Position numbers and translations under genes: made by a program
Virus record (IMG/VR): IMGVR_UViG_3300008108_000109
Span: 1-64,000 of that record
Direction: 5' to 3' (one strand)
Length of the DNA: 64,000 nt
Source of the DNA: a virus
Shown: positions 1 through 64,000 of the stretch, in pieces
How positions within the stretch are numbered: the first letter of the stretch is position 1
Layout: each line of letters begins with the position of its first letter
The notes under the pieces: model-generated
The model's database searches: none
What the model was told of the DNA's origin: nothing
What the model saw: the letters and a program-made list of their open reading frames with translations, nothing else

Positions 1-77
1 AGTGATATAACGTTTATATAAAAAAATTTTTGGAAAAATTTTCCCGCTTAAAAAGGTCGCAGAAACCCTACAAGATG

Positions 78-86
78 TGTTATAAT
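78..86 (+). promoter_or_regulatory. Extended -10 promoter (TGTTATAAT)
   Basis: TG-T-TATAAT is an extended -10 box of host sigma70 type, lying 36 bases before the ATG at 123. No convincing -35 hexamer is seen, which is acceptable for an extended -10 promoter. The same ten bases, TGTTATAATT, occur upstream of the gp55 gene. It supports the downstream start chosen for the first gene. Confidence 0.5.
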
Positions 87-122
87 TGTTACATATATAA
101 AGTGTCTATACAGACTATTACT

Positions 123-287
123 ATGGATAAGATTTACCACGTTTACGACAAGGAAAATCATTGTATTGCTTCGGTTCTATCCGAGGACGAATTTAAAAAA
201 GAATGGGAATCAAAAACTAAAGAATCAGAAGTAGAATACATAGAATTGGAAGTCAATAAAGATGTTCTACAAGATTCTTCTTATTGA
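123..287 (+). CDS. Small conserved phage protein, 54 aa, unknown function
   Basis: A 54-residue acidic protein beginning MDKIYHVYDKEN. I recognise this as one of the small conserved proteins of T4-like cyanophages that start with a K(I/V)YHVY motif, followed by a cysteine or alanine strand and an acidic tail; no function is known to me. The open frame continues upstream to an ATG at 30, but that stretch is lysine-rich and spans the TATAAT box at 81-86, so 123 is the better start. The gene is followed closely by the glycosyltransferase gene. Confidence 0.6.
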   Translation: MDKIYHVYDKENHCIASVLSEDEFKKEWESKTKESEVEYIELEVNKDVLQDSSY

Positions 288-335
288 CAAACTGGTTTAA
301 CCCTGATAAAATTGACCTGAAGAAACTAAATTAAC

Positions 336-1121
336 ATGGCAAAAGGATTCACTGTAAAAGCCACTGCTCCAACGCAACCAAAGGAACAGTGGGATTATGA
401 TGCAATTAGAGAGAGGATGCGAGGCAAGACGATTGTCTTCTGTCTCCCAGGACGTGGTTGTTCTTATCAATTTTTGAAGTCCTTTGTACAACTCTGCTTT
501 GATCTTGTACAAAACGGAATGAGTATTCAAATCTCACAAGATTATTCTTCCATGGTAAACTTTGCACGTTGCAAGTGCCTTGGTGCGAACGTTCTTCGTG
601 GTCCTAAGCAAGTGCCTTGGGATGGAAAACTTGAGTATGATTATCAACTTTGGATTGATAATGACATTGTGTTTAACACAGAAAAATTCTGGCAACTCTG
701 TGATCTCGCAGTACCTGGACCAGATAAAGATGGAATTCCACAAGAAGAAAAAGAAATCGTTGCTGGTTGGTATGCTACTGAAGATGGTGTAACTACCTCA
801 GTTGCTCACTGGTTGGATGAGGATGACTTCCGTAAGAACGGTGGAGTTATGAATCATGAGACTGTTGAATCAATGGCGAAGAGACGCAAACCATTCACCG
901 TGGATTACACAGGTTTTGGTTGGGTTATGATTCGTAAAGGAGTCTTTGAACGTCTTGAATATCCTTGGTTTGCTCCTAAGATGCAAGTCTTTGAATCTGG
1001 AGCAGTACAAGATATGTGTGGAGAAGACGTATCGTTCTGTCTTGATGCAAAAGAGGCAGGCATCGAAACGTGGTGCGACCCACGGATTCGCGTTGGACAT
1101 GAGAAGACTCGCGTAATCTGA
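336..1121 (+). CDS. GT-A type glycosyltransferase-like protein
   Basis: A 261-residue protein with the layout of a family 2-like GT-A glycosyltransferase. An N-terminal Rossmann strand (TIVFCLPGRG, about residue 31-40) is followed by a helix with a MVNFARCKC segment, then a DND motif (WIDNDIVF, about residue 107-114) equivalent to the metal/nucleotide-binding DxD. A C-terminal GEDVSFCLDAKEAG motif (about residue 226) supplies the acidic catalytic base, and VGHEK near the end contains a histidine common in this fold. The substrate cannot be read from sequence. Related proteins occur in T4-like cyanophages, often annotated hypothetical. Its stop overlaps the next ATG (TGATG), indicating translational coupling. 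It could modify phage structural proteins or host glycans; that is inference. Confidence 0.65.
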   Translation: MAKGFTVKATAPTQPKEQWDYDAIRERMRGKTIVFCLPGRGCSYQFLKSFVQLCFDLVQNGMSIQISQDYSSMVNFARCKCLGANVLRGPKQVPWDGKLEYDYQLWIDNDIVFNTEKFWQLCDLAVPGPDKDGIPQEEKEIVAGWYATEDGVTTSVAHWLDEDDFRKNGGVMNHETVESMAKRRKPFTVDYTGFGWVMIRKGVFERLEYPWFAPKMQVFESGAVQDMCGEDVSFCLDAKEAGIETWCDPRIRVGHEKTRVI

Positions 1122-1285
1122 TGGCAGAGAAACTTTATAACCTCTGCTATAATGGCAGAGCGTTATATCAAAATTTAACTCTTGAAGACTGCACTGAGAT
1201 TCTTCAAGAGTTATCTGAACGCTTTTTCTCGGGGGAAGATATCGACCCCAATCTTATTTCACTTGAACCCTTATTTGAAGAATAA
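1121..1285 (+). CDS. Small acidic protein, 54 aa, unknown function
   Basis: The ATG overlaps the stop of the glycosyltransferase gene and the frame stays open for 54 codons. The product is acidic (MAEKLYNLCYNG at the start, EPLFEE at the end) and predicted to be mostly helical. The middle, TLEDCTEILQELSERF, looks like an amphipathic helix typical of small phage accessory proteins. I do not recognise a family. Tight coupling to both neighbours is the main evidence that it is real. Confidence 0.6.
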   Translation: MAEKLYNLCYNGRALYQNLTLEDCTEILQELSERFFSGEDIDPNLISLEPLFEE

Positions 1286-1287
1286 TT

Positions 1288-1431
1288 ATGGCAGTTAGGA
1301 AGTCTCTTACAAACAAAATTGTTATTGAGTCAAAACCGAAAAAAACTCGGCAAGGAACAGGCAAACATACAAAGTACGCCGCAACGTCTCGTAATAAAGC
1401 AGGTAAAAGATATCGCGGACAGGGTAAATAA
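1288..1431 (+). CDS. Very basic 47-aa protein
   Basis: Starts two bases after the previous stop and encodes 47 residues, rich in Lys and Arg (MAVRKSLTNKIV at the start, SRNKAGKRYRGQGK at the end). Short basic proteins of this kind are common next to structural genes of T4-like cyanophages and could bind nucleic acid, but no function is established to my knowledge. Its last 38 codons overlap, in another frame, the longest version of the following gene, which makes the start of that gene uncertain. Confidence 0.6.
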   Translation: MAVRKSLTNKIVIESKPKKTRQGTGKHTKYAATSRNKAGKRYRGQGK

Positions 1432-1957
1432 TACAGATATTCATTTACTCTATGGATTTGGTCCAACTGGATCATATGTTCCTAAACCCGACTTTTATAT
1501 TGTCCGCCCGATGATGAATTTACTTGGAATGAGTCGTTACGCCCGTAAAGATTTCATTTATAAGTATACAGAACACTATCATCCAGCGGAATTTTGGTCA
1601 GAAATCTTCCATGGACACCATATAAGTGTTGATTTTAGAGATAAAAAGTCAGAATTAGTCGTTTTGGGTACAAAAGACCCGACTGATCCTCTTTACAAAT
1701 GGGAAAAATGGGAAAAACTCGATCAAGAAGTGCCTTTTCCCAAAATTTTAAACAGTTTAGTTGGCAACTATGAGTGGATTAACTGTGAATTCATCGGAAA
1801 TCACCTAATTGAGGTGCATTTTAGAATAAATCCCAACTTTAGATACGGAAATACGGTTGCAATTCCAGTTTGGAAGGGTGATGAAGCAGTAAACAGTGAA
1901 AATTATAACTATATTGAGGATGAGAGTTACTTAAGATCTGGTTTTTACGTTGATTAA
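1319..1957 (+). CDS. Conserved phage protein of unknown function, start uncertain
   Basis: The 212-residue frame contains a well-conserved-looking core from about residue 43 (LLYGFGPTGSYVPKPDFYIVRP) to the end, with several aromatic strands and a WEKWEKLD segment. The ATG at 1319 is the only AUG that keeps this core. It would overlap the preceding 47-aa gene by 113 bases, and the first 37 residues look like an out-of-frame shadow of that gene. An ATT at 1439, just after the preceding stop, is a possible non-AUG start; the next in-frame ATGs (1511 and 1514) would delete conserved residues. I do not recognise a catalytic motif. Confidence 0.55.
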   Translation: MLLSQNRKKLGKEQANIQSTPQRLVIKQVKDIADRVNNTDIHLLYGFGPTGSYVPKPDFYIVRPMMNLLGMSRYARKDFIYKYTEHYHPAEFWSEIFHGHHISVDFRDKKSELVVLGTKDPTDPLYKWEKWEKLDQEVPFPKILNSLVGNYEWINCEFIGNHLIEVHFRINPNFRYGNTVAIPVWKGDEAVNSENYNYIEDESYLRSGFYVD

Positions 1958-2008
1958 CGGGATAGCAACCCCGTAAAAAGTTCTGTTAACCCTTAAAAGG
2001 AGCAACAG

Positions 2009-2260
2009 ATGGCAATTCATCCAAATCCCGATAGAGACTCTGATTATATGAGGTCTACTTGGGGCACAACTAGCTTAGTTACTGATTATTGGTCAAATCC
2101 AAAACCACAAAAAATGCTTAGGGAGATCGCTAACGACGATAAGACACCTAAAAAGCATGATTTTGAAGTGCAAAATGAACTTCATGAGAAGATTCGTAAT
2201 GATGAAGACTATGATGATTGGTCTTATGGAACAGAACCAAGTTGGGGGCACAAGTGGTAA
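2009..2260 (+). CDS. Small acidic protein, 83 aa, unknown function
   Basis: An 83-residue hydrophilic protein rich in Asp, Glu, Trp and Tyr (DYDDWSYGTEPSWGHKW at the C-terminus). A strong Shine-Dalgarno sequence (AAAGGAG) lies 7 bases before the ATG. No domain is recognised. It sits directly before the baseplate operon and its late promoter, and is probably a conserved phage accessory protein. Confidence 0.6.
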   Translation: MAIHPNPDRDSDYMRSTWGTTSLVTDYWSNPKPQKMLREIANDDKTPKKHDFEVQNELHEKIRNDEDYDDWSYGTEPSWGHKW

Positions 2261-2267
2261 AAACCAC

Positions 2268-2275
2268 TATAAATA
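2268..2275 (+). promoter_or_regulatory. T4-type late promoter box TATAAATA
   Basis: An exact match to the T4 late -10 consensus TATAAATA, 22 bases before the gp25 ATG and just after the previous stop. It is expected to be read by RNA polymerase carrying the gp55 encoded at 53119. It would drive the baseplate operon gp25-gp6-gp7-like. Confidence 0.75.
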
Positions 2276-2297
2276 AGTTATCATCATATAAAAAATA

Positions 2298-2699
2298 ATG
2301 CCCGCAGAACGCATCAGCGTTGGTTTTAGAGATTTAAGTCTCTCGTTAAGATCCAATCCCTTAACGAGAGATTTAGTCATTTTAAAAAATGAAACTGCAA
2401 TTGCTCGTTCTGTTCAAAATTTGGTTTTGACAAATGTTGGTGAAAAATTTTTTGAACCCAACATAGGAACCAATACATCTGCTTTATTATTTGAAAATAT
2501 TGATGTTTTTACTGCTAATGCATTAAGCACTCAAATAACAGAGGTCATAAAAAACTACGAGCCAAGAGTTGATCTGCTTGAAGTTATTGTTACCCCAGAT
2601 TATGATGAGGGAGCAATGGGCGTTTTAATTAAGTATTTAATAGTTGGAATTGATGCCCTACCACAACAGTTAGAATTCGTATTACTGCCAACCAGATAA
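2298..2699 (+). CDS. 25: Baseplate wedge subunit gp25
   Basis: A 133-residue protein, nearly the same length as T4 gp25 (132 aa). It belongs to the gp25-like family with a lysozyme-like name but a structural role in tail sheath and baseplate assembly. Typical features are the AIARSVQNLVLTNVGEKFF segment (about residue 34-52) containing the conserved EKFF motif, and a C-terminal strand pattern ending QLEFVLLP. In contractile tails this protein sits at the baseplate-sheath interface and primes sheath polymerisation. The gene is the first after a TATAAATA late promoter and abuts gp6, whose ATG follows its stop directly. Confidence 0.9.
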   Translation: MPAERISVGFRDLSLSLRSNPLTRDLVILKNETAIARSVQNLVLTNVGEKFFEPNIGTNTSALLFENIDVFTANALSTQITEVIKNYEPRVDLLEVIVTPDYDEGAMGVLIKYLIVGIDALPQQLEFVLLPTR

Positions 2700-4604
2700 A
2701 TGTCATTAGTTAACGTATCATCACTAGATTTTAATGATATTAGAGAATCTATCAAGAGTTTTTTACGTTCTGATGGTAGATTTACAGATTATGATTTTGA
2801 AGGATCAAACTTTAGCATCTTACTAGACACATTAGCATATAACACTTATATTAGCTCGTATAATGCTAATATGTTGACTAATGAAGTATTTTTAGATGGT
2901 GCTACACTAAGAGAAAACGTAGTATCTCTTGCTAGAAATTTAGGTTATCTACCAAGATCTACAAGAGCGTCCAGAGCGCAAGTATCATTTTTTATAAACT
3001 TGACAGGATATGCTACAAACCCAATCAGCATAACTCTAAAAAGAGGAATAGTTGCAACCTCTAATGCATCGTTTAGTAATTTAAATTATGTTTATTCAAT
3101 TCCAGATGATATTACTGTCCCAGTCTCAAATGGAGTAGCAAGTTTTCCTAAAATTGATATCTATGAAGGGTCATATATTCAAGATACTTTTACCGTAGAT
3201 AGTCAAAATAAAAATCAAAGATACATTCTAAACAATCAAAATATAGATACAAGTTTAATTAGAGTTACTGTTAGAGAGAATAAAAATAGTAATATTAGCA
3301 GAATTTATAAGTATGCAGATAATTTAACGGCAATCAAAGCAACTGATGATGTATTCTTTTTAAATGAAATTGAAGATCAAAGATATGAATTAATTTTTGG
3401 TGATGGATCTTTTGGTAGTAAATTAAAAGATAACAATTATATTATAGTAGAATACGTTTCTACTAATGGTGCAATATCAAATGGAGTTTCTTCTTTTACA
3501 TTTGCTGGAAGATTAGTTGATAATAATGGAAGTCCAATAACATTTGATGAACCGCTATTGAGCGTCATCGAGGTTGCTGGATATGGTGCAGATATAGAAT
3601 CAATTGCATCAATTAAAAAATTAGCTCCGAGAGTGTATGCATCTCAAAATAGAGCAGTTACTGCTTCTGATTATGAATCCCTTATTCCAATAATATATCC
3701 AGAAACAGAATCTGTATCTGTATTTGGTGGAGAAGAATTGGATCCTCCAAAATATGGAAAAGTTTTTATTACAGTAAAACCAAAAAATGGTTCATATTTA
3801 CCTAATAACATTAAGGATAATTTAAAGGTAACATTAAGAAAATATGCTGTAGCTGGAATTGTTCCAGAATTTATAGACTTAAAATACTTGTACATTGAAT
3901 ATAACTCAAAAGTATATTACAACACAAATCAAGGTGCTCCAAACTTCTTAAAGAATGAGGTTCAAAATACTCTGCAAAAATTTGCTAAATCTGATGAGTT
4001 AAATAGATATGGTTCTAGATTTAAATATAGTAAATTTTTAAAGTTAATAGATGATTCTGCACTTGCAATAACTTCAAATATTACAACAATTCAAATTAGA
4101 AGGGATTTAAAAGTCAGATTGAAGCAATTTACTGAATATGAGATTTGTTTTGGTAATGAATTTCACATAAAAAATTCTAGTGGTTATAATTTTAAAACAA
4201 GTGGTTTTTCAGTTGACGGAATTACTGGAACTGTCTATTTGTCAGATCTACCTCATGCTGAAGGATTTGGTAGTGTATTTTTATTCAAACTTGACGCATC
4301 TAATCAACCAGTAGTTGTAAGAAAAAATATAGGAAGCATTGATTATATTAAAGGTGAAATTAGACTTAATGCTTTGAACATTTTACAAACATCTAAAAAA
4401 TCTTTTGGTGACGATATTATTGAATTTTCTGCAATACCAAAATCAAATGATGTTATTGGTAAGCAAGATTTGTACTTACAATTAGATAATGCAAAATCAA
4501 ATATTAGTATGATTGCAGATGTTATTTCGTCTGGAATTGACATCTCAGGATCACAATACATAGTATCATCTAGTTACTTAAACGGCGAATTCATAAGGTT
4601 GTAA
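2700..4604 (+). CDS. 6: Baseplate wedge subunit gp6
   Basis: 634 residues, close to T4 gp6 (660 aa), starting immediately after the gp25 stop. The N-terminus (about residue 10-60) has the DIRESIKSFLRSDGRFTDYDFEGSNFSILLDTLAYN pattern of gp6/J-type wedge proteins, and the ENVVSLARNLGYLPRS segment follows (about residue 76). The central part (about residue 295-350) carries the IKKLAPRVYASQNRAVTASDYE motif typical of baseplate J-like proteins. gp6 forms the iris-like ring that couples baseplate opening to sheath contraction. Order gp25-gp6-gp7 position is as in related phages. Confidence 0.9.
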   Translation: MSLVNVSSLDFNDIRESIKSFLRSDGRFTDYDFEGSNFSILLDTLAYNTYISSYNANMLTNEVFLDGATLRENVVSLARNLGYLPRSTRASRAQVSFFINLTGYATNPISITLKRGIVATSNASFSNLNYVYSIPDDITVPVSNGVASFPKIDIYEGSYIQDTFTVDSQNKNQRYILNNQNIDTSLIRVTVRENKNSNISRIYKYADNLTAIKATDDVFFLNEIEDQRYELIFGDGSFGSKLKDNNYIIVEYVSTNGAISNGVSSFTFAGRLVDNNGSPITFDEPLLSVIEVAGYGADIESIASIKKLAPRVYASQNRAVTASDYESLIPIIYPETESVSVFGGEELDPPKYGKVFITVKPKNGSYLPNNIKDNLKVTLRKYAVAGIVPEFIDLKYLYIEYNSKVYYNTNQGAPNFLKNEVQNTLQKFAKSDELNRYGSRFKYSKFLKLIDDSALAITSNITTIQIRRDLKVRLKQFTEYEICFGNEFHIKNSSGYNFKTSGFSVDGITGTVYLSDLPHAEGFGSVFLFKLDASNQPVVVRKNIGSIDYIKGEIRLNALNILQTSKKSFGDDIIEFSAIPKSNDVIGKQDLYLQLDNAKSNISMIADVISSGIDISGSQYIVSSSYLNGEFIRL

Positions 4605-4608
4605 AAAT

Positions 4609-7600
4609 ATGAAGAACAGAGTTAATATTAAAAACTTAGTTTCAGACCAATTACCAAGTTTTGTTAGAGAATCTTACCCAGACTTTGTTGAATTTCTAAA
4701 AAATTATTATGAATCGTTAGAATTTCCTGGTGGTCCTTCAGATATATTAAACAATATAGATGAATATACTAAAATTGATAATATTACTGAATTAACATAT
4801 TATACAGAATTAACACAAGACATCGAATATGGTCCCACAGATATTTCAGTAACTGATACTTATGGATTTCCTCCAAATAATGGAATTATAAAAATAGATA
4901 ATGAATTGCTTCTTTATGAATCTAAAGATAATACAACATTTTTTAATTGTATTAGATCCTTTACTGGAATTACTTCATATACACAATCAGATACAGACAC
5001 ACTAAATTTTGAATACTCTGTCGAAGATGTTCATACCTCTGGAACAATTGTATATAATTTACATGCTCTATTTTTAGCTGAACTTTATAAAAAATTTAAA
5101 GCACAATATACTCCTGGTTTTGAAGATATTCAGTTTTATGAAGAATTGAATGAAAAAACTCTAGTATCTAGATTAAAAGATTTTTATACTTCAAAAGGGG
5201 CGAATAGTTCATTCGATGTTTTGTTTAGATCTGTTTGGGGTTCTCCAGTTTCGATTATAAAACCTAGAGATTTTTTAATCCAACCATCAGATGCAGACTA
5301 CAGAGTAACTAGAGATTTGGTTGTTAAGCAACTATCTGGTGATCCACAGGATTTAGTAAATAGAACATTATATCAAGATGAAACTGCTGTTATACCAAAA
5401 GCAGTTGGATCTATAACCAATGTTGAGCAATTATTTAAAGATGGAGAAGAATATTATAGATTAAGTTTGGATTATAATCCCGAGTTAGAAACTTTTAATT
5501 TTACTGTACACCCAAAAACTAAGATCACCAATCCAGTTGGAGTTGGACAAACATATTTGGATGTTGACTCAACCCTTAGTTTTACTAATTCTGGAACTCT
5601 TGTTGTAAATGATAATGGTGTAGAGTATCAGTTTAATTACTCATCAAAAAGTAGCACTCAGTTTTTTGGACTTTCTGCCCCAGTTGCAATTGGATTGAAT
5701 GAAGATATTTCAACACCTGATTATGCATATGCACTTTCAAATTCTGGAGAACAAATAAAGGTAAAAATTACTGGAGTTCTTGGAGACTTAGAATTTGATC
5801 GTGATGCATCATATTATTATGAAGTTGATGACCAAATTGAAATTGTTTCTTTGGGAGCAGATACAACTGAACAAATAAGAACTACGTGGATAAACAATGT
5901 AACACCAGAATATGAAATTGAGCAAATAACTCAGGTTGCATTAAAATTAAATGGCGCTGCTCAATATAGAATTAGAACATTTGATCCTAATATTTTTACC
6001 CTGGGTGATATTGGGACAATTAAAGGTAGTGACGGGAATCAGTACAATATTTTTGTTATAGCGGTATCTAATAAGTATGAATTTGACGTTAATTTAACAA
6101 CAAGAATTAATACAACTTCTGTAAAATATTCGATAAGAAAGGGTGTATCAAAAGCTCTTAGTAATAATCAACCTGAAATTAATATAATTTCTGCAGATGT
6201 TCAAAATGTATATACTGACGATGATGATACCTATGTTGTAGCATCATCATTACCAAATTATTATAATACACCAATTATTGTTGAAGATCTATCAGTAACA
6301 TTTACTGGACAGTATGATGGATATGATATTAATATTGGATCTAACTCTTTTATTAGTGGAGAAGCTGTATATTATTCTAGAAATAACAATATTGGATTAA
6401 ATATTTCTGAAGGTCAATATTTTATCTTTAGAGTCAATTCTAGTACGGTCAGATTAGCTACAAGTAGGGCAAATATTAGAAGTGGACAATTTGTTTACGT
6501 ATTTGGAACAGTATTTAATAATAAAATATCACTATTAAAATATCAAGGCAGAAGAATACAATCACAAGATTTAGTTAGAAAGTATTCAGCACCAGTTGAT
6601 GATGACATCGTAGAAAATAGAATTACAAAACCAGGAACAATAGGTCAATTTTTAAATGGTGTTGAAATATTAAATTATAAAACTTCTGATACAATCTATT
6701 CTGGTCCCATACAAGAGATTGTAGTTTCTTCATCTGGTGATTCAAATTATGATGTAATCAATCCACCAGTCCTAGTAATTTCAGATAATATTGGAGTAGG
6801 AAATACCATTTTTGGTACTGGTGCCGAAGGTGTTTGTAATGTTGTAGGATCATTATCAAGAGTTAATATCTTGGATAAAGGTTTTGATTATGTTGCTGAA
6901 CCAAAAATAACAATTTCTGGCGGTAATGGAGTTGGTGCTGAGGCAAAAGCAAATCTATCAAAAATAGTTTATAATGTTACATTTAATGCTGGAAGTTTAT
7001 ATGATCAAGTAAATCTAGTAACAAATACAATTGGATTTACTACATACCATAAATTTAGAGACTTTGAGAAAGTAATTTACAACTCTCAAAATCAAACTAA
7101 AATTGGTAATTTAGTTGATGATGCAATTTATTTTGTGAGAGTTATTTCTCCAACTGAAATTAAATTACATAATACTCTTGACAATGCTATTGCTGGTATT
7201 AATACTGTATCTTTTGGATCTTATGGAGAAGGTTTACAAAGATTTTCAACTGCAAATAAAAAGAATGTAATTTCTTCAATTGAAGTTATAAATCGTGGTA
7301 AAGGATATACTAATAAAACATTATTTTTTGATGAATTATCGGTAAATACATTTGATAACTATATTCAAATAAACAATCATGGTTATAGCGATAAAGAAAT
7401 TATTTTATTTGAATCTGATGGAGTTCTTCCTGTTGGTCTAACAACTAATACAGAATACTATATAAAAACTATTGATAAAAATAAATTTAGAGTTGCTAAA
7501 TCCGAATCTGTTGGAGTTGGAAGCACTGTTACTAGTGATATTAATTATATTAACAGAAGGTTTATTGATTTTTCAGATGGTGGAACAGGAAAACATAGCA

Positions 7601-10600
7601 TAAAATATCAACCAATTACAATTAAAGTAGAATCCCCGATTGGAGTAACAACATTTGCTGGGCAAGATTTTACATGTAAAGTTGTACCTGTTTTTACAGG
7701 AGAAATTGTATCAGTATCTTTAAAAGAGAAAGGAGATAACTATGGAGACCCAAGTATTGTAAATTACAATAGACAACCAAACATTTCACTAATTAATGGA
7801 GAAAATGCACAAATAAGTGTAATTGTATCATCTCAAGGAAAAATTATTGGAGCAATTGTTAATAATACTGGTTCTGGATATAACTCTCCACCTTTACTAG
7901 AGGTTTTAGGATCTGGTTCTGGTGCGATTTTAACTCCAGTTATTGTTGATGAAAAAATAGTTGATGTAAGAATAATAGAAAGTGGATTTGGATATAACCA
8001 AGTAGATACTAGTGTTAGAATTAAATCAACAGGAAGCAATGCACAATTCCAAGCCAATATTACTGCATGGACAATAAATCAAATAGAAAGATTATTTGAA
8101 TCTGAGCAAGTAAAACCAGACGATGGCATAATCACAACTCCACTGGCATCTGACCGTGGATTACAGTATACTCATGGTTATCCTGCTAGAGAATTAAGAA
8201 GAAAACTTCTTGCAACTTCCTTAGATATTGTGGGAAATAGAGTTTATCGTGCAGATATTGAAAATGACAATAATCCAGAAAAGTATCATTCTCCAATTAT
8301 TGGTTGGGCTTATGACGGAAATCCAATATATGGACCTTACGGATATAGGGATAAAGAAGGTGGAGCAGTTGTTAGGTTAAATTCTGGATATGAATTAAAA
8401 CTAAAACCATATAGACCATCAACCGCATTATTTCCTCCAGGATATTTTGTTGAAGATTATGAATTTACAAATAATGGTGATTTGGATGATCATAATGGCA
8501 GATATTGTAAAACACCAGAGTTTCCAAATGGAATTTATGCATATTTTTCAACATTCAATAATTTAAAAGAAGCCTCTGGTCCTTTCAATGGATACTTAAA
8601 ACCAGTGTTTCCCTATGTAATTGGTAATACTTTTAATTCAAAAGTAATCGAGTACAACTTTGATCAATTATCAAATTTAACTTATGTAGATGTTTATAAT
8701 TCTGGATGGATTAGACATACATCTTCTCTTGGACTGTTATTAGATAAAACAAAATATCAAGGATTTATTAGACCAGATACATTTGCACGAGGATTTACAG
8801 AAGTTACAAGTATAAGTCCTGGTCAATTAGATCAACTTCAAATCATTGCCCCAGGTGACAACTATTCAGTGTTGGATAATATATTTTTTAATAGTCAAGG
8901 TACTGGTGGATCTGGTGCGTATGCTAGAATTTCAGAAATACAGGGAAGAGATGTAGATACAATTTCATATTCTTTTAGTAAACTTTCTGGAGTTGAGTTT
9001 ACTCCTTTCGGTTCACCTGGAAAATATGTTGGATTTGCAAGCACATCTCATTCTTTAATTAATGGTGATATTATTTCTATTCAAAATTTAAATATCCTTT
9101 CTACAGATTTTGCATCATCATATACAATTGGAGTATCTACAAATACTTTAACACTATCTTCTGATATACAAACACCAGCTCAAACTGGAATTGTTACTTA
9201 TATTAATGTTGCTGGAAATCTAGCGTTCCCAGTAACATCAGTAAACGATGTGTATAGAATAGGAACAGAGAAAATAAAAATCATAAGCATTCATCCAAAC
9301 GACTCAAGAATGAGAGTCTATAGATCTTTTGGTGGTTCTGTTGGATCTGCACATTCTTCTGGTACTTCACTTATAGAATTAAGTAGAAAAATAACATTTA
9401 ATAGTGGATTTAGCACATCAACTGAATATAAACTCAATAGAGAAGTATTTTTCGATCCTAGAGAGTCTGCAATTATTCCTTCCGAAAATTTAATTTTATA
9501 CTCAAATCCAATTCCACCCTCATTAGTTCCAACAGCTTGGGATTATTACACATCAGGAATTGGAACTGGAACGGTAGAATATTTTACAATAAATTCTCCA
9601 GTTGGTGGAAATGACGTTGCTAAAGTTTCTTTTGCGTCTACCACTGGTTCTTCGGACGCTTTTGGTTTAAAATATGAACCTGTTTCTTTATCATCAGACT
9701 ATAATACTCTTTCCGTATTTTTAAAAGGACAAAACGGTGGAGAAAATGTTTATATTATTTTGGACGATGGATCAATATATTATTCTCAACTAGTAACATT
9801 AACAGATGAATGGAGAAGATATTCCCTGGTTGCACAAACTGCAGCAGGATCCCATAGAGTAAGGATTGGTACTTTTGGCACTCAAGGATTAACTTTAAAT
9901 TCTGCTCCTACATTTTATGTTTGGGGAGCTCAAGTTGAACTTGGGCAATTAACAAGTAGTTATTATTCAACATCTGGATCTGCACTAACCAGAGCAGAGA
10001 AAAAATCTGGACTATTATTTTTTAGCAATCCAGGAGTAACAGAAAAAAAAGGTATCCAAACTATAGTTAATACTTTTTACGTACCAGAACATGGATTTAA
10101 AACTGGAGATAAAATTAACTATAATGTTGGACATGGATATACTGGTGTAAGTGTTTCTTATGGCACAACAACTACCCCATTAGTTAATAATCAAGTTCTT
10201 TATGTTGCAGCATACAATAATGATTTTATTGGTGTGTCTACACAGAGAATTGGAATAGGAAGCACAGGTGGATTTGTTGGAATTGGATCAGATATTCTAG
10301 AATTATTTAAAATTAATGACTACGGTACAGGAGAAGTTCACAGCATAAAAACTGATGAATTATTAACTATTCGTGGAGATGTTTATAAAAAAACAGCAAC
10401 AGTTGTTACTCAAAGGGAACATGGATTATCAAATGGAGATGTTGTAAGTTTAAAGGTAATTTCTGGAATAACATCTACAATTTATTTAAAATATGATGAT
10501 GTTAATAGAAGGTTATTAGCAAATCCAAAACAATTTATAGATACTGATATAAATTTATCCAGAAATAGTATTACTATTCCAAATCATGGATTTAGAACTG

Positions 10601-13600
10601 GTCAAAAAGTAATATACAATTCACAAACACCATCTAGTGGATTAATAAATTCTAAATTATATTATGTTATTGTCCCTGATGACAATACGGTATTACTTTC
10701 TCACATTTATTATGATAGAATATCCTCAAATGATGCAATTCAAATTGTAAATATTGGCACACAATCTGCTGGAGAATTGTCTTCAGTAAACCCAGAACTA
10801 TTTGCTGTAAAAAACTCGACTGTTTTATTTGACTTATCAGATCCAACTTTATCTGCAAATTCTATTCCAGCATTCCAATTTGATTTATTTGTTGACCCAG
10901 AATTCCAAAAACCATTCTATACTTCCCCATTAAATAAGGGTGCATTTAATGTTAGAAAGAGTGGAGTAATTGGAGAACCAGGCGCAAAGGTTGAACTTGT
11001 CATAAATGATACTGTTCCAACATCTTTATACTACACATTATCTCCAATTAGATATTCTGGTGCTACGTCATCAAAACTTGAAATCATCAATGATAAATTT
11101 AATATTTTAAATCCAAATAAGCTGTCTATTATTGATAGTAAGTATAATAGAATTACGGCAATTTCAGGAATAACTACAAACTCATTTAAATATTCATTAG
11201 AAGTAACACCAGAAAAATATAGTTATTCTTCTTCTGAGGGTATATCCACTTATACAACCCAGTCCCAAACTGCTATAGGACCTGTAGCAAAAGTTACTAT
11301 CGATTCTGGGGGAAGAAATTATATTCGTCTTCCAAATGTCACCCAAATTGTTAGTGGATTAGGAACTGCAGCACTATTTTTACCAAGAAGTACTACTATT
11401 GGTAAAGTTAACAGTGTTGTTCTTACTGATATTGGATTTGATTATCCATCTGATAAGACATTAAGACCTCTTGCAAATTTACCATACACTTATAAAATTG
11501 AACCCCTGTCAAAATTTAAGAGAATTCAAATAGTAAATCCTGGAATTAATTATTTTGTTGCTCCACAATTAGCTGTTGTTGATGGATTTACTGGAAGAGT
11601 CAATACTGAAGTTTCTCTTGAATATGACATTGGCGATACAGAAGTTCGGATTATTAGAAATACTACAGGTCTGTATAATGTTACTCCAAAAATTATACCA
11701 ATTAATAATCCAAATGGAGTTAGAATTGATAATATTGTATTTGACCCTGGAACTTTAAATGTTACAGTTTCATTTGCTGTGACATTCTCAAGTGCTCAAG
11801 ATTATCCTTTTATTGTTGGTGAAAAAATTATTATTGAAAATACCAATGTTGATGCTAACTTTGGTGGTAGGGGATACAATTCTGCGGCATATGATTATAG
11901 ATTATTCAGAATCTTATCTGCAAATCCTGATGTTGGTGGAGATAATCCAACTATAACATTCAATTTAACTGGATTTTTAAACCCAGATGAAGAACCAGGA
12001 ATATTTGATAATTTTGAGTCTTTTGGAACAGCAACTCCAGAATCATATTTTCCAATCTTTGACATCGATTTGGAAAAAGATTCTTTTAGAGTTGGGGAAA
12101 CTATTGTTGCTCAAGATGGTAATTTTGGAGTGGTACAATCATATGATAGAAGAAATGAGTTTCTTAAAATAAGGTCTAAGAGAATATTTAAGGTTGATGA
12201 TTTAATTATTGGTGCATCGTCGCAAAATAAAGGATTAATATCTTCTGTTGATGGAATCCGAGCAAAATATTTAATCTCATCAAATAGTATAACCAAAAAA
12301 GGTTGGTTAAAACAAACTGGAAAATTGAATGAATCTTTCCAGAGAATTCATGATAATGACTATTATCAGTATTTTTCATATTCTGTTAGATCTCCAATTG
12401 AATATCAAGTATGGAATCCCTTGGTTAGTAACTTAACACATACTGCAGGATTTAAAAAATTCAGTGAGTTAACAATTGATTCATACGATCCATCAATAGT
12501 AGGATTATCAACTAGTCAAGATTTAAACGCATTAGTTGCTATATCTGATCTAACTCAAATTGTTGATTTAAATTCTATAAAAGATTTTGATATTGCTAGG
12601 GAAAAAAGTATTCAAGTTAATAATAGTTTAGTATCTAATGAAATATTGTTTAATTTACCCTTCTTAGCACAATATCAAGAATTCATTGGAAATAGAGTTT
12701 TAGCTATAGATGATTTTAGTGATCAATTTAATGGAGTCAATAGGGGATTTGAATTAAAAACCCAAAATCAAACTATTTTTGAAAATATTTTTAATGGTAG
12801 TGATTCAACAATTATATCACAAGCAGAAGGATCTATAAATCTCAAAAACCATTTCTTCGTTAGTGGAGAAGAGGTAGAATATATTCCACCAGACAATGAT
12901 TTTGCAAATGCAATTCAAATTTCTCCTAGTGACTTTGGTCCTGGAATTGGCACAACATCCAGATTACCAGCAAGATTTATAATTATTAAACAAGATAACC
13001 AAAAAGTAAGAGTTGCCACTTCAGCAACAAATGCATTGTTATTTAATCCAATTGGAGTGGGAATAACAGGAGTGGGGATAGGAAGCACTCATATTATTAG
13101 AGCAATATCACCTAATAATAGAATGTTGATTACCATTAATGGTACTATTCAATCTCCAATTGTTGGTACAGCGTATACAACAGCGTCTTCAGCATCTATT
13201 GGAATTGGATCTACAAATATTAATGTTGTAGGTGTTACTTCTATTTTTAGTGGGGATCTTCTTCAAATTGATGATGAAATTATTCTAGTTTCTGCAGTAG
13301 ATGCAAGTACAAATACATTAAATGTAAAAAGAGCTTGGATGGGTTCCACAGAAAACACCCACGCATCAAATACAGTAATTACTAAATTGGTTGGTAATTA
13401 TAATGTTTTAAACAATAAGATACATTTTTCTGAAGCAATGTGGGGAAGTATTCCCGTTGGTTTTGGAACAACTGCAACATCTGCAAATGAAATAGATTAT
13501 ACTGGATTAACAACAAGTTCTAGATTTAGTGGTAGAGTATTTTTAAGATCATCCCTAAATCAAGGATTTACAACAAACTTTATTAAAGCATACGATAATA

Positions 13601-16600
13601 ATTATGTTTTTGATGATATTTCACCACAATTTAATGGCATTACAACAACATTCACATTAAAATATCAAGGAAATGATATCGACAATATTACTGCTAGTAA
13701 TACAATTATATTAATTAATGATATATTCCAAGGACCCCAAAGACTTGGAAACGTACTTACAAATATTCCAGGAGATTATAAGTTAATTGATGGTGGAGGA
13801 GCACTACAAGTTGGATTTAGTGGTCCCGTTGCTGATCCAACAATAACTAATGATATAAACGCTAACAGTACTCCTAGAGGAGGAATTATTGTTAGTGTTG
13901 GATCAACAGAAGGTTACGGTTACCAACCTCTTGTTGCTGCTGGTGGAACAGCAACAGTTTCTGCTGCAGGAACTATATCATTTATCTCTATAGGAAATTC
14001 TGGATCTGGATATAGATCTGGATTACAAACGGTAAAAGTTGGTATTCAAACTCCAAGTTATGGACCTGCAAATATCAGTTATATTGGCATTGCAACAGTT
14101 GTTGATGGTCATGTAACAGGAGTTGCAATTACAAATCCAAAGGTATTCTATGTACCAAGAAATATATCAAATGTTGGTTATAGTTCATTAACAGGAGTTA
14201 CTACAATCACAACATCAACTCCACATAATCTATTATTGGGAGATGAAATTGTGATTGCTGGAGCAGCATTTACTTGTGATTATTATCCACCTTTAGGTGT
14301 AAGTAGTGCATTCTATGACAATATAACTGGAATTATGACGGTAAGTACCGTTGGAATAACAACATTATCAATAATAAGTTTTGTTTATGATAACACAACG
14401 GGTTTATCTACAGTTACTACTTCACAACCACACAAACTAGTATCTCAAACTGCAATTGGTAGAAGTTTTAGTCTTGCTGGCATAGCAATGACTTGTGTTG
14501 GATATGGTCAAACCTTTGCTGTTTATGATTTTGTGTATGATGAATCTACAGGAATTTCTACAATTACTGTAGATGGAAATCATGGTTTATTATCTGGAGA
14601 TAACTTTAAGATTAGAGATCTATCAGTATTATCTGGAGTAACAACAACAATATTCCCTGATGGTTCTAGTGGATACATGTTTACTGTCGGTACAGTTGGA
14701 ACAACTACATCATTTACTGCAAATATTGGTATTGGAACTACCACTTTAAGTTATATAAGTGGTGGAGTAATTCAAGTTGGTATTAATACTGACATATTCC
14801 CAGGAGATCCTACGGTATCTCCATTTGGTGATACATTCAGTGTCCTATCTGCACCAGATTCATATACACTCACATTTAATGCTGGCATATCTACTATTCA
14901 ACATTTTTATATTAGTGGTGGTATATTAACTCTTGGTCATAAATTGAGAGTTGGATCTGACATTGCGCTTACTGGACTAGCATTTACATGTTCTTATGAT
15001 GGCGGGGTTGGAATACTTACACATCCAAGAATTACAGATCCAGCATATTGCGGAACACCAGTAACCAAGATCAATAGCTTAACTGAATTTGAAGTTAATG
15101 TTGGGGTAACTACAGCAGAATCATTCTACGATTCTGGAGGAACCGTTGAAGAAATAGTAGTTCTACCTAGACAAAAGAATAATTCAGCGTCTGGTCAAGA
15201 TTTAGCCGCAAACGGATCCTCAGTTATAAAGATTGTAGATGATTACACATTCATAGTAAATACTGGAACTTCTCAATACACTCATTTTTATAAGAGATGT
15301 GGTACAATTGGAAAACCAGTAGAAGTTATATTTGATAGTCCACTATCATATCAAAATATACCTTTAATATACAGTCCTGGTGTTATTGGGTTTGGTACTG
15401 GTGCTACTGTAGACTTAGTTCCTAGTTTAGATTCGACTATATTAAATTTTGAACTTAACAATTTTGGTTATGGGTATGGTTCAGGAGAAAGACTTACTGT
15501 TGCTATTGGAGGAACAGTTGGAATTCCAACTTATGCTGGAATATCTTCATATATTCCATTTGAACTAACCATTGATAGAACATATCAAAGTAAATTTGCG
15601 GGATGGAACGTTGGCGAATTTTTAGTTTTGGATAATATATCTGCATTTTTTAATGGGAGAAGAAGATTATTCCCACTAACATTGAATGGACAAAGTATTT
15701 CTTTCTTTGCAAAAGCAAATTCTGGTATTAATTTACAATCAAACCTACTTGTATTTGTAAATGATGTTCTACAAACTCCTGGAGAGGGTTATCAGTTTAA
15801 TGGTGGTAGTACTATTAGATTTACAGAAGCACCAAAAGGATTAGTTGCTGGATTTAGTACAACTGGCGATACCGCAAAACTTTTAATGTATACTGGAACA
15901 CAATCTATAGACGTTAGAACTGTAGATGTTTTACCATCAGTAAAAGTTGGTGATGATGTTCAATTGTATAGTGATGTTGATGCTACATTTACTGAAGAAC
16001 AAAGATTGGTCATGGATGTAGTATCTGCAGATAAAATCGTTACGAACAACTATGGTGGTCAAGGTGTGACCCTAGATGAATTGTATTCAAGACCTATTAG
16101 TTGGTTTAAACAGACAGTAGATAAAATTATTGATAATAAATTTGTTGGTAAGGATAGAATTTATTATGAACCAGTTATAAATCCAAGTACAAATATTATA
16201 GAATCGGTTGGAATTGGATCTACTTATGTATTTGTAACTAATATTAGACCACTATTTGACGACTCTTTTGAGGGTATTCCTCTAACAGAAAGATCTATTA
16301 TTGAAATAATATCACAAGAAAATTTAGATACTGCTACTGCAGTAGCAGTTGTTGGGTCTGGTGGATCTATAGCAAATCTAATACTTACAAATCCTGGGTA
16401 TGGATATACTACTGCACCAGAAATAGTTATTCAAAAACCCTATGGTGATGGAACTCAAGCTACTGGAAGTGCTACAATTGGTGCTGGTGGTACAATAACT
16501 TCTATAAGTGTAGGAACAGGAGGAACAAATTATTATTATGGTCCTTTGGCATCTTTGACAATAAACCAACAGGGTTCTGGATTCCCACCAATATCTAACG

Positions 16601-17475
16601 ACAACAACACATTCTATAATGCAAGATTAAAATCACAATCTGGAATTGGTAGACACGCAACTGCAAATATTCAACTTAGTCCATTAAATTTCAATATTGC
16701 TTCAGTATCAATTACTGATGGAGGAACAAATTATGCTGTTGGTGATATTTTATATGTTGACACGTATGATAATGTTGGATTAGCTACCACTGCAAGAAAA
16801 TGGGCATTAAAATCACCAATGAAGTTTACAGTAACATCTATAGCAGCTCCACCAGTATTAATTGCACCACCAAAAAGAAGAGTCGAGGAAGTTATTAGAG
16901 TAAATTACGAAGGAGACTATGGAATTATAGTTGGGGTTGCAACAACTTCTTGTGTTGGTGTAACTACTTGTTTAGGATTAGAACTAGACCTGTTTATTCC
17001 AATGGATTCTAGAATTAGAAAGTCTTTAAATATTTCTGTAACTGGAATAGCAACAGGATACTTATTTAACGTAATTGAATCTAATTTCGGCACATCTCCA
17101 CAAACTTCTTTAAGGTCGGATGGATCTACATTAGGCATTTCTACACAATTTGTTAATATGACATTTGAATGTGTAAACTGGTACACTAAACAATCGGTAA
17201 TACCAGCAGGAATTAGTGGATTAGCATCGACAGTTGGAATTGCCACTACTGTGACCACAGTTGTAGTGAAGTTACTAGATAATCCAGGAAACAATCTTGT
17301 TGGATTTGCAACAACGGCATTTTACGGTAAATATACTTGGGGTAAAATAAATATGCCAACAAGAATAACTCCACAAGAGTTTTCCGCTCAGCATGGAACT
17401 AAACAATCTGGTATTGGAACAAACCCAATTATAAGAAGAAAGAACCCATTAAAATATTTGGGTTACATTAGCTAA
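4609..17475 (+). CDS. Giant baseplate/tail structural protein (gp7 position), 4288 aa, with YHYH domain
   Basis: This gene follows gp6 in the place where T4 has gp7 (1032 aa), but is four times longer. The N-terminal 200 residues (FVRESYPDFVEFLKNYYESLE) look like the conserved baseplate-anchoring part of cyanophage giant structural proteins. About residues 1224-1320 carry a YHYH-type domain (YHSPIIGWAYDG, NPIYGPYGYRD, LDDHNGRYCKTPEF). About residues 1624-1795 form a carbohydrate-binding-like jelly roll ending in VWGAQVELGQLTSSYY. The rest is built of repeated beta modules: HG-x-x-x-GD repeats (near 7374, 10087, 10417, 10582, 14221, 14578) and GxGY repeats (near 7861, 7978, 14000, 16390, 16710). 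It is inferred to link the baseplate wedge to fibres and contact the host surface. The gp7 equivalence rests on position. Confidence 0.8.
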   Translation: MKNRVNIKNLVSDQLPSFVRESYPDFVEFLKNYYESLEFPGGPSDILNNIDEYTKIDNITELTYYTELTQDIEYGPTDISVTDTYGFPPNNGIIKIDNELLLYESKDNTTFFNCIRSFTGITSYTQSDTDTLNFEYSVEDVHTSGTIVYNLHALFLAELYKKFKAQYTPGFEDIQFYEELNEKTLVSRLKDFYTSKGANSSFDVLFRSVWGSPVSIIKPRDFLIQPSDADYRVTRDLVVKQLSGDPQDLVNRTLYQDETAVIPKAVGSITNVEQLFKDGEEYYRLSLDYNPELETFNFTVHPKTKITNPVGVGQTYLDVDSTLSFTNSGTLVVNDNGVEYQFNYSSKSSTQFFGLSAPVAIGLNEDISTPDYAYALSNSGEQIKVKITGVLGDLEFDRDASYYYEVDDQIEIVSLGADTTEQIRTTWINNVTPEYEIEQITQVALKLNGAAQYRIRTFDPNIFTLGDIGTIKGSDGNQYNIFVIAVSNKYEFDVNLTTRINTTSVKYSIRKGVSKALSNNQPEINIISADVQNVYTDDDDTYVVASSLPNYYNTPIIVEDLSVTFTGQYDGYDINIGSNSFISGEAVYYSRNNNIGLNISEGQYFIFRVNSSTVRLATSRANIRSGQFVYVFGTVFNNKISLLKYQGRRIQSQDLVRKYSAPVDDDIVENRITKPGTIGQFLNGVEILNYKTSDTIYSGPIQEIVVSSSGDSNYDVINPPVLVISDNIGVGNTIFGTGAEGVCNVVGSLSRVNILDKGFDYVAEPKITISGGNGVGAEAKANLSKIVYNVTFNAGSLYDQVNLVTNTIGFTTYHKFRDFEKVIYNSQNQTKIGNLVDDAIYFVRVISPTEIKLHNTLDNAIAGINTVSFGSYGEGLQRFSTANKKNVISSIEVINRGKGYTNKTLFFDELSVNTFDNYIQINNHGYSDKEIILFESDGVLPVGLTTNTEYYIKTIDKNKFRVAKSESVGVGSTVTSDINYINRRFIDFSDGGTGKHSIKYQPITIKVESPIGVTTFAGQDFTCKVVPVFTGEIVSVSLKEKGDNYGDPSIVNYNRQPNISLINGENAQISVIVSSQGKIIGAIVNNTGSGYNSPPLLEVLGSGSGAILTPVIVDEKIVDVRIIESGFGYNQVDTSVRIKSTGSNAQFQANITAWTINQIERLFESEQVKPDDGIITTPLASDRGLQYTHGYPARELRRKLLATSLDIVGNRVYRADIENDNNPEKYHSPIIGWAYDGNPIYGPYGYRDKEGGAVVRLNSGYELKLKPYRPSTALFPPGYFVEDYEFTNNGDLDDHNGRYCKTPEFPNGIYAYFSTFNNLKEASGPFNGYLKPVFPYVIGNTFNSKVIEYNFDQLSNLTYVDVYNSGWIRHTSSLGLLLDKTKYQGFIRPDTFARGFTEVTSISPGQLDQLQIIAPGDNYSVLDNIFFNSQGTGGSGAYARISEIQGRDVDTISYSFSKLSGVEFTPFGSPGKYVGFASTSHSLINGDIISIQNLNILSTDFASSYTIGVSTNTLTLSSDIQTPAQTGIVTYINVAGNLAFPVTSVNDVYRIGTEKIKIISIHPNDSRMRVYRSFGGSVGSAHSSGTSLIELSRKITFNSGFSTSTEYKLNREVFFDPRESAIIPSENLILYSNPIPPSLVPTAWDYYTSGIGTGTVEYFTINSPVGGNDVAKVSFASTTGSSDAFGLKYEPVSLSSDYNTLSVFLKGQNGGENVYIILDDGSIYYSQLVTLTDEWRRYSLVAQTAAGSHRVRIGTFGTQGLTLNSAPTFYVWGAQVELGQLTSSYYSTSGSALTRAEKKSGLLFFSNPGVTEKKGIQTIVNTFYVPEHGFKTGDKINYNVGHGYTGVSVSYGTTTTPLVNNQVLYVAAYNNDFIGVSTQRIGIGSTGGFVGIGSDILELFKINDYGTGEVHSIKTDELLTIRGDVYKKTATVVTQREHGLSNGDVVSLKVISGITSTIYLKYDDVNRRLLANPKQFIDTDINLSRNSITIPNHGFRTGQKVIYNSQTPSSGLINSKLYYVIVPDDNTVLLSHIYYDRISSNDAIQIVNIGTQSAGELSSVNPELFAVKNSTVLFDLSDPTLSANSIPAFQFDLFVDPEFQKPFYTSPLNKGAFNVRKSGVIGEPGAKVELVINDTVPTSLYYTLSPIRYSGATSSKLEIINDKFNILNPNKLSIIDSKYNRITAISGITTNSFKYSLEVTPEKYSYSSSEGISTYTTQSQTAIGPVAKVTIDSGGRNYIRLPNVTQIVSGLGTAALFLPRSTTIGKVNSVVLTDIGFDYPSDKTLRPLANLPYTYKIEPLSKFKRIQIVNPGINYFVAPQLAVVDGFTGRVNTEVSLEYDIGDTEVRIIRNTTGLYNVTPKIIPINNPNGVRIDNIVFDPGTLNVTVSFAVTFSSAQDYPFIVGEKIIIENTNVDANFGGRGYNSAAYDYRLFRILSANPDVGGDNPTITFNLTGFLNPDEEPGIFDNFESFGTATPESYFPIFDIDLEKDSFRVGETIVAQDGNFGVVQSYDRRNEFLKIRSKRIFKVDDLIIGASSQNKGLISSVDGIRAKYLISSNSITKKGWLKQTGKLNESFQRIHDNDYYQYFSYSVRSPIEYQVWNPLVSNLTHTAGFKKFSELTIDSYDPSIVGLSTSQDLNALVAISDLTQIVDLNSIKDFDIAREKSIQVNNSLVSNEILFNLPFLAQYQEFIGNRVLAIDDFSDQFNGVNRGFELKTQNQTIFENIFNGSDSTIISQAEGSINLKNHFFVSGEEVEYIPPDNDFANAIQISPSDFGPGIGTTSRLPARFIIIKQDNQKVRVATSATNALLFNPIGVGITGVGIGSTHIIRAISPNNRMLITINGTIQSPIVGTAYTTASSASIGIGSTNINVVGVTSIFSGDLLQIDDEIILVSAVDASTNTLNVKRAWMGSTENTHASNTVITKLVGNYNVLNNKIHFSEAMWGSIPVGFGTTATSANEIDYTGLTTSSRFSGRVFLRSSLNQGFTTNFIKAYDNNYVFDDISPQFNGITTTFTLKYQGNDIDNITASNTIILINDIFQGPQRLGNVLTNIPGDYKLIDGGGALQVGFSGPVADPTITNDINANSTPRGGIIVSVGSTEGYGYQPLVAAGGTATVSAAGTISFISIGNSGSGYRSGLQTVKVGIQTPSYGPANISYIGIATVVDGHVTGVAITNPKVFYVPRNISNVGYSSLTGVTTITTSTPHNLLLGDEIVIAGAAFTCDYYPPLGVSSAFYDNITGIMTVSTVGITTLSIISFVYDNTTGLSTVTTSQPHKLVSQTAIGRSFSLAGIAMTCVGYGQTFAVYDFVYDESTGISTITVDGNHGLLSGDNFKIRDLSVLSGVTTTIFPDGSSGYMFTVGTVGTTTSFTANIGIGTTTLSYISGGVIQVGINTDIFPGDPTVSPFGDTFSVLSAPDSYTLTFNAGISTIQHFYISGGILTLGHKLRVGSDIALTGLAFTCSYDGGVGILTHPRITDPAYCGTPVTKINSLTEFEVNVGVTTAESFYDSGGTVEEIVVLPRQKNNSASGQDLAANGSSVIKIVDDYTFIVNTGTSQYTHFYKRCGTIGKPVEVIFDSPLSYQNIPLIYSPGVIGFGTGATVDLVPSLDSTILNFELNNFGYGYGSGERLTVAIGGTVGIPTYAGISSYIPFELTIDRTYQSKFAGWNVGEFLVLDNISAFFNGRRRLFPLTLNGQSISFFAKANSGINLQSNLLVFVNDVLQTPGEGYQFNGGSTIRFTEAPKGLVAGFSTTGDTAKLLMYTGTQSIDVRTVDVLPSVKVGDDVQLYSDVDATFTEEQRLVMDVVSADKIVTNNYGGQGVTLDELYSRPISWFKQTVDKIIDNKFVGKDRIYYEPVINPSTNIIESVGIGSTYVFVTNIRPLFDDSFEGIPLTERSIIEIISQENLDTATAVAVVGSGGSIANLILTNPGYGYTTAPEIVIQKPYGDGTQATGSATIGAGGTITSISVGTGGTNYYYGPLASLTINQQGSGFPPISNDNNTFYNARLKSQSGIGRHATANIQLSPLNFNIASVSITDGGTNYAVGDILYVDTYDNVGLATTARKWALKSPMKFTVTSIAAPPVLIAPPKRRVEEVIRVNYEGDYGIIVGVATTSCVGVTTCLGLELDLFIPMDSRIRKSLNISVTGIATGYLFNVIESNFGTSPQTSLRSDGSTLGISTQFVNMTFECVNWYTKQSVIPAGISGLASTVGIATTVTTVVVKLLDNPGNNLVGFATTAFYGKYTWGKINMPTRITPQEFSAQHGTKQSGIGTNPIIRRKNPLKYLGYIS

Positions 17476-17481
17476 TAAATA
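17473..17481 (+). promoter_or_regulatory. Late promoter box TAATAAATA
   Basis: TAATAAATA overlaps the stop codon of the giant gene and lies 26 bases before the gp8 ATG. The sequence and spacing match the other late boxes in this window. Confidence 0.55.
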
Positions 17482-17507
17482 AAAGATATAGAAGTTTATT
17501 TCCTAAA

Positions 17508-19091
17508 ATGGCAGCAATTATAACTGATTTGTTGAGGGTTAAGAACGCAAGGAGTTTTATTGATAAAATTAGAGACCCATCTAATTCATATTATACATTC
17601 ATTGGATTACCAAATGCAACGGAAGTCCAATCGAATTGGAATACCACTCCACCATCTCCAAGAGATTGTTTTGATGATACCAATTTTTATTGGGATACAA
17701 TGATTGCATTGAAAAAAATTGCTGCTGACGATATTAGACCTGTTGTGAGAAAAATATTGTGGGCATCTGCAACAATTTATGATATGTATCGCCATGATGT
17801 AAATAGAAATAATTTATCCAAACCTTCAAATAAAACAAGTTTATATTCTTCCAATTATTTTGTAGTTAATAGTGAATTTAGAGTTTATATTTGTTTAAAT
17901 AATGGAATTGACCCAGAAAACCCGAATGGAAGACCTTCGCTTGATGAACCAAAATTTACAGATTTAGAACCAAGAGCAGCTGGAACTAGTGGTGATGGTT
18001 ATATTTGGAAATACCTTTATACTATCAGTCCAAGTGATGTAATTAAATTCGATTCTTTGAATTTTATCCCACTTCCAGTTGATTGGGAAACAAATGCTGA
18101 TTATGTTCCAGTAAGAAATAATGCTGAAACTAGTGGACAGTTAAAAACTGTAACTATAAAAAATAGGGGATACTTAGTCGGACCACCAAATACAACATAT
18201 ACTAGAGTTCCGATCAAAGGAGATGGTAATGGTGCAGAATGTACTATAGTTGTTAATAATGATGCAAAAGTTGAATCTGTAACTATATCAAATGGTGGAA
18301 GTGGATATACTTACGCAAGTGTTGATTTAATTGGAGGTAACGTCCCAACTGGTTCTTTAACTCCAGTATTCGATGTTATAATACCACCTCCTGGTGGTCA
18401 TGGATATGATGTTTATAAAGAACTTGGTGCAACTAACGTATTAATATATTCTAGAATTGAAAATGACGAACAAAACCCAGATTTTGTTACAGGAACATCA
18501 ATCGCTAGAATTGGTATTGTAGAAAATCCAGAGGCATTTGAATCAACAACTGTAATTACGGAAGATAGGGTAAGTGCAGTGTATGCTTTAAAATTGAAAG
18601 GACTAGCTCCAAATGTCGATGACTATAGATCAACCACATTCTTAGAAAATTCTTATATAACCCAAACAGTTGGAACTGGTGCAACAGCAATTGCACGAGT
18701 AATTTCTTATGATGCCCAAACTGGAGTGTTAAAATATTGGCAAGATAGATCTCTTGTTGGGTTTAATACTGATGGAACTCAAAGACTAAATCCAACCTAT
18801 GGATTTAAGTTAAATCCATTTACAGCAACTCCAACTACTGGAGGATCTTTAAGAATTGTGGGAGGATCAAAGGACTTATATATTGATGATGGATTTGGAT
18901 CAGACAATACTCCTGGTATCAGTACTGTCATAAATAATAAAACATACTACTTAGGACAAACGTTTATCAAAGGAATAGCATCACCAGAAGTTCAAAAATA
19001 TTCTGGTACAGTCCTATATGTAGATAATAGACCATCTATTACTAGATCGGTAAATCAAAGAGAAGATATCAAAGTTATTTTGCAGTTTTAA
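17508..19091 (+). CDS. 8: Baseplate wedge subunit gp8
   Basis: 527 residues; T4 gp8 is 334, so this is an enlarged version. The N-terminal third is typical: FIDKIRDPSNSYYTFIGLP, then SPRDCFDDTNFYWDTMIALKK (about residue 50) and a DGYIWKYLYTIS motif (about residue 164) found in cyanophage gp8. The middle region (about residue 210-290) contains a GxGY repeat (NGGSGYTYA) that T4 gp8 lacks and that also occurs in the neighbouring giant proteins, gp14 and gp18. gp8 is a dimeric wedge component connecting gp6, gp7 and gp10 in T4. It follows its own late promoter box and is followed by the DUF4815 protein after 6 bases. Confidence 0.85.
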   Translation: MAAIITDLLRVKNARSFIDKIRDPSNSYYTFIGLPNATEVQSNWNTTPPSPRDCFDDTNFYWDTMIALKKIAADDIRPVVRKILWASATIYDMYRHDVNRNNLSKPSNKTSLYSSNYFVVNSEFRVYICLNNGIDPENPNGRPSLDEPKFTDLEPRAAGTSGDGYIWKYLYTISPSDVIKFDSLNFIPLPVDWETNADYVPVRNNAETSGQLKTVTIKNRGYLVGPPNTTYTRVPIKGDGNGAECTIVVNNDAKVESVTISNGGSGYTYASVDLIGGNVPTGSLTPVFDVIIPPPGGHGYDVYKELGATNVLIYSRIENDEQNPDFVTGTSIARIGIVENPEAFESTTVITEDRVSAVYALKLKGLAPNVDDYRSTTFLENSYITQTVGTGATAIARVISYDAQTGVLKYWQDRSLVGFNTDGTQRLNPTYGFKLNPFTATPTTGGSLRIVGGSKDLYIDDGFGSDNTPGISTVINNKTYYLGQTFIKGIASPEVQKYSGTVLYVDNRPSITRSVNQREDIKVILQF

Positions 19092-19097
19092 CAAATT

Positions 19098-22000
19098 ATG
19101 CCACAGGAAACTAATTTAAACGTATCTCCATATTTTGATGACTTTGATCCTAATAAGGGGTTTTATAAAGTATTGTTTAAACCTGGATTGCCAATTCAAT
19201 CTAGAGAATTAACATCTTTACAGTCAATTCTGCAAAATCAAATTGAACAACTAGGTACACACCTATTTAAAGAAGGATCTGTTGTAATTCCAGGTCAAAT
19301 TAACTATAATAATACCATTTTTGCTGTAGAAATAGAAAATGATTATCTTGGTGTGCCAATTTCAAGTTATGCTGCAGATTTAGTAAATGTTTATATAAGA
19401 GGTCAAAATTCAAACGTAAAAGCAAAAATTGTTTTTAGCGTAGGTCCAGAGTATTCTCAAAGAGGTTACTATACATTATTTGTAAGTTATGTTTCTACAG
19501 GTATTAATGGAAAAGAAGTTTTTGATGATAACGAAACATTAACACTAGAATCTAACTTATCATCTTCTGTTATAAACTTTCAGTCTGGACAGGGATTTGC
19601 TATAACTGCAGCAACTAATTCGACATCTATAGGTTCTGCAGTATTTTTATCTGAGGGCGTTTATTATTTAAGAGGAACTTTTGTAAAAGTTGATGCTCAG
19701 ACTTTAATTTTAGATGCACACAATCAATTTCCAACTTATAGAGTGGGATTGGAAATTTTTGAAGATATAATTACATCTGGATTCGATTCAAGTTTAACGG
19801 ATAATGCTAAAGGTTTTAATAACTATGCAGCTCCAGGAGCAGATAGATTAAAAATAACAGCAGTTTTAACTAAGAAACCATTAGAATCTGATAAGAATGA
19901 AAATTTCGTTGAATTGTTAGTTGTTAGAGATGGTAACATTCAACATATTGAGGATAAAGTAAAATATAATGAGTTAGCTGAAGAACTTGCGAGAAGAACT
20001 TTTAATGAATCTGGTAATTTTTACGTAAAGCCCTTTACCATTCATGCTAGAGAATCTTTAAATGACCGCAAAGGAAATAATGGTATATTTTTAAAGGGAC
20101 AACTAACTTACAATAATAATGTACCCAGTGATGATTTAGGAACTTATAAAATATCTCCAGGAAAAGCTTTTATTAGAGGTTTTGAAGTAGATTCAAGAAC
20201 AGTTCATTACTTAGATTTTGAAAAAACAAGAACAACTAAAAAACTAGAAGATCAAGCAGTAAATTATTATACTGGACCAACTTTATCATTGAATAGAGTA
20301 ATTGGCGCTCCTAGAATTGGGTTTAGTACATCTTCTATTATTAGTTTGAGAGATTCTAGAATAGGAGTTACATCAACAACCGAATCTGGAAAAGAAATTG
20401 GTATTGCTAGAGTTTATGATTATGCTCTAGAATCTGGATCATATTCTTCTGTTGCTGGTGTACTTAATGAGTGGGATATTTCAATGTATGATATACAAAC
20501 ATACACTGAATTAACTCTAAATGAAGCAATCACACTAACTGCGCCAACTTACATTGAAGGTAAATCTAGTGGCGCTTCTGGGCATTTAAGATTTAATACA
20601 ACAACTGGAATTGTAACCGCCTATGGAACTAAAGGTTCTTTTATCAAAGGAGAAAAATTAATTTTTAATGGAATTGATAGTAATAGAATTATTACAAATC
20701 CAATTGAATATAAAATATCCGATGTAAAATCGCTTTATAGTTCTGTAGGAACTGGTCAAACTTTTAATGGAGATACAAAAGTTTCTACTGTTCTTACCGT
20801 AGGATCCGTCACAATTTCTCCAAAATCTGGAACTGCACCAGGAATTTCAACGGTAACTAACAACCGTATAGATTTTCGCGCAATTGTAAAGACTGGAGAT
20901 CTAGTTGCTTTTACTAATACATTATTAACTAATACTAGCGTAAAAACATATGCAAAAGTATCTAGTATTATTGATCGCAATAATATTACTATTGTTGGCA
21001 TTACTACAGTTACAAATATTAATGATGGTGGTCTCCCAACATCAAGTATTGCCCCAACAGATTTTGAAATCCTTGGTACGTCTTTAAGATCATCAACAGA
21101 TAATACATTATATACACCACTACCAAAGAAATTTATTGCTTCTGTTGACTTAACAAAGTCCAATCTCTCAATTAAAAAGGAATTTAATGTCATCATTACT
21201 GCAAATGCAACTAATACAATTCAAGCAGGAACTGATGAATCCTTTTTACCATTTGACGAAGAAAGATATGTTTTAATTAATTCAACTGGAGGATTTGAAG
21301 AATTAACCGAAGACAAATTTAGATTTTCTAATGGTGGTAAAGAATTAAGAATTTTTGGATTAAATGTTGCAGGGTCTGCAAGACTAATTGCAACAATGAA
21401 GAAGATAAATGTAACAAATAAAGTAAAATCTTTAAATAAAACAAATTCTATAATTGTCAATAAATCCAAATTATCTGCATCTGGTATTGGTTCTACCACT
21501 TTAGATGATGGATTAACATATGGTTCTTATGGTTATGGATTAAGGGTTCAAGATAAAGAAATTTGTTTGTTAGAACCAGATGTAACTAAAGTTTATGCAG
21601 TTTATGAAGCAAATGATACTAACAATCCAACGCTACCAACTATTAGTCTTTTTAACTTAGATGGTCCTACTGGAAAAGTTGATGACTTTATTATTGGTGA
21701 AGAGATAGTTGGTTCTTCTAGTGGGGCAGCAGCAATATATGTAGAAAAAACTGCAACTTCTACTATAGGATTAGTTTACTTAAATGATCTTAGATTTGAA
21801 ATTGGAGAGTCTGTAAGATCAGAAACTAGTGGAATAAGTGGAACTATAAATGATTTTGATCCTGGGGATGAAAATATTATTGATAGATTTAATTTGGATT
21901 CTGGTCAAAGAGAAACTATTTGTGATTATTCTAGATTAGTTAGAAAAGCAAATTCTAAAGATCCAAGAAGAAAATTAAGAATTATATATGAATCAGCATC

Positions 22001-25000
22001 TTACAGTGATTCTACAGAAGGAGATATAACCACTGCATCATCTTATAATCAATTCAACTATTGTGAGTTGCCATTAATAAAAAATAACGATAAACTTACA
22101 GATATTTTAGACATTAGGCCAAGAGTTCGTAGATTTAATTCGGATTCAACAAACTACTCTCCATTTGAATTTTCATCTCGTAGTTTTTCTGATGGTACAA
22201 ACTCTGCAAAAAATATATTAGCTTCTGACGAATCAATTATTCTGACATATTCACATTATCTACCAAGAATTGATAAACTATATCTAAAAATAGATGGAGG
22301 ATTTCAACTAATAAAAGGTGTTCCATCAGAAACACCACTTCCACCGATTCCATTAGAAGATTGTTTAGAAGTTGCAACTATAAACTTACCGCCATATATT
22401 TGTAACACAGAAAACGTACAAATTTCATTAAACAGCTATAAGAGATATCGAATGCAAGATATCTCTCTACTAGAGGATAGGATTAAAAATCTGGAGTATT
22501 ATACTGCATTATCCTTATTGGAATCTAAAACTGAATCTCTATTCATTCCAGATGAAAATGGTTTGACCAGATTTAAGAGTGGAATTTATGTTGACAATTT
22601 TAGTAATACAAAATCGCAGTTAAAATTAGGAAAAGTTACTAATAGTATTGACCCAGAAAATCTTGAATTGAGACCTTCTCACTTCACAACATCTGTTGAC
22701 CTGTTATTGGGATCTAGATCTCTCCTTGGAATTGGTACAACAGCAAGTCCAACTGCAGATTCTGCATTTGTAACTGATATTATTGGTTCAAATATTAGAA
22801 GGACAGGTCAGTTAATAACATTAGATTATGGTGAATATTTGCAATTTGCACAACCATTTGCAACTAGAGTGGAAAATGTAACTCCCTATTTGGTTGTTAC
22901 TTATAGTGGTAATATTGTACTATTCCCATCTTCAGATATTTGGGTAGATCAAGTTAGATTACAACCACTTAGAATAAACGTAGATGATTATACTCAAACA
23001 AGACTTCAATTGGAATATGCTGGGTATGATCAGCAAACTGGTTTAGGTCCAGTTCGTTGGGGGGCATGGCAAGCAACTTGGACTGGATCTAGCACATCAT
23101 CAACCGCAAATACTGTTGTAACATCTACAAGCACACAAAACACTGGAAGTGCTTTAGTAACAACAAACCAGTTGCAAACAACTACTGTTACCACAACTAC
23201 AAGAACTGGAACTGAAAATAGAAGCGGTACTCAACTTAGAGTTTCTGAACAAGTGGAAACTACAAACGAAGGAGACCGAGTTGTAAGTACATCAATTATT
23301 CCATTCATGAGGTCGAGAAACGTTGAATTTACTGGTAGAAAATTTAGACCATATTCAAGACTGTATGGATTTTTTGATGGAACGGATATGAATTCGTTCA
23401 TAATTCCAAAATTAATTGAAATTAGAATGATTAGTGGATCTTTCGCAGTTGGAGAACTTGTAACTGGAACAATGACTACTGGTTCTACAACCGTAACGAC
23501 TGGTTCTACACCAAGAATATCATTCAGAGTTGCAAAATCAAATCATAAGTATGGACCAATAACAAATCCAACAGATGTATATGCTACAAGTCCATATGAT
23601 GAAGATTATATAATACCAGAAAATTATTCTAGCTCTAGTATTATTCTAAATGTAGATACAAGATCGTTAGCAGAAAGTAATCAATCTTTATATTCTGGTT
23701 TTATTAGAACTGGAATGAGATTAAGAAGTGCTTCTGCAGAAGCAGAAGTTATTGATGTCAGATTGTTTAGCGATAACGTTGGAACTGTAATAGGTTCATT
23801 CTTTATACCAGATCCAAATCTACCCTCAAATCCATCATTTGAGGTTGGAACCAAGGTCTTTAGATTGACAACTCAAATATCAAATAGTCAGGTTGGAGGA
23901 CTAACTTCAAGTTCTGGAGAGGAGTCTTACTTTGCATCTGGAACTATCAATAACATGCAAGAGACTATTAGATCTACTAGAAAACCAAGATATGACGTAG
24001 TTGCTACTAGTGAATCAAGACCTGCAGTTGATGTACAATCAACTACTACAGTAACAAACTCCACTACAACTAGTTCGACACCATTACCTCCTCCTCCTCC
24101 ACCACCACCGCCTCCATCAAACCCATCACCAAGACCAGTACCAACTGCTCCTGGTCCAGCACCAGCACCAAGACCAGCACCAGCGCCGCAACCAGCTCCT
24201 CAACCAGCGCCGCAGCCACGACCTCAACCAGCACCTGCACCCCGTCGAGGCGGAAAAGATCCTTTAGCACAATCATTTACAATTACTGATGATGGTGGTG
24301 CATTTATTACTTCAATAGAAATATTCTTTAGGACAAAGGATCCATTACTACCAGTAACAGTACAATTGCGTCCAATGGAAAAAGGAATTCCTTCAGAACA
24401 AATTTATCCATTTGGAGAAGCAATTGTAGAATCTGCAGATATAATTGAAACTTCTGATGCAACTCAACCAACTAAAGTTACTTTCCCAGCACCAGTATAC
24501 TTACATCCAAATACTGATCATGCAGTAGTCCTTCTTTCAAATTCAAATGAATATACTGTATGGATTTCTAGAATGGGTGAAACTGATATTACTACATTAT
24601 TACAACCAGAATCTAGACAGGTTGTTGTTTCAGCACAACCATATCTTGGATCTCTATTTAAATCACAAAATGGTTCAAACTGGTCACCAAGTCAGTACGA
24701 AGATTTGAAATTTAATTTATATTCTGCTGGATTTTTATCCGAATCTGGATCGGTGTCATTCTATAATCCAGAATTAAACACTGGCAATAGGCAAATAGCA
24801 ACTTTAGTAAGAGACCCTCTTGAATTTGATGCTAAAAAAATAATTATTACTACAGACAATATTATTAATACTTCATCGATTGTTGTCGGTAACACTATAA
24901 TCCAACAAAATAATAATGTTCGTGGAGATTATGTTGGTGCGGGTGGATCTGCAAGTGGTTCTTTAACAATTGTAAATTCTGGAATTGGATATACTCCATC

Positions 25001-26744
25001 TAATGGAACTTCATTTACTTTTAATGATGTACCATTAATTTCATTTAGTGGAAATGGAAAGAATGCAACTGCAGATATCACTATAGGTCAAGCGGGTGGT
25101 GTAAATGGAGTTGCTGTTGCAGCAACTATTAGAAATGGTGGATTTGGGTATCAAGTTGGAGATGTATTAACTGTATCATCTATTGGCAATGATTCTCTTG
25201 GCAAAAACCTTCAATTATCACTTTCTAGTATTGTTGGAGTAAATCAATTAATACTTGACAATGTTCAAGGTGATTTTGAGATAAACGCATCTAAACCATT
25301 ACAATATGTAAGTTCAACAACTGGTATTACTACAATACTTAATGCTAGTGGATCAAATTCAATTGTAAGTGATTTTGACCAAGCATCTTTATCTGAAGAT
25401 GGTCTTCATATTAAAGTTAATCATAAAAATCATGGAATGCACTCAACAACCAATGTTGTTAAAATTAGTGGTGTAAAAGGTGATAGTAAACCAACTACAC
25501 TAACTGGAGATTATGGAAACTCTGATTCTGGTCCTATTAGTATTGCAAATACTTCAGGATTTGCAACTTTTGAAAATGTATCGGTTGGAGCAACAAATCC
25601 AGGATATGCGCTTCTTGATAATGAGATTATTTCATATACTGGCGTTCAAAATGGTCAACTCATAGGAATTACAAGATCGGTAGATGGTTCTGGTGCATAT
25701 TCATATCCAACTAGGACTAGCATTCAAAAATATGAAAATAATGGAATTTCTTTAAGAAGAATTAATAGATTGCACTATTTACAAGATGCTTTGGTTGCAA
25801 GACCAATTGAACTTGATAGTTATTATATTAGAATCAATACCGCTGAAAACGGTGTTGATAGAAATAGTGGACTTGGATTCCCTAAACTGTATATTAATTC
25901 ATCGAAGTCAACAGGTGGAGATGCAGTACAAGCAACACAGAATATTCAATATGAAACTGTTAATCCAATAGTTCAAACAATGGCATTACCAGGAACTTCT
26001 ATTAAAGCATCTTTAAAAGGAATTACTGGCACAAGTGTTGATGGTAGCGAAACTTCTTTCTTAGAAACAGAATCTACCCCAATCAATTTGAATGAAAATA
26101 CATACTTACCAGAACCAAGAATTATTGCATCTAGAGTTAATGAATTGCAGCAAACAACTAGTCTTCCTGCAAATAAATCTATGGAGATGACACTTACATT
26201 ATCTACATCTAACTCTAAAATTTCTCCAGTAATTGATTTAGATCGTGTTGGTATCGTACTGACCACAAATAGAGTTGATAATCCAGTAACTGATTACATT
26301 AATGATCCTAGAGTATCTTCATTAATTGATGATCCAAATTCTTTCATATATGCAAACCAACCAATTGAATTGGAAAATGCAGCCACATCTATAAAAGTTA
26401 TATTTGCTGGTTACATTAATACCTATAATGATGTAAGAGTATTTTATGCAATTAGTAATGATCCATCAACTGAGTTTATATATTATCCATTCCCTGGTTA
26501 TGACAACCTAGATGTAAATGGTAACATTATTGACAAAAACCAAAATAGTGGAAGACCTGACAAAAATGTTCCAAAGAGTGATGTTTTATCGGCAGATTCC
26601 TCTAAATTGGAATATAAAGAATATGAATTTAGTATTGATAGTTTACCAGAGTTTAGATACTTTACAATTAAAATTATTGGATCATCTACAAATCAAGCAT
26701 ATCCACCAAGAATCAAAGATCTGAGAGTTCTTGCTTTAGCATAA
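19098..26744 (+). CDS. Giant DUF4815-type virion structural protein, 2548 aa
   Basis: The N-terminus (PYFDDFDPNKGFYKVLFKPG, IQSRELTSLQSILQNQIEQLG, about residue 10-55) matches what I know as DUF4815 of large phage tail proteins. This start is shared by tail-periphery proteins of T4-like cyanophages, which lack clear gp9-gp12. Later parts include a Thr-rich segment (about residue 1340-1390) and a long proline-rich linker (about residue 1663-1716; nine consecutive prolines, then PAP and PQP repeats). After the linker comes a conserved block (KDPLAQSFTITDDGGAFITS) found in many phage tip proteins. The C-terminal half carries GxGY repeats (near 24979 and 25135) and an NHGMHS motif (near 25431). 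It is probably a peripheral baseplate or fibre protein; the exact T4 counterpart is unknown. Confidence 0.8.
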   Translation: MPQETNLNVSPYFDDFDPNKGFYKVLFKPGLPIQSRELTSLQSILQNQIEQLGTHLFKEGSVVIPGQINYNNTIFAVEIENDYLGVPISSYAADLVNVYIRGQNSNVKAKIVFSVGPEYSQRGYYTLFVSYVSTGINGKEVFDDNETLTLESNLSSSVINFQSGQGFAITAATNSTSIGSAVFLSEGVYYLRGTFVKVDAQTLILDAHNQFPTYRVGLEIFEDIITSGFDSSLTDNAKGFNNYAAPGADRLKITAVLTKKPLESDKNENFVELLVVRDGNIQHIEDKVKYNELAEELARRTFNESGNFYVKPFTIHARESLNDRKGNNGIFLKGQLTYNNNVPSDDLGTYKISPGKAFIRGFEVDSRTVHYLDFEKTRTTKKLEDQAVNYYTGPTLSLNRVIGAPRIGFSTSSIISLRDSRIGVTSTTESGKEIGIARVYDYALESGSYSSVAGVLNEWDISMYDIQTYTELTLNEAITLTAPTYIEGKSSGASGHLRFNTTTGIVTAYGTKGSFIKGEKLIFNGIDSNRIITNPIEYKISDVKSLYSSVGTGQTFNGDTKVSTVLTVGSVTISPKSGTAPGISTVTNNRIDFRAIVKTGDLVAFTNTLLTNTSVKTYAKVSSIIDRNNITIVGITTVTNINDGGLPTSSIAPTDFEILGTSLRSSTDNTLYTPLPKKFIASVDLTKSNLSIKKEFNVIITANATNTIQAGTDESFLPFDEERYVLINSTGGFEELTEDKFRFSNGGKELRIFGLNVAGSARLIATMKKINVTNKVKSLNKTNSIIVNKSKLSASGIGSTTLDDGLTYGSYGYGLRVQDKEICLLEPDVTKVYAVYEANDTNNPTLPTISLFNLDGPTGKVDDFIIGEEIVGSSSGAAAIYVEKTATSTIGLVYLNDLRFEIGESVRSETSGISGTINDFDPGDENIIDRFNLDSGQRETICDYSRLVRKANSKDPRRKLRIIYESASYSDSTEGDITTASSYNQFNYCELPLIKNNDKLTDILDIRPRVRRFNSDSTNYSPFEFSSRSFSDGTNSAKNILASDESIILTYSHYLPRIDKLYLKIDGGFQLIKGVPSETPLPPIPLEDCLEVATINLPPYICNTENVQISLNSYKRYRMQDISLLEDRIKNLEYYTALSLLESKTESLFIPDENGLTRFKSGIYVDNFSNTKSQLKLGKVTNSIDPENLELRPSHFTTSVDLLLGSRSLLGIGTTASPTADSAFVTDIIGSNIRRTGQLITLDYGEYLQFAQPFATRVENVTPYLVVTYSGNIVLFPSSDIWVDQVRLQPLRINVDDYTQTRLQLEYAGYDQQTGLGPVRWGAWQATWTGSSTSSTANTVVTSTSTQNTGSALVTTNQLQTTTVTTTTRTGTENRSGTQLRVSEQVETTNEGDRVVSTSIIPFMRSRNVEFTGRKFRPYSRLYGFFDGTDMNSFIIPKLIEIRMISGSFAVGELVTGTMTTGSTTVTTGSTPRISFRVAKSNHKYGPITNPTDVYATSPYDEDYIIPENYSSSSIILNVDTRSLAESNQSLYSGFIRTGMRLRSASAEAEVIDVRLFSDNVGTVIGSFFIPDPNLPSNPSFEVGTKVFRLTTQISNSQVGGLTSSSGEESYFASGTINNMQETIRSTRKPRYDVVATSESRPAVDVQSTTTVTNSTTTSSTPLPPPPPPPPPPSNPSPRPVPTAPGPAPAPRPAPAPQPAPQPAPQPRPQPAPAPRRGGKDPLAQSFTITDDGGAFITSIEIFFRTKDPLLPVTVQLRPMEKGIPSEQIYPFGEAIVESADIIETSDATQPTKVTFPAPVYLHPNTDHAVVLLSNSNEYTVWISRMGETDITTLLQPESRQVVVSAQPYLGSLFKSQNGSNWSPSQYEDLKFNLYSAGFLSESGSVSFYNPELNTGNRQIATLVRDPLEFDAKKIIITTDNIINTSSIVVGNTIIQQNNNVRGDYVGAGGSASGSLTIVNSGIGYTPSNGTSFTFNDVPLISFSGNGKNATADITIGQAGGVNGVAVAATIRNGGFGYQVGDVLTVSSIGNDSLGKNLQLSLSSIVGVNQLILDNVQGDFEINASKPLQYVSSTTGITTILNASGSNSIVSDFDQASLSEDGLHIKVNHKNHGMHSTTNVVKISGVKGDSKPTTLTGDYGNSDSGPISIANTSGFATFENVSVGATNPGYALLDNEIISYTGVQNGQLIGITRSVDGSGAYSYPTRTSIQKYENNGISLRRINRLHYLQDALVARPIELDSYYIRINTAENGVDRNSGLGFPKLYINSSKSTGGDAVQATQNIQYETVNPIVQTMALPGTSIKASLKGITGTSVDGSETSFLETESTPINLNENTYLPEPRIIASRVNELQQTTSLPANKSMEMTLTLSTSNSKISPVIDLDRVGIVLTTNRVDNPVTDYINDPRVSSLIDDPNSFIYANQPIELENAATSIKVIFAGYINTYNDVRVFYAISNDPSTEFIYYPFPGYDNLDVNGNIIDKNQNSGRPDKNVPKSDVLSADSSKLEYKEYEFSIDSLPEFRYFTIKIIGSSTNQAYPPRIKDLRVLALA

Positions 26745-26745
26745 A

Positions 26746-26979
26746 ATGAATAAAGATTACCACATAAAGGTCGATGGTCACTCAAATTTAGTTAGAGATA
26801 ATCGCAGTAATGCGATTATCAACACTGACAAAAAAGCATACGATACTTATAAATCATTAAAAACTTCAAAAATTTTAGATAAAAAGAGAATAGATCAAAT
26901 TGAATCAGATCTATTCTCTCTAAAAAATGATATTGGAGAAATTAAAGATTTATTGAAAGAAGTATTAAAGAACCAGTAG
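26746..26979 (+). CDS. Small coiled-coil protein, 77 aa
   Basis: The ATG is one base after the stop of the DUF4815 gene. The N-terminal 25 residues (NLVRDNRSNAIINTD) form a motif I recognise from small proteins of this place in T4-like cyanophages. Residues about 43-77 (DKKRIDQIESDLFSLKNDIG, EIKDLLKEVL) show heptad spacing of a short coiled coil. A perfect 10-bp hairpin lies inside the coding sequence. The function is unknown; position before gp13 suggests a neck or tail accessory role. Confidence 0.65.
   Translation: MNKDYHIKVDGHSNLVRDNRSNAIINTDKKAYDTYKSLKTSKILDKKRIDQIESDLFSLKNDIGEIKDLLKEVLKNQ
26797..26820 (+). other. Perfect 10-bp stem with GTAA tetraloop inside a coding region
   Basis: GATAATCGCA and TGCGATTATC are exact reverse complements separated by GTAA. 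In RNA this gives a 10-bp stem closed by a GNRA-class loop. No T-run follows, so it is not a terminator. It lies in the 77-aa coiled-coil gene just before gp13. Confidence 0.6.
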
Positions 26980-26988
26980 GTATTAAAA

Positions 26989-27828
26989 ATGGCGCAACCA
27001 GCATCCAGACAACAACTAATAGATTATTGTAAAAGAAAACTTGGTTATCCTGTTCTTGAAATAAACGTTGCTGATGAACAAATTGAAGACCTTGTAGATG
27101 ATGCCCTGCAGATGTTTAATGAGCGCCATTTTGATGGTGTCACTCAAACTTATTTGAAGTATCAAGTAACACAAGCAGATATTGACAGGGGAAGAGCAAA
27201 ACCTGGGGGTGTTGGAGTTGCTACAACAACAGCAACTACAAATATTGTAGGAACAGCAACTACATTCACATATTTTGAATCTAGCAATTATATTCAAATA
27301 CCTTCACATATTATAGGTGTAAATAAAGTACTCACTTTTGAGGGGTCAAATTCAATATCTAGTGGAATGTTTAGTATTAAGTATCAATTATTTTTAAATG
27401 ACATTTACTACTGGGGATCTGTAGAACTTTTAACATATTCTATGGTTAAAAGATATTTGGAAGATATTGATTTTCTTTTAACAACTCAAAAACAAATTAG
27501 ATTCAATCAAAGACAAGATAGACTTTATCTTGATATAGATTGGTCTTCATTATCACCTGGTCAATATTTAGTGATTGATTGCTATCGTCTTCTAGATCCA
27601 GCAGAATCACCAAGAATTTGGAATGATTCATTTTTAAAACCTTATTTAACAGCTTTAATTAAAAAGCAGTGGGGTCAAAATTTAATTAAATTCCAAGGAG
27701 TTAAACTTCCTGGAGGTGTTGAATTAAATGGAAGACAAATTTATGATGATGGTGAAAAGGAATTAAATGAAATTATTGGTAAGATGTCATCTACTTATGA
27801 ACTCCCACCACTAGACATGATAGGATAA
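26989..27828 (+). CDS. 13: Neck protein gp13
   Basis: 279 residues compared with 309 in T4. The N-terminus (SRQQLIDYCKRKLGYPVLEINVADEQIEDLVDDALQMF, about residue 6-43) and the SPRIWNDSFLKPYLTALIKKQWGQNLIKFQG block (about residue 208-240) are characteristic of T4-like gp13. With gp14 it forms the neck that closes the filled head and joins it to the tail. It is preceded by a small coiled-coil gene and followed after 4 bases by gp14. Confidence 0.9.
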   Translation: MAQPASRQQLIDYCKRKLGYPVLEINVADEQIEDLVDDALQMFNERHFDGVTQTYLKYQVTQADIDRGRAKPGGVGVATTTATTNIVGTATTFTYFESSNYIQIPSHIIGVNKVLTFEGSNSISSGMFSIKYQLFLNDIYYWGSVELLTYSMVKRYLEDIDFLLTTQKQIRFNQRQDRLYLDIDWSSLSPGQYLVIDCYRLLDPAESPRIWNDSFLKPYLTALIKKQWGQNLIKFQGVKLPGGVELNGRQIYDDGEKELNEIIGKMSSTYELPPLDMIG

Positions 27829-27832
27829 TAAT

Positions 27833-29233
27833 ATGGTATTAAACCCTTTCTTTTTACATGGATCTTCTGGGGAACAAAATTTAATCCAAGATTTAGTAAA
27901 CGAACATTTAAAAATGTTTGGTGTTGAAATTTATTATATTCCTAGAATATTTGTAAACGAAAAAACTATAATGGAAGAGGTGACCAGATCTTCTTTTAGG
28001 GATGCCATACCAATAGAAGCATATGTTGACACATATGATGGGTATAGTGGTGCAGGGACATTGCTATCTAAGTTTGGAGTTCAGGAGTTAGATGATTTAA
28101 CTTTAGTAATATCTCAAGAGAGATATGAAACTGCGGTTAGACCTTTTATAGAAACAAGAGATAAAACAAAATTAACGAGTAGACCGAAAGAAGGAGATTT
28201 AATATATTTTCCCTTAGGAGATAGATTATTTGAAATTAAATATGTTGAACATGAAAAACCATTTTATCAACTTCAAAAGAATTATGTTTACGAATTAAGA
28301 TGTGAACTATATGCATACAATGATGATGATGTTGATACTGGAATTCTAGAAATAGACGATAATTTAAAAGAAGAGGGTTACATCCAAACCTTCAATATGG
28401 TTGGACTTGGATCTACAGCAACTGCTATTACAAGCCTTAGAGATGGGTCTGTAAGAAGAATCATAGTATCCAGAAGAGGATCTGGATACACATCAATACC
28501 AAGAGTTGCAATTACTTCAGCTCCATCTGGAGGTCAAACTGCAGTTGGTATAGCATCAATGATTAAGGGTATTGTTGATTTTTGTGATACAAGTCCAGAT
28601 ACATCTAGGGTTCAAGCAGTAAATGTTTCTAACCCTGGATATGGATACACCATCGCACCAAGAGTAACATTTATTGGTGGTGGTGGAAGTGGAGCATATG
28701 CTACCGCAAGTATATCATCTAGAGCAGTTGGTATTATTACTGTTACTAGCGGTGGTAGTGGATATATTGGAATACCAACAGTAACTTTTGTAAAGTCTGG
28801 TATAGGAAGCACAACAATTAATGCTGTTGGTAAAGCTGTTGTGTCTACTGCTGGAAGTGTTACCGCTATTATACTTGAAGATGCTGGTGGATACTATGAA
28901 GATACTCCACAAATTATTATTGCAGGACCTCAACAAACTGTTGGATATGGAACTTATTTGTTTAATGAGGTTGTTATAGGTGCTGCAAGTAGTTCAAGAG
29001 GAAAGGTAAAATCTTGGGATTCTGTCAACCAAGAATTAAAACTTGGAAATATATTAGGTGATTTTATTCAGGGTGAAGCACTGATTGGACAATCTAGTGG
29101 AGCTGCTTACGCAATTACACTTCTAAATAAACATGATATTCCCGAAGATACATTTGCTCAAAATCAGACAATTCAGATAGAAGCAGATAACATCATAGAT
29201 TTCAGCGAAACAAATCCATTTGGGATTCCCTAA
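27833..29233 (+). CDS. 14: Neck protein gp14, with inserted repeat domain
   Basis: 466 residues against about 256 in T4 gp14. The first 180 residues are typical (MEEVTRSSFRDAIPIEAYVDTYDGYSG, LIYFPLGDRLFEIKYVEHEKPFYQ). About residues 185-365 are an insertion of at least four GxGY-type repeats (RGSGYTSIP, NPGYGYTIAP, SGGSGYIGIP, DAGGYYEDTP) with Gly-rich linkers. The C-terminus returns to gp14-like sequence and ends SETNPFGIP. The insert may decorate the neck surface; that is inference. It follows gp13 closely, and gp15 comes after 16 bases with an AAAGGAG ribosome binding site. Confidence 0.9.
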   Translation: MVLNPFFLHGSSGEQNLIQDLVNEHLKMFGVEIYYIPRIFVNEKTIMEEVTRSSFRDAIPIEAYVDTYDGYSGAGTLLSKFGVQELDDLTLVISQERYETAVRPFIETRDKTKLTSRPKEGDLIYFPLGDRLFEIKYVEHEKPFYQLQKNYVYELRCELYAYNDDDVDTGILEIDDNLKEEGYIQTFNMVGLGSTATAITSLRDGSVRRIIVSRRGSGYTSIPRVAITSAPSGGQTAVGIASMIKGIVDFCDTSPDTSRVQAVNVSNPGYGYTIAPRVTFIGGGGSGAYATASISSRAVGIITVTSGGSGYIGIPTVTFVKSGIGSTTINAVGKAVVSTAGSVTAIILEDAGGYYEDTPQIIIAGPQQTVGYGTYLFNEVVIGAASSSRGKVKSWDSVNQELKLGNILGDFIQGEALIGQSSGAAYAITLLNKHDIPEDTFAQNQTIQIEADNIIDFSETNPFGIP

Positions 29234-29249
29234 AGGAGAACTATAAACA

Positions 29250-30233
29250 ATGTTTGATCATTTTTATCACCAAATTTTTAGAAAGACTGTTATAGCTTTT
29301 GGGACACTATTTAATAATATAACAATTAAAAGAGAAGGAAGTGAACCAGCGGAGATTATTCAGGTTCCTCTTGCTTATGGTCCAACTCAAAAGTTTTTGG
29401 CAAGAATTGAACAAGAACCAGATTTGAACAAACCAGTTCAAATTAGTTTGCCAAGAATGTCATTTGAGTTTACTGGAATATCATATGACAATTCTAGAAA
29501 ACTGGCAGCTACACAAGCATTTACAACTAGTTTAAAATCCGATGGCAAGGAAATACGTAAAATGTATTTCCCAGTTCCATACAATATGGATTTTGAACTG
29601 TCCATCATGACACTTTTGAATGATGATGCGTTACAAATAATTGAACAAATTTTGCCATACTTCCAACCAAATTTTACATTGAGTATTGACCTTGTAGAAA
29701 CTATCGGTGAAAAGAGAGATATACCTATAAATTTAGAATCAGTATCTTTTCAAGATAATTATGATGGTGATTATACTTCAAGGCGTGTACTTATCTACAC
29801 ATTAAAATTTGTAGCTAAAACTTACTTGTTTGGACCAGTTCCAGATTCCTCAAAAGATATTATCAAAAAAGTTTCTATTGGTCTTGCTGGTGGAGAGTAC
29901 AGTACTACAGCAACAAGAGGTTTAATTTATAAAGAACCAATAGCAACAAAGAGTTACAGTGGTAATATAGTTACAAACTTAGCAACTGACATTGCAGATA
30001 ATATTTCTGTTATTGTTGTTAATGATGCAAGCAATATTCCTGCAAAATCATATATTACTATAGATGATGAAACATTATATGTAAATTCTAAAGAAGATAA
30101 TACATTATATGTTGATAGGGGAGCATATAAAACAAATAATGTAGAGCACGTTGGTGGCAGTCCAGTTGCTTTAATTACTACGGCAGATAATGCGTTAATT
30201 ATAGCTGGTGATGATTTTGGATTTAATGGATGA
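29250..30233 (+). CDS. 15: Tail sheath stabiliser / tail terminator gp15
   Basis: 327 residues; T4 gp15 is 272. The start, FDHFYHQIFRKTVIAFGTLFNNI, and the VPLAYGPTQKFLARIEQEP segment (about residue 40-58) are hallmarks of gp15, a hexameric ring that caps the tail and binds the neck. The ISLPRMSFEFTGISYDNSRKL motif follows at about residue 64. The C-terminal 60 residues (DDETLYVNSKEDNTLYVDRG) look like an added domain not present in T4. The last bases overlap the start of gp16. Confidence 0.9.
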   Translation: MFDHFYHQIFRKTVIAFGTLFNNITIKREGSEPAEIIQVPLAYGPTQKFLARIEQEPDLNKPVQISLPRMSFEFTGISYDNSRKLAATQAFTTSLKSDGKEIRKMYFPVPYNMDFELSIMTLLNDDALQIIEQILPYFQPNFTLSIDLVETIGEKRDIPINLESVSFQDNYDGDYTSRRVLIYTLKFVAKTYLFGPVPDSSKDIIKKVSIGLAGGEYSTTATRGLIYKEPIATKSYSGNIVTNLATDIADNISVIVVNDASNIPAKSYITIDDETLYVNSKEDNTLYVDRGAYKTNNVEHVGGSPVALITTADNALIIAGDDFGFNG

Positions 30234-30670
30234 TATCTATGAAGGACAAATTTGAAGACTTAAATGATACTTTTGATGTAGAATCAAAGATTATCAAAAA
30301 AGAAACAACTCAAATATCAAAAGATGTAAAAAGTGATGATTTTGATGTGACTAAAGATTATGAGTATACAAGAGGTAACTTATATTCAATTATAGAAAAG
30401 GGTCAAGAAGCATTAGATAGTGCTTTAGAACTGGCAATAGATGGTGGTCAACCACGAGCATATGAAGTTGTTGGGCAGTTAATTAAAAACGTAGCAGACG
30501 CAACAGATAAACTCTTGGATTTACAAAAGAAGTTAAAAGATTTAGATGATAATAATTCTAAAAGAGGAAATACTACAAACGTTACCAATAATTCTGTATT
30601 TTTTGGATCGACAGATGAATTGTCTAAATTTTTAAAAAAACAAAAGGGAAATCTTGAGGGAGATAAATAG
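30230..30670 (+). CDS. 16: Terminase small subunit gp16
   Basis: 146 residues (T4 gp16 is 164), overlapping the gp15 stop by four bases. The first Met at 30230 and a second at 30239 are both possible. The central helical part (YSIIEKGQEALDSALELAIDGGQPRAYEVVGQLIKNVADAT, about residue 51-92) is the conserved oligomerisation core, followed by a coiled coil (LLDLQKKLKDLDD). The small terminase recognises phage DNA and stimulates the gp17 motor. In T4, gp16 directly precedes gp17; here one extra gene lies between them. Confidence 0.85.
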   Translation: MISMKDKFEDLNDTFDVESKIIKKETTQISKDVKSDDFDVTKDYEYTRGNLYSIIEKGQEALDSALELAIDGGQPRAYEVVGQLIKNVADATDKLLDLQKKLKDLDDNNSKRGNTTNVTNNSVFFGSTDELSKFLKKQKGNLEGDK

Positions 30671-30689
30671 AAAAAAGTGTTTTCTAATA

Positions 30690-32480
30690 ATGTCTAGTTT
30701 CGATATCAATCCCCAACAACACAAGCAATCAAATCGTGCTGCGAAGGTAAGAAATCTTGCTAAACGAGGTGCTACTGAGGGAGAACGTGCGGCAGCACAA
30801 AGAAAGACAACAGGACCAAGTATGCCTCTGGTAAAAAAAGGAGATACTGCAATTAGAAACGTGAACGCAGGGTATGAACCATCTTTGGTTAATAAGATAT
30901 TAGATGAGAATGGATGTGGATGTGATGAACCTAAATGTAATAATACACCATCTGGAAAAAAATGTCCAATGCACGGTATGAAAGATTGTTCTGTTAAAGA
31001 AGAGAAAGATCCAAAAGGTCCTGTTAAAAAATATAAGTCACCAAAAGAAATTGCAGACAAGCATGGTGTTTCACTTGAGTCAATTAAAAAGCAACTTGAA
31101 ATGGGAATTAAAGTAGAAGGAGAGCACACTTCAAGCAAAACTGCAGCAAGAATCACTGCATTACAGCATTTGGATGAAGTTCCAAATTACTATACTAAAC
31201 TTAAAAAAGTTGAGAAAAAAACAACCTCAGAAGGTGTAAGTATTGAGGATATGTTTGGTAATAAATTTGTTGAATTTATTGACTTAATTAGACCAGAAGA
31301 CGTTCTTGATGAGAAAAAACAAAAGGGATTATGGGATAGAATCCATGATCGTGACCGTAAAGGATTGCCAAATAAAAAACCAGGAGAAAAAGGTTATCCA
31401 AAAACTTTGAACATTGAAAATCATATTGATATTGCTATGGGTAAAGAATTGGATGATGAGGGATCAATGATTCTCAATCAATTAGAACAACTTGAAATGC
31501 ATTGTAAGAGAATGAGAGAGATTGTTAAAGATCCAAAAATGCAAGTTCCTGCATGGGTCCAATCTAAAGTGACTCTTGCAACTGATTATATGGATGCAGT
31601 TGCAAATTATATGTCAGGTAAGAATGAAGAATATGAAATTGATGAGGCAAAAATTCCCGTAACTCGTCAAGCAGGTGACTTTAGATATTCTGGAAAGACT
31701 GGTGAAGAAAAAGCAGAAAGAAGAGCAAAGGTTTTAAGTAATTCACCAGATCCTAAAAAGCGTAGACAAGCAAATACAATTCGCAGCAAGATCAAAACAG
31801 TAGCAGATCGTGATACTGCCCGAGCAAGTTCTGATGCAAGACAAAAACTTTATCGTGGACAACAAAGAAGAGCAAATGATCTTGCAAAACAGTTGATGAA
31901 TAAAGAGGAAACTCAAGTTGCAGAAGCAACTAGATTGCCTGCAGAATATGGTAATTTATTGATGGTTTCTGTTATGTGGAGAGCGACTTCACAACAAATT
32001 ACTATGTTCTTCCCTCAGGCAAAAATGCCATCTAGAAAAGAAGTAGAGATTGAAATTCAAAAAGTTTATCCTGGTGGTAAGGTAATTTCTTTTATCAGAA
32101 CAGATTTACCAAGTAATCAATTTCCAGTAATTAGAGTTGGTTCTCAAGGTGGCAATTATGGAAAGATTGGTCCAAATAAAAATTATGTAAAACCAATGGG
32201 TGAAGAAGTTGAGATTGATGAGGATTGGCAATCAGTAAATCGTAAAGATAAAACTGATGGTTTAAGTCAAAAGGCAGTTAATGCATATCGTCGTGAAAAT
32301 CCAGGATCAAAATTACAGACGGCAGTAACCGAAAAAAAGCCTAAAGGCAAAAGAGCGAAGCGTCGCTCTTCGTTTTGCAGCAGAATGAAAGGTATGAAAG
32401 ATAAACTGACTTCTAAGGAAACTTCCCGAGATCCAGATTCAAGAATTAATAGAGCACTACGTCGTTGGAATTGTAACTAA
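30690..32480 (+). CDS. Mosaic accessory protein with Cys cluster, DUF5661-like and DUF6321-like parts
   Basis: 596 residues from the ATG at 30690. The frame reaches 30654 but that start lies inside gp16, so 30690 is preferred. Parts in order: a basic N-terminus; a Cys/His cluster (NGCGCDEPKC, KKCPMHGMKDC, about residue 74-100) that could bind zinc; a segment matching what I recall as DUF5661 (SPKEIADKHGVSLESIKKQL, about residue 116-178); a helical block (HIDIAMGKELDDEG); two repeats of a V-E-x-x-E-I-D-E type linker; an LLMVSVMWRATSQQITMFFP domain (about residue 425-500); and a C-terminal basic block (SFCSRMKGMKDKLTS, about residue 561-596) like DUF6321. It sits between terminase subunits. I cannot assign a function; it could be a packaged or head-associated protein. 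Confidence 0.75.
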   Translation: MSSFDINPQQHKQSNRAAKVRNLAKRGATEGERAAAQRKTTGPSMPLVKKGDTAIRNVNAGYEPSLVNKILDENGCGCDEPKCNNTPSGKKCPMHGMKDCSVKEEKDPKGPVKKYKSPKEIADKHGVSLESIKKQLEMGIKVEGEHTSSKTAARITALQHLDEVPNYYTKLKKVEKKTTSEGVSIEDMFGNKFVEFIDLIRPEDVLDEKKQKGLWDRIHDRDRKGLPNKKPGEKGYPKTLNIENHIDIAMGKELDDEGSMILNQLEQLEMHCKRMREIVKDPKMQVPAWVQSKVTLATDYMDAVANYMSGKNEEYEIDEAKIPVTRQAGDFRYSGKTGEEKAERRAKVLSNSPDPKKRRQANTIRSKIKTVADRDTARASSDARQKLYRGQQRRANDLAKQLMNKEETQVAEATRLPAEYGNLLMVSVMWRATSQQITMFFPQAKMPSRKEVEIEIQKVYPGGKVISFIRTDLPSNQFPVIRVGSQGGNYGKIGPNKNYVKPMGEEVEIDEDWQSVNRKDKTDGLSQKAVNAYRRENPGSKLQTAVTEKKPKGKRAKRRSSFCSRMKGMKDKLTSKETSRDPDSRINRALRRWNCN

Positions 32481-32499
32481 TACTTAAAGGTTTTACATT

Positions 32500-34149
32500 A
32501 TGGCAGTTGATCATTATCTTGGTAATCCATTATTAAAAAAAGCAAATACTTCTCAAGGGTTTACCGAAGAGCAAGTTATTGAATTTGCAAAGTGTATAGA
32601 CGATCCAGTTTATTTTGCACGGAACTATATTAATATTGTTACTCTTGACCACGGATTGCAGACATTTAATCCGTATCCATTCCAAGAAACAATGCTTGAT
32701 CGATTTCATAATAATCGATTTAATATTTGCAAACTTCCTAGACAGTCTGGAAAATCAACAATTGTTGTTTCATATCTTTTACACTACGCAATTTTTAATG
32801 ATAATGTAAATATTGCAATTCTCGCTAACAAAGCGTCTACAGCAAAAGATCTGTTAGATAGATTGCAGACGGCATATGAAAATTTACCTCGTTGGTTGCA
32901 ACAAGGCGTTTTAACCTGGAATAAAGCGTCCCTTGAATTAGAAAACGGATCTAAAATTATTGCGGCGTCAACATCTGCATCTGCAGTTCGTGGTGGATCC
33001 TATAACATCATCTTTTTGGACGAATTTGCATTCGTTGCTAATCACATTGCAGATCAGTTCTTTAGTTCAGTATATCCTACAATTTCATCAGGTAAAAATA
33101 CAAAAGTTATAATTGTTTCTACCCCACACGGTATGAATCATTTTTATAAACTTTGGCATGATGCTGAGAGGGGTAAAAATGAATATATTCCAACTGAAGT
33201 TCATTGGAGCGATGTTCCTGGAAGAGATGATGCCTGGAAAAAGCAAACTATAGCAAACACGTCTGAACAACAATTTAGAGTTGAGTTTGAATGTGAATTT
33301 TTAGGATCTGTTGATACATTAATTAGTCCAAGCAAATTAAGAACTTTAGTTTATGAATCTCCAGCAATTAGTAATCAAGGATTAGATGTATTTGAAGAGG
33401 TAAAAGATGAGCATAATTATGTAATAACAGTAGACGTTGCTAGAGGAGTTGGAAATGATTACTCAGCATTTACTGTAATTGACATAACTCAATTCCCACA
33501 TAATTTAGTCGCAAAATATAGAAACAATGAAATAAAACCAATGCTCTTTCCTAGCATTATTCATGAAGTAGCAAAAAATTATAATGATGCTTATATTTTG
33601 TGTGAAGTTAATGATGTCGGAGATCAAGTTGCAAGTATTTTACAATATGATTTAGAGTATAACAATCTTCTCATGTGTTCAATGAGAGGTAGAGCTGGAC
33701 AAATTGTTGGGCAAGGTTTTTCTGGAAAGAAAACTCAATTGGGAGTTAAGATGTCCAAAACAGTTAAAAAAGTAGGATGTCTAAATTTAAAAACTTTGAT
33801 AGAAGATAGTAAAGTTATATTTAAAGACTACGACATTATCAGTGAATTAACAACTTTTATTCAAAAATCAAATTCATTTGAAGCTGAAGATGGTTGTAAT
33901 GATGATTTGGCTATGTGTTTGGTAATTTATGCTTGGTTAGTTGTTCAAGATTATTTTAAAGAACTAACAGACCAAGATGTAAGAAAAAGATTATATGAAG
34001 AACAAAAAAATCAAATAGAGCAAGATATGGCACCATTTGGATTTATTGAAGATGGCATGGGAGATAACTCTAGTTTTGTAGACTCTACTGGAGACCGATG
34101 GTATACAGATGAATATGGTGATATGGCATACATGTGGGAGTTTAGATAA
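32500..34149 (+). CDS. 17: Terminase large subunit gp17
   Basis: 549 residues (T4 gp17 is 610). The N-terminal ATPase has a Walker A RQSGKS (residues 81-86) and Walker B IIFLDE (D174, E175). The C-terminal RNase H-like nuclease has VDVARG (D312), a CEVNDVGD strand (about residue 368-375) and CNDDLA (D468, D469), giving the usual acidic metal site. gp17 drives DNA packaging and cuts the concatemer. The gene ends by overlapping the next ATG (last A of the stop), so the small zinc protein downstream is translationally coupled. Confidence 0.93.
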   Translation: MAVDHYLGNPLLKKANTSQGFTEEQVIEFAKCIDDPVYFARNYINIVTLDHGLQTFNPYPFQETMLDRFHNNRFNICKLPRQSGKSTIVVSYLLHYAIFNDNVNIAILANKASTAKDLLDRLQTAYENLPRWLQQGVLTWNKASLELENGSKIIAASTSASAVRGGSYNIIFLDEFAFVANHIADQFFSSVYPTISSGKNTKVIIVSTPHGMNHFYKLWHDAERGKNEYIPTEVHWSDVPGRDDAWKKQTIANTSEQQFRVEFECEFLGSVDTLISPSKLRTLVYESPAISNQGLDVFEEVKDEHNYVITVDVARGVGNDYSAFTVIDITQFPHNLVAKYRNNEIKPMLFPSIIHEVAKNYNDAYILCEVNDVGDQVASILQYDLEYNNLLMCSMRGRAGQIVGQGFSGKKTQLGVKMSKTVKKVGCLNLKTLIEDSKVIFKDYDIISELTTFIQKSNSFEAEDGCNDDLAMCLVIYAWLVVQDYFKELTDQDVRKRLYEEQKNQIEQDMAPFGFIEDGMGDNSSFVDSTGDRWYTDEYGDMAYMWEFR

Positions 34150-34379
34150 TGGAATTAGACAAGCAAATAAAGTTTGGTCATTTATTGCTTGTAGATAGAA
34201 GATGCAGAGTATGTGGAGAAACTAAAAATTTAATTGATGGATTTTATAGAACTCGCAAAAAGAGAGGAGTTGTTGCATCATCATATTCATATGAATGTAA
34301 GGAATGCACTATTAAAAGGATTGTTGAATCTAGAAAAAATACACCGAAAGTAAAAGAATGGGAATATCCAGACTGGTAA
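34149..34379 (+). CDS. Small zinc-ribbon protein after gp17
   Basis: 76 residues with two CxxC pairs (CRVCGETK at about residue 19-26, CKECTIKR at about residue 50-57) separated by 31 residues, including the FYRTRKKRG basic loop. This is the pattern of a four-cysteine zinc ribbon, like the zinc-binding half of some HNH endonucleases. No HNH catalytic histidine pair is visible, so nuclease activity is not claimed. It starts on the gp17 stop codon. Related small zinc proteins near gp17 occur in marine T4-like phages; a packaging role is inference. Confidence 0.7.
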   Translation: MELDKQIKFGHLLLVDRRCRVCGETKNLIDGFYRTRKKRGVVASSYSYECKECTIKRIVESRKNTPKVKEWEYPDW

Positions 34380-34420
34380 ACGGTGTTCACCATCACTTTC
34401 CCCCACGTAAATAGATATTT

Positions 34421-34429
34421 TAATAAATA
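34421..34429 (+). promoter_or_regulatory. Late promoter box TAATAAATA before gp18
   Basis: TAATAAATA lies 37 bases before the gp18 ATG, which also has an AAGGAG ribosome binding site. A second weaker GTAAATAG lies at 34407-34414. Confidence 0.6.
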
Positions 34430-34466
34430 TTTTCAGATAAACTGAGACTTTTAAGGAGAATTATCC

Positions 34467-37262
34467 ATGGCGACTCCTCAATTATCTCCTGGTGTACTGA
34501 CTAGAGAGGTTGATTTAACCGTAGGAAGAGCTGAAAACGTATTAGATAATATTGGAGGTATTGCAGGACCCTTTGAAATTGGTCCAGTAAACGAACCAAT
34601 TACTGTTGCTACGGAACAGGAACTAATTAACAATTTCGGTGGTCCAAAGACACCAGACAACCAATACGAATATTGGATGAGCGCATCATCCTATCTGTCA
34701 TACGGCGGCGTTTTAAAAGTTGTCAGAACAGATGGTGCTAACTTAGCAAACGCTAACTGTGGAGTAGGTACTACTTCAGTATCTGGAACTAAAATTAAAA
34801 ACTTCGATGACTACAATGCAAATTTTGTAGATACTGCATCGAATTTCTATTATGCGGCAAAAAACCCAGGAGTCTGGGCAAATGGTTTAAAAGTTTGTTA
34901 TATTGATGATTTTGGTGATCAAATTTTAGGTATTGCCACAACTTCAGCAACATCACTTGGAGCAGCAGTTGGATATGGTGTTACAGTTGATATTAGTGGA
35001 AAAACTATACCAGGAATAGGTTTAACAGAAACTTTCCAAGGTTATCTAAAAGGTGTAATTACTCAAGTTATTGATGGACCAGAAACTGGTACTAGTGCAT
35101 TAGTTGTTAAAATTCACTCCAGAGTTTCTACAGGTGGAACACAGCCAGGAAGACACTATTATACTAAATATTCCCCAAATAGTGAGTTTTCTTCTTTCTT
35201 AAAGGATCAAAGAGTTTCTATTATTGACAATAATGGTGATGTTGCTTCTCCAGTAGATTCCATTGCAAGTGTTGGAGTTACTTCTTCAACTGCAATTAAT
35301 GGGCAGCAACTTGCAAGTTATGCTGGAGTTGGTGGAACTACTGCTGGTTCTGGATCTGGCGCAACCTTTACAATTACCAGAAATAATACTGACGGTAACG
35401 TTGCTACTGCAACTATTGTAAATGCGGGATTAGGTTATACTGTTGGAGATACAATCTCAATCGCTGGTACTTCAGTTGGTGGATACAACCTGTCTCAAGG
35501 TGTGATTAATACAATCGGTCTGACAACTGCTGCTGTTGTTGCTCCAGCATCAAATGGAGTTTACATCGCTGTTGCTGGCGTAAGCACAGTGGGATCAGGA
35601 GTATCATTTAATGTTTATAGAAATGCATCTGGTGGAATTGGAACAGTAACGATGGTAAATCCAGGTGCTGGATATAATAATGGAACTGTTGTTACAATTC
35701 CTGGTGCTTCTATTGGTGGTGTTACTCCTGGAGATAATGCAACACTAACAGTCTCTGCACTGAGAAATGATCAAGTCGTATTAACTGTAACTAGTAGCAA
35801 CTCAAGAATTCTTCTTGGTGGTGTTGATGATTGGTATGATGCACAAACACTAAACCTGAATAACTCAACGGTATTTTGGAGAACACTTGCACCTAAACCA
35901 GGAACTTCTAATTACGTTGCTGAGCGTGGTGGATACAATGATGAAATGCATGTCGTTGTTGTTGACGATGATGGCAAGCTAACAGGAATTAAAGGAAATA
36001 TCCTTGAAAAGCACCTGTTTATGTCAAAAGCCAAAGATACAGTATCCCAAGTTAATTCACCACAAAAGATGTGGTACAAAAATTACTTGGCAAATTATTC
36101 AAATTATTTGTATGCTGGTGCAAACCAATCTACACAAAATGATCTTACTTGGAATACTTTCCCAACAACAACCACATTTACATTAGCAGCAAGTGCAGGT
36201 CCTTATGGATTTGCAGATCGTCCAACAACATTTGCAACACCATCTGGTATTAACCAAATTTGGGATCGGGATGCTAAAGACGCCTCATTCTCTTCTATTG
36301 GTGCAGTCACTTATGACCTTGGAAATGGTAAAAATTATACCGCCCAAGGAAATTTGAAATCAACTCTTGGTGATATTATTGAATCATATGAACTATTCAA
36401 TAATAAAGAAGATATTGCTGTTGATTATTTGATTATGGGTCCAGGACTAGATTCATTATCAGATTCTCAAGCAAAAGCAAATAAACTAATCTCGATTGCA
36501 GACGGAAGAAAAGATTGTATTGCCGTACTTTCTCCACACAGAGCTTCTGTAGTTGATTTGTCAAATCCTGTAATACAAACTAATAATATTATTGAATTCT
36601 TTGGTCCACTCCAATCTTCATCTTATGCAGTATTTGATAGTGGATATAAGTATACCTACGATAGATTTAACAATCTATTCAGATATATTCCTTGCAATCC
36701 AGATATTGCTGGATTAATGGCAAGAACAAATCTTATTGCTTACCCATGGTTCTCACCAGCAGGACAACAAAGAGGAGTTCTAAAGAATGCAATTAAACTA
36801 GCATATAATCCAAATAAAACACAAAGAGACTCCTTGTATTCTGCAAGAATCAACTCTATTGTAAATCAATCTGGAGCGGGAGTACTTCTCTTTGGTGATA
36901 AGACAGCACTAGCATATGCTTCTGCTTTTGATAGAATTAACGTTCGTAGATTATTCCTAACAGTAGAGCAAGCACTTGAAAGAGCTGCAGAAGCACAACT
37001 GTTTGAATTTAACGATCAAATTACAAGATCTAACTTTGTAAACATCGTTGAACCATATTTACGTGATATCCAAGCAAAGCGTGGTATTTATGATTACCTT
37101 GTGATTTGTGATGAGACCAATAATACACCTGATGTTATTGACAACAATGAATTTAGAGCTGACATCTTCCTGAAGCCTGCCAAATCAATTAACTATATCA
37201 CTCTAACATTTGTTGCGACTAGAACTGGCATCAGCTTTGAAGAAGTCGCTGGTAGAGTTTAA
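34467..37262 (+). CDS. 18: Tail sheath protein gp18
   Basis: 931 residues; T4 gp18 is 659. The N-terminus (LSPGVLTREVDLT, IAGPFEIGPVNEPITV) and the C-terminal 250 residues (YPWFSPAGQQRGVLKNAIKLAYNP, VEQALERAAEAQLFEFND, LKPAKSINYITLTFVATRTG) are classical contractile sheath sequences. The central region, about residue 267-440, is an insertion containing two tandem GxGY modules (NAGLGYTVGD, NPGAGYNNGT) and an SGSGATFTI / GSGVSFNVY pair. It explains the extra length and probably projects from the sheath surface. The gene is expected to be strongly expressed: it has its own late box and a good Shine-Dalgarno. Confidence 0.93.
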   Translation: MATPQLSPGVLTREVDLTVGRAENVLDNIGGIAGPFEIGPVNEPITVATEQELINNFGGPKTPDNQYEYWMSASSYLSYGGVLKVVRTDGANLANANCGVGTTSVSGTKIKNFDDYNANFVDTASNFYYAAKNPGVWANGLKVCYIDDFGDQILGIATTSATSLGAAVGYGVTVDISGKTIPGIGLTETFQGYLKGVITQVIDGPETGTSALVVKIHSRVSTGGTQPGRHYYTKYSPNSEFSSFLKDQRVSIIDNNGDVASPVDSIASVGVTSSTAINGQQLASYAGVGGTTAGSGSGATFTITRNNTDGNVATATIVNAGLGYTVGDTISIAGTSVGGYNLSQGVINTIGLTTAAVVAPASNGVYIAVAGVSTVGSGVSFNVYRNASGGIGTVTMVNPGAGYNNGTVVTIPGASIGGVTPGDNATLTVSALRNDQVVLTVTSSNSRILLGGVDDWYDAQTLNLNNSTVFWRTLAPKPGTSNYVAERGGYNDEMHVVVVDDDGKLTGIKGNILEKHLFMSKAKDTVSQVNSPQKMWYKNYLANYSNYLYAGANQSTQNDLTWNTFPTTTTFTLAASAGPYGFADRPTTFATPSGINQIWDRDAKDASFSSIGAVTYDLGNGKNYTAQGNLKSTLGDIIESYELFNNKEDIAVDYLIMGPGLDSLSDSQAKANKLISIADGRKDCIAVLSPHRASVVDLSNPVIQTNNIIEFFGPLQSSSYAVFDSGYKYTYDRFNNLFRYIPCNPDIAGLMARTNLIAYPWFSPAGQQRGVLKNAIKLAYNPNKTQRDSLYSARINSIVNQSGAGVLLFGDKTALAYASAFDRINVRRLFLTVEQALERAAEAQLFEFNDQITRSNFVNIVEPYLRDIQAKRGIYDYLVICDETNNTPDVIDNNEFRADIFLKPAKSINYITLTFVATRTGISFEEVAGRV

Positions 37263-37273
37263 GCTACTAGATG

Positions 37274-37281
37274 ATTAAATA
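37274..37281 (+). promoter_or_regulatory. Late promoter box ATTAAATA before gp19
   Basis: ATTAAATA is followed five bases later by an AGGAGG ribosome binding site and by the gp19 ATG at 37301. It deviates from TATAAATA at the first bases, so confidence is lower than for the other boxes. Confidence 0.4.
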
Positions 37282-37300
37282 AACAGGAGGAACCCTAACA

Positions 37301-37900
37301 ATGCCAAGAGCAATTAGAACTATCACCGACTTTAAAGCAAAACTTCAAGGCGGTGCAGCAAGACCAAACCTATTTGAAGTTAGTATTCCACGTTTTCCAG
37401 CTAGCGTAGCTGGTTGGGATGATGAAACTTTTAACTTCTTATGTAAAGCAGCCGCTCTACCAGCATCTAACGTTGCTTCAATTGATGTTCCATTTAGAGG
37501 AAGAATTCTTAAAGTTGCTGGTGACAGAACATTTGATGTTTGGACAGTCACCATTATTAATGATGAAGACTTTAAGCTGAGAACATCATTTGAACAGTGG
37601 ATGAACCAAATCAGCAAAATGAATAATGCAACTGGTGCAACTAACCCAGCATCATATATGGTTGATGCATATGTTCATCAATTAGGTAGAGGTGAGACTA
37701 GGTTCTCAAGAAGTAACACATCTGCAACAACAAACACCCCACTGAGATCTTACAGATTCTACGATATCTTCCCAACAAACGTATCTCAAATTGATCTTTC
37801 ATACGATACTTCAGATACGATTGAAGAGTATACCGTTGATTTCCAGGTTCAATGGTGGCAGGCACAAGGAGATGACCAAACTGGCGCTGCTATTGTATAA
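37301..37900 (+). CDS. 19: Tail tube protein gp19
   Basis: 199 residues; T4 gp19 is 163. The N-terminal PRAIRTITDFKAKLQGGAARPNLFEV and the KAAALPASNVASIDVPFRGR motif (about residue 50-69) are diagnostic of T4-like tube proteins. The TIEEYTVDFQVQWWQ strand near the C-terminus forms part of the tube beta barrel. The protein builds the hexameric inner tube within the gp18 sheath. An AGGAGG ribosome binding site precedes it, and a late box for gp20 overlaps its stop. Confidence 0.92.
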   Translation: MPRAIRTITDFKAKLQGGAARPNLFEVSIPRFPASVAGWDDETFNFLCKAAALPASNVASIDVPFRGRILKVAGDRTFDVWTVTIINDEDFKLRTSFEQWMNQISKMNNATGATNPASYMVDAYVHQLGRGETRFSRSNTSATTNTPLRSYRFYDIFPTNVSQIDLSYDTSDTIEEYTVDFQVQWWQAQGDDQTGAAIV

Positions 37901-37906
37901 TAAATA
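37898..37906 (+). promoter_or_regulatory. Late promoter box TAATAAATA before gp20
   Basis: TAATAAATA overlaps the gp19 stop codon and lies 28 bases before the gp20 ATG, the same arrangement as before gp8. Confidence 0.6.
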
Positions 37907-37934
37907 GTAGAACAGTTTAAATCACTCACTTATA

Positions 37935-39572
37935 ATGGCAAAACTATTTGGATTCTCTATAGAGGATAATAGTAAAAAATCACCAGGAGTGGTCTCCCCC
38001 GTACCTCAAAATAATGAGGACGGGGTTGACTATTATCTAACTAGTGGATTTTTTGGGTCGTATGTAGATATTGAAGGTGTATATAAAACAGAATATGATT
38101 TAATTAAAAGATACAGAGAGATGGCTTTACATCCAGAAGTGGATGGTGCAATTGAAGATATTGTTAATGAAGCAATCGTAAGTGATACTAATGATAGTCC
38201 CGTTCAAATAGATTTAGATAACTTAAGTGCCAGTGATGGACTTAAGAAAAAGATACGAGAAGAATTTAAATATATTTTAGAAATGATGGACTTTGATAAA
38301 AAAAGTCATGAGATTTATAGGAATTGGTATGTTGATGGTAGATTATATTATCATAAGGTAATTGATTTAAAAAATCCTCAAGAAGGAATTCAAGAATTGA
38401 GATATATTGATGCTCTTAAAATGCGTCATATTAGACAGGCTGCAAAAAATAAAAAAGATGATGCTAGACTATCTCCATCTGGAGAAAAAAATCCATTAGA
38501 TTCTGGATTCCCAGATATTCAAGAATATTTTCTTTATAACAATTCATCAAACCAACTTGGGGTTATTAGTGGCGGTAATGCAACCCAAGGAATTAAATTT
38601 TCAAAAGACTCTATCACATATTGCACTTCTGGTCTTGTTGATAGAAATAAAAATCTAACGTTGTCATATTTACACAAAGCAATTAAATCTCTCAATCAAC
38701 TTCGTATGATTGAAGATAGTCTTGTTATTTACAGATTATCTCGTGCCCCAGAACGTAGAATATTTTATATTGATGTGGGCAATCTTCCAAAGATGAAAGC
38801 GGAGCAATACCTCCGTGATGTAATGATGAGATATAGAAACAAACTTGTATATGATGCAAATACGGGTGAGATCCGTGATGATAAAAAATACATGAGTATG
38901 CTTGAAGATTTTTGGCTTCCAAGAAGAGAAGGTGGAAGAGGAACTGAAATCTCAACACTTCCTGGTGGACAAAATCTTGGTGAATTATCAGATATTAAAT
39001 ACTTCCAAGAAAAATTATATCGATCACTTAACGTCCCTTCGTCAAGAATTGGTGGGCAAGAAGGTTTTAATTTAGGTCGTTCTTCTGAGATTTTAAGAGA
39101 TGAACTTAAGTTTACAAAATTTGTTGGTAGACTTAGAAAAAGATTTTCTAATATGTTCAACGACATGTTAAGAACTCAATTACTTTTAAAAAATATTGTT
39201 AGTCCAGAAGATTGGGAATTAATGGAAGAGCATATTCAATATGATTTCTTATATGATAATCATTTTTCTGAACTTAAAGATGCAGAATTAATGACTGAAA
39301 GACTGAATATTGCTGCTACTGCAGAACCTTATATTGGTAAGTATTATTCCCAAGATTATGTAAGAAGAAAGATTCTTAGACAAACAGATGAAGAAATTAT
39401 TGAGCAGGATAAATTAATCAAACAAGAAATTAAAAAGGGCATCATACCAGATCCAAATGCACCAATTGATCCAGTAACTGGACAACCAATGCAAACTCCT
39501 GCTGGTGGAGATTCTATCGACGGTGCTTCTGGTGGAGTTCCAGTAGATCCAGAGGCACCAACAATAACTTAA
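37935..39572 (+). CDS. 20: Portal protein gp20
   Basis: 545 residues; T4 gp20 is 524. Typical segments are YREMALHPEVDGAIEDIVNEAIV (about residue 57-79), LPKMKAEQYLRDVMMRYRNKLVYD (about residue 283-306) and FWLPRREGGRGTEISTLPGG (about residue 326-345), the marker used to type cyanophages. The dodecameric portal sits at the packaging vertex, engages gp17 and later the neck. The C-terminus is Pro/Gly-rich (DPNAPIDPVTGQPMQTP). The next gene on this strand is not a head gene as in T4 but an oxygenase-like protein. Confidence 0.93.
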   Translation: MAKLFGFSIEDNSKKSPGVVSPVPQNNEDGVDYYLTSGFFGSYVDIEGVYKTEYDLIKRYREMALHPEVDGAIEDIVNEAIVSDTNDSPVQIDLDNLSASDGLKKKIREEFKYILEMMDFDKKSHEIYRNWYVDGRLYYHKVIDLKNPQEGIQELRYIDALKMRHIRQAAKNKKDDARLSPSGEKNPLDSGFPDIQEYFLYNNSSNQLGVISGGNATQGIKFSKDSITYCTSGLVDRNKNLTLSYLHKAIKSLNQLRMIEDSLVIYRLSRAPERRIFYIDVGNLPKMKAEQYLRDVMMRYRNKLVYDANTGEIRDDKKYMSMLEDFWLPRREGGRGTEISTLPGGQNLGELSDIKYFQEKLYRSLNVPSSRIGGQEGFNLGRSSEILRDELKFTKFVGRLRKRFSNMFNDMLRTQLLLKNIVSPEDWELMEEHIQYDFLYDNHFSELKDAELMTERLNIAATAEPYIGKYYSQDYVRRKILRQTDEEIIEQDKLIKQEIKKGIIPDPNAPIDPVTGQPMQTPAGGDSIDGASGGVPVDPEAPTIT

Positions 39573-39586
39573 AATATTTTTTTATT

Positions 39587-40249
39587 ATGAATAGATATCA
39601 TAGATTTTTAGATATTAAGAATTACATTCCTAATATCGATACTTCAAAGTATCAAACTGAAGGAATGAGATGGCCAGAATTTCATAAACAACTACAATTT
39701 AGTGACCTAAACAATGATAAAATTTTGCCATGGTTGAATAGTTTAGGATTTACTTCACACTGGATTGAATTTTTTTATACACCACCTCATGATGATGGAG
39801 TTATACACTCTGACAATGTTTATTATGCCGATTGGGCAAAATTAATATTTCAATTTGGTGCTAAGGGTAGCACCATGAGATGGTGGAGTTCTGATATGGT
39901 ATTAAGAGTAAGTACTAGTGCTGAGCAAGTTAGTTCAACAATAATTCCAGAAAGAAGTCAATATACTGTTGGCGACAGAACAAATGATCATTATCATGGA
40001 CAAGTTTTAGTAAGTAAAGAAGAATACTGTAAAAAAGAATATGAAGTTGAAATTGGAACTTGTGGATTAGTAAATGTTGGTCCTCTTCATAGTTCACACA
40101 ATCCAACAGGAGATAAAAGATTTACAGTAACTATAGCACTAATTGACAAAGATAAAGATTATGAACATAGAATTTTATGGGATGAAGCACTAGAAGCGTT
40201 CAAACCTTACATAATTGATTCTTCAATAGACCTTTGCGACGCAGTATAA
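39587..40249 (+). CDS. Putative 2-oxoglutarate/Fe(II)-dependent oxygenase
   Basis: 220 residues. A possible iron-binding facial triad is HSD (H74, D76) plus H168 or H171 in GPLHSSHNPTG, followed by R178 in KRFTVTIAL, the place of the 2-oxoglutarate-binding Arg. The strand AKLIFQFGAKGSTMRWW between them fits a double-stranded beta-helix. The assignment is from motif spacing only; a related non-catalytic cupin cannot be excluded. The substrate is unknown. It follows gp20 by 14 bases on the plus strand and overlaps the convergent radical SAM gene by 50 bases. It may belong functionally with that cassette (inference). Confidence 0.55.
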   Translation: MNRYHRFLDIKNYIPNIDTSKYQTEGMRWPEFHKQLQFSDLNNDKILPWLNSLGFTSHWIEFFYTPPHDDGVIHSDNVYYADWAKLIFQFGAKGSTMRWWSSDMVLRVSTSAEQVSSTIIPERSQYTVGDRTNDHYHGQVLVSKEEYCKKEYEVEIGTCGLVNVGPLHSSHNPTGDKRFTVTIALIDKDKDYEHRILWDEALEAFKPYIIDSSIDLCDAV

Positions 40250-41966
40250 AAACTGTGTGGGGGTCGTTTTTGTCAAATTCTTTAAACTCAGTATCTACCA
40301 GATATTTACTATCAGAGCATTCAAGATAAAATGGATAGATTACATTCTCATCAAAAATGAATGCTCTTTGTAGTTTTAATATATCAGAATCTACAGAACA
40401 AAATAAATTACTCACATCTTCTGCCATTTTAAATATCATATTTTTATTATTGAACATAAAAGCAAAACTTCCTGCATGTAAGGTATGTCCATGCTTGCCA
40501 GTATCAAGTATTTTTCCAGTTTTCATATAATGACTTACTGCCCGCTCAATCTCTCTATAGTGATTGCCAATGATACCATTATCATTTTTAACATATTCAA
40601 ATAAAGAATCATAAAATTTTCTGTATGATATGTTTAGATCATTGAAGAAGTGCTTTGCAATTAATTGAGTATATCCTGCTATATGGAATTGAATTATTAA
40701 CCATCCATACATATATGCTTCAATTAGTTCATCATTGCTCATAGTATTTGTTTCTGATATTAGCTCTATAACTTCTTTTATATCATATTCATCATTGCTG
40801 AATGACATGTAATCTTCTGCCTTAATGGTTTTAATACCGAAAATTTCTCTAGAAGTCGCACTATTTAATTCAGTATCTCCAAACATTTGGCAGAACCAAA
40901 CGTCAATTGATTCATGTTGCCCACACTCAAGAATTTTTGAAAATCCATCTTTCCAACTATCTAGAGTTTCATCTGGAAGACCAAGGATAAGTTCAGTATA
41001 TGTTTTTACTCCATACTTTTTACTTTTCTCAATTTGTTCTGAGATTTTATTAATACTCATATTTTTACGCTTAATTGACTTAAGCGTTGGTTCATTCATG
41101 GTTTGAACACTTAATGTTACACCTCTACTAATGTCTCCAAGGATTTGTGCAATCTCAAAAATAACTTCGGTAGAATTTTTTGAGTATTGGACATTGATTG
41201 CTTCCAGTTTTCCTTTATCTGCTGCTTTTCTAAACAATTTTGCAATCTCAACATCACGTTCTTTGAACATACCAAAATTTGCATCAGCATTAAAAATGAA
41301 TCCAACATTATGCTTTGCTGCCCAATCAATATCTTCTTCAACTCTCGTTATATCAAAGTGCTTTACTTTTTGATATGTCATTCCACCCCAATCACAATAA
41401 GTGCATCTGTGGGGACATCCGCGATTTGTTTCTATAGTCATTGACCATAAAACATTTGGATTATCATCAATAATTTTGTCGAAGATTCCCATTTGATAGG
41501 GACTAGGAAAATCTAAAGACTCAATTCTTTGTTTTACATATAGTCTTTCAAATGATTCTTTATTTGCAATTTTTCTAAGGAGATCTAAAAATGCCTCTTC
41601 ACCTTCAGATACTATAATACAATCAATAAAATCATACTCCAATAATTTACGAGTTGCTTGAGGACCACCAAATTCAATAATACAATTTGGATATTTTTCT
41701 TTAATTAATTTTGCTACATGTAAATTATACTGTTCATTCCATATGTAACAACTAAATGCACAAATTGAAGGGTTATCCAATCTATCAATAAGTTCTTTTG
41801 GATTCTCTCTTTTAAAAATTAAGTCTTTTAAATTATATTCTTCAATAATATCATTGAACTGAGAACAGTATGCCCACAAGCAACCAACACTATATGGTAA
41901 CCAATAAGTATCTTCATTTCTAACTTCAACCGCATATTGTGGTTGAAACATGTAAAGATTTTTCAT
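40200..41966 (-). CDS. B12-domain-type radical SAM protein, copy C
   Basis: 588 residues. The N-terminal 150 residues resemble a cobalamin-binding-type Rossmann domain (ICAFSCYIWNEQYN, then IIEFGGPQA), but no DxHxxG histidine motif is seen, so cobalamin binding would have to be His-off. The radical SAM core has CPHRCTYC (C184, C188, C191) for the 4Fe-4S cluster, followed by LSVQTMNEPTLKSIKRKN and TYTELILGLPDETLDSWKDG. A C-terminal region of about 230 residues is family-specific. The enzyme type generates a 5'-deoxyadenosyl radical; the substrate is unknown. It is the last gene of a minus-strand operon, its ATG overlapping the stop of copy B, and its 3' end overlaps the convergent oxygenase gene. 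Part of the DNA is identical to copy B. Confidence 0.8.
   Translation of the reverse strand: MKNLYMFQPQYAVEVRNEDTYWLPYSVGCLWAYCSQFNDIIEEYNLKDLIFKRENPKELIDRLDNPSICAFSCYIWNEQYNLHVAKLIKEKYPNCIIEFGGPQATRKLLEYDFIDCIIVSEGEEAFLDLLRKIANKESFERLYVKQRIESLDFPSPYQMGIFDKIIDDNPNVLWSMTIETNRGCPHRCTYCDWGGMTYQKVKHFDITRVEEDIDWAAKHNVGFIFNADANFGMFKERDVEIAKLFRKAADKGKLEAINVQYSKNSTEVIFEIAQILGDISRGVTLSVQTMNEPTLKSIKRKNMSINKISEQIEKSKKYGVKTYTELILGLPDETLDSWKDGFSKILECGQHESIDVWFCQMFGDTELNSATSREIFGIKTIKAEDYMSFSNDEYDIKEVIELISETNTMSNDELIEAYMYGWLIIQFHIAGYTQLIAKHFFNDLNISYRKFYDSLFEYVKNDNGIIGNHYREIERAVSHYMKTGKILDTGKHGHTLHAGSFAFMFNNKNMIFKMAEDVSNLFCSVDSDILKLQRAFIFDENVIYPFYLECSDSKYLVDTEFKEFDKNDPHTVFILRRKGLLKNQLCKV
40237..40271 (+). 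terminator. Possible intrinsic terminator after the oxygenase gene
   Basis: CGAC and GCAGT pair with ACTGT and GTCG around an A-rich loop, with one G-T wobble and an unpaired G-rich segment, followed by five T at 40267-40271. It lies where plus-strand transcripts would run into the convergent radical SAM genes. The stem is imperfect. Confidence 0.35.
41652..41714 (-). repeat. 63-bp direct repeat, unit in radical SAM copy C
   Basis: These 63 bases are identical to 43445-43507 in copy B. They encode the IIEFGGPQAT region of the N-terminal domain. The equivalent stretch in copy A (around 45810) has diverged. Confidence 0.85.
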
Positions 41967-43762
41967 AATTTTACTATGGTGTTTTTATCAAGACCTTTTC
42001 TTTTTAATACCCACATATCATACCTTTCACTTTCTTCTCGGGCATTGCAAATATTATATTGGGTCTCCTTATCTTCCCAAGTATCCAAATCAAACGGTAA
42101 AGATAATTTAATAGGATATTCTATATTTGGATTATATACAAATTCTTTTTGCATTGTAAGAATAGAATCTTCAACTTCCCAACAATTATTAATTAACTCA
42201 AATGTGTGTTCTTTATTATCCCAAAATAATTTATAGTCTGTTGCCATAGACATTTCTAACGCATGTCCAGTACTGTCTATAACTTTACCAGTAGTCATGT
42301 AATTGTATATTTTATCATAAAGATTTTTATAGTGATTGCCAAATAATACTGAATCATTTTTTATACAATCAAATAATTTATCATAAAATTTTCTGTAGGA
42401 AATTTGTTTTTTATTTCTATAATATTTTGATACTATTTGAGAGTATCCATTAATATGAAATTGAACAATCATCCAACTGTAAAGATATGCTTCAACTAAT
42501 TCTTTAGTGTTTAATGTATTTGTTGCTTTAATAATCTCTACTGTTTCTTTTATCTCGACACAATCTTTTGTGTTTGTGAAGGAAACATAATCTTCTGCAT
42601 GAACAGTTTCAATGCCATAAACTTCTCTTGATAAAGCACTATTAAGTTCTGTGTTACCAAACACCTGACAAAACCAAACATCAATTGATTCGTGTTGTCC
42701 ACATTCAAGTAATGTACAAAGTCCTTCTTTCCAAGATTCTAAGGTTTCGTCTGGAAGACCAAGAATTAATTCCGAATATGTACGAACCCCCCATTTTTTT
42801 GCTAGTTGCATATGTCCTGCTAAATCTTTTATATGAAGATTCTTTCTTTTAATTGCTTTTAGTGTTGGTTGGTTCATACTCTGAACACTTACGGTAACAC
42901 CTCTTCTTGCAAATCCTCCCATTTCTTTTGTAATTTCAAAAACAACTTCATTAGAATTTTTAGAATATTGCAGAACAATATCTTCTATTTTGCTATTGGG
43001 ATGATCTCCAGCACTTTTTAACATTTTGGCAATTTCCAAATCTCTCTCAGCAAATATGCCAAAGTTTGCATCTGTCATCATTAAGAATGCAACATTATTA
43101 TCTCGTGCCCAGTTAATATCGTCTTGAACTCGTTGTAAGTTAAATTTAGATATTTTACTCATTGTTGTTCCACCCCAATCACAATAAGTGCATCTGTGGG
43201 GACATCCTCTATTGGATTCAATTACTGTTGCCCAAAGAGTATTTGGATTTTCAGAAACTATTTTATCAAATATTCCAGACTGATATGGACTTGGAAATTC
43301 TAAATCAGTTATTCTTCCTCTCTCATAAACTTTATCAAGTTCATCTCCACGTATACACTTTGTCAATAGATCCAAAAAATTACATTCCCCATCACCACCA
43401 AGCATAATACAATCAATAAAAGAATTATCCTCCAACATTTTTTTAGTTGCTTGAGGACCACCAAATTCAATAATACAATTTGGATATTTTTCTTTAATTA
43501 ATTTTGCAATCGTTAGACAATATTTTTCATTCCAAATATAACAACTAAAAGCACATATGAACGGATCTTCTAATCTTTCTAACAATTTTTCTGGATGTTC
43601 TCTTTTAAAAATTATATCTTTTAGATCATAAAATGAATTAATGTAGTCATACTGAGAACAGTAACTCCACAAACAAGCAACACTATATGGTAACCAATAA
43701 TTATCTTCTTTCCTTACTTCAACAGAATATTGCGGTTGAAATAGATATATATTATTCTTCAT
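41963..43762 (-). CDS. B12-domain-type radical SAM protein, copy B
   Basis: 599 residues, paralogous to its two neighbours and closest to copy C (shared start MKN..Y.FQPQY.VEVR, and a 63-bp identical DNA stretch). The N-terminal Rossmann-like part contains CAFSCYIWNEKY and IIEFGGPQATK without a DxHxxG motif. The cluster motif is CPHRCTYC (C187, C191, C194), then VSVQSMNQPTLKAIKRKN and YSELILGLPDETLESWKEG. The ATG lies within the 3' end of the glycosyltransferase gene (11-base overlap), and the stop overlaps the start of copy C by four bases. It is therefore one transcription unit. The function of the triplication is not known; different substrates or sequential steps are possible. Confidence 0.8.
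   Translation of the reverse strand: MKNNIYLFQPQYSVEVRKEDNYWLPYSVACLWSYCSQYDYINSFYDLKDIIFKREHPEKLLERLEDPFICAFSCYIWNEKYCLTIAKLIKEKYPNCIIEFGGPQATKKMLEDNSFIDCIMLGGDGECNFLDLLTKCIRGDELDKVYERGRITDLEFPSPYQSGIFDKIVSENPNTLWATVIESNRGCPHRCTYCDWGGTTMSKISKFNLQRVQDDINWARDNNVAFLMMTDANFGIFAERDLEIAKMLKSAGDHPNSKIEDIVLQYSKNSNEVVFEITKEMGGFARRGVTVSVQSMNQPTLKAIKRKNLHIKDLAGHMQLAKKWGVRTYSELILGLPDETLESWKEGLCTLLECGQHESIDVWFCQVFGNTELNSALSREVYGIETVHAEDYVSFTNTKDCVEIKETVEIIKATNTLNTKELVEAYLYSWMIVQFHINGYSQIVSKYYRNKKQISYRKFYDKLFDCIKNDSVLFGNHYKNLYDKIYNYMTTGKVIDSTGHALEMSMATDYKLFWDNKEHTFELINNCWEVEDSILTMQKEFVYNPNIEYPIKLSLPFDLDTWEDKETQYNICNAREESERYDMWVLKRKGLDKNTIVKL
43445..43507 (-). repeat. 63-bp direct repeat, unit in radical SAM copy B
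   Basis: Identical to 41652-41714 in copy C, 1793 bases away in the same orientation. A second identical stretch encoding the cluster-binding motif is shared around 41391 and 43171. This suggests recent duplication or gene conversion. Confidence 0.85.
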
Positions 43763-44545
43763 AATTTAATCTTTTTTCCAACGCTTTATCGTAAAAATAT
43801 TTATTGTCCCATCTGCGGATATTTCTTTCCATAAGTATATCATTATCTTTTCCATATGTAAAAAATTCATCTAAAGTAAAATTATCTTTATCGTGATGCC
43901 ACCACTCATGATAGGCTTCATAACATTTTACAAAACTAAGTTTTGGATTCCAGGATAATTCTCCAAAAGGACCTTGATGACTGATTCCCGCAAAATATGG
44001 ATTAATAGGAATAAGAGGAATTGAATAACAATTTCCAGATTGATTTATATAGTAATCTGGACCTCCAGAAGTTCCGTCATAATTTTTATCATCATGTATT
44101 CCAGAATTTCTATTTAAATAAAAAGAATTTGAAATGTTATAATCAAACTTAAATTTACCACCAAAAAAATGGAGATCTAAAAGTTTTTCAACATATTCTC
44201 TTTTTAGTAAAGATGCTCCTAATGAATATTCTGGTTGGGTTGGATGCAAATAAAATGGAATTTTGTAAGGAGTTTCAAATCCAAGTTGAATGCAATCCCA
44301 ATCATATGGAAGTCTATCCATAAATTCTTCCCATTTAAAATGCCACAAAGGCATTAGAGATAAATCATAATCATCTTCCATAAAAATAAAAAATGGATCA
44401 GTTGTTGTTAATATCCATTCCTCAAAAAATGTAAAAATAAGAGAAGCATACCAATTTATCCACTGGCAAGTATCTTTTGAATATGATCCAGATAATTTAT
44501 TTAAAAAATCTTTTGGTGGTAAATAATTGGAAAATTATCTAACAT
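43752..44545 (-). pseudogene. GT25-like glycosyltransferase, apparently frameshifted near its start
   Basis: The body (from 44534 down to 43752) encodes a glycosyltransferase-like protein: a FFIFMEDDYDLSL motif like the EDD of GT25 enzymes, LGFETPYKIP, and GASLLKREYVEKLLDL. The only ATG in this frame is inside the motif (44381) and would give 209 residues lacking the N-terminal strand. Upstream the frame stays open to 44534 with sensible sequence (NYLPPKDFLNKLSGSYSKD). An ATG at 44545, overlapping the stop of copy A, begins MLDNF in another frame and stops 14 codons later. Adding one T to the TTTT run (44531-44534, minus strand) joins both parts into 265 residues. So either a single-base deletion, a sequence error or a recoding event is present. 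A canonical slippery heptamer is not seen. Confidence 0.7.
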
Positions 44546-46116
44546 AGTGCTTCGGTAAGTCTTCTAGATAGTTCAAATTGAGTTTCTTCACTAGTTAATA
44601 AAGATCTGTCGTTAATATTATAAAGTTCAAAATTATGACCTCTTTTATTTTGTGATAATGTTCCAGTATTCAGATACTGTGTAATTTGTTCTTTTGTTTC
44701 AAAATACTCATCTCTTACTGGATTGTCAAAAGATAAAAGGACTTCTGTTAATAATTCATAGAATTTTCTATAAGTCATTCCACTATTTTTTGAAATCTCT
44801 TTAGTGTGACCATTATAGTGAAAATATCTAATTACCCAGAAGTACATGTAAGCTTCAATCATTTCTTCCGTTGACATAGTATTTGTTTTATTAACAATTA
44901 CAGAATATTCAACAAATCCATGATCTTCAGTATCACCATCAATAGATTCAATTGGCATATAGTTTAATGCATTGACACTTTCTATTCCATATAAGTTTTT
45001 TGATAACTCTGTTGCCAATTCACTATTATTAAGAAGTTGACAGAACCAAACTTCCAAAGAATTATGTTGTCCACATTCCATTACAAGCGATATTCCATCT
45101 TTCCAAGATTCTAAGGTTTCTTCTGGTAAACCTAAAATCATTTCAGTATAAGTTTTAACGTTGTATTTTTGACTCAACTCCATATGACTTTTTAAGTTGT
45201 TTATATGAAGATTTTTTCTTTTGATTGCTTTTAATGTTGGTTGGTTTACACTTTGAACACTAATAGTAATTCCTCTTAGAGTATACACATCAAGTAAAGA
45301 TGCCATTTTAAAAACAACTTCTGTAGAATTTTTGGCATATTGCAAGATAATCTCTTTGACTGAACTATTGTCATCAAACTTTCTTTTCATTAATGCAGCA
45401 ATTTCAAGATCCCTTTCTCTAAACATTCCAAAGTTTGCATCTGCAAGGAATATTGCATCAACATTATGAGTACGTATCCATTCAAGATCTGCTTCAACTC
45501 TGCTCATATCAAAAAAACCAATACTACTTAATATAGTTCCACCCCAATCACAAAATGTACATCTATGAGGGCAACCTCTATTTGTTTCTAAAGTAGTTGC
45601 CCATTGATAATCTGGATGTTTTTTAACTAACATGTCAAAAATTCCAGATTGATATGGACTTGGATAGTCTAAAGACTCTAATCTTTTTTTATCATAAACT
45701 TTAGGTATCTCTTGTTTATTTAAAATACGAGTTAAAATATCGTAAAAACTTTCTTCTCCTTCAGCAACTATAATAGTATCAATAAAATCATATTGATCTT
45801 GCATTTTTACACATGCCTGTGGTCCACCAAATTCAATAATACAATTTGGGAATTTTTCTTTGATAAGTTTGGCAATACCTAAACAATATTGTTCATTCCA
45901 AACGTAAGTACTAAATGCACATATTGCTGGGTTATCTAATCTTTCTAACAATTCTTTAGGATTCTCTCTCTTAAAAATTACATCCTTTAAAATATAATTT
46001 TCTTGTATTTCTGGAAATTGGCTACAGTAGCTCCATATGCAAGATACTGCATAAGGTAACCAATATTTTATCTTCCGATTACGCTTATACTGTGGTTGAA
46101 ACAAGTAGACATTCAT
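44539..46116 (-). CDS. B12-domain-type radical SAM protein, copy A
   Basis: 525 residues from the ATG at 46116; this start aligns with the paralogs (MNVYLFQPQY), whereas the frame reaches a TTG at 46128. It has AFSTYVWNEQYC and IIEFGGPQAC in the N-terminal domain, and CPHRCTFC (C182, C186, C189 counted from the 46116 start) for the iron-sulfur cluster. SVQSVNQPTLKAIKRKN and TEMILGLPEETLESWKDG follow. It is the first gene of the minus-strand cassette and the most diverged of the three copies. The C-terminal region is shorter than in copies B and C. Its stop overlaps the apparent start of the glycosyltransferase gene. The operon promoter must lie in the short divergent gap 46117-46176, where I cannot place it with confidence. 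Confidence 0.8.
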   Translation of the reverse strand: MNVYLFQPQYKRNRKIKYWLPYAVSCIWSYCSQFPEIQENYILKDVIFKRENPKELLERLDNPAICAFSTYVWNEQYCLGIAKLIKEKFPNCIIEFGGPQACVKMQDQYDFIDTIIVAEGEESFYDILTRILNKQEIPKVYDKKRLESLDYPSPYQSGIFDMLVKKHPDYQWATTLETNRGCPHRCTFCDWGGTILSSIGFFDMSRVEADLEWIRTHNVDAIFLADANFGMFRERDLEIAALMKRKFDDNSSVKEIILQYAKNSTEVVFKMASLLDVYTLRGITISVQSVNQPTLKAIKRKNLHINNLKSHMELSQKYNVKTYTEMILGLPEETLESWKDGISLVMECGQHNSLEVWFCQLLNNSELATELSKNLYGIESVNALNYMPIESIDGDTEDHGFVEYSVIVNKTNTMSTEEMIEAYMYFWVIRYFHYNGHTKEISKNSGMTYRKFYELLTEVLLSFDNPVRDEYFETKEQITQYLNTGTLSQNKRGHNFELYNINDRSLLTSEETQFELSRRLTEALC

Positions 46117-46143
46117 AACCAAAATCAATTTATTATATTTATT

Positions 46144-46150
46144 CTAAATA
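46144..46150 (+). promoter_or_regulatory. Late promoter box CTAAATA before the gp67-like gene
   Basis: CTAAATA lies 26 bases before the ATG at 46177, the same distance as the boxes before gp8 and gp20. It restarts plus-strand late transcription after the reverse cassette. Confidence 0.55.
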
Positions 46151-46176
46151 ATGATGGTAGTTAATTTATTAGTAAA

Positions 46177-46332
46177 ATGGAAGATCTCTTAGACATGATT
46201 GTTAGTGATGAAGCTCCACATGCAATCTCTGACAAAATTAAAGAATTGATCTATGCAAAATCTGCAGAAAAGATTGAAGCAATTAGACCAAACGTATCAA
46301 ACGCATTATTTAATTCAGAAGAAGAAGAATAA
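46177..46332 (+). CDS. 67: Prohead core protein gp67-like, 51 aa
   Basis: 51 residues, too short for most gene finders. It starts MEDLLDMIVSDEAP and ends in an acidic FNSEEEE tail. T4 has the small prohead core protein gp67 (80 aa) between gp20 and gp21, and short proteins beginning MEDLLDMIV occupy this place in T4-like cyanophages. The acidic helical character fits a scaffold core peptide cut by the gp21 protease. The assignment combines position and N-terminal pattern; the protein is shorter than in T4. Confidence 0.65.
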   Translation: MEDLLDMIVSDEAPHAISDKIKELIYAKSAEKIEAIRPNVSNALFNSEEEE

Positions 46333-46346
46333 TAAATAACTAAATA
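46330..46346 (+). promoter_or_regulatory. Double late box TAATAAATA / CTAAATA
   Basis: TAATAAATA (46330-46338) overlaps the stop of the gp67-like gene and CTAAATA (46340-46346) follows. The next ATG is at 46361. Two boxes in tandem are seen only here in the window. Confidence 0.5.
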
Positions 46347-46360
46347 GTCTGTTTATAATA

Positions 46361-46636
46361 ATGTCAACACGAATTAAAATTCTGGGGCAGGAATCTGCTC
46401 TTCCAACTACAACGGGAGCGGCGACTAGCTTTAGTGAGGCAACGGTTGTTCGTTTAGTTAATAGTTCAACCTCAGCAGATTATGTAGTTACAGTTGTTGC
46501 AAGTCAAAGTGGGTCTGTTATTGGATCATTTACTTTAATGAGAGCAACTTCTGAACTGTTAGAAAAGTTACCAACACATTGCGTTTACGCTTCAAACGCA
46601 TCTGTTTTGGGTGCAAAAGTAGGATTCACAAACTAA
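46361..46636 (+). CDS. Small beta-rich protein between gp67-like and gp21, 91 aa
   Basis: 91 residues, rich in Ser, Thr and Val with few charged residues (STSADYVVTVVASQSGSVIGSFTLM), suggesting an all-beta fold. In T4, gp68 is at this position, but the sequence here shows no resemblance I can recognise to that core protein, so the T4 name is not given. The pattern and its own late box suggest a small virion protein, for example a head or tail decoration. A longer frame starting at 46579 in another phase is a shadow. Confidence 0.6.
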   Translation: MSTRIKILGQESALPTTTGAATSFSEATVVRLVNSSTSADYVVTVVASQSGSVIGSFTLMRATSELLEKLPTHCVYASNASVLGAKVGFTN

Positions 46637-46642
46637 ACCACA

Positions 46643-47296
46643 ATGAAACTCATCAGAGAAGAAATCGAAAAGGTAGAAGTTCTTACCGAATCGGTAAATG
46701 GCAAAAAGAATCTCTTTATTCAAGGAGTATTTCTACAAAGCGAGATGGTAAATCGCAATGGTAGAATGTATCCATTCTCTATTATGGAAAGAGAAGTAAA
46801 GAGATACACAAATGATTATGTTAAAAAAGGACGTGCTTTGGGTGAATTAGGACACCCAGATGGTCCAACTGTTAACCTCGATAGAGTTTCACATAAAATT
46901 ACCGAACTGAAGCAAGACGGTAATAACTTTGTTGGTAAAGCACAAATCTTACACACTCCAATGGGTAAGATTGCAGAAGCATTACTTAAAGATGGAGTAA
47001 CTCTTGGTGTTTCGTCTCGTGGTATTGGATCACTAAGAGAAAATATCAAAGGTGGTTATAAGGAAGTTGGTGAAGACTTCATGCTTGCAACTGCAGCAGA
47101 TATTGTAGCTGATCCATCTGCTCCTGATGCTTTTGTTCAAGGTGTTATGGAAGGTAAAGAGTGGGTTTGGGATGGAGGAATTCTTCGTGAAAAACTCGCA
47201 CAACAGGCAAGAGATAGGGTTGAAGATTTAGTTAGAAGAAGAGAATTAGAAGAACATAAGTTAAACTTATTCAATGACTTTTTAAATTCTCTTTGA
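46643..47296 (+). CDS. 21: Prohead core protease gp21
   Basis: 217 residues, like T4 gp21 (212 aa). The catalytic residues of this herpesvirus-protease-like family can be seen: His in ELGHPDGP (H71), Ser in GVSSRG (S124 or S125) and Asp in ATAADIVADPSAPDA (D153). The N-terminal region contains the SEMVNRNGRMYP motif (about residue 33-44) typical of the family. The enzyme cleaves scaffold and capsid proteins during head maturation. gp22 follows after a 72-base gap with a late box. Confidence 0.92.
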   Translation: MKLIREEIEKVEVLTESVNGKKNLFIQGVFLQSEMVNRNGRMYPFSIMEREVKRYTNDYVKKGRALGELGHPDGPTVNLDRVSHKITELKQDGNNFVGKAQILHTPMGKIAEALLKDGVTLGVSSRGIGSLRENIKGGYKEVGEDFMLATAADIVADPSAPDAFVQGVMEGKEWVWDGGILREKLAQQARDRVEDLVRRRELEEHKLNLFNDFLNSL

Positions 47297-47321
47297 GCAT
47301 ATATAGGTAAAAATTTTTATT

Positions 47322-47330
47322 TAATAAATA
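47322..47330 (+). promoter_or_regulatory. Late promoter box TAATAAATA before gp22
   Basis: TAATAAATA, continued by AATATAG, lies 38 bases before the gp22 ATG in the widest gap of the head operon. Confidence 0.55.
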
Positions 47331-47368
47331 AATATAGATTAAATTCAAAGGTTAATCGGAGAGTTCAA

Positions 47369-48613
47369 ATGTCTAGTGGCAACAATTTACACGAAATGGA
47401 AGCAGGCACTTCACAATCCAAGACCGCTGTTAATGCTGGTGCAAAAGCAGGGGATCCAATGCAGAAGCTAGCTCCTGGCGCAGTAGCAGGTCAAACTGGT
47501 TCATGGGAAGACCTTGGTGGTCCTACTCCAGAAAACTATAAGTCTGATGATAATTCAGCAGAACTTAAGACCCCAGGTAAAACCCTTCAGCAAGTTAGAA
47601 ACGTAGTTAACAAAGGCGCAAAAGCAGCAGATCCAATGAAGGGTCTGAAGAAGAGCGATGCTGTTAAGGAAGAAGAAGAGATTGATTCCGAAGACATTCT
47701 CGATGAAGAAGAAGTACTTGAAGATGAAGAAATCGTAGCAGAAGCTGCAGAAGAAGATGATGAGGAAGATGATGAGGACGAGGATGAAGATGAAAAGAAA
47801 GATAAGAAGAAAATGAAGGAAGAAGTAGAGGAAGAAGAAGAGGAAGAGGAAGAAGAGGAGGAAGAAGAGGAGGAGTTTGACATTGAAGAAGATGTCAATG
47901 CTCTTCTTGAAGGCGAAGATCTCTCGGAAGAATTCCAAGAGAAGGCGCGTACCATTTTTGAAGCTGCTCTGAGATCAAAGGTTGACGAGATCAAAGAAGC
48001 ACTTATTGCTCAATATGATGAAGCATATGAAGCAAGAATGGTAGAAGAAGTTACTGAGATTAAGGCAGCTCTTGAAGAAAGAGTTGATTCTTATCTTGAG
48101 TATGTTGCAGAAGAATGGATGACCGAGAATCAACTTGCAGTTGAGAGCGGTCTTAAGTCAGAAATGACTGAATCGTTCCTTTCAGGTATGAAGGAACTTT
48201 TTGAAGCACATTATGTATCAATCCCTGAAGATAAATATGATGTTCTTGAGAGCATGGTAGAAAAACTTGATGAAATGGAGACAAAACTCAACGAGCAGAT
48301 CGAAAGAAACATTGTCCTCAACAAGCGCCTCTCAGAGTCGGTTGCTGATGGAATCTTTGATGATGTTGCAGAGGGTCTAGCCCTCTCACAAAAAGAGAAG
48401 CTCGCTTCACTTGCCGAAAGTGTTGAGTTTGAAAGTGGCGAAAAATATCGTGAGAAACTGGAGATGCTGAAGGAATCATATTTCTCAGCGCAGAAAACTC
48501 CAAAAGCAAAAACAGAAAGTCTCTCAGAAGAAGTAGATGTAAATGCTGAGGGTTATACCCCAGACTACATGAATGCTTATCTGAAGACACTTTCAGCAGT
48601 TGCTAAAAAGTGA
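47369..48613 (+). CDS. 22: Prohead core scaffold protein gp22
   Basis: 414 residues against 269 in T4. The first 90 residues contain a repeated motif (NAGAKAGDPMQKL and NKGAKAADPMKGL). About residues 93-175 are extremely acidic, with runs of Glu and Asp including sixteen consecutive Glu. The C-terminal 240 residues are helical and match the scaffold core (LEERVDSYLEYVAEEWMTEN, then the NIVLNKRLSESVADGIF segment), ending YTPDYMNAYLKTLSAVAKK, a conserved gp22 tail. It forms the internal scaffold for gp23 assembly and is digested by gp21. The codon use is richer in C and G at third positions than in the tail genes. Confidence 0.9.
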   Translation: MSSGNNLHEMEAGTSQSKTAVNAGAKAGDPMQKLAPGAVAGQTGSWEDLGGPTPENYKSDDNSAELKTPGKTLQQVRNVVNKGAKAADPMKGLKKSDAVKEEEEIDSEDILDEEEVLEDEEIVAEAAEEDDEEDDEDEDEDEKKDKKKMKEEVEEEEEEEEEEEEEEEEFDIEEDVNALLEGEDLSEEFQEKARTIFEAALRSKVDEIKEALIAQYDEAYEARMVEEVTEIKAALEERVDSYLEYVAEEWMTENQLAVESGLKSEMTESFLSGMKELFEAHYVSIPEDKYDVLESMVEKLDEMETKLNEQIERNIVLNKRLSESVADGIFDDVAEGLALSQKEKLASLAESVEFESGEKYREKLEMLKESYFSAQKTPKAKTESLSEEVDVNAEGYTPDYMNAYLKTLSAVAKK

Positions 48614-48662
48614 ATTTAACATAATTCAAACAAAAACAAACACATTACAAAGGTAAAAGCAA

Positions 48663-50072
48663 ATGTTCCAATCCGAGCATCTGCAGGAAAAGTGGGCACC
48701 ACTTCTCGACTATGATGGTCTTGATCCAATCAAAGATTCACACAGAAGAGCAGTAACCGCAGTCCTGTTAGAAAACCAAGAAAAATTCCTGAGAGAGCAA
48801 TCTGCTTTCTCAAACGGAATCCTGATGGAATCCCCAACCAATAGCGCAAACGCTGCTGGTGCTTCAGGTGGATTCTCAGGTTCCGCTGCTGCTGCAGGTC
48901 CTGTAGCAGGTTTTGATCCAGTTCTGATCTCACTCATCAGACGTGCAATGCCTAACCTGGTCGCTTATGACCTCGCAGGTGTTCAGCCAATGAGTGGTCC
49001 TACTGGACTCATCTTCGCAATGCGCTCACGTTACACCAATCAGTCAGGTGCTGAAGCTCTGTTCAACGAAGCAGATACAGTATTCTCTGGTCAGAATTCT
49101 GGTATTGGTCTAACTGCAGCATCTGACGTAAATGCTGGTTTAGGTACAACCACCCAGTATGGTTCAAACCCAGGTCTTCTTAATCCAATTGGTGCTGGTA
49201 CTTCAACTGGTGCTAATGGTTATAACGCTGGTCAGGGTATGTACACTGGAGATTCTGAGAATCTCGGTAACGGTGCTGGCAACCAGTTCAACGAGATGGC
49301 ATTCTCAATCGAGAAGGTTCTTGTTGAAGCTAAGTCAAGAGCACTGAAGGCAGAGTACAGCCTTGAGCTTGCACAAGACCTCAAGGCAATCCACGGTCTG
49401 AATGCAGAAGCAGAACTTGCTAACATTCTCTCAACTGAGATCCTCGCTGAGATCAACAGAGAAGTTATCAGAACCATCTATAAGGTTGCTGAGCAAGGCG
49501 CTGCTGCTAACACTGCTACCGCTGGTATCTTTGACCTTGATGTTGACTCCAACGGTCGTTGGTCAGTTGAGAAGTTCAAGGGTCTCCTGTTCCAAATCGA
49601 GCGCGACGCTAACGCTATCGCACAAAGAACTCGTAGAGGAAAGGGTAACGTTATCATGTGTTCTGCTGACGTTGCATCTGCTCTCAGCATGGCTGGTGTT
49701 CTCGATTACACCCCTGCTCTGAATGCAAACCTCAACGTTGATGACACTGGTAACACCTTCGCTGGTGTTCTTCGCGGTAAGTATCGCGTATATATCGATC
49801 CTTATGCTGCAAACGTTGCTGCTCAGCAGTATTACGTTGTAGGTTATAAGGGTTCCAGCCCATATGACGCTGGTCTCTTCTACTGCCCATATGTTCCTCT
49901 CCAAATGGTTCGTGCCGTTGGTGAGAACACCTTCCAGCCCAAGATTGGCTTTAAGACCAGATACGGTCTTGTTGCTAACCCATTCGCTGAAGGCACCACT
50001 CAAGGTCTCGGCAGACTTCAAGTTAACGCAAACCGTTACTACAGAAGAGTTCAAATCAAGAACCTCATGTGA
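48663..50072 (+). CDS. 23: Major capsid protein gp23
   Basis: 469 residues; T4 gp23 is 521. Typical features are the scaffold-side start with LQEKWAPLLDYDGLDPI, a GFDPVLISLIRRAMPNLVAYDLAGVQPM block (about residue 83-110), the PTGLIFAMRSRY motif (about residue 112-123), and KYRVYIDPYAANVAAQQYYVVGYKG (about residue 373-397). In T4 the N-terminal segment is removed by gp21; a comparable site is expected before residue 65 but I cannot place it exactly. It is the most strongly biased gene of the window toward C- and G-ending codons, as expected for the most abundant virion protein. A strong terminator follows. Confidence 0.95.
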   Translation: MFQSEHLQEKWAPLLDYDGLDPIKDSHRRAVTAVLLENQEKFLREQSAFSNGILMESPTNSANAAGASGGFSGSAAAAGPVAGFDPVLISLIRRAMPNLVAYDLAGVQPMSGPTGLIFAMRSRYTNQSGAEALFNEADTVFSGQNSGIGLTAASDVNAGLGTTTQYGSNPGLLNPIGAGTSTGANGYNAGQGMYTGDSENLGNGAGNQFNEMAFSIEKVLVEAKSRALKAEYSLELAQDLKAIHGLNAEAELANILSTEILAEINREVIRTIYKVAEQGAAANTATAGIFDLDVDSNGRWSVEKFKGLLFQIERDANAIAQRTRRGKGNVIMCSADVASALSMAGVLDYTPALNANLNVDDTGNTFAGVLRGKYRVYIDPYAANVAAQQYYVVGYKGSSPYDAGLFYCPYVPLQMVRAVGENTFQPKIGFKTRYGLVANPFAEGTTQGLGRLQVNANRYYRRVQIKNLM

Positions 50073-50092
50073 GTCTGGTCACAACTTATGCA

Positions 50093-50118
50093 AGAGACCC
50101 GAAAGGGTCTCTTTTTTT
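50093..50118 (+). terminator. Intrinsic terminator after gp23
   Basis: AGAGACCC and GGGTCTCT form a perfect 8-bp stem closed by GAAA, followed by seven T. It is the strongest terminator in the window and separates the capsid gene from gp3. Confidence 0.9.
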
Positions 50119-50120
50119 AT

Positions 50121-50127
50121 CTAAATA
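50121..50127 (+). promoter_or_regulatory. Possible late box CTAAATA before gp3
   Basis: CTAAATA lies directly after the gp23 terminator and 11 bases before the gp3 ATG. This spacing leaves almost no leader, so it is weaker than the other boxes. Confidence 0.35.
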
Positions 50128-50138
50128 GTTAGAAAAAA

Positions 50139-50702
50139 ATGGCAGTCGGTAACGCTTTTAGTAATCAAATACAAAATAGAAACTTTTTATCCTCAATTGG
50201 ATTTAAGTTTACTTTAAACAGAGCACGTAAAGTATCATTCTTTTCAAACTCTGCAAATATTCCAGGAATGACTTTGGGTGTTACTGAACAACCAACATAT
50301 TTGAAAAATATTGATATTCCTGGAGATAAAATTACATTTCAAGATTTTACACTAAGATTTATTGTAGATGAGAATCTTGAAAATTATATGGAAATTCAAA
50401 GATGGATGAGAGGTCTTGGATTTCCAGAATCTTTAAGTGAAATATATGATCTGCAAAGAGAAGATAATACTCAACTTGGGTATGATAGTAAATCGATGAA
50501 TATCTATTCAGATGGTACATTATCAATTTTAAATAGCAATCAAAGAACTCAGTTTGATGTAATATTTAAAGATATGTTCCCATACGATTTGACAGAACTT
50601 TCATTTGATGCTACCAATCCAGACGTAGAATACTTTACTGCAGAGGTATCTTTCAAGTATACTATTTACGATATCTATGATCCACAAGGAAATAAATTAT
50701 GA
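50139..50702 (+). CDS. 3: Tail completion protein gp3 (tail tube terminator)
   Basis: 187 residues; T4 gp3 is 176. In T4-like cyanophages the gene after gp23 encodes this protein, beginning with a GNAFSNQIQNRNFLSSIGFKF pattern. The PTYLKNIDIPGDKITFQDF segment (about residue 46-64) and the ENYMEIQRWMRGLGFP motif (about residue 79-94) show the tube-like fold that ends the tail tube. A PDVEYFTAEVSFKYTIYDI strand closes the barrel. The stop overlaps the uvsY start. Confidence 0.8.
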   Translation: MAVGNAFSNQIQNRNFLSSIGFKFTLNRARKVSFFSNSANIPGMTLGVTEQPTYLKNIDIPGDKITFQDFTLRFIVDENLENYMEIQRWMRGLGFPESLSEIYDLQREDNTQLGYDSKSMNIYSDGTLSILNSNQRTQFDVIFKDMFPYDLTELSFDATNPDVEYFTAEVSFKYTIYDIYDPQGNKL

Positions 50703-51136
50703 CTCTTGACCTTGAAGTGATCCAAAAGATGTGGGAAAAAGATGCTCACATCGATATGGACAATTTACATACAGAATCAATTAATATTCCAGTTTTACAT
50801 GCTAAATATTTTGAGATCTATAACAATATAATTCTTCTCAAAAAGAAAGCAGAACAACAAAGAAAAAATATTCGCCACGAACGTTACGAGTATTTTACAG
50901 GAAAAGCAGACCCAGAAGTTTACGTAGAAGATCCTTTCCCTAAAAAAATTAGAGATAAAGATACGCTTCAAAAATATTTGGATGCTGACGAAAAATTGTC
51001 TCAGGTTAGTTTAAAGGTCGAATATTACGAGACAATATTAAATTACTTAGAAAGTATTCTTAAGGTAATACAAAATAGAACTTACCAAATTAAGAATGCT
51101 ATCGAATTTTTAAGATTCCAAGCAGGATATGGTTGA
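50699..51136 (+). CDS. uvsY: Recombination mediator UvsY
   Basis: 145 residues, as in T4 UvsY (137 aa). It has the family pattern LEVIQKMWEKDAHID at the N-terminus, then LHAKYFEIYNNIILLKKKAE (about residue 33-52) and a C-terminal helix RTYQIKNAIEFLRFQAG. UvsY loads the UvsX recombinase onto single-stranded DNA covered by gp32. It overlaps gp3 upstream and uvsW downstream, forming a tight recombination block with gp47/gp46 nearby. Confidence 0.92.
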   Translation: MTLDLEVIQKMWEKDAHIDMDNLHTESINIPVLHAKYFEIYNNIILLKKKAEQQRKNIRHERYEYFTGKADPEVYVEDPFPKKIRDKDTLQKYLDADEKLSQVSLKVEYYETILNYLESILKVIQNRTYQIKNAIEFLRFQAGYG

Positions 51137-52601
51137 TAACTTTGATTTAATAATTCAAAAATCAAATGAAGTATATTTAAAAATTCAATGTGAACCTCAT
51201 ATTGAATATGAATTAAGAGATTATTTTAAATTTGAAGTTCCTAATGCAAAATTCATGCCCCAATATCGGGGTAGAAATTGGAATGGAGAAATTCATTTAT
51301 TCGACATGAGAAGCAAACAACTTTATGTTGGATTGTTAGATAAATTAATTTCTTTCTGTGAAAATTATAATTACAACTATAAATTTGAAGAGAACAAGTT
51401 TTATGGAATGCCTTTTGAAGTAAACGAAGGTATTTCATATGAAGGTGTCAAAGATTATATGACATCTATATGTTCTCATTCTCCCCGACAATATCAAATT
51501 GAGGGAGTATACGATGCCTTAAGACATAATAGAAAACTATTGATATCACCAACTGCCTCTGGCAAATCTCTGATGATTTATTCAATCGTAAGATATTATG
51601 TAGATAAAGGACAAAAAATTCTTTTAGTTGTTCCAACGACATCTCTAGTAGAGCAGATGTATAAGGATTTTCAGGATTATGGTTGGGATGCTGATTCATA
51701 CTGCCATAAAATTTATTCTGGAAGAGAAAAAACAAACGAACATCCTGTCACAATTACTACTTGGCAATCTGTATATAAATTAGAACGTTCATTCTTTGAA
51801 GACTATAATGTAATTATAGGAGATGAAGCACATCTATTTAAAAGCAAGTCATTAATTGAAATAATGACAAAACTTCATCATGCAAAATATAGATTTGGAT
51901 TTACTGGAACTCTTGATGGCACACAAACTCATAAATGGGTTTTGGAAGGATTATTTGGACCATCTTATAAGATTGTAAGAACTTCCGAATTAATGGAGAA
52001 GGGACATGTCTCAAAGTTAGATATTAGATGTTTAGTATTAAAACATACTCCAAAAATATTTGCAACTTACGAAGATGAAGTTCAGTTTATTATATCTCAT
52101 AACAAAAGAAATAATTTTATAAAAAATCTAGCTCTAGATCTAAAAGGTAATACTTTAATTCTTTTCTCTAGAGTAGAAACTCATGGTAAACCTTTATATG
52201 AATTAATTGATTCTTATAAAAAAAAGAATAGAAAAGTATTTTTTATTCATGGTGGAGTAGATACTGAAGAAAGAGAACTTGTTAGGGAAATTACAGAGAG
52301 AGAAAATGATGCAATTATTGTTGCATCTTATGGAGTGTTTTCTACAGGAATAAATATTAGAAACCTACATAATGTTATTTTTGCTTCTCCTAGCAAGTCA
52401 AGAATTCGTAATCTTCAATCAATTGGACGAGTTCTTAGGAAAGGTAAAAATAAAACAAAGGCAATGTTATATGACATATCTGATGATTGTACATATAATT
52501 CTAGAAAGAATTACACTTTAAATCATTTAATAGAACGGATTAAAATTTATAATGAGGAAAAGTTTAATTATGAAATAATAACAATCAACTTAAAGGAATA
52601 A
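51129..52601 (+). CDS. uvsW: UvsW superfamily 2 DNA/RNA helicase
   Basis: 490 residues (T4 UvsW is 503). Motif I is SPTASGKS (K146), motif II DEAH (D232 to H235), motif III FTGTLDGT, and motif VI SIGRVLRKGKNKT near residue 435. An N-terminal domain of about 90 residues (FMPQYRGRNWNGEIHLFD) is the UvsW-specific DNA-binding part. UvsW unwinds R-loops and branched DNA, turns off origin-dependent replication and promotes recombination. It overlaps uvsY by eight bases and is followed after two bases by the next gene. Confidence 0.93.
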   Translation: MVDNFDLIIQKSNEVYLKIQCEPHIEYELRDYFKFEVPNAKFMPQYRGRNWNGEIHLFDMRSKQLYVGLLDKLISFCENYNYNYKFEENKFYGMPFEVNEGISYEGVKDYMTSICSHSPRQYQIEGVYDALRHNRKLLISPTASGKSLMIYSIVRYYVDKGQKILLVVPTTSLVEQMYKDFQDYGWDADSYCHKIYSGREKTNEHPVTITTWQSVYKLERSFFEDYNVIIGDEAHLFKSKSLIEIMTKLHHAKYRFGFTGTLDGTQTHKWVLEGLFGPSYKIVRTSELMEKGHVSKLDIRCLVLKHTPKIFATYEDEVQFIISHNKRNNFIKNLALDLKGNTLILFSRVETHGKPLYELIDSYKKKNRKVFFIHGGVDTEERELVREITERENDAIIVASYGVFSTGINIRNLHNVIFASPSKSRIRNLQSIGRVLRKGKNKTKAMLYDISDDCTYNSRKNYTLNHLIERIKIYNEEKFNYEIITINLKE

Positions 52602-52603
52602 TT

Positions 52604-53011
52604 ATGGAAGACGATTTTTATGCAACAGTTAAATTAAACACTGGCGAAGAAATATTTGCAAAGGTAATGCCCTGCTTTGAAGAACATAAAACATTTTTAT
52701 TAATTACTAATCCAATTACCTTTTCTCAAATAACTACAAGAACAGGATCAACAGGATACAAAATAGAATCTTGGTTAAAAACAACTAAAGAAGACATGTT
52801 TATTTTGGACATGGACGATATTATTACCATGAGTGAATCTAAAGATGTTGAAATGATTATGATGTATCAATCTTGGATAAGAGATGCTTCAGATTTTAAT
52901 CCAAAAGATAATCCACATGGGATTAGAAGAAAGATCAATAGGAAAATGGGATATATCTCTAATGTTAATGATGCTAAAGAGATATTAGAAAAACTCTATA
53001 GAAACAGTTGA
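52604..53011 (+). CDS. LSm-like small protein, 135 aa, unknown function
   Basis: 135 residues. The start (FYATVKLNTGEEIFAKVM) and the strand pattern up to about residue 60 look like an Sm/LSm-type beta barrel, and the rest is helical (ESKDVEMIMMYQSWI). A protein of the same pattern begins at 63815 (MNVKLIRMNTGEDVIADL). Such proteins occur in T4-like cyanophages near uvsW and gp55. An RNA-binding role is possible from the fold guess only. The ATG is preceded by AAAGGA. Confidence 0.6.
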   Translation: MEDDFYATVKLNTGEEIFAKVMPCFEEHKTFLLITNPITFSQITTRTGSTGYKIESWLKTTKEDMFILDMDDIITMSESKDVEMIMMYQSWIRDASDFNPKDNPHGIRRKINRKMGYISNVNDAKEILEKLYRNS

Positions 53012-53065
53012 TTTATAAACCTTAACAAAGGCATTATACACAGTTTTGAATACCCTTGTCAAGCC

Positions 53066-53095
53066 TTGATTATTTTTGTATCCCAGTGTTATAAT
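53066..53095 (+). promoter_or_regulatory. Sigma70-type promoter for gp55
   Basis: TTGATT (53066-53071), an 18-base spacer and TATAAT (53090-53095) with an extended TG one base upstream. It is 23 bases before the gp55 ATG. The -10 and flanks (TGTTATAATT) match those before the first gene at 78-87. This would place gp55 under host-type control before late transcription. Confidence 0.65.
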
Positions 53096-53118
53096 TCCAA
53101 CAAATAATTAGAGCTTTT

Positions 53119-53616
53119 ATGGGTATCACTAATCCAATGACTAAGAGAAAGAGATCAATACACTACGTTAATAATAAAGAATTTTTAGCAGCGTTAATTG
53201 AATATAGAAAACAAATTGCGTTAGCAGAAGAACGTGGAGATCCCAAACCAAGAATTACTAACTATCTTGGAGATTGTTTTTTAAAAATTGCAACACATTT
53301 ATCATTTAAACCAAATTTTGTCAACTACATATTCAAAGATGACATGATTTCTGATGGGATCGAAAACTGTGTTCAATACATCCATAACTTCGACCCTGAA
53401 AAGTCTCAGAACCCGTTCGCTTATTTTACTCAAATTATTCACTACGCGTTTCTACGTAGAATTCAAAAAGAAAAGAAACAATTAGAGATTAAAAATAAAA
53501 TTTTAGAACGGACTGGATTTGATGAAGTATTCTTTGATGATAACGTTATTGACGGGATGAATTATTCTGACTATAATTCTATCAAGGATAATATTCATTC
53601 CAAAACTAGGTATTGA
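53119..53616 (+). CDS. 55: Late transcription sigma factor gp55
   Basis: 165 residues; T4 gp55 is 185. The core (YLGDCFLKIATHLSFKPNFVNY, DDMISDGIENCVQYIHNFDPEKSQNPFAYFTQIIHYAFLRRIQKEKKQ, about residue 49-117) matches region 2 of this divergent sigma family, with the NPFAYFT and aromatic residues for -10 recognition. It directs RNA polymerase to TATAAATA late promoters, several of which are in this window. It lies behind a sigma70-like promoter and overlaps gp47 (TGATG). Confidence 0.92.
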   Translation: MGITNPMTKRKRSIHYVNNKEFLAALIEYRKQIALAEERGDPKPRITNYLGDCFLKIATHLSFKPNFVNYIFKDDMISDGIENCVQYIHNFDPEKSQNPFAYFTQIIHYAFLRRIQKEKKQLEIKNKILERTGFDEVFFDDNVIDGMNYSDYNSIKDNIHSKTRY

Positions 53617-54659
53617 TGAAAGTAGCAATAATTACAGACCAACATTTTGGTGCTCGTAAAAACTCTAAATTATTTCACGATTACTTTTTAAAGTTTTACA
53701 CAGAAGTATTTTTTCCAACTCTAGTAAAAGAAAATATTACTACAGTAATTGACATGGGAGATACTTTTGATAGTAGAAAGGGTATTGATTTTGCTGCTTT
53801 AGCTTGGGCAAAAGACAATTACTATGATACTCTAGAAAAAATTGGATGCACGGTTCATACTATAGTTGGTAATCATACAGCATATTATAAAAATACAAAT
53901 GATTTAAATGCTGTTGATTTACTTTTGAGAGAATATAAAAATGTAAAAGTATACTCAAAACCAACAGAAGTTAAATTAGATAAGTTAAAAGTTCTTTTTA
54001 TACCTTGGATTAATGAACAAAATTTTGAAGACACTTTCAAATGCGTTGAAAATACAACTTGCAAGGTTGCGATGGGGCACCTTGAATTCTCAGGATTTCC
54101 TCCTTATCGTGGATACACCATGGAAGAAGGTATGGACAGCAAATTATTTGAGAAGTTCCAATATGTCTTCTCGGGACACTATCACACTAGATCAAACAAT
54201 GGAAAGATCTATTACCTAGGTAATCCTTACGAGATATATTCAAACGATATCGGGGATGTTCGCGGATTCCATATCTTTGACACCCAAACTCTTTCGTTAG
54301 AACCAGTTAATAATCCATATACTATGCATGAGGTAATTAACTATGAGGATGATAACTATCAAACATTTGATGTGAGAAGTTATGAAAACAAAATTGTTAA
54401 ATTGGTAGTTAAGAAAAAAACAAACGAAAAAAAATTTGAAAAATTTGTAGATAAACTATATTCTGTTAATATTGCAGAATTAAAAATAGTTGAAACTTTT
54501 GCAGACCAAAGTATAATTAATGATGATTATGATTTAGAATCTGAAGATACAGTTTCCATTCTAACTAGATACGTTGATGATTTTGATAATACGATAAATA
54601 AATCGTCGATTAAAAAACTTATATCGCAAATTTACAAACAAGCATGTGAAGTAGTCTAA
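53616..54659 (+). CDS. 47: Recombination endonuclease subunit gp47 (SbcD/Mre11-like)
   Basis: 347 residues from the ATG at 53616, which overlaps the gp55 stop; T4 gp47 is 339. Metallophosphoesterase motifs are visible: TDQHFGARKN (D, H), DMGDTFDSRK, GNHTAYYKN, MGHLEFSG and SGHYHTR. With gp46 it forms the Mre11/Rad50-type nuclease that resects DNA ends for recombination-dependent replication. The small DUF3110-like gene is inserted between it and gp46. Confidence 0.95.
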   Translation: MKVAIITDQHFGARKNSKLFHDYFLKFYTEVFFPTLVKENITTVIDMGDTFDSRKGIDFAALAWAKDNYYDTLEKIGCTVHTIVGNHTAYYKNTNDLNAVDLLLREYKNVKVYSKPTEVKLDKLKVLFIPWINEQNFEDTFKCVENTTCKVAMGHLEFSGFPPYRGYTMEEGMDSKLFEKFQYVFSGHYHTRSNNGKIYYLGNPYEIYSNDIGDVRGFHIFDTQTLSLEPVNNPYTMHEVINYEDDNYQTFDVRSYENKIVKLVVKKKTNEKKFEKFVDKLYSVNIAELKIVETFADQSIINDDYDLESEDTVSILTRYVDDFDNTINKSSIKKLISQIYKQACEVV

Positions 54660-54660
54660 C

Positions 54661-54930
54661 ATGTACATTCTTACTTTAGAAGGTAGAGAAGAGCAAGGAG
54701 CTTATTCTGTAACCAATCAACGAGGAGAACAAATTCTCTATCTATTTGAAGAAGAAGATGATGCTGTAAGATTTGCCATGATGTTAGAAGAAGAAGATTA
54801 TCCCTCACTTTCTGTGGTAGAAGTAGATGATGATTTGATACTTAGTACTTGTAAAGTTAATCAATACGAGTATGCAATTATTACCGCAAATGACATTGTA
54901 GTTCCCCCAGATCAAAATGATATTATTTGA
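54661..54930 (+). CDS. DUF3110-like protein, 89 aa
   Basis: 89 residues. The pattern LYLFEEEDDAVRFAMMLEEE followed by DYPSLSVVEVDDD and a cysteine is close to DUF3110, which I know as a family of small cyanobacterial proteins. It starts one base after gp47 and overlaps the gp46 start by 14 bases, so it is cotranslated with the nuclease genes. The function is unknown. If confirmed, it is evidence of a cyanobacterial host or gene source. Confidence 0.65.
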   Translation: MYILTLEGREEQGAYSVTNQRGEQILYLFEEEDDAVRFAMMLEEEDYPSLSVVEVDDDLILSTCKVNQYEYAIITANDIVVPPDQNDII

Positions 54931-56629
54931 CAAACTTCGTTATAAAAATTTCTTAAGCACAGGTAATCAGTTTACAGAAATAAATTTTACAAACTCACCA
55001 ACTACTCTCGTAATTGGTAATAATGGATCTGGCAAAAGTACAATGCTAGATGCGTTGACATTTTCTTTATTTGGTAAATCTTTTAGAGGAGTCAATAAAC
55101 CACAATTAATAAATTCAATCAACGAAAAAGATTGTATGGTTGAAATTGAATTCAAAATTGGGTCTATAAATTGGAAAATTAGAAGAGGATTAAAACCATC
55201 TGTTTTTGAAATTTATAAAAATGGAGAGTTATTGAACCAAGATGCTGCAACTAAAGATCAACAGCACTGGTTAGAAAATGTAGTTTTAAAAATGAACTAT
55301 AAGTCTTTTACTCAGATTGTAATTTTGGGTAGTAGTAATTTTGTTCCTTTTATGCAATTGTCTGCAGCAAATAGGAGAGAAGTTATTGAGGATTTATTGG
55401 ATATTAAAATCTTTTCTTCAATGAATACTGTATTGAAAGATAGGGTAAAAGTGTGTAGAGATGAGATCCGAAATTTAGAATATAAAAAAGAATCGGTTCA
55501 AGATAAATTAAAGATGCAACAAGATTTTATTGAACAGATTCAAAGTATTGGTAAAAAAGATATAGAATTTAAAACTAGTTCGATAGATAACATCTCACAA
55601 GAGAATGATAAATTGTTGTCAGAATCTTTGGTGCTTGAAGATAATTTAGTTAAAAAACAAAATGAATTATCCAATTTCTCTGGCGCAACAGATAAACTTC
55701 GTAAACTTGGTAATTTAAAAGGTAAGTTATCGCAAAAAATAACAAGTGTTATTGAAGATCATAAGTTCTTTTCTAATAATACGGTATGTCCTACTTGCAC
55801 ACAGTCTATTGAAGAGCAGTTCAGAATAAATAGAATTGATGACGCTCAAAATAGAGCAAAAGAGTTGCAATCTGGATACCAGGAATTGGAGCAGGCAATT
55901 AAAGAGGAGGAAGAGCGAGAGCGTCATTTTACTTCACTATCTAAAGAGGTAACAGACCTAACACATGAAATTTCTCAAATCAATACTAAGATCTCTGGAT
56001 ACCAAAGACAAATCCGAGGTCTTGAACAAGAAATTCAAACTATTACCGATCAACTTAAAAACAGAAATACTGAACATGAGAAGTTAAAAGAACTTGAGGA
56101 TAACTACACAGAACTTTGCAACGAAGTAGATTCTAAAAAAGATCTTTTAATTAATTATAATTTTGTATCTGATTTACTCAAAGATGGTGGAGTGAAGACC
56201 CAAATTATTAAAAAATATTTACCAGTAATTAACAGTCAGGTAAATAAGTATTTGCAAATGATGGAGTTTTTTATAAACTTCAAATTAGATGAGGAGTTTA
56301 CCGAATCTATTGAATCACCAATTCATGACGAATTCTCATATACTTCTTTTAGTGAAGGTGAAAGAATGAGAATTGATTTGGCGTTGTTATTTACATGGAG
56401 AGAGGTTGCAAAAATTAAAAATTCTTTAAATTGTAATCTAATTATCTTTGATGAAACTTTTGATTCTTCATTGGATACTTTTGGTACTGATGAATTTATG
56501 AAAATAATTAGATATGTCATTAAAGACGCAAATACTTTTGTAATATCTCATAAGGAAGGAATGAAAGATAAGTTTGCTGAAGTTTTGAAGTTTGAAAAAA
56601 TTAAAGGATTTAGTAAGTTGGCATCATGA
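54917..56629 (+). CDS. 46: Recombination endonuclease subunit gp46 (SbcC/Rad50-like)
   Basis: 570 residues (T4 gp46 is 560). Walker A is GNNGSGKST (K40). Long coiled-coil arms flank a CPTC zinc hook (C291, C294), and the C-terminal lobe carries the SFSEGERMRIDLALLF signature and the Walker B strand LIIFDETFD. The ATPase clamps DNA and controls the gp47 nuclease. The start overlaps the DUF3110-like gene, and its stop overlaps the SDR gene by four bases. Confidence 0.95.
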   Translation: MILFDKLRYKNFLSTGNQFTEINFTNSPTTLVIGNNGSGKSTMLDALTFSLFGKSFRGVNKPQLINSINEKDCMVEIEFKIGSINWKIRRGLKPSVFEIYKNGELLNQDAATKDQQHWLENVVLKMNYKSFTQIVILGSSNFVPFMQLSAANRREVIEDLLDIKIFSSMNTVLKDRVKVCRDEIRNLEYKKESVQDKLKMQQDFIEQIQSIGKKDIEFKTSSIDNISQENDKLLSESLVLEDNLVKKQNELSNFSGATDKLRKLGNLKGKLSQKITSVIEDHKFFSNNTVCPTCTQSIEEQFRINRIDDAQNRAKELQSGYQELEQAIKEEEERERHFTSLSKEVTDLTHEISQINTKISGYQRQIRGLEQEIQTITDQLKNRNTEHEKLKELEDNYTELCNEVDSKKDLLINYNFVSDLLKDGGVKTQIIKKYLPVINSQVNKYLQMMEFFINFKLDEEFTESIESPIHDEFSYTSFSEGERMRIDLALLFTWREVAKIKNSLNCNLIIFDETFDSSLDTFGTDEFMKIIRYVIKDANTFVISHKEGMKDKFAEVLKFEKIKGFSKLAS

Positions 56630-57369
56630 ACGTTTTAATCACTGGACATAGAGGATTTATTGGTAAGAATGTGTTTGCTGATTGGCAAACTACTCACAAT
56701 CATTTAGTCGTTGGAATGGATTTTCCATATGATATTGCTAATTTTGTTGAAGATAATTATGATTTAGTTATTCATCTTGCGGCTTTTGCAAATATCAGGG
56801 AGAGTCTAGAAAATCCACAAAAGTTTTATGAGAATAATGTAGTAAAATCTAAAAAACTTTTTGACTGGTGTAGAGAAACAAATACTAGACTTTTATATGC
56901 TTCTTCAAGTGCAGTAGAAGAAGATTACTGGGAAAATCCTTATGCCATGACAAAATGGATTAATGAACAAATGGCACCACCAAATTCTGTTGGAATGCGA
57001 TTTACTACAGTTTATGGTCCAGACAGTCGTTCAGATATGATGTATAGAATGCTTGAAGACAAAACTGCAACCTATGTTACCAATCATAAAAGAGATTGGA
57101 TTCATGTTAAAGATGTTTGTCGAGCAATTCGTTATCTTGCCAGTAGTTCTATTTGTGGTCCAGTTCCAGTTGGGTCTGGTAAATCTGTTTATGTTAAAGA
57201 TCTTGCAGAAAAAATGGGGATGGGGCACCTGCCAGTTAGAGAACTGACCCCAGGGGAGAGACAAGACAATGTGGCAGATACTACAATCCTAACTAGTATT
57301 GGATGGTTCCCAACCATTAACGTTCTGGATACGATCAATGAACACCCCAAATTGGCAACATCACTCTAA
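56626..57369 (+). CDS. NAD-dependent epimerase/dehydratase (extended SDR)
   Basis: 247 residues, shorter than most extended SDRs (about 300-350). The nucleotide site is TGHRGFIG (G7, G10, G13). The catalytic part has YASSSAV (Ser at 93-95) and YAMTK (Y106, K110), then FTTVYGPDSRSD and a WIHVKDV strand. Such enzymes act on nucleotide sugars, for example UDP-glucose epimerisation or dehydration, but the substrate is not determined by sequence. It overlaps the gp46 stop. Together with two glycosyltransferase-like genes in the window it hints at sugar modification by the phage. Confidence 0.8.
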   Translation: MNVLITGHRGFIGKNVFADWQTTHNHLVVGMDFPYDIANFVEDNYDLVIHLAAFANIRESLENPQKFYENNVVKSKKLFDWCRETNTRLLYASSSAVEEDYWENPYAMTKWINEQMAPPNSVGMRFTTVYGPDSRSDMMYRMLEDKTATYVTNHKRDWIHVKDVCRAIRYLASSSICGPVPVGSGKSVYVKDLAEKMGMGHLPVRELTPGERQDNVADTTILTSIGWFPTINVLDTINEHPKLATSL

Positions 57370-57547
57370 AAAGGAACAAAAACGAAAACTTAAACCGCAA
57401 GCACTGAGGCAAGCAAAAGCAAGACTTGCCCAATTTAAAAAGCGTCACATGGGTCGTCCACAAGGCGACCCTTCTTCGTATAATGACTTCAGTTCAAACA
57501 AAAACACCAATGTCTGTTCGCCACGAAATCAAGTCCCAACTTGCTAA
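57338..57547 (+). CDS. Small basic protein overlapping two genes, 69 aa
   Basis: An open frame starting with ATG at 57338 inside the SDR gene and ending inside the VWA gene. It fills the 113-base gap between the two genes and encodes a Lys/Arg-rich stretch (KKEQKRKLKPQALRQAKARL) followed by MGRPQGDPSSYNDF. Without it the gap is non-coding but purine-rich. The overlap of 31 codons with the SDR and 65 bases with the next gene makes it less certain. Confidence 0.45.
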   Translation: MNTPNWQHHSKKEQKRKLKPQALRQAKARLAQFKKRHMGRPQGDPSSYNDFSSNKNTNVCSPRNQVPTC

Positions 57548-59678
57548 ACTTCTTGCCACCGAAGACCTTGTGGTTGAGCACAAGAAGGTGGAGACTGCCT
57601 GCTTCAACGTTCATACCCGTGTGCTAACCCTGCCGATGTGGGAGAAGGCAAGCAACACTGTGTATGACCTTCTGGTGGGGCACGAGGTCGGACACGCTCT
57701 CTATACGCCTGATGAGGATTGGTTGAAGGAACACAAAATTCCACCACAGTTTGTGAATGTTGTTGAGGATGCTCGCATTGAGAAACTGATGAAGCGTCGT
57801 TATGCTGGTCTTGCTAAGACGTTTTATAACGGTTACAAGGAGCTTGCTGATGATGATTTCTTCCAGGTTGGTGATGACAATCTGGAAACTTATAACCTTG
57901 CCGACCGTGCAAATTTGTGGTTCAAGATTGGTAATTACACGCAAGTGCCGATTGAGCGTGGTGAAGAAATGGATATTATTAATCTGATTGCTGATACGGA
58001 AACCTTTGCTGATGTTTTGATTGCTGCAGAAGCACTCTATAAGTATTGCAAACATAAACAAGAAGAAGAAATTAAAATTTCTTTGGATAATCTTGAGTCT
58101 CAACAAAGCGGTGCAAGTCAACAACCTGCATCTGAATTCAATGGTCAACAGGAAGGTGAGAATGATCAGGAGCAACCTGGTGAGACGGATTCTTATGGTG
58201 GGACTTCAGAAACTACACAACAACCTACTCAACAACCTACTCAACAAACTAAGGAACAAACTGGGGGAGAAACTAATGAAGAACCAGAAGTAAAAACGAT
58301 GGAGTCTTTGGAAGAATCCTTGAAGGATCTTGTAGATCATTTTGCAACAGAAAGTGTATATCTTGAACTTCCAAAACTTAATCTCAAACAAATTATTGTT
58401 CCGAATAGTGAAATTCATTCAAAGTGTGAATTGACTTGGAATGAATTTCAAAATAATTGTGGGTATACTCATGACCAACTTTTTGGTGTTGTTGATAAAA
58501 AATATTTTGAATTTAAAAAATCTGCTCAAAAGGAAGTCAACTATCTGGTAAAAGAGTTTGAGTGCCGCAAGGCAGCAGACTCCTATGCCCGTGCTTCGAC
58601 TGCCCGTACTGGTGTTCTGGACTGCTCCAAACTTCATACTTACAAATACAACGAGGATCTCTTTAAGAAAGTCACCACTCTTGCTGATGGTAAAAACCAT
58701 GGTTTGGTGTTTGTTCTGGATTGGTCTGGTTCAATGGGTGACGTTATGTTGGATACTGTCAAACAACTTTTTAATCTCATTTGGTTCTGCAAAAAAACTG
58801 GCATTCCTTTTGAAGTTTATGCGTTTACTCAAGATTATCCTCTTGTTTCTTATGAAGATGGTAAGGCAAATCTTCGCCAACTTTCTTATCAGAAAAAAGA
58901 TGGACTAGTTCAAGTTGGTGAATGGTTTTCCATGATGAATTTGCTTACACATAAAGTTAATAGTAAGACTCTTGAAAATCAAATGAAAAATATCTTTCGG
59001 TTGGCAGATTCTTATTGTCGATACAGTTATTCTTCTTATCCCACTCCTCCTGGACTATCACTTTCTGGAACACCTTTGAATGAAGCAGTTATTTCTCTCC
59101 ATGAAATTCTTCCAAAATTTAAAAAGGACAACAATATCCAAAAAGTTCAATGCGTAATTTTGACTGATGGTGAAGCTTGTGGTATTAAGTATCATCGTGA
59201 AGTAAAACGTCATTGGGAACAAGACCCTTATATTGGAACTGCTGGGTTTGCTGGAAATGCAATTCTCCGCAACAGAAAAACTGGTCACACATATAAGTTC
59301 TCCAATGATTATGCTTTGATTACAGAAGTATTTTTGCAAGATCTTAAAGATAGTTTTCCTGAAATTAATTTGATTGGAATTCGTCTTTTAGAATCTAGAG
59401 ATGCTGGTAACTTTATCCGTCGTTATTATGGATGGTATGGTGAAGAGTATGATAAAATTACAAGCATCTGGAAAAAAGAAAGAACTATTAGCATCAAGAA
59501 AAGTGCATACAACACATATTTTGGACTCTCTGCAAATGCACTTTCTTTAGAGACTCAATTTGATGTGCAGGAATCTGCAACTAAATCTCAAATTAAATCT
59601 GCATTTGTTAAGAGTCTTAAGTCTAAAAAAATGAATAAAAAAGTTCTCAATCAATTCATGGATCTTATTGTGCAATGA
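57483..59678 (+). CDS. CobT-like VWA protein with HEXXH motif
   Basis: 731 residues from the ATG at 57483; the open frame extends to 57426 but that start overlaps out-of-phase coding. An N-terminal zinc-protease-like motif HEVGH (H67-H71) lies in a GHEVGHALYTP context. A Gln/Thr/Glu-rich low-complexity linker covers about residue 200-275. A C-terminal VWA domain has DWSGS (D413, S415, S417) as MIDAS metal site. The architecture resembles CobT-type VWA proteins that work with MoxR/CobS AAA ATPases, and the CobS-like ATPase is the next large gene. Similar phage proteins have been called peptidases; neither activity is proven. Confidence 0.8.
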   Translation: MTSVQTKTPMSVRHEIKSQLAKLLATEDLVVEHKKVETACFNVHTRVLTLPMWEKASNTVYDLLVGHEVGHALYTPDEDWLKEHKIPPQFVNVVEDARIEKLMKRRYAGLAKTFYNGYKELADDDFFQVGDDNLETYNLADRANLWFKIGNYTQVPIERGEEMDIINLIADTETFADVLIAAEALYKYCKHKQEEEIKISLDNLESQQSGASQQPASEFNGQQEGENDQEQPGETDSYGGTSETTQQPTQQPTQQTKEQTGGETNEEPEVKTMESLEESLKDLVDHFATESVYLELPKLNLKQIIVPNSEIHSKCELTWNEFQNNCGYTHDQLFGVVDKKYFEFKKSAQKEVNYLVKEFECRKAADSYARASTARTGVLDCSKLHTYKYNEDLFKKVTTLADGKNHGLVFVLDWSGSMGDVMLDTVKQLFNLIWFCKKTGIPFEVYAFTQDYPLVSYEDGKANLRQLSYQKKDGLVQVGEWFSMMNLLTHKVNSKTLENQMKNIFRLADSYCRYSYSSYPTPPGLSLSGTPLNEAVISLHEILPKFKKDNNIQKVQCVILTDGEACGIKYHREVKRHWEQDPYIGTAGFAGNAILRNRKTGHTYKFSNDYALITEVFLQDLKDSFPEINLIGIRLLESRDAGNFIRRYYGWYGEEYDKITSIWKKERTISIKKSAYNTYFGLSANALSLETQFDVQESATKSQIKSAFVKSLKSKKMNKKVLNQFMDLIVQ

Positions 59679-59842
59679 ACCTTAAACATTTTATTAATGA
59701 AGAAACCAAAGAAGTGTGGGTCCAATGTGACAGTGCAATCACTGCAATGGGACTAGGTGGATGGAGAAATAAATATTATCCAGGATATACAATCAAGATT
59801 GCCTCAAAAAAATATTTTGAAGAATTGGGTGGACAATCCTAG
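59675..59842 (+). CDS. Small protein between VWA and CobS-like genes, 55 aa
   Basis: The ATG overlaps the stop of the VWA gene and the frame runs 55 codons: MNLKHFINEETKEVWV at the start, KYYPGYTIKIASKKYFEEL later. Aromatic and charged composition is protein-like. No family is recognised. It links the VWA gene to the CobS-like gene. Confidence 0.6.
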   Translation: MNLKHFINEETKEVWVQCDSAITAMGLGGWRNKYYPGYTIKIASKKYFEELGGQS

Positions 59843-59852
59843 ACCTGTCCAC
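59829..59852. other. 7-bp inverted repeat GTGGACA / TGTCCAC
   Basis: A perfect 7-bp inverted repeat with a 10-base spacer overlaps the stop of the 55-aa gene. No T-run follows. It lies 67 bases before the CobS-like gene and could be an operator or an mRNA hairpin. Confidence 0.4.
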
Positions 59853-59881
59853 TATGGACATGAGATTCCCCAAATTGCCAC

Positions 59882-59887
59882 TATAAT
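59882..59887 (+). promoter_or_regulatory. Possible -10 box TATAAT before the CobS-like gene
   Basis: TATAAT is 32 bases before the ATG. A TGGACA that could serve as -35 is 21 bases upstream, longer than usual, and there is no extended TG. Confidence 0.3.
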
Positions 59888-59919
59888 TACTTTGTTCAAA
59901 CAACCCACCTAACTACATT

Positions 59920-61032
59920 ATGCCTCGTAAATCATCTGTGAACGACAAAGCACTTTTTGCAAGCATTCAAGAATTGTATGGTTCTGAAATTACTTCTGGA
60001 GATCTCAGGGGGTTTTGTGCTTCTAAGGGTTTGAATTACCAAACTGTAACTCGCCGCCTTGAACAATTTAAAACTTCTCGTGGTCGTTGGAACTTGGAAG
60101 TGACTCAAGAACGTGTTGAAGAAATTGAGCGTTCTTTTAGTGCTCCTTCTGTTCTTCCTTCTGTCGAGCAAAATCTTATTCCCGATAAAGATGATACCTT
60201 CGTCAAGTTTGGTAACTTTAACGATATTAAAAAAATTATTCAGTCCCATATCTTTTATCCTACGTTCATTACGGGTCTGTCGGGTAACGGTAAAACGTTC
60301 AGTGTGGAGCAAGCGTGTGCTCAACTGGGGCGTGAACTGATTCGTGTAAACATTACGATTGAGACTGATGAAGACGATCTTATTGGTGGATTCCGCCTTG
60401 TTGATGGTGCTACTGTGTGGCATAACGGTCCAGTTATTGAAGCCCTTGAGCGTGGAGCGATCCTGCTCCTTGACGAGATTGACCTTGCCTCCAACAAAAT
60501 CCTTTGTCTACAATCCGTGTTAGAAGGTAAAGGTGTTTTTCTTAAAAAAATTGGTCGCTTTGTAAAACCTGCTGATGGGTTTAACGTTGTTGCCACTGCT
60601 AATACCAAAGGTAAGGGTAGTGATGATGGTCGCTTCATCGGCACCAATGTTCTCAATGAAGCATTCCTGGAGCGGTTCCCTGTGACCTTTGAGCAGTCCT
60701 ATCCTGCTCCTGCAACTGAGCAGAAGATTCTGGAAGGCATCGCTCTGGATCTTGGTGTGGAAGACCGTGACTTCTGTAAGCGTCTGGTTGACTGGGCAGA
60801 TATTATTCGTAAGACCTTTTACGATGGTGGTATTGATGAAATTATCAGCACCCGTCGTCTGGTTCATATCATCCGTGCCTATAGCATCTTCCAAGACAAA
60901 GCAAAGGCAATCCAAGTGTGTGTGAATCGCTTTGATGATGAGACCAAGCAATCGTTCTTGGAACTCTATGATAAAGTGGATGCCGACTTTGTGATGCCTT
61001 CTCAAGAAGTTGCTCAGGACGCTCCGTTCTGA
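59920..61032 (+). CDS. cobS: CobS-like MoxR-family AAA+ ATPase
   Basis: 370 residues. The N-terminal 60 residues (SGDLRGFCASKGLNYQTVTRRLEQF) look like a small helical DNA- or protein-binding region. The AAA+ core has Walker A GLSGNGKT (K125), Walker B LLLDEID (D185, E186), and a sensor region VVATANTKGKG. T4-like cyanophages encode this protein as CobS, named after the ATPase of the aerobic cobaltochelatase. In that enzyme CobS works with a VWA-containing CobT, and a VWA protein is encoded just upstream here. A role in cobalamin synthesis is not shown; a remodelling role is equally possible. A terminator follows. Confidence 0.85.
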   Translation: MPRKSSVNDKALFASIQELYGSEITSGDLRGFCASKGLNYQTVTRRLEQFKTSRGRWNLEVTQERVEEIERSFSAPSVLPSVEQNLIPDKDDTFVKFGNFNDIKKIIQSHIFYPTFITGLSGNGKTFSVEQACAQLGRELIRVNITIETDEDDLIGGFRLVDGATVWHNGPVIEALERGAILLLDEIDLASNKILCLQSVLEGKGVFLKKIGRFVKPADGFNVVATANTKGKGSDDGRFIGTNVLNEAFLERFPVTFEQSYPAPATEQKILEGIALDLGVEDRDFCKRLVDWADIIRKTFYDGGIDEIISTRRLVHIIRAYSIFQDKAKAIQVCVNRFDDETKQSFLELYDKVDADFVMPSQEVAQDAPF

Positions 61033-61041
61033 TATAATTGG

Positions 61042-61068
61042 GGGAGGTAATTGTGCCTCCCATTTTTT
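61042..61068 (+). terminator. Intrinsic terminator after the CobS-like gene
   Basis: GGGAGG and CCTCCC form a 6-bp GC-rich stem with an 8-base loop, followed by A and six T. It ends the VWA/CobS transcription unit. Confidence 0.8.
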
Positions 61069-61090
61069 GTTCTTTATGTTTTGAATTATT

Positions 61091-61648
61091 ATGCCTAGTG
61101 AAAATTTTGAAAGCAGGTATGAAGATGGAATGCTACAACTAAACATTCCTACGTCTACTGCAGCACCAAACCAAGATTTTTGGGATGAAGATGGAATTAG
61201 TCTTGTAGGAAATCCATACTACTCCCCAGGATCTTCTGACACCATCTCTTTTGGTAATGATGTTATTACTGGAAGTAGAGTTTATGGTGGATCTTCCGAT
61301 GATCTACTTAATAACAATTTTGAATACAAACTGCCAATGAGTAATAAAAACCATTTTTGGAAATTTAAAGAAGACGAGACTCTCAAAGTAATTGAAGATT
61401 ATCTCGCCAGCACATATCATTCTCACTACACTTCGGAAGAATCTAAAACTCAAACTTTAGATCTTATTCAGAGTATTGGTGATGCAGAACCATTTACCAG
61501 GTCTAATGCCATTAAGTACCTCTCTAGATTTGGTAAAAAGAATGGTAAGTCTAAAATGGATATTTTAAAAGCAATCCACTACTGTATTCTTCTTTATTAC
61601 TTTGCTGGACTTCATAATGAAAATAAGGGCACCTATGAAACTTTCTGA
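61091..61648 (+). CDS. DUF3310-domain protein
   Basis: 185 residues. The first 110 residues are low-complexity and phage-specific. The C-terminal part (FTRSNAIKYLSRFGKKNGKSKMDILKAIHYCILL, about residue 134-168) is the DUF3310 pattern found in many phages, sometimes annotated nucleotide kinase without proof. The gene overlaps the start of gp45 by 14 bases, so it is part of the replication operon that begins after the terminator. Confidence 0.75.
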   Translation: MPSENFESRYEDGMLQLNIPTSTAAPNQDFWDEDGISLVGNPYYSPGSSDTISFGNDVITGSRVYGGSSDDLLNNNFEYKLPMSNKNHFWKFKEDETLKVIEDYLASTYHSHYTSEESKTQTLDLIQSIGDAEPFTRSNAIKYLSRFGKKNGKSKMDILKAIHYCILLYYFAGLHNENKGTYETF

Positions 61649-62300
61649 TAAAACTCTAAACCTTCTCAAAAATTTTTCTAACATTAATCAGTCTATTCTG
61701 TTTAAAAAGGGAAACAAACTTCGCACTATTAGTGTGATGAAGAATATTCTTGCAGAAGCTGATATTACAGAAGACTTCCCAAAAGATTTTGGGATTTATG
61801 ATTTAAATCAATTTTTGAATGGACTTGATCTACATAAAGATCCTGCTCTTGACTTTACTAATGATAGTTATGTAATTATCAAAGAAGGTAAAACTAGGTC
61901 AAATTACTTTTTTGCTGATCCAAATGTAATTGTTACTCCTCCCGAGAAAGAATTACAATTGCCCTCTGATGATATTACGTTCAATATCACTGCAGATCAA
62001 CTTACTCGTTTGATCAAAGCGGCAAATATTTTTCAACTTCCAGATTTGTCTGTTATTGGTGATGCTGGGGTTGTTAAACTGGTTGTCAGAGATAAAAAGA
62101 ACGATACTTCTCACGATTATCAAGTCATTGTGGGAGAAACTGATCTTACGTTCTGCTTTAATTTTAAAGTTGAAAACATTAAGATTATTAGTGGAACATA
62201 TCAGGTTACGATCTCTAGTAAACTTTTGTCACGATTTGACAGTAAGGACTACGATCTCAAGTATTATATTGCTCTGGAACCTGATTCAACATTTGGATGA
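61635..62300 (+). CDS. 45: DNA polymerase sliding clamp gp45
   Basis: 221 residues; T4 gp45 is 228. The start is MKLSDKTLNLLKNFSNIN, nearly that of T4; the longer frame from 61602 is not needed. Further matches are ADITEDF / FGIYDLNQFLNGL (about residue 43-65), a ITADQLTRLIKAAN helix (about residue 118-131), and the C-terminal YYIALEPDSTFG. The trimeric clamp holds the polymerase and, in T4, also activates gp55-dependent late transcription. It overlaps both neighbours. Confidence 0.95.
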   Translation: MKLSDKTLNLLKNFSNINQSILFKKGNKLRTISVMKNILAEADITEDFPKDFGIYDLNQFLNGLDLHKDPALDFTNDSYVIIKEGKTRSNYFFADPNVIVTPPEKELQLPSDDITFNITADQLTRLIKAANIFQLPDLSVIGDAGVVKLVVRDKKNDTSHDYQVIVGETDLTFCFNFKVENIKIISGTYQVTISSKLLSRFDSKDYDLKYYIALEPDSTFG

Positions 62301-62821
62301 ACATTTTTGTAACTTCTCCTTGGCCTGCTGAAAGTGCTGTTTGTCTCCCAGACAAACATATTGTTAAGATGCCTTTAGAGTGCTGCCAAATGCTTTCTAT
62401 TGTTGCATCTGACAAATGGGGTCATGGGTATGGACATCTTTACAAGTCTGATAATACTCCTTATAAGACTGAAAAAGGAGCATTCCGTAATCACCCATGC
62501 ACTAAATGGGCATTAGATAATATTCATAATGCGTATTGGTTAATTAAACATGGTATGAATCTTTCCGATGAGTACCAACTTAGATATGGCAAACAACATT
62601 CATGTTATAATACACTGCTTCAAGCATATTATCTATTTCCTAAGGGGAAGATTACAGAAGTAACACCATTTGCCCGTGCTATGCCAGATGAGTATAAACT
62701 TGACACAAGCATTGACACTTTTACTGCTTACAAGATGTATATCGCATCCAAACCTTGGGTTGCATCTAATTATCTTCGTATGCCAGAACGAAAACCTAGA
62801 AAACCTTTACTGATTTTCTAA
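62297..62821 (+). CDS. Conserved phage protein of unknown function, 174 aa
   Basis: 174 residues beginning NIFVTSPWPAESAVCLPDKHIVKMPLECCQML. I recognise the pattern (phage proteins starting NIFVT, with a DKHIVKM helix and KPWVASNYLR near the end) as widespread in phages, but no function is certain to me. Aromatic and histidine residues (HNAYWLIKHG) suggest an all-helical fold. The last residues (RKPRKPLLIF) are read out of phase with the start of gp44-homologous sequence, so the C-terminus may be altered by a deletion. Confidence 0.7.
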   Translation: MNIFVTSPWPAESAVCLPDKHIVKMPLECCQMLSIVASDKWGHGYGHLYKSDNTPYKTEKGAFRNHPCTKWALDNIHNAYWLIKHGMNLSDEYQLRYGKQHSCYNTLLQAYYLFPKGKITEVTPFARAMPDEYKLDTSIDTFTAYKMYIASKPWVASNYLRMPERKPRKPLLIF

Positions 62822-62832
62822 ATAAGGGTGAA

Positions 62833-63666
62833 GTGCCAAATTTGCTTCTTGCTGGTCCTGCTGGTTGTGGTAAGACCACAGTTGCTAAAGCACTATGCAA
62901 TGAACTTGGAGTAGATGTCTATGTCATCAATGGATCCGACGAAGGTAGATTCCTCGATACTGTCCGAAACAATGCGAAGAACTTCGCTTCGACCGTCTCA
63001 CTTTCGTCAACTGCTAAACACAAAGTCATCATCATTGATGAGGCAGACAACACGACAAACGACGTACAACTCCTTCTACGGGCGTTTACTGAGGAGTTTA
63101 GTAGCAACTGCAGATTCATCTTCACTTGCAACTTCAAAAATAAAATTATTGAACCACTTCACTCCAGATGTGCCGTTGTTGAGTTTGGAATCAAATCAAA
63201 AGAAAAACCAAAACTTGCTGCTGCATTTTACACTCGCATTCAAGACATTCTTCAAAAAGAATCTATTGAGTATGAACAAAAGGTTCTGATTGAATTAATT
63301 AACAAACACTTTCCAGATTGGAGACGTGTTTTAAATGAGTGTCAACGTTATTCTGTTAGTGGTAAAATTGATTCTGGAATTCTTGCAACTTTTAGTGATG
63401 GTAATGTAAATGAACTTATTAAAAACCTCAAGTCTAAGAACTTTAATGAAGTCCGAAAGTGGGTGGTCGGGAACTTGGACAACGATGCTTCTAGTCTACT
63501 TCGCAGGATTTATGACTCCACTTCTGATTGTCTTTCACCCCAATCTATCCCTGCTGCCGTTCTTATTCTTGCTAAGTATCAATACCAATGTGCGTTCGTG
63601 GCTGACCAAGAAATAAATCTTCTTGCTGCCCTTACAGAAATTATGGTGGAGTGTGAATTCAAATGA
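62833..63666 (+). CDS. 44: Clamp loader large subunit gp44, 5'-truncated
   Basis: 277 residues from GTG at 62833; T4 gp44 is 319. The AAA+ core is clear: Walker A AGPAGCGKTT, Walker B IIIDEAD, and an FIFTCNFKNKIIEPLHSRC sensor/arginine-finger region. The typical N-terminal 25-35 residues with the WxEKYRP motif are missing. The frame is open upstream to 62800 and reads sensible gp44-like sequence (TFTDFLNKGEV) before the GTG, but a TAG at 62797 stops it and no AUG is available. This suggests loss of the first part of the gene. The clamp loader ATPase places gp45 on DNA together with gp62, which is not in the window. Confidence 0.88.
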   Translation: MPNLLLAGPAGCGKTTVAKALCNELGVDVYVINGSDEGRFLDTVRNNAKNFASTVSLSSTAKHKVIIIDEADNTTNDVQLLLRAFTEEFSSNCRFIFTCNFKNKIIEPLHSRCAVVEFGIKSKEKPKLAAAFYTRIQDILQKESIEYEQKVLIELINKHFPDWRRVLNECQRYSVSGKIDSGILATFSDGNVNELIKNLKSKNFNEVRKWVVGNLDNDASSLLRRIYDSTSDCLSPQSIPAAVLILAKYQYQCAFVADQEINLLAALTEIMVECEFK

Positions 63667-63818
63667 TTAGACATCAACTTAAGTCCAGATGGTATTATAT
63701 TTTTTGGGGATCTATGGCAGTTGCTGTAGTTGTTGGTCAAGTGTATATTGGTCTTGGGTATCGAGAAATGGCAAATGCTTTTAAATCTATTCAAATTAGT
63801 GTGAGTTGTGTAAAATGA
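63663..63818 (+). CDS. Small membrane protein, 51 aa
   Basis: The ATG overlaps the gp44 stop. 51 residues with a basic N-terminus (MIRHQLKSRWYY) and one hydrophobic segment, about residue 11-31 (GSMAVAVVVGQVYIGLG), giving a single membrane span with the N-terminus likely inside. Similar small proteins after gp44 occur in T4-like cyanophages as far as I recall. No function is known. Its stop overlaps the next ATG. Confidence 0.7.
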   Translation: MIRHQLKSRWYYIFWGSMAVAVVVGQVYIGLGYREMANAFKSIQISVSCVK

Positions 63819-64000
63819 ATGTAAAACTTATTCGTATGAATACTGGTGAAGATGTTATTGCGGATTTGATTAGCGAATCTGATAATACTTTGGTAATCAG
63901 TAATGCTATTGTTGCAGTTCCTTCTGGACGAGGTGAACTTGGGTTTGCACCTTGGTCTCCTCTTTTGAGTAAAGATGTAAAAGAGTTGACACTGAACAAA
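63815..64000 (+). CDS. LSm-like small protein, partial at window end
   Basis: 62 residues are visible and the frame is open at the window edge. The start (MNVKLIRMNTGEDVIADLIS) has the same strand pattern as the LSm-like protein at 52604 (VKLNTGEEIFAKVM). It is translationally coupled to the membrane protein upstream (ATGA overlap). The function is unknown. Confidence 0.65.
   Translation, partial: MNVKLIRMNTGEDVIADLISESDNTLVISNAIVAVPSGRGELGFAPWSPLLSKDVKELTLNK

Follow-up and report, generated by a model that had tools for sequence, protein, structure and literature searches.

The cassette described here, a reverse-strand set of predicted cobalamin (B12)-dependent radical SAM methylase genes and a glycosyltransferase (GT) gene, is fixed in a clade of uncultured aquatic Kyanoviridae, T4-like phages of cyanobacteria, and whole cassette alleles have been exchanged between otherwise near-identical viruses. 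Our preferred reading, to which we give a probability of roughly 0.4, is that late-made B12-dependent C-methylation and glycosyl transfer together produce a variable glycan, with the virion as its most likely site and the host envelope as a possible one. The original prediction had the cassette modifying a glycan, lipid or protein; any of the three may be its target, and our choice of a glycan is a proposal only.

The source record (IMGVR_UViG_3300008108_000109) is a 65-kb uncultured virus fragment with T4-like late gene order, and the window, i.e., the whole stretch of DNA that was analyzed, is positions 1–64,000 of that record. The cassette spans 40200–46116 of the window, in reverse orientation within the gp20-gp21-gp22-gp23 order. 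The features of the locus, with the basis of each assignment in brackets, are as follows:

37935–39572, plus strand: gp20 portal gene, the conserved flank on one side
39587–40249, plus strand: g39, putative 2-oxoglutarate (2OG)/Fe(II) oxygenase, convergent neighbor of the cassette (invariant residues)
40200–41966, minus strand: rS1, predicted B12/radical SAM enzyme, 588 aa, the constant cassette member (Pfam, NCBIfam, model)
41963–43762, minus strand: rS2, predicted B12/radical SAM enzyme, 599 aa, highly variable allele (Pfam, allele comparison)
43752–44545, minus strand: GT25-like glycosyltransferase, frame broken in this record (alignment, model of the copy in locus L008)
44539–46116, minus strand: rS3, third predicted B12/radical SAM paralogue, 525 aa, shortened C-terminus (Pfam, tree)
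46136–46151, minus strand (cassette side): divergent late promoter motif TTATTTAGAATAAATA (exact match in the window)
46177–46333, plus strand: small acidic gene, gp67-like, that follows the divergent promoter and forms the plus-strand boundary (position, acidic composition)
46361–46636, plus strand: g46, small gene, phrog_19805 (PHROGs), co-exchanged with the cassette in the L002/L014 pair
46643–47296, plus strand: gp21 prohead protease gene, the conserved flank on the other side

The minus-strand order between g39 and the gp67-like gene is rS1, rS2, the GT25-like gene and rS3. The expected placement of the cassette between gp20 and the gp67-like gene holds in that a reverse set of genes lies in the head operon, but g39 also intervenes, separating gp20 from the cassette and overlapping the end of rS1 by 50 nt. 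The gp67-like gene is named from its position and acidic composition only, PHROGs yielding families of unknown function for it. The overlapping starts and stops described earlier are found at rS1/rS2 (4 nt) and rS2/GT (11 nt), and the original GT start (44545) shares 7 nt with the rS3 stop, but this record has no intact overlapping GT. Read-through of the rS3 stop was considered and judged a spurious extension. Elsewhere the window holds two giant structural genes, at 4609–17475 (4288 aa) and 19098–26744 (2548 aa).

The three minus-strand radical SAM paralogues that had been foreseen are present (Pfam Radical_SAM, E = 3e-15, 2e-10, and 1e-12 for rS1, rS2, and rS3) and mutually about 50–55% identical. 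They carry the CPHRC(T)(Y/F)CDWGG motif, and the three cysteines of the radical SAM barrel (C184, C188, and C191, CxxxCxxC) are invariant in 31 homologues. Their N-terminal domain, first described as Rossmann-like, gives a weak B12-binding Rossmann domain match, and the common C-terminal region is indeed shared, except that rS3 is without the last 60–70 residues. A profile of the 31 viral homologues searched against all PDB chains returned TokK at E = 1.9e-111 and CysS at E = 1.6e-62, while an AlphaFold2 model of rS1 (pLDDT 86.8) gave Foldseek TM scores of 0.88 to TokK over the full length and 0.78 to CysS. The domain order in this model (Rossmann cobalamin-binding, radical SAM, C-terminal) matches TokK end to end. 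W76, N77 and GGP are invariant in the alignment of viral homologues, and rS1 W76 aligns on TokK Trp76; this bulky residue, like Trp75 in CysS, lies under the cobalt and blocks the lower ligand, i.e., the cobalamin is base-off (PMC12846815, PMC13331322). Base-off binding should tolerate pseudocobalamin, the form made by most cyanobacteria (PMC5816740).

The best NCBIfam model for rS1, rS2, and rS3 is NF033712 (KedN5 family; E = 4e-55, 6e-44, and 6e-48), at scores of 187, 150, and 163 that miss its 700-bit cut-off and place the viral enzymes outside the named subfamily. Substrate-contact positions W271 and S273 of CysS are replaced in the viral enzymes, so that, with the KedN5 cut-off also missed, sequence reveals the class of these enzymes clearly but gives no reading of their substrate. 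By sequence and model we assign rS1, rS2, and rS3 to the TokK/CysS class of cobalamin-dependent radical SAM C-methyltransferases, which bears out the earlier description of radical SAM enzymes with a B12-type domain and places them in a methyltransferase class. For their predicted activity, methylation, one SAM would remethylate cob(I)alamin, from a second SAM would come a 5'-deoxyadenosyl radical to activate an sp3 carbon, and this carbon would then receive its methyl from methylcobalamin.

A GT25-like gene amid the paralogues had also been predicted, and a model of the intact L008 copy gives a GT-A fold of GT25 type, but the gene is not intact here. Relative to the copies in L008 and L001 (98% identical), 112 bp are missing at about 44516–44520; the loss shifts the frame and removes 37 residues, and the start at 44545 then opens a short dead frame. 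This loss may be either biological or an assembly fault, and because of the broken frame this virus may make a product without the glycosyl step. Most relatives have an intact GT, 290–326 aa in length. The best PDB matches of the L008 model (pLDDT 77, moderate) are mimivirus R655, COLGALT1 and a GT25 beta-1,4-GalT (E 4e-8 to 1e-4), the GT25 matches standing at a TM of about 0.45 and 13–16% identity. They came from the fold search alone: a GT profile found nothing among the sequences of solved structures, and Pfam gave no match for the window GT or for the intact L008 copy. Intact GT relatives match PHROG 2835 (E = 1e-29), and an EDDYD motif is invariant among the GT homologues. Some carriers are without the GT (L038, L039–L048) and others without rS2 (L011, L012, L050), so the cassette parts are separable.

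The convergent neighbor g39 is found in most, not all, cassette loci. It has no Pfam or PHROG match and none among GenBank phages; H74, D76, H168, and R178 (HxD...H...R) are invariant in 27 homologues, including that of the distant phage contig L059, and g39 is likely to represent a new, putative 2OG/Fe(II) oxygenase family. A nucleotide-sugar epimerase is encoded elsewhere in the window, and in a Pfam tally of phage neighbors, in which most genes are unannotated, epimerases are weakly enriched near the cassette (8/107 close vs. 2/91 far). Collagen-like GXY repeats, a possible GT25 target, were not found among the virion proteins in the window. As a sole dedicated substrate g46 is ruled out, since it is missing from the interval of some carriers.

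In IMG/VR, 67 loci encode rS1 relatives, nearly all at the gp20-gp21 site. A gp20-anchored search was used to avoid the bias of an rS1-based one. Where gp20 is at least 83% identical, all readable loci carry the cassette, as do 10 of 11 at the threshold of at least 82% (the exception, L173, stands at 82.5%); at 80–82% the cassette is found in 3 of 16 loci, and below 80% in 0 of 30. The gp20-gp21 interval measures 4.7–5.6 kb with the cassette and about 0.5–0.85 kb, or 2–4 kb with other genes, without it, and the Kyanoviridae isolates S-SCSM1, P-TIM68 and S-SRM01 have just two or three small genes there. Comparison of this interval across isolates and gp20-anchored loci finds the cassette missing from most relatives, in keeping with the original prediction, and a head-structure role common to all relatives is ruled out by this absence. 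Among 50,697 GenBank phage records there is no close homologue, the only matches being faecal contigs at 22–28% identity, so that the system is invisible to isolate work.

Membership in Kyanoviridae is drawn from the late-gene order, gp20 similarity to cultured members and a cobS-like gene in the window (CobS-like AAA ATPase, phrog_249, 59920–61032). psbA was not seen within this 65-kb fragment; the sister carriers L316 and L317 (records G001 and G002; 149 and 247 kb) encode psbA and psbD, and thus the carriers include cyanophages. In L171, L173, L190, L226, L316, and L317 the interval cargo includes a virion structural protein (phrog_1645, 431–641 aa) and a partner of about 106 aa (phrog_1742). 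Other cargo in the sister-lineage intervals indicates that the interval is a general insertion site. One rS1 relative (L047:4837–6651, 71% identical) lies amid replication genes (polymerase, UvsX-like, helicase), without rS2 or GT.

The exchange of alleles is clearest where the backbones agree. The larger contigs of L014 and L002 are near-identical over 43 kb (mostly 96–100%) with the cassette as the sole break; the flanking DNA is 99–100% identical on both sides, and rS1, rS2, and GT share 81, 59, and 54% at the amino acid level. L020 and L019 are near-identical over 49 kb (mostly 91–100%), again with the cassette as the sole break, with flanking proteins about 100% and rS1 98% identical, rS2 57% and GT 49%. 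L004 and L020, for their part, share an rS2 at 99% though their gp20 is 92% identical. Over all locus pairs with flanks 95–99.5% identical, rS2 falls below 70% in 24 of 39. Across 12 gp20 clusters there are 9 rS2 types (80% identity) and 10 GT types, the largest cluster holding three of each, and contigs L001, L003, and L017, which bear one IMG sample number, hold different alleles. What is new here is the exchange of whole alleles, the replaced proteins sharing 49–81%, and from such exchange on a constant backbone we infer diversifying selection, which would act on a product that has been overlooked. Recombination between the conserved flanks would swap alleles and keep the product diverse, different rS2/GT alleles would lead to chemically different decorations, and such diversity is expected if hosts or competing phages recognize the product.

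The methylases are under strong purifying selection (dN/dS 0.02–0.13; 0.024 for rS3 vs. L008), from which it follows that the alleles are kept functional; the GT values are 0.08–0.16. These selection data already disfavor the idea that the cassette is functionless cargo that fills the head and drifts, and the conserved promoter and fixation in the clade likewise stand against it. We regard it as highly improbable, even though the GT is broken in this record, some carriers are without parts, and the possibility has been raised that LPS genes in large cyanophages are stuffer DNA (PMC3037559).

With regard to origin, the notion of a recently acquired island had to be given up. In a quick tree of 77 proteins, with several long bacterial branches and with the best 80 loci of one scan as its bacterial sample, the 52 viral sequences all fall into a single clade (SH-aLRT 100) that includes no bacterial protein. 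The rS1 and rS2/rS3 genes are duplicates inside the cyanophage lineage, and the window rS3 groups with its ortholog, the partner gene of L317. Such a separation of viral from bacterial enzymes makes it unlikely that the genes were taken up recently from the host. For a cyanobacterial host in particular we reject recent capture, given the tree and a scan of 386 Cyanobacteriota genomes, of which just 5, each of at least 4.1 Mb, have a homologue at E < 1e-40, in every case a distant one. The dN/dS range of the methylases likewise argues against recent acquisition, and the source may have been an unsampled bacterial donor.

Homologues had been expected in surface polysaccharide clusters; in bacteria some do occupy NDP-sugar/polysaccharide neighborhoods, as single copies in NDP-sugar clusters of Elusimicrobia and Yanofskybacteria (L147 and L076, among the best 80 bacterial loci), but the wider neighborhood is mixed, with short-chain dehydrogenases as the commonest neighbor. 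Among the same best 80 loci, the closest bacterial relatives also include tandem arrays in gut Clostridia; L071, L073, and L074, the closest kin by score, have 3–4 TokK-like paralogues in a row, accompanied by a GT2-like gene and additional B12/radical SAM genes. On the 130-kb phage contig L059 (5502–17592), an rS1 relative lies beside a DegT-type aminotransferase, an epimerase, an amidinotransferase-like gene and several oxygenase-like genes.

At 46136–46151 the ATAAATA of TTATTTAGAATAAATA reads toward the cassette, while the other strand of the same site, CTAAATAA, faces the gp67-like gene and gp21. In the literature NATAAATA is given as the late promoter of cyanophages (PMC2984593). Among 27 distinct upstream regions of relatives, ATAAATA toward the cassette occurs in 23 (shuffle mean 1.9) and antisense CTAAATA also in 23 (shuffle mean 1.0), counts that reflect conservation and not 27 independent hits because the regions are related. 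Within the window ATAAATA is rarer than chance (18 vs. 38), yet it precedes the cassette, gp18, gp20, g46, gp22 and further late genes by 20–45 nt. On the basis of these motif matches and positions, the cassette is probably late-transcribed, divergently from gp67-gp21. Also new here, as far as the motif indicates, is a cyanophage late promoter that faces the cassette, with a second one reading in the opposite direction into the head genes.

A promoter that is late and not early argues against enzymes that make a small molecule, modified nucleotide or modified DNA base for counter-defence or competition, and no carrier-protein or base-modification gene adjoins the cassette. TokK and CysS are natural-product enzymes and the L059 homologue has the neighbors listed above, including aminotransferase, amidinotransferase-like and epimerase genes, but on balance this function seems quite improbable. 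We also find it unlikely, if somewhat less so, that the enzymes C-methylate a protein or peptide directly, e.g., a virion protein, with the GT acting separately. A precedent exists in methyl-coenzyme M reductase, the target of MgmA and Mmp10, and MgmA turns up in the fold search as a distant and weak match (TM 0.44); the late timing, the site beside portal and prohead genes and the carriers that hold methylases without a GT would suit such a role, whereas the cassette contains no RiPP or other precursor peptide and the closest solved relatives, TokK and CysS, use small natural-product substrates (PMC12846815).

The variable glycan that we favor is suggested by the GT partner, the late promoter and the site. 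The GT-A, GT25-like glycosyltransferase would act with the rS enzymes in most carriers, which makes a glycan with a C-methylated (branched) sugar, or a glycosylated C-methylated acceptor, the most likely product; to judge from late timing and position, it would most likely be placed on the new virion. Serotype-converting gtr cassettes also exchange alleles on a constant backbone, and the resemblance suggests that the cassette might instead alter the host envelope (LPS) late, blocking superinfection or the sticking of progeny to infected cells or debris, with allele diversity mirroring receptor diversity. We consider this possible but doubtful. The PHROG 2835 glucosyltransferase is classed as moron/host takeover, and marine phage GTs have been read as O-chain modifiers (PMC7029224); the late promoter speaks against such a role, and no flippase, polyprenyl carrier enzyme or membrane GT was found in the cassette (ORFs, Pfam, PHROGs). 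Of the genes that define a gtr cassette (a membrane GT, the gtrA flippase and the gtrB bactoprenol glucosyltransferase), none is present in this one.

Returning to a methylated glycan on the virion, natural-product pathways are the best-known setting of cobalamin-dependent radical SAM methylases, and a virus-only methylase radiation, fixed in a clade and apparently run from a late promoter, would mean that such chemistry also serves to tailor virions or surfaces. Tentatively, the locus may be one of allele-switching coat chemistry, in which a virus-specific branch of B12 methylases and a GT furnish the virion or cell surface with C-methylated sugars using host (pseudo)cobalamin. If this is true, cyanophages own a B12-consuming pathway in cobS-carrying genomes. 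All complete cyanomyovirus genomes have cobS, and PMC2984593 leaves unanswered what extra cobalamin does; with enzymes of the phage's own that would use cobalamin, this question becomes testable. CobS occurs in carriers and in G008, a phage without the cassette, alike, which rules it out as a carrier-specific marker, and the cassette therefore does not explain in general why cobS is there.

No account of this cassette turned up when the literature was searched for phage B12-dependent radical SAM methyltransferases. Radical SAM cassettes of marine T4-like phages are similar as variable cargo, and sections of PMC7029224 (on pelagimyophages) and PMC5332604 (with an environmental genome of 12 radical SAM genes) present them as such; those sections mention neither a B12 class nor allele exchange, and neither a late promoter nor a site in the head operon. 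The PHROG 2835/GT25 enzymes of cyanophages, mimivirus R655 and COLGALT1 resemble the cassette GT in fold and PHROG match, the EDDYD motif being invariant among the viral GTs, but the cassette GT is remote, lies outside Pfam and is found with B12 methylases. The methylcobalamin-dependent radical SAM C-methyltransferases of NF033712/KedN5 provide the best NCBIfam model, with the viral scores far below its cut-off. CysS (9n1b-9n1d), an iterative methyltransferase of cystobactamid, is of the same class and fold, with different residues at its two substrate contacts. TokK (7kdx/7kdy, Streptomyces), a class 1 cobalamin-dependent radical SAM methyltransferase of asparenomycin biosynthesis, shares the domain order, CxxxCxxC and Trp76 under the cobalt; the viral proteins, at 24% identity, have a shorter C-terminal part, and their genes stand two or three in tandem within a head operon, next to a GT gene.
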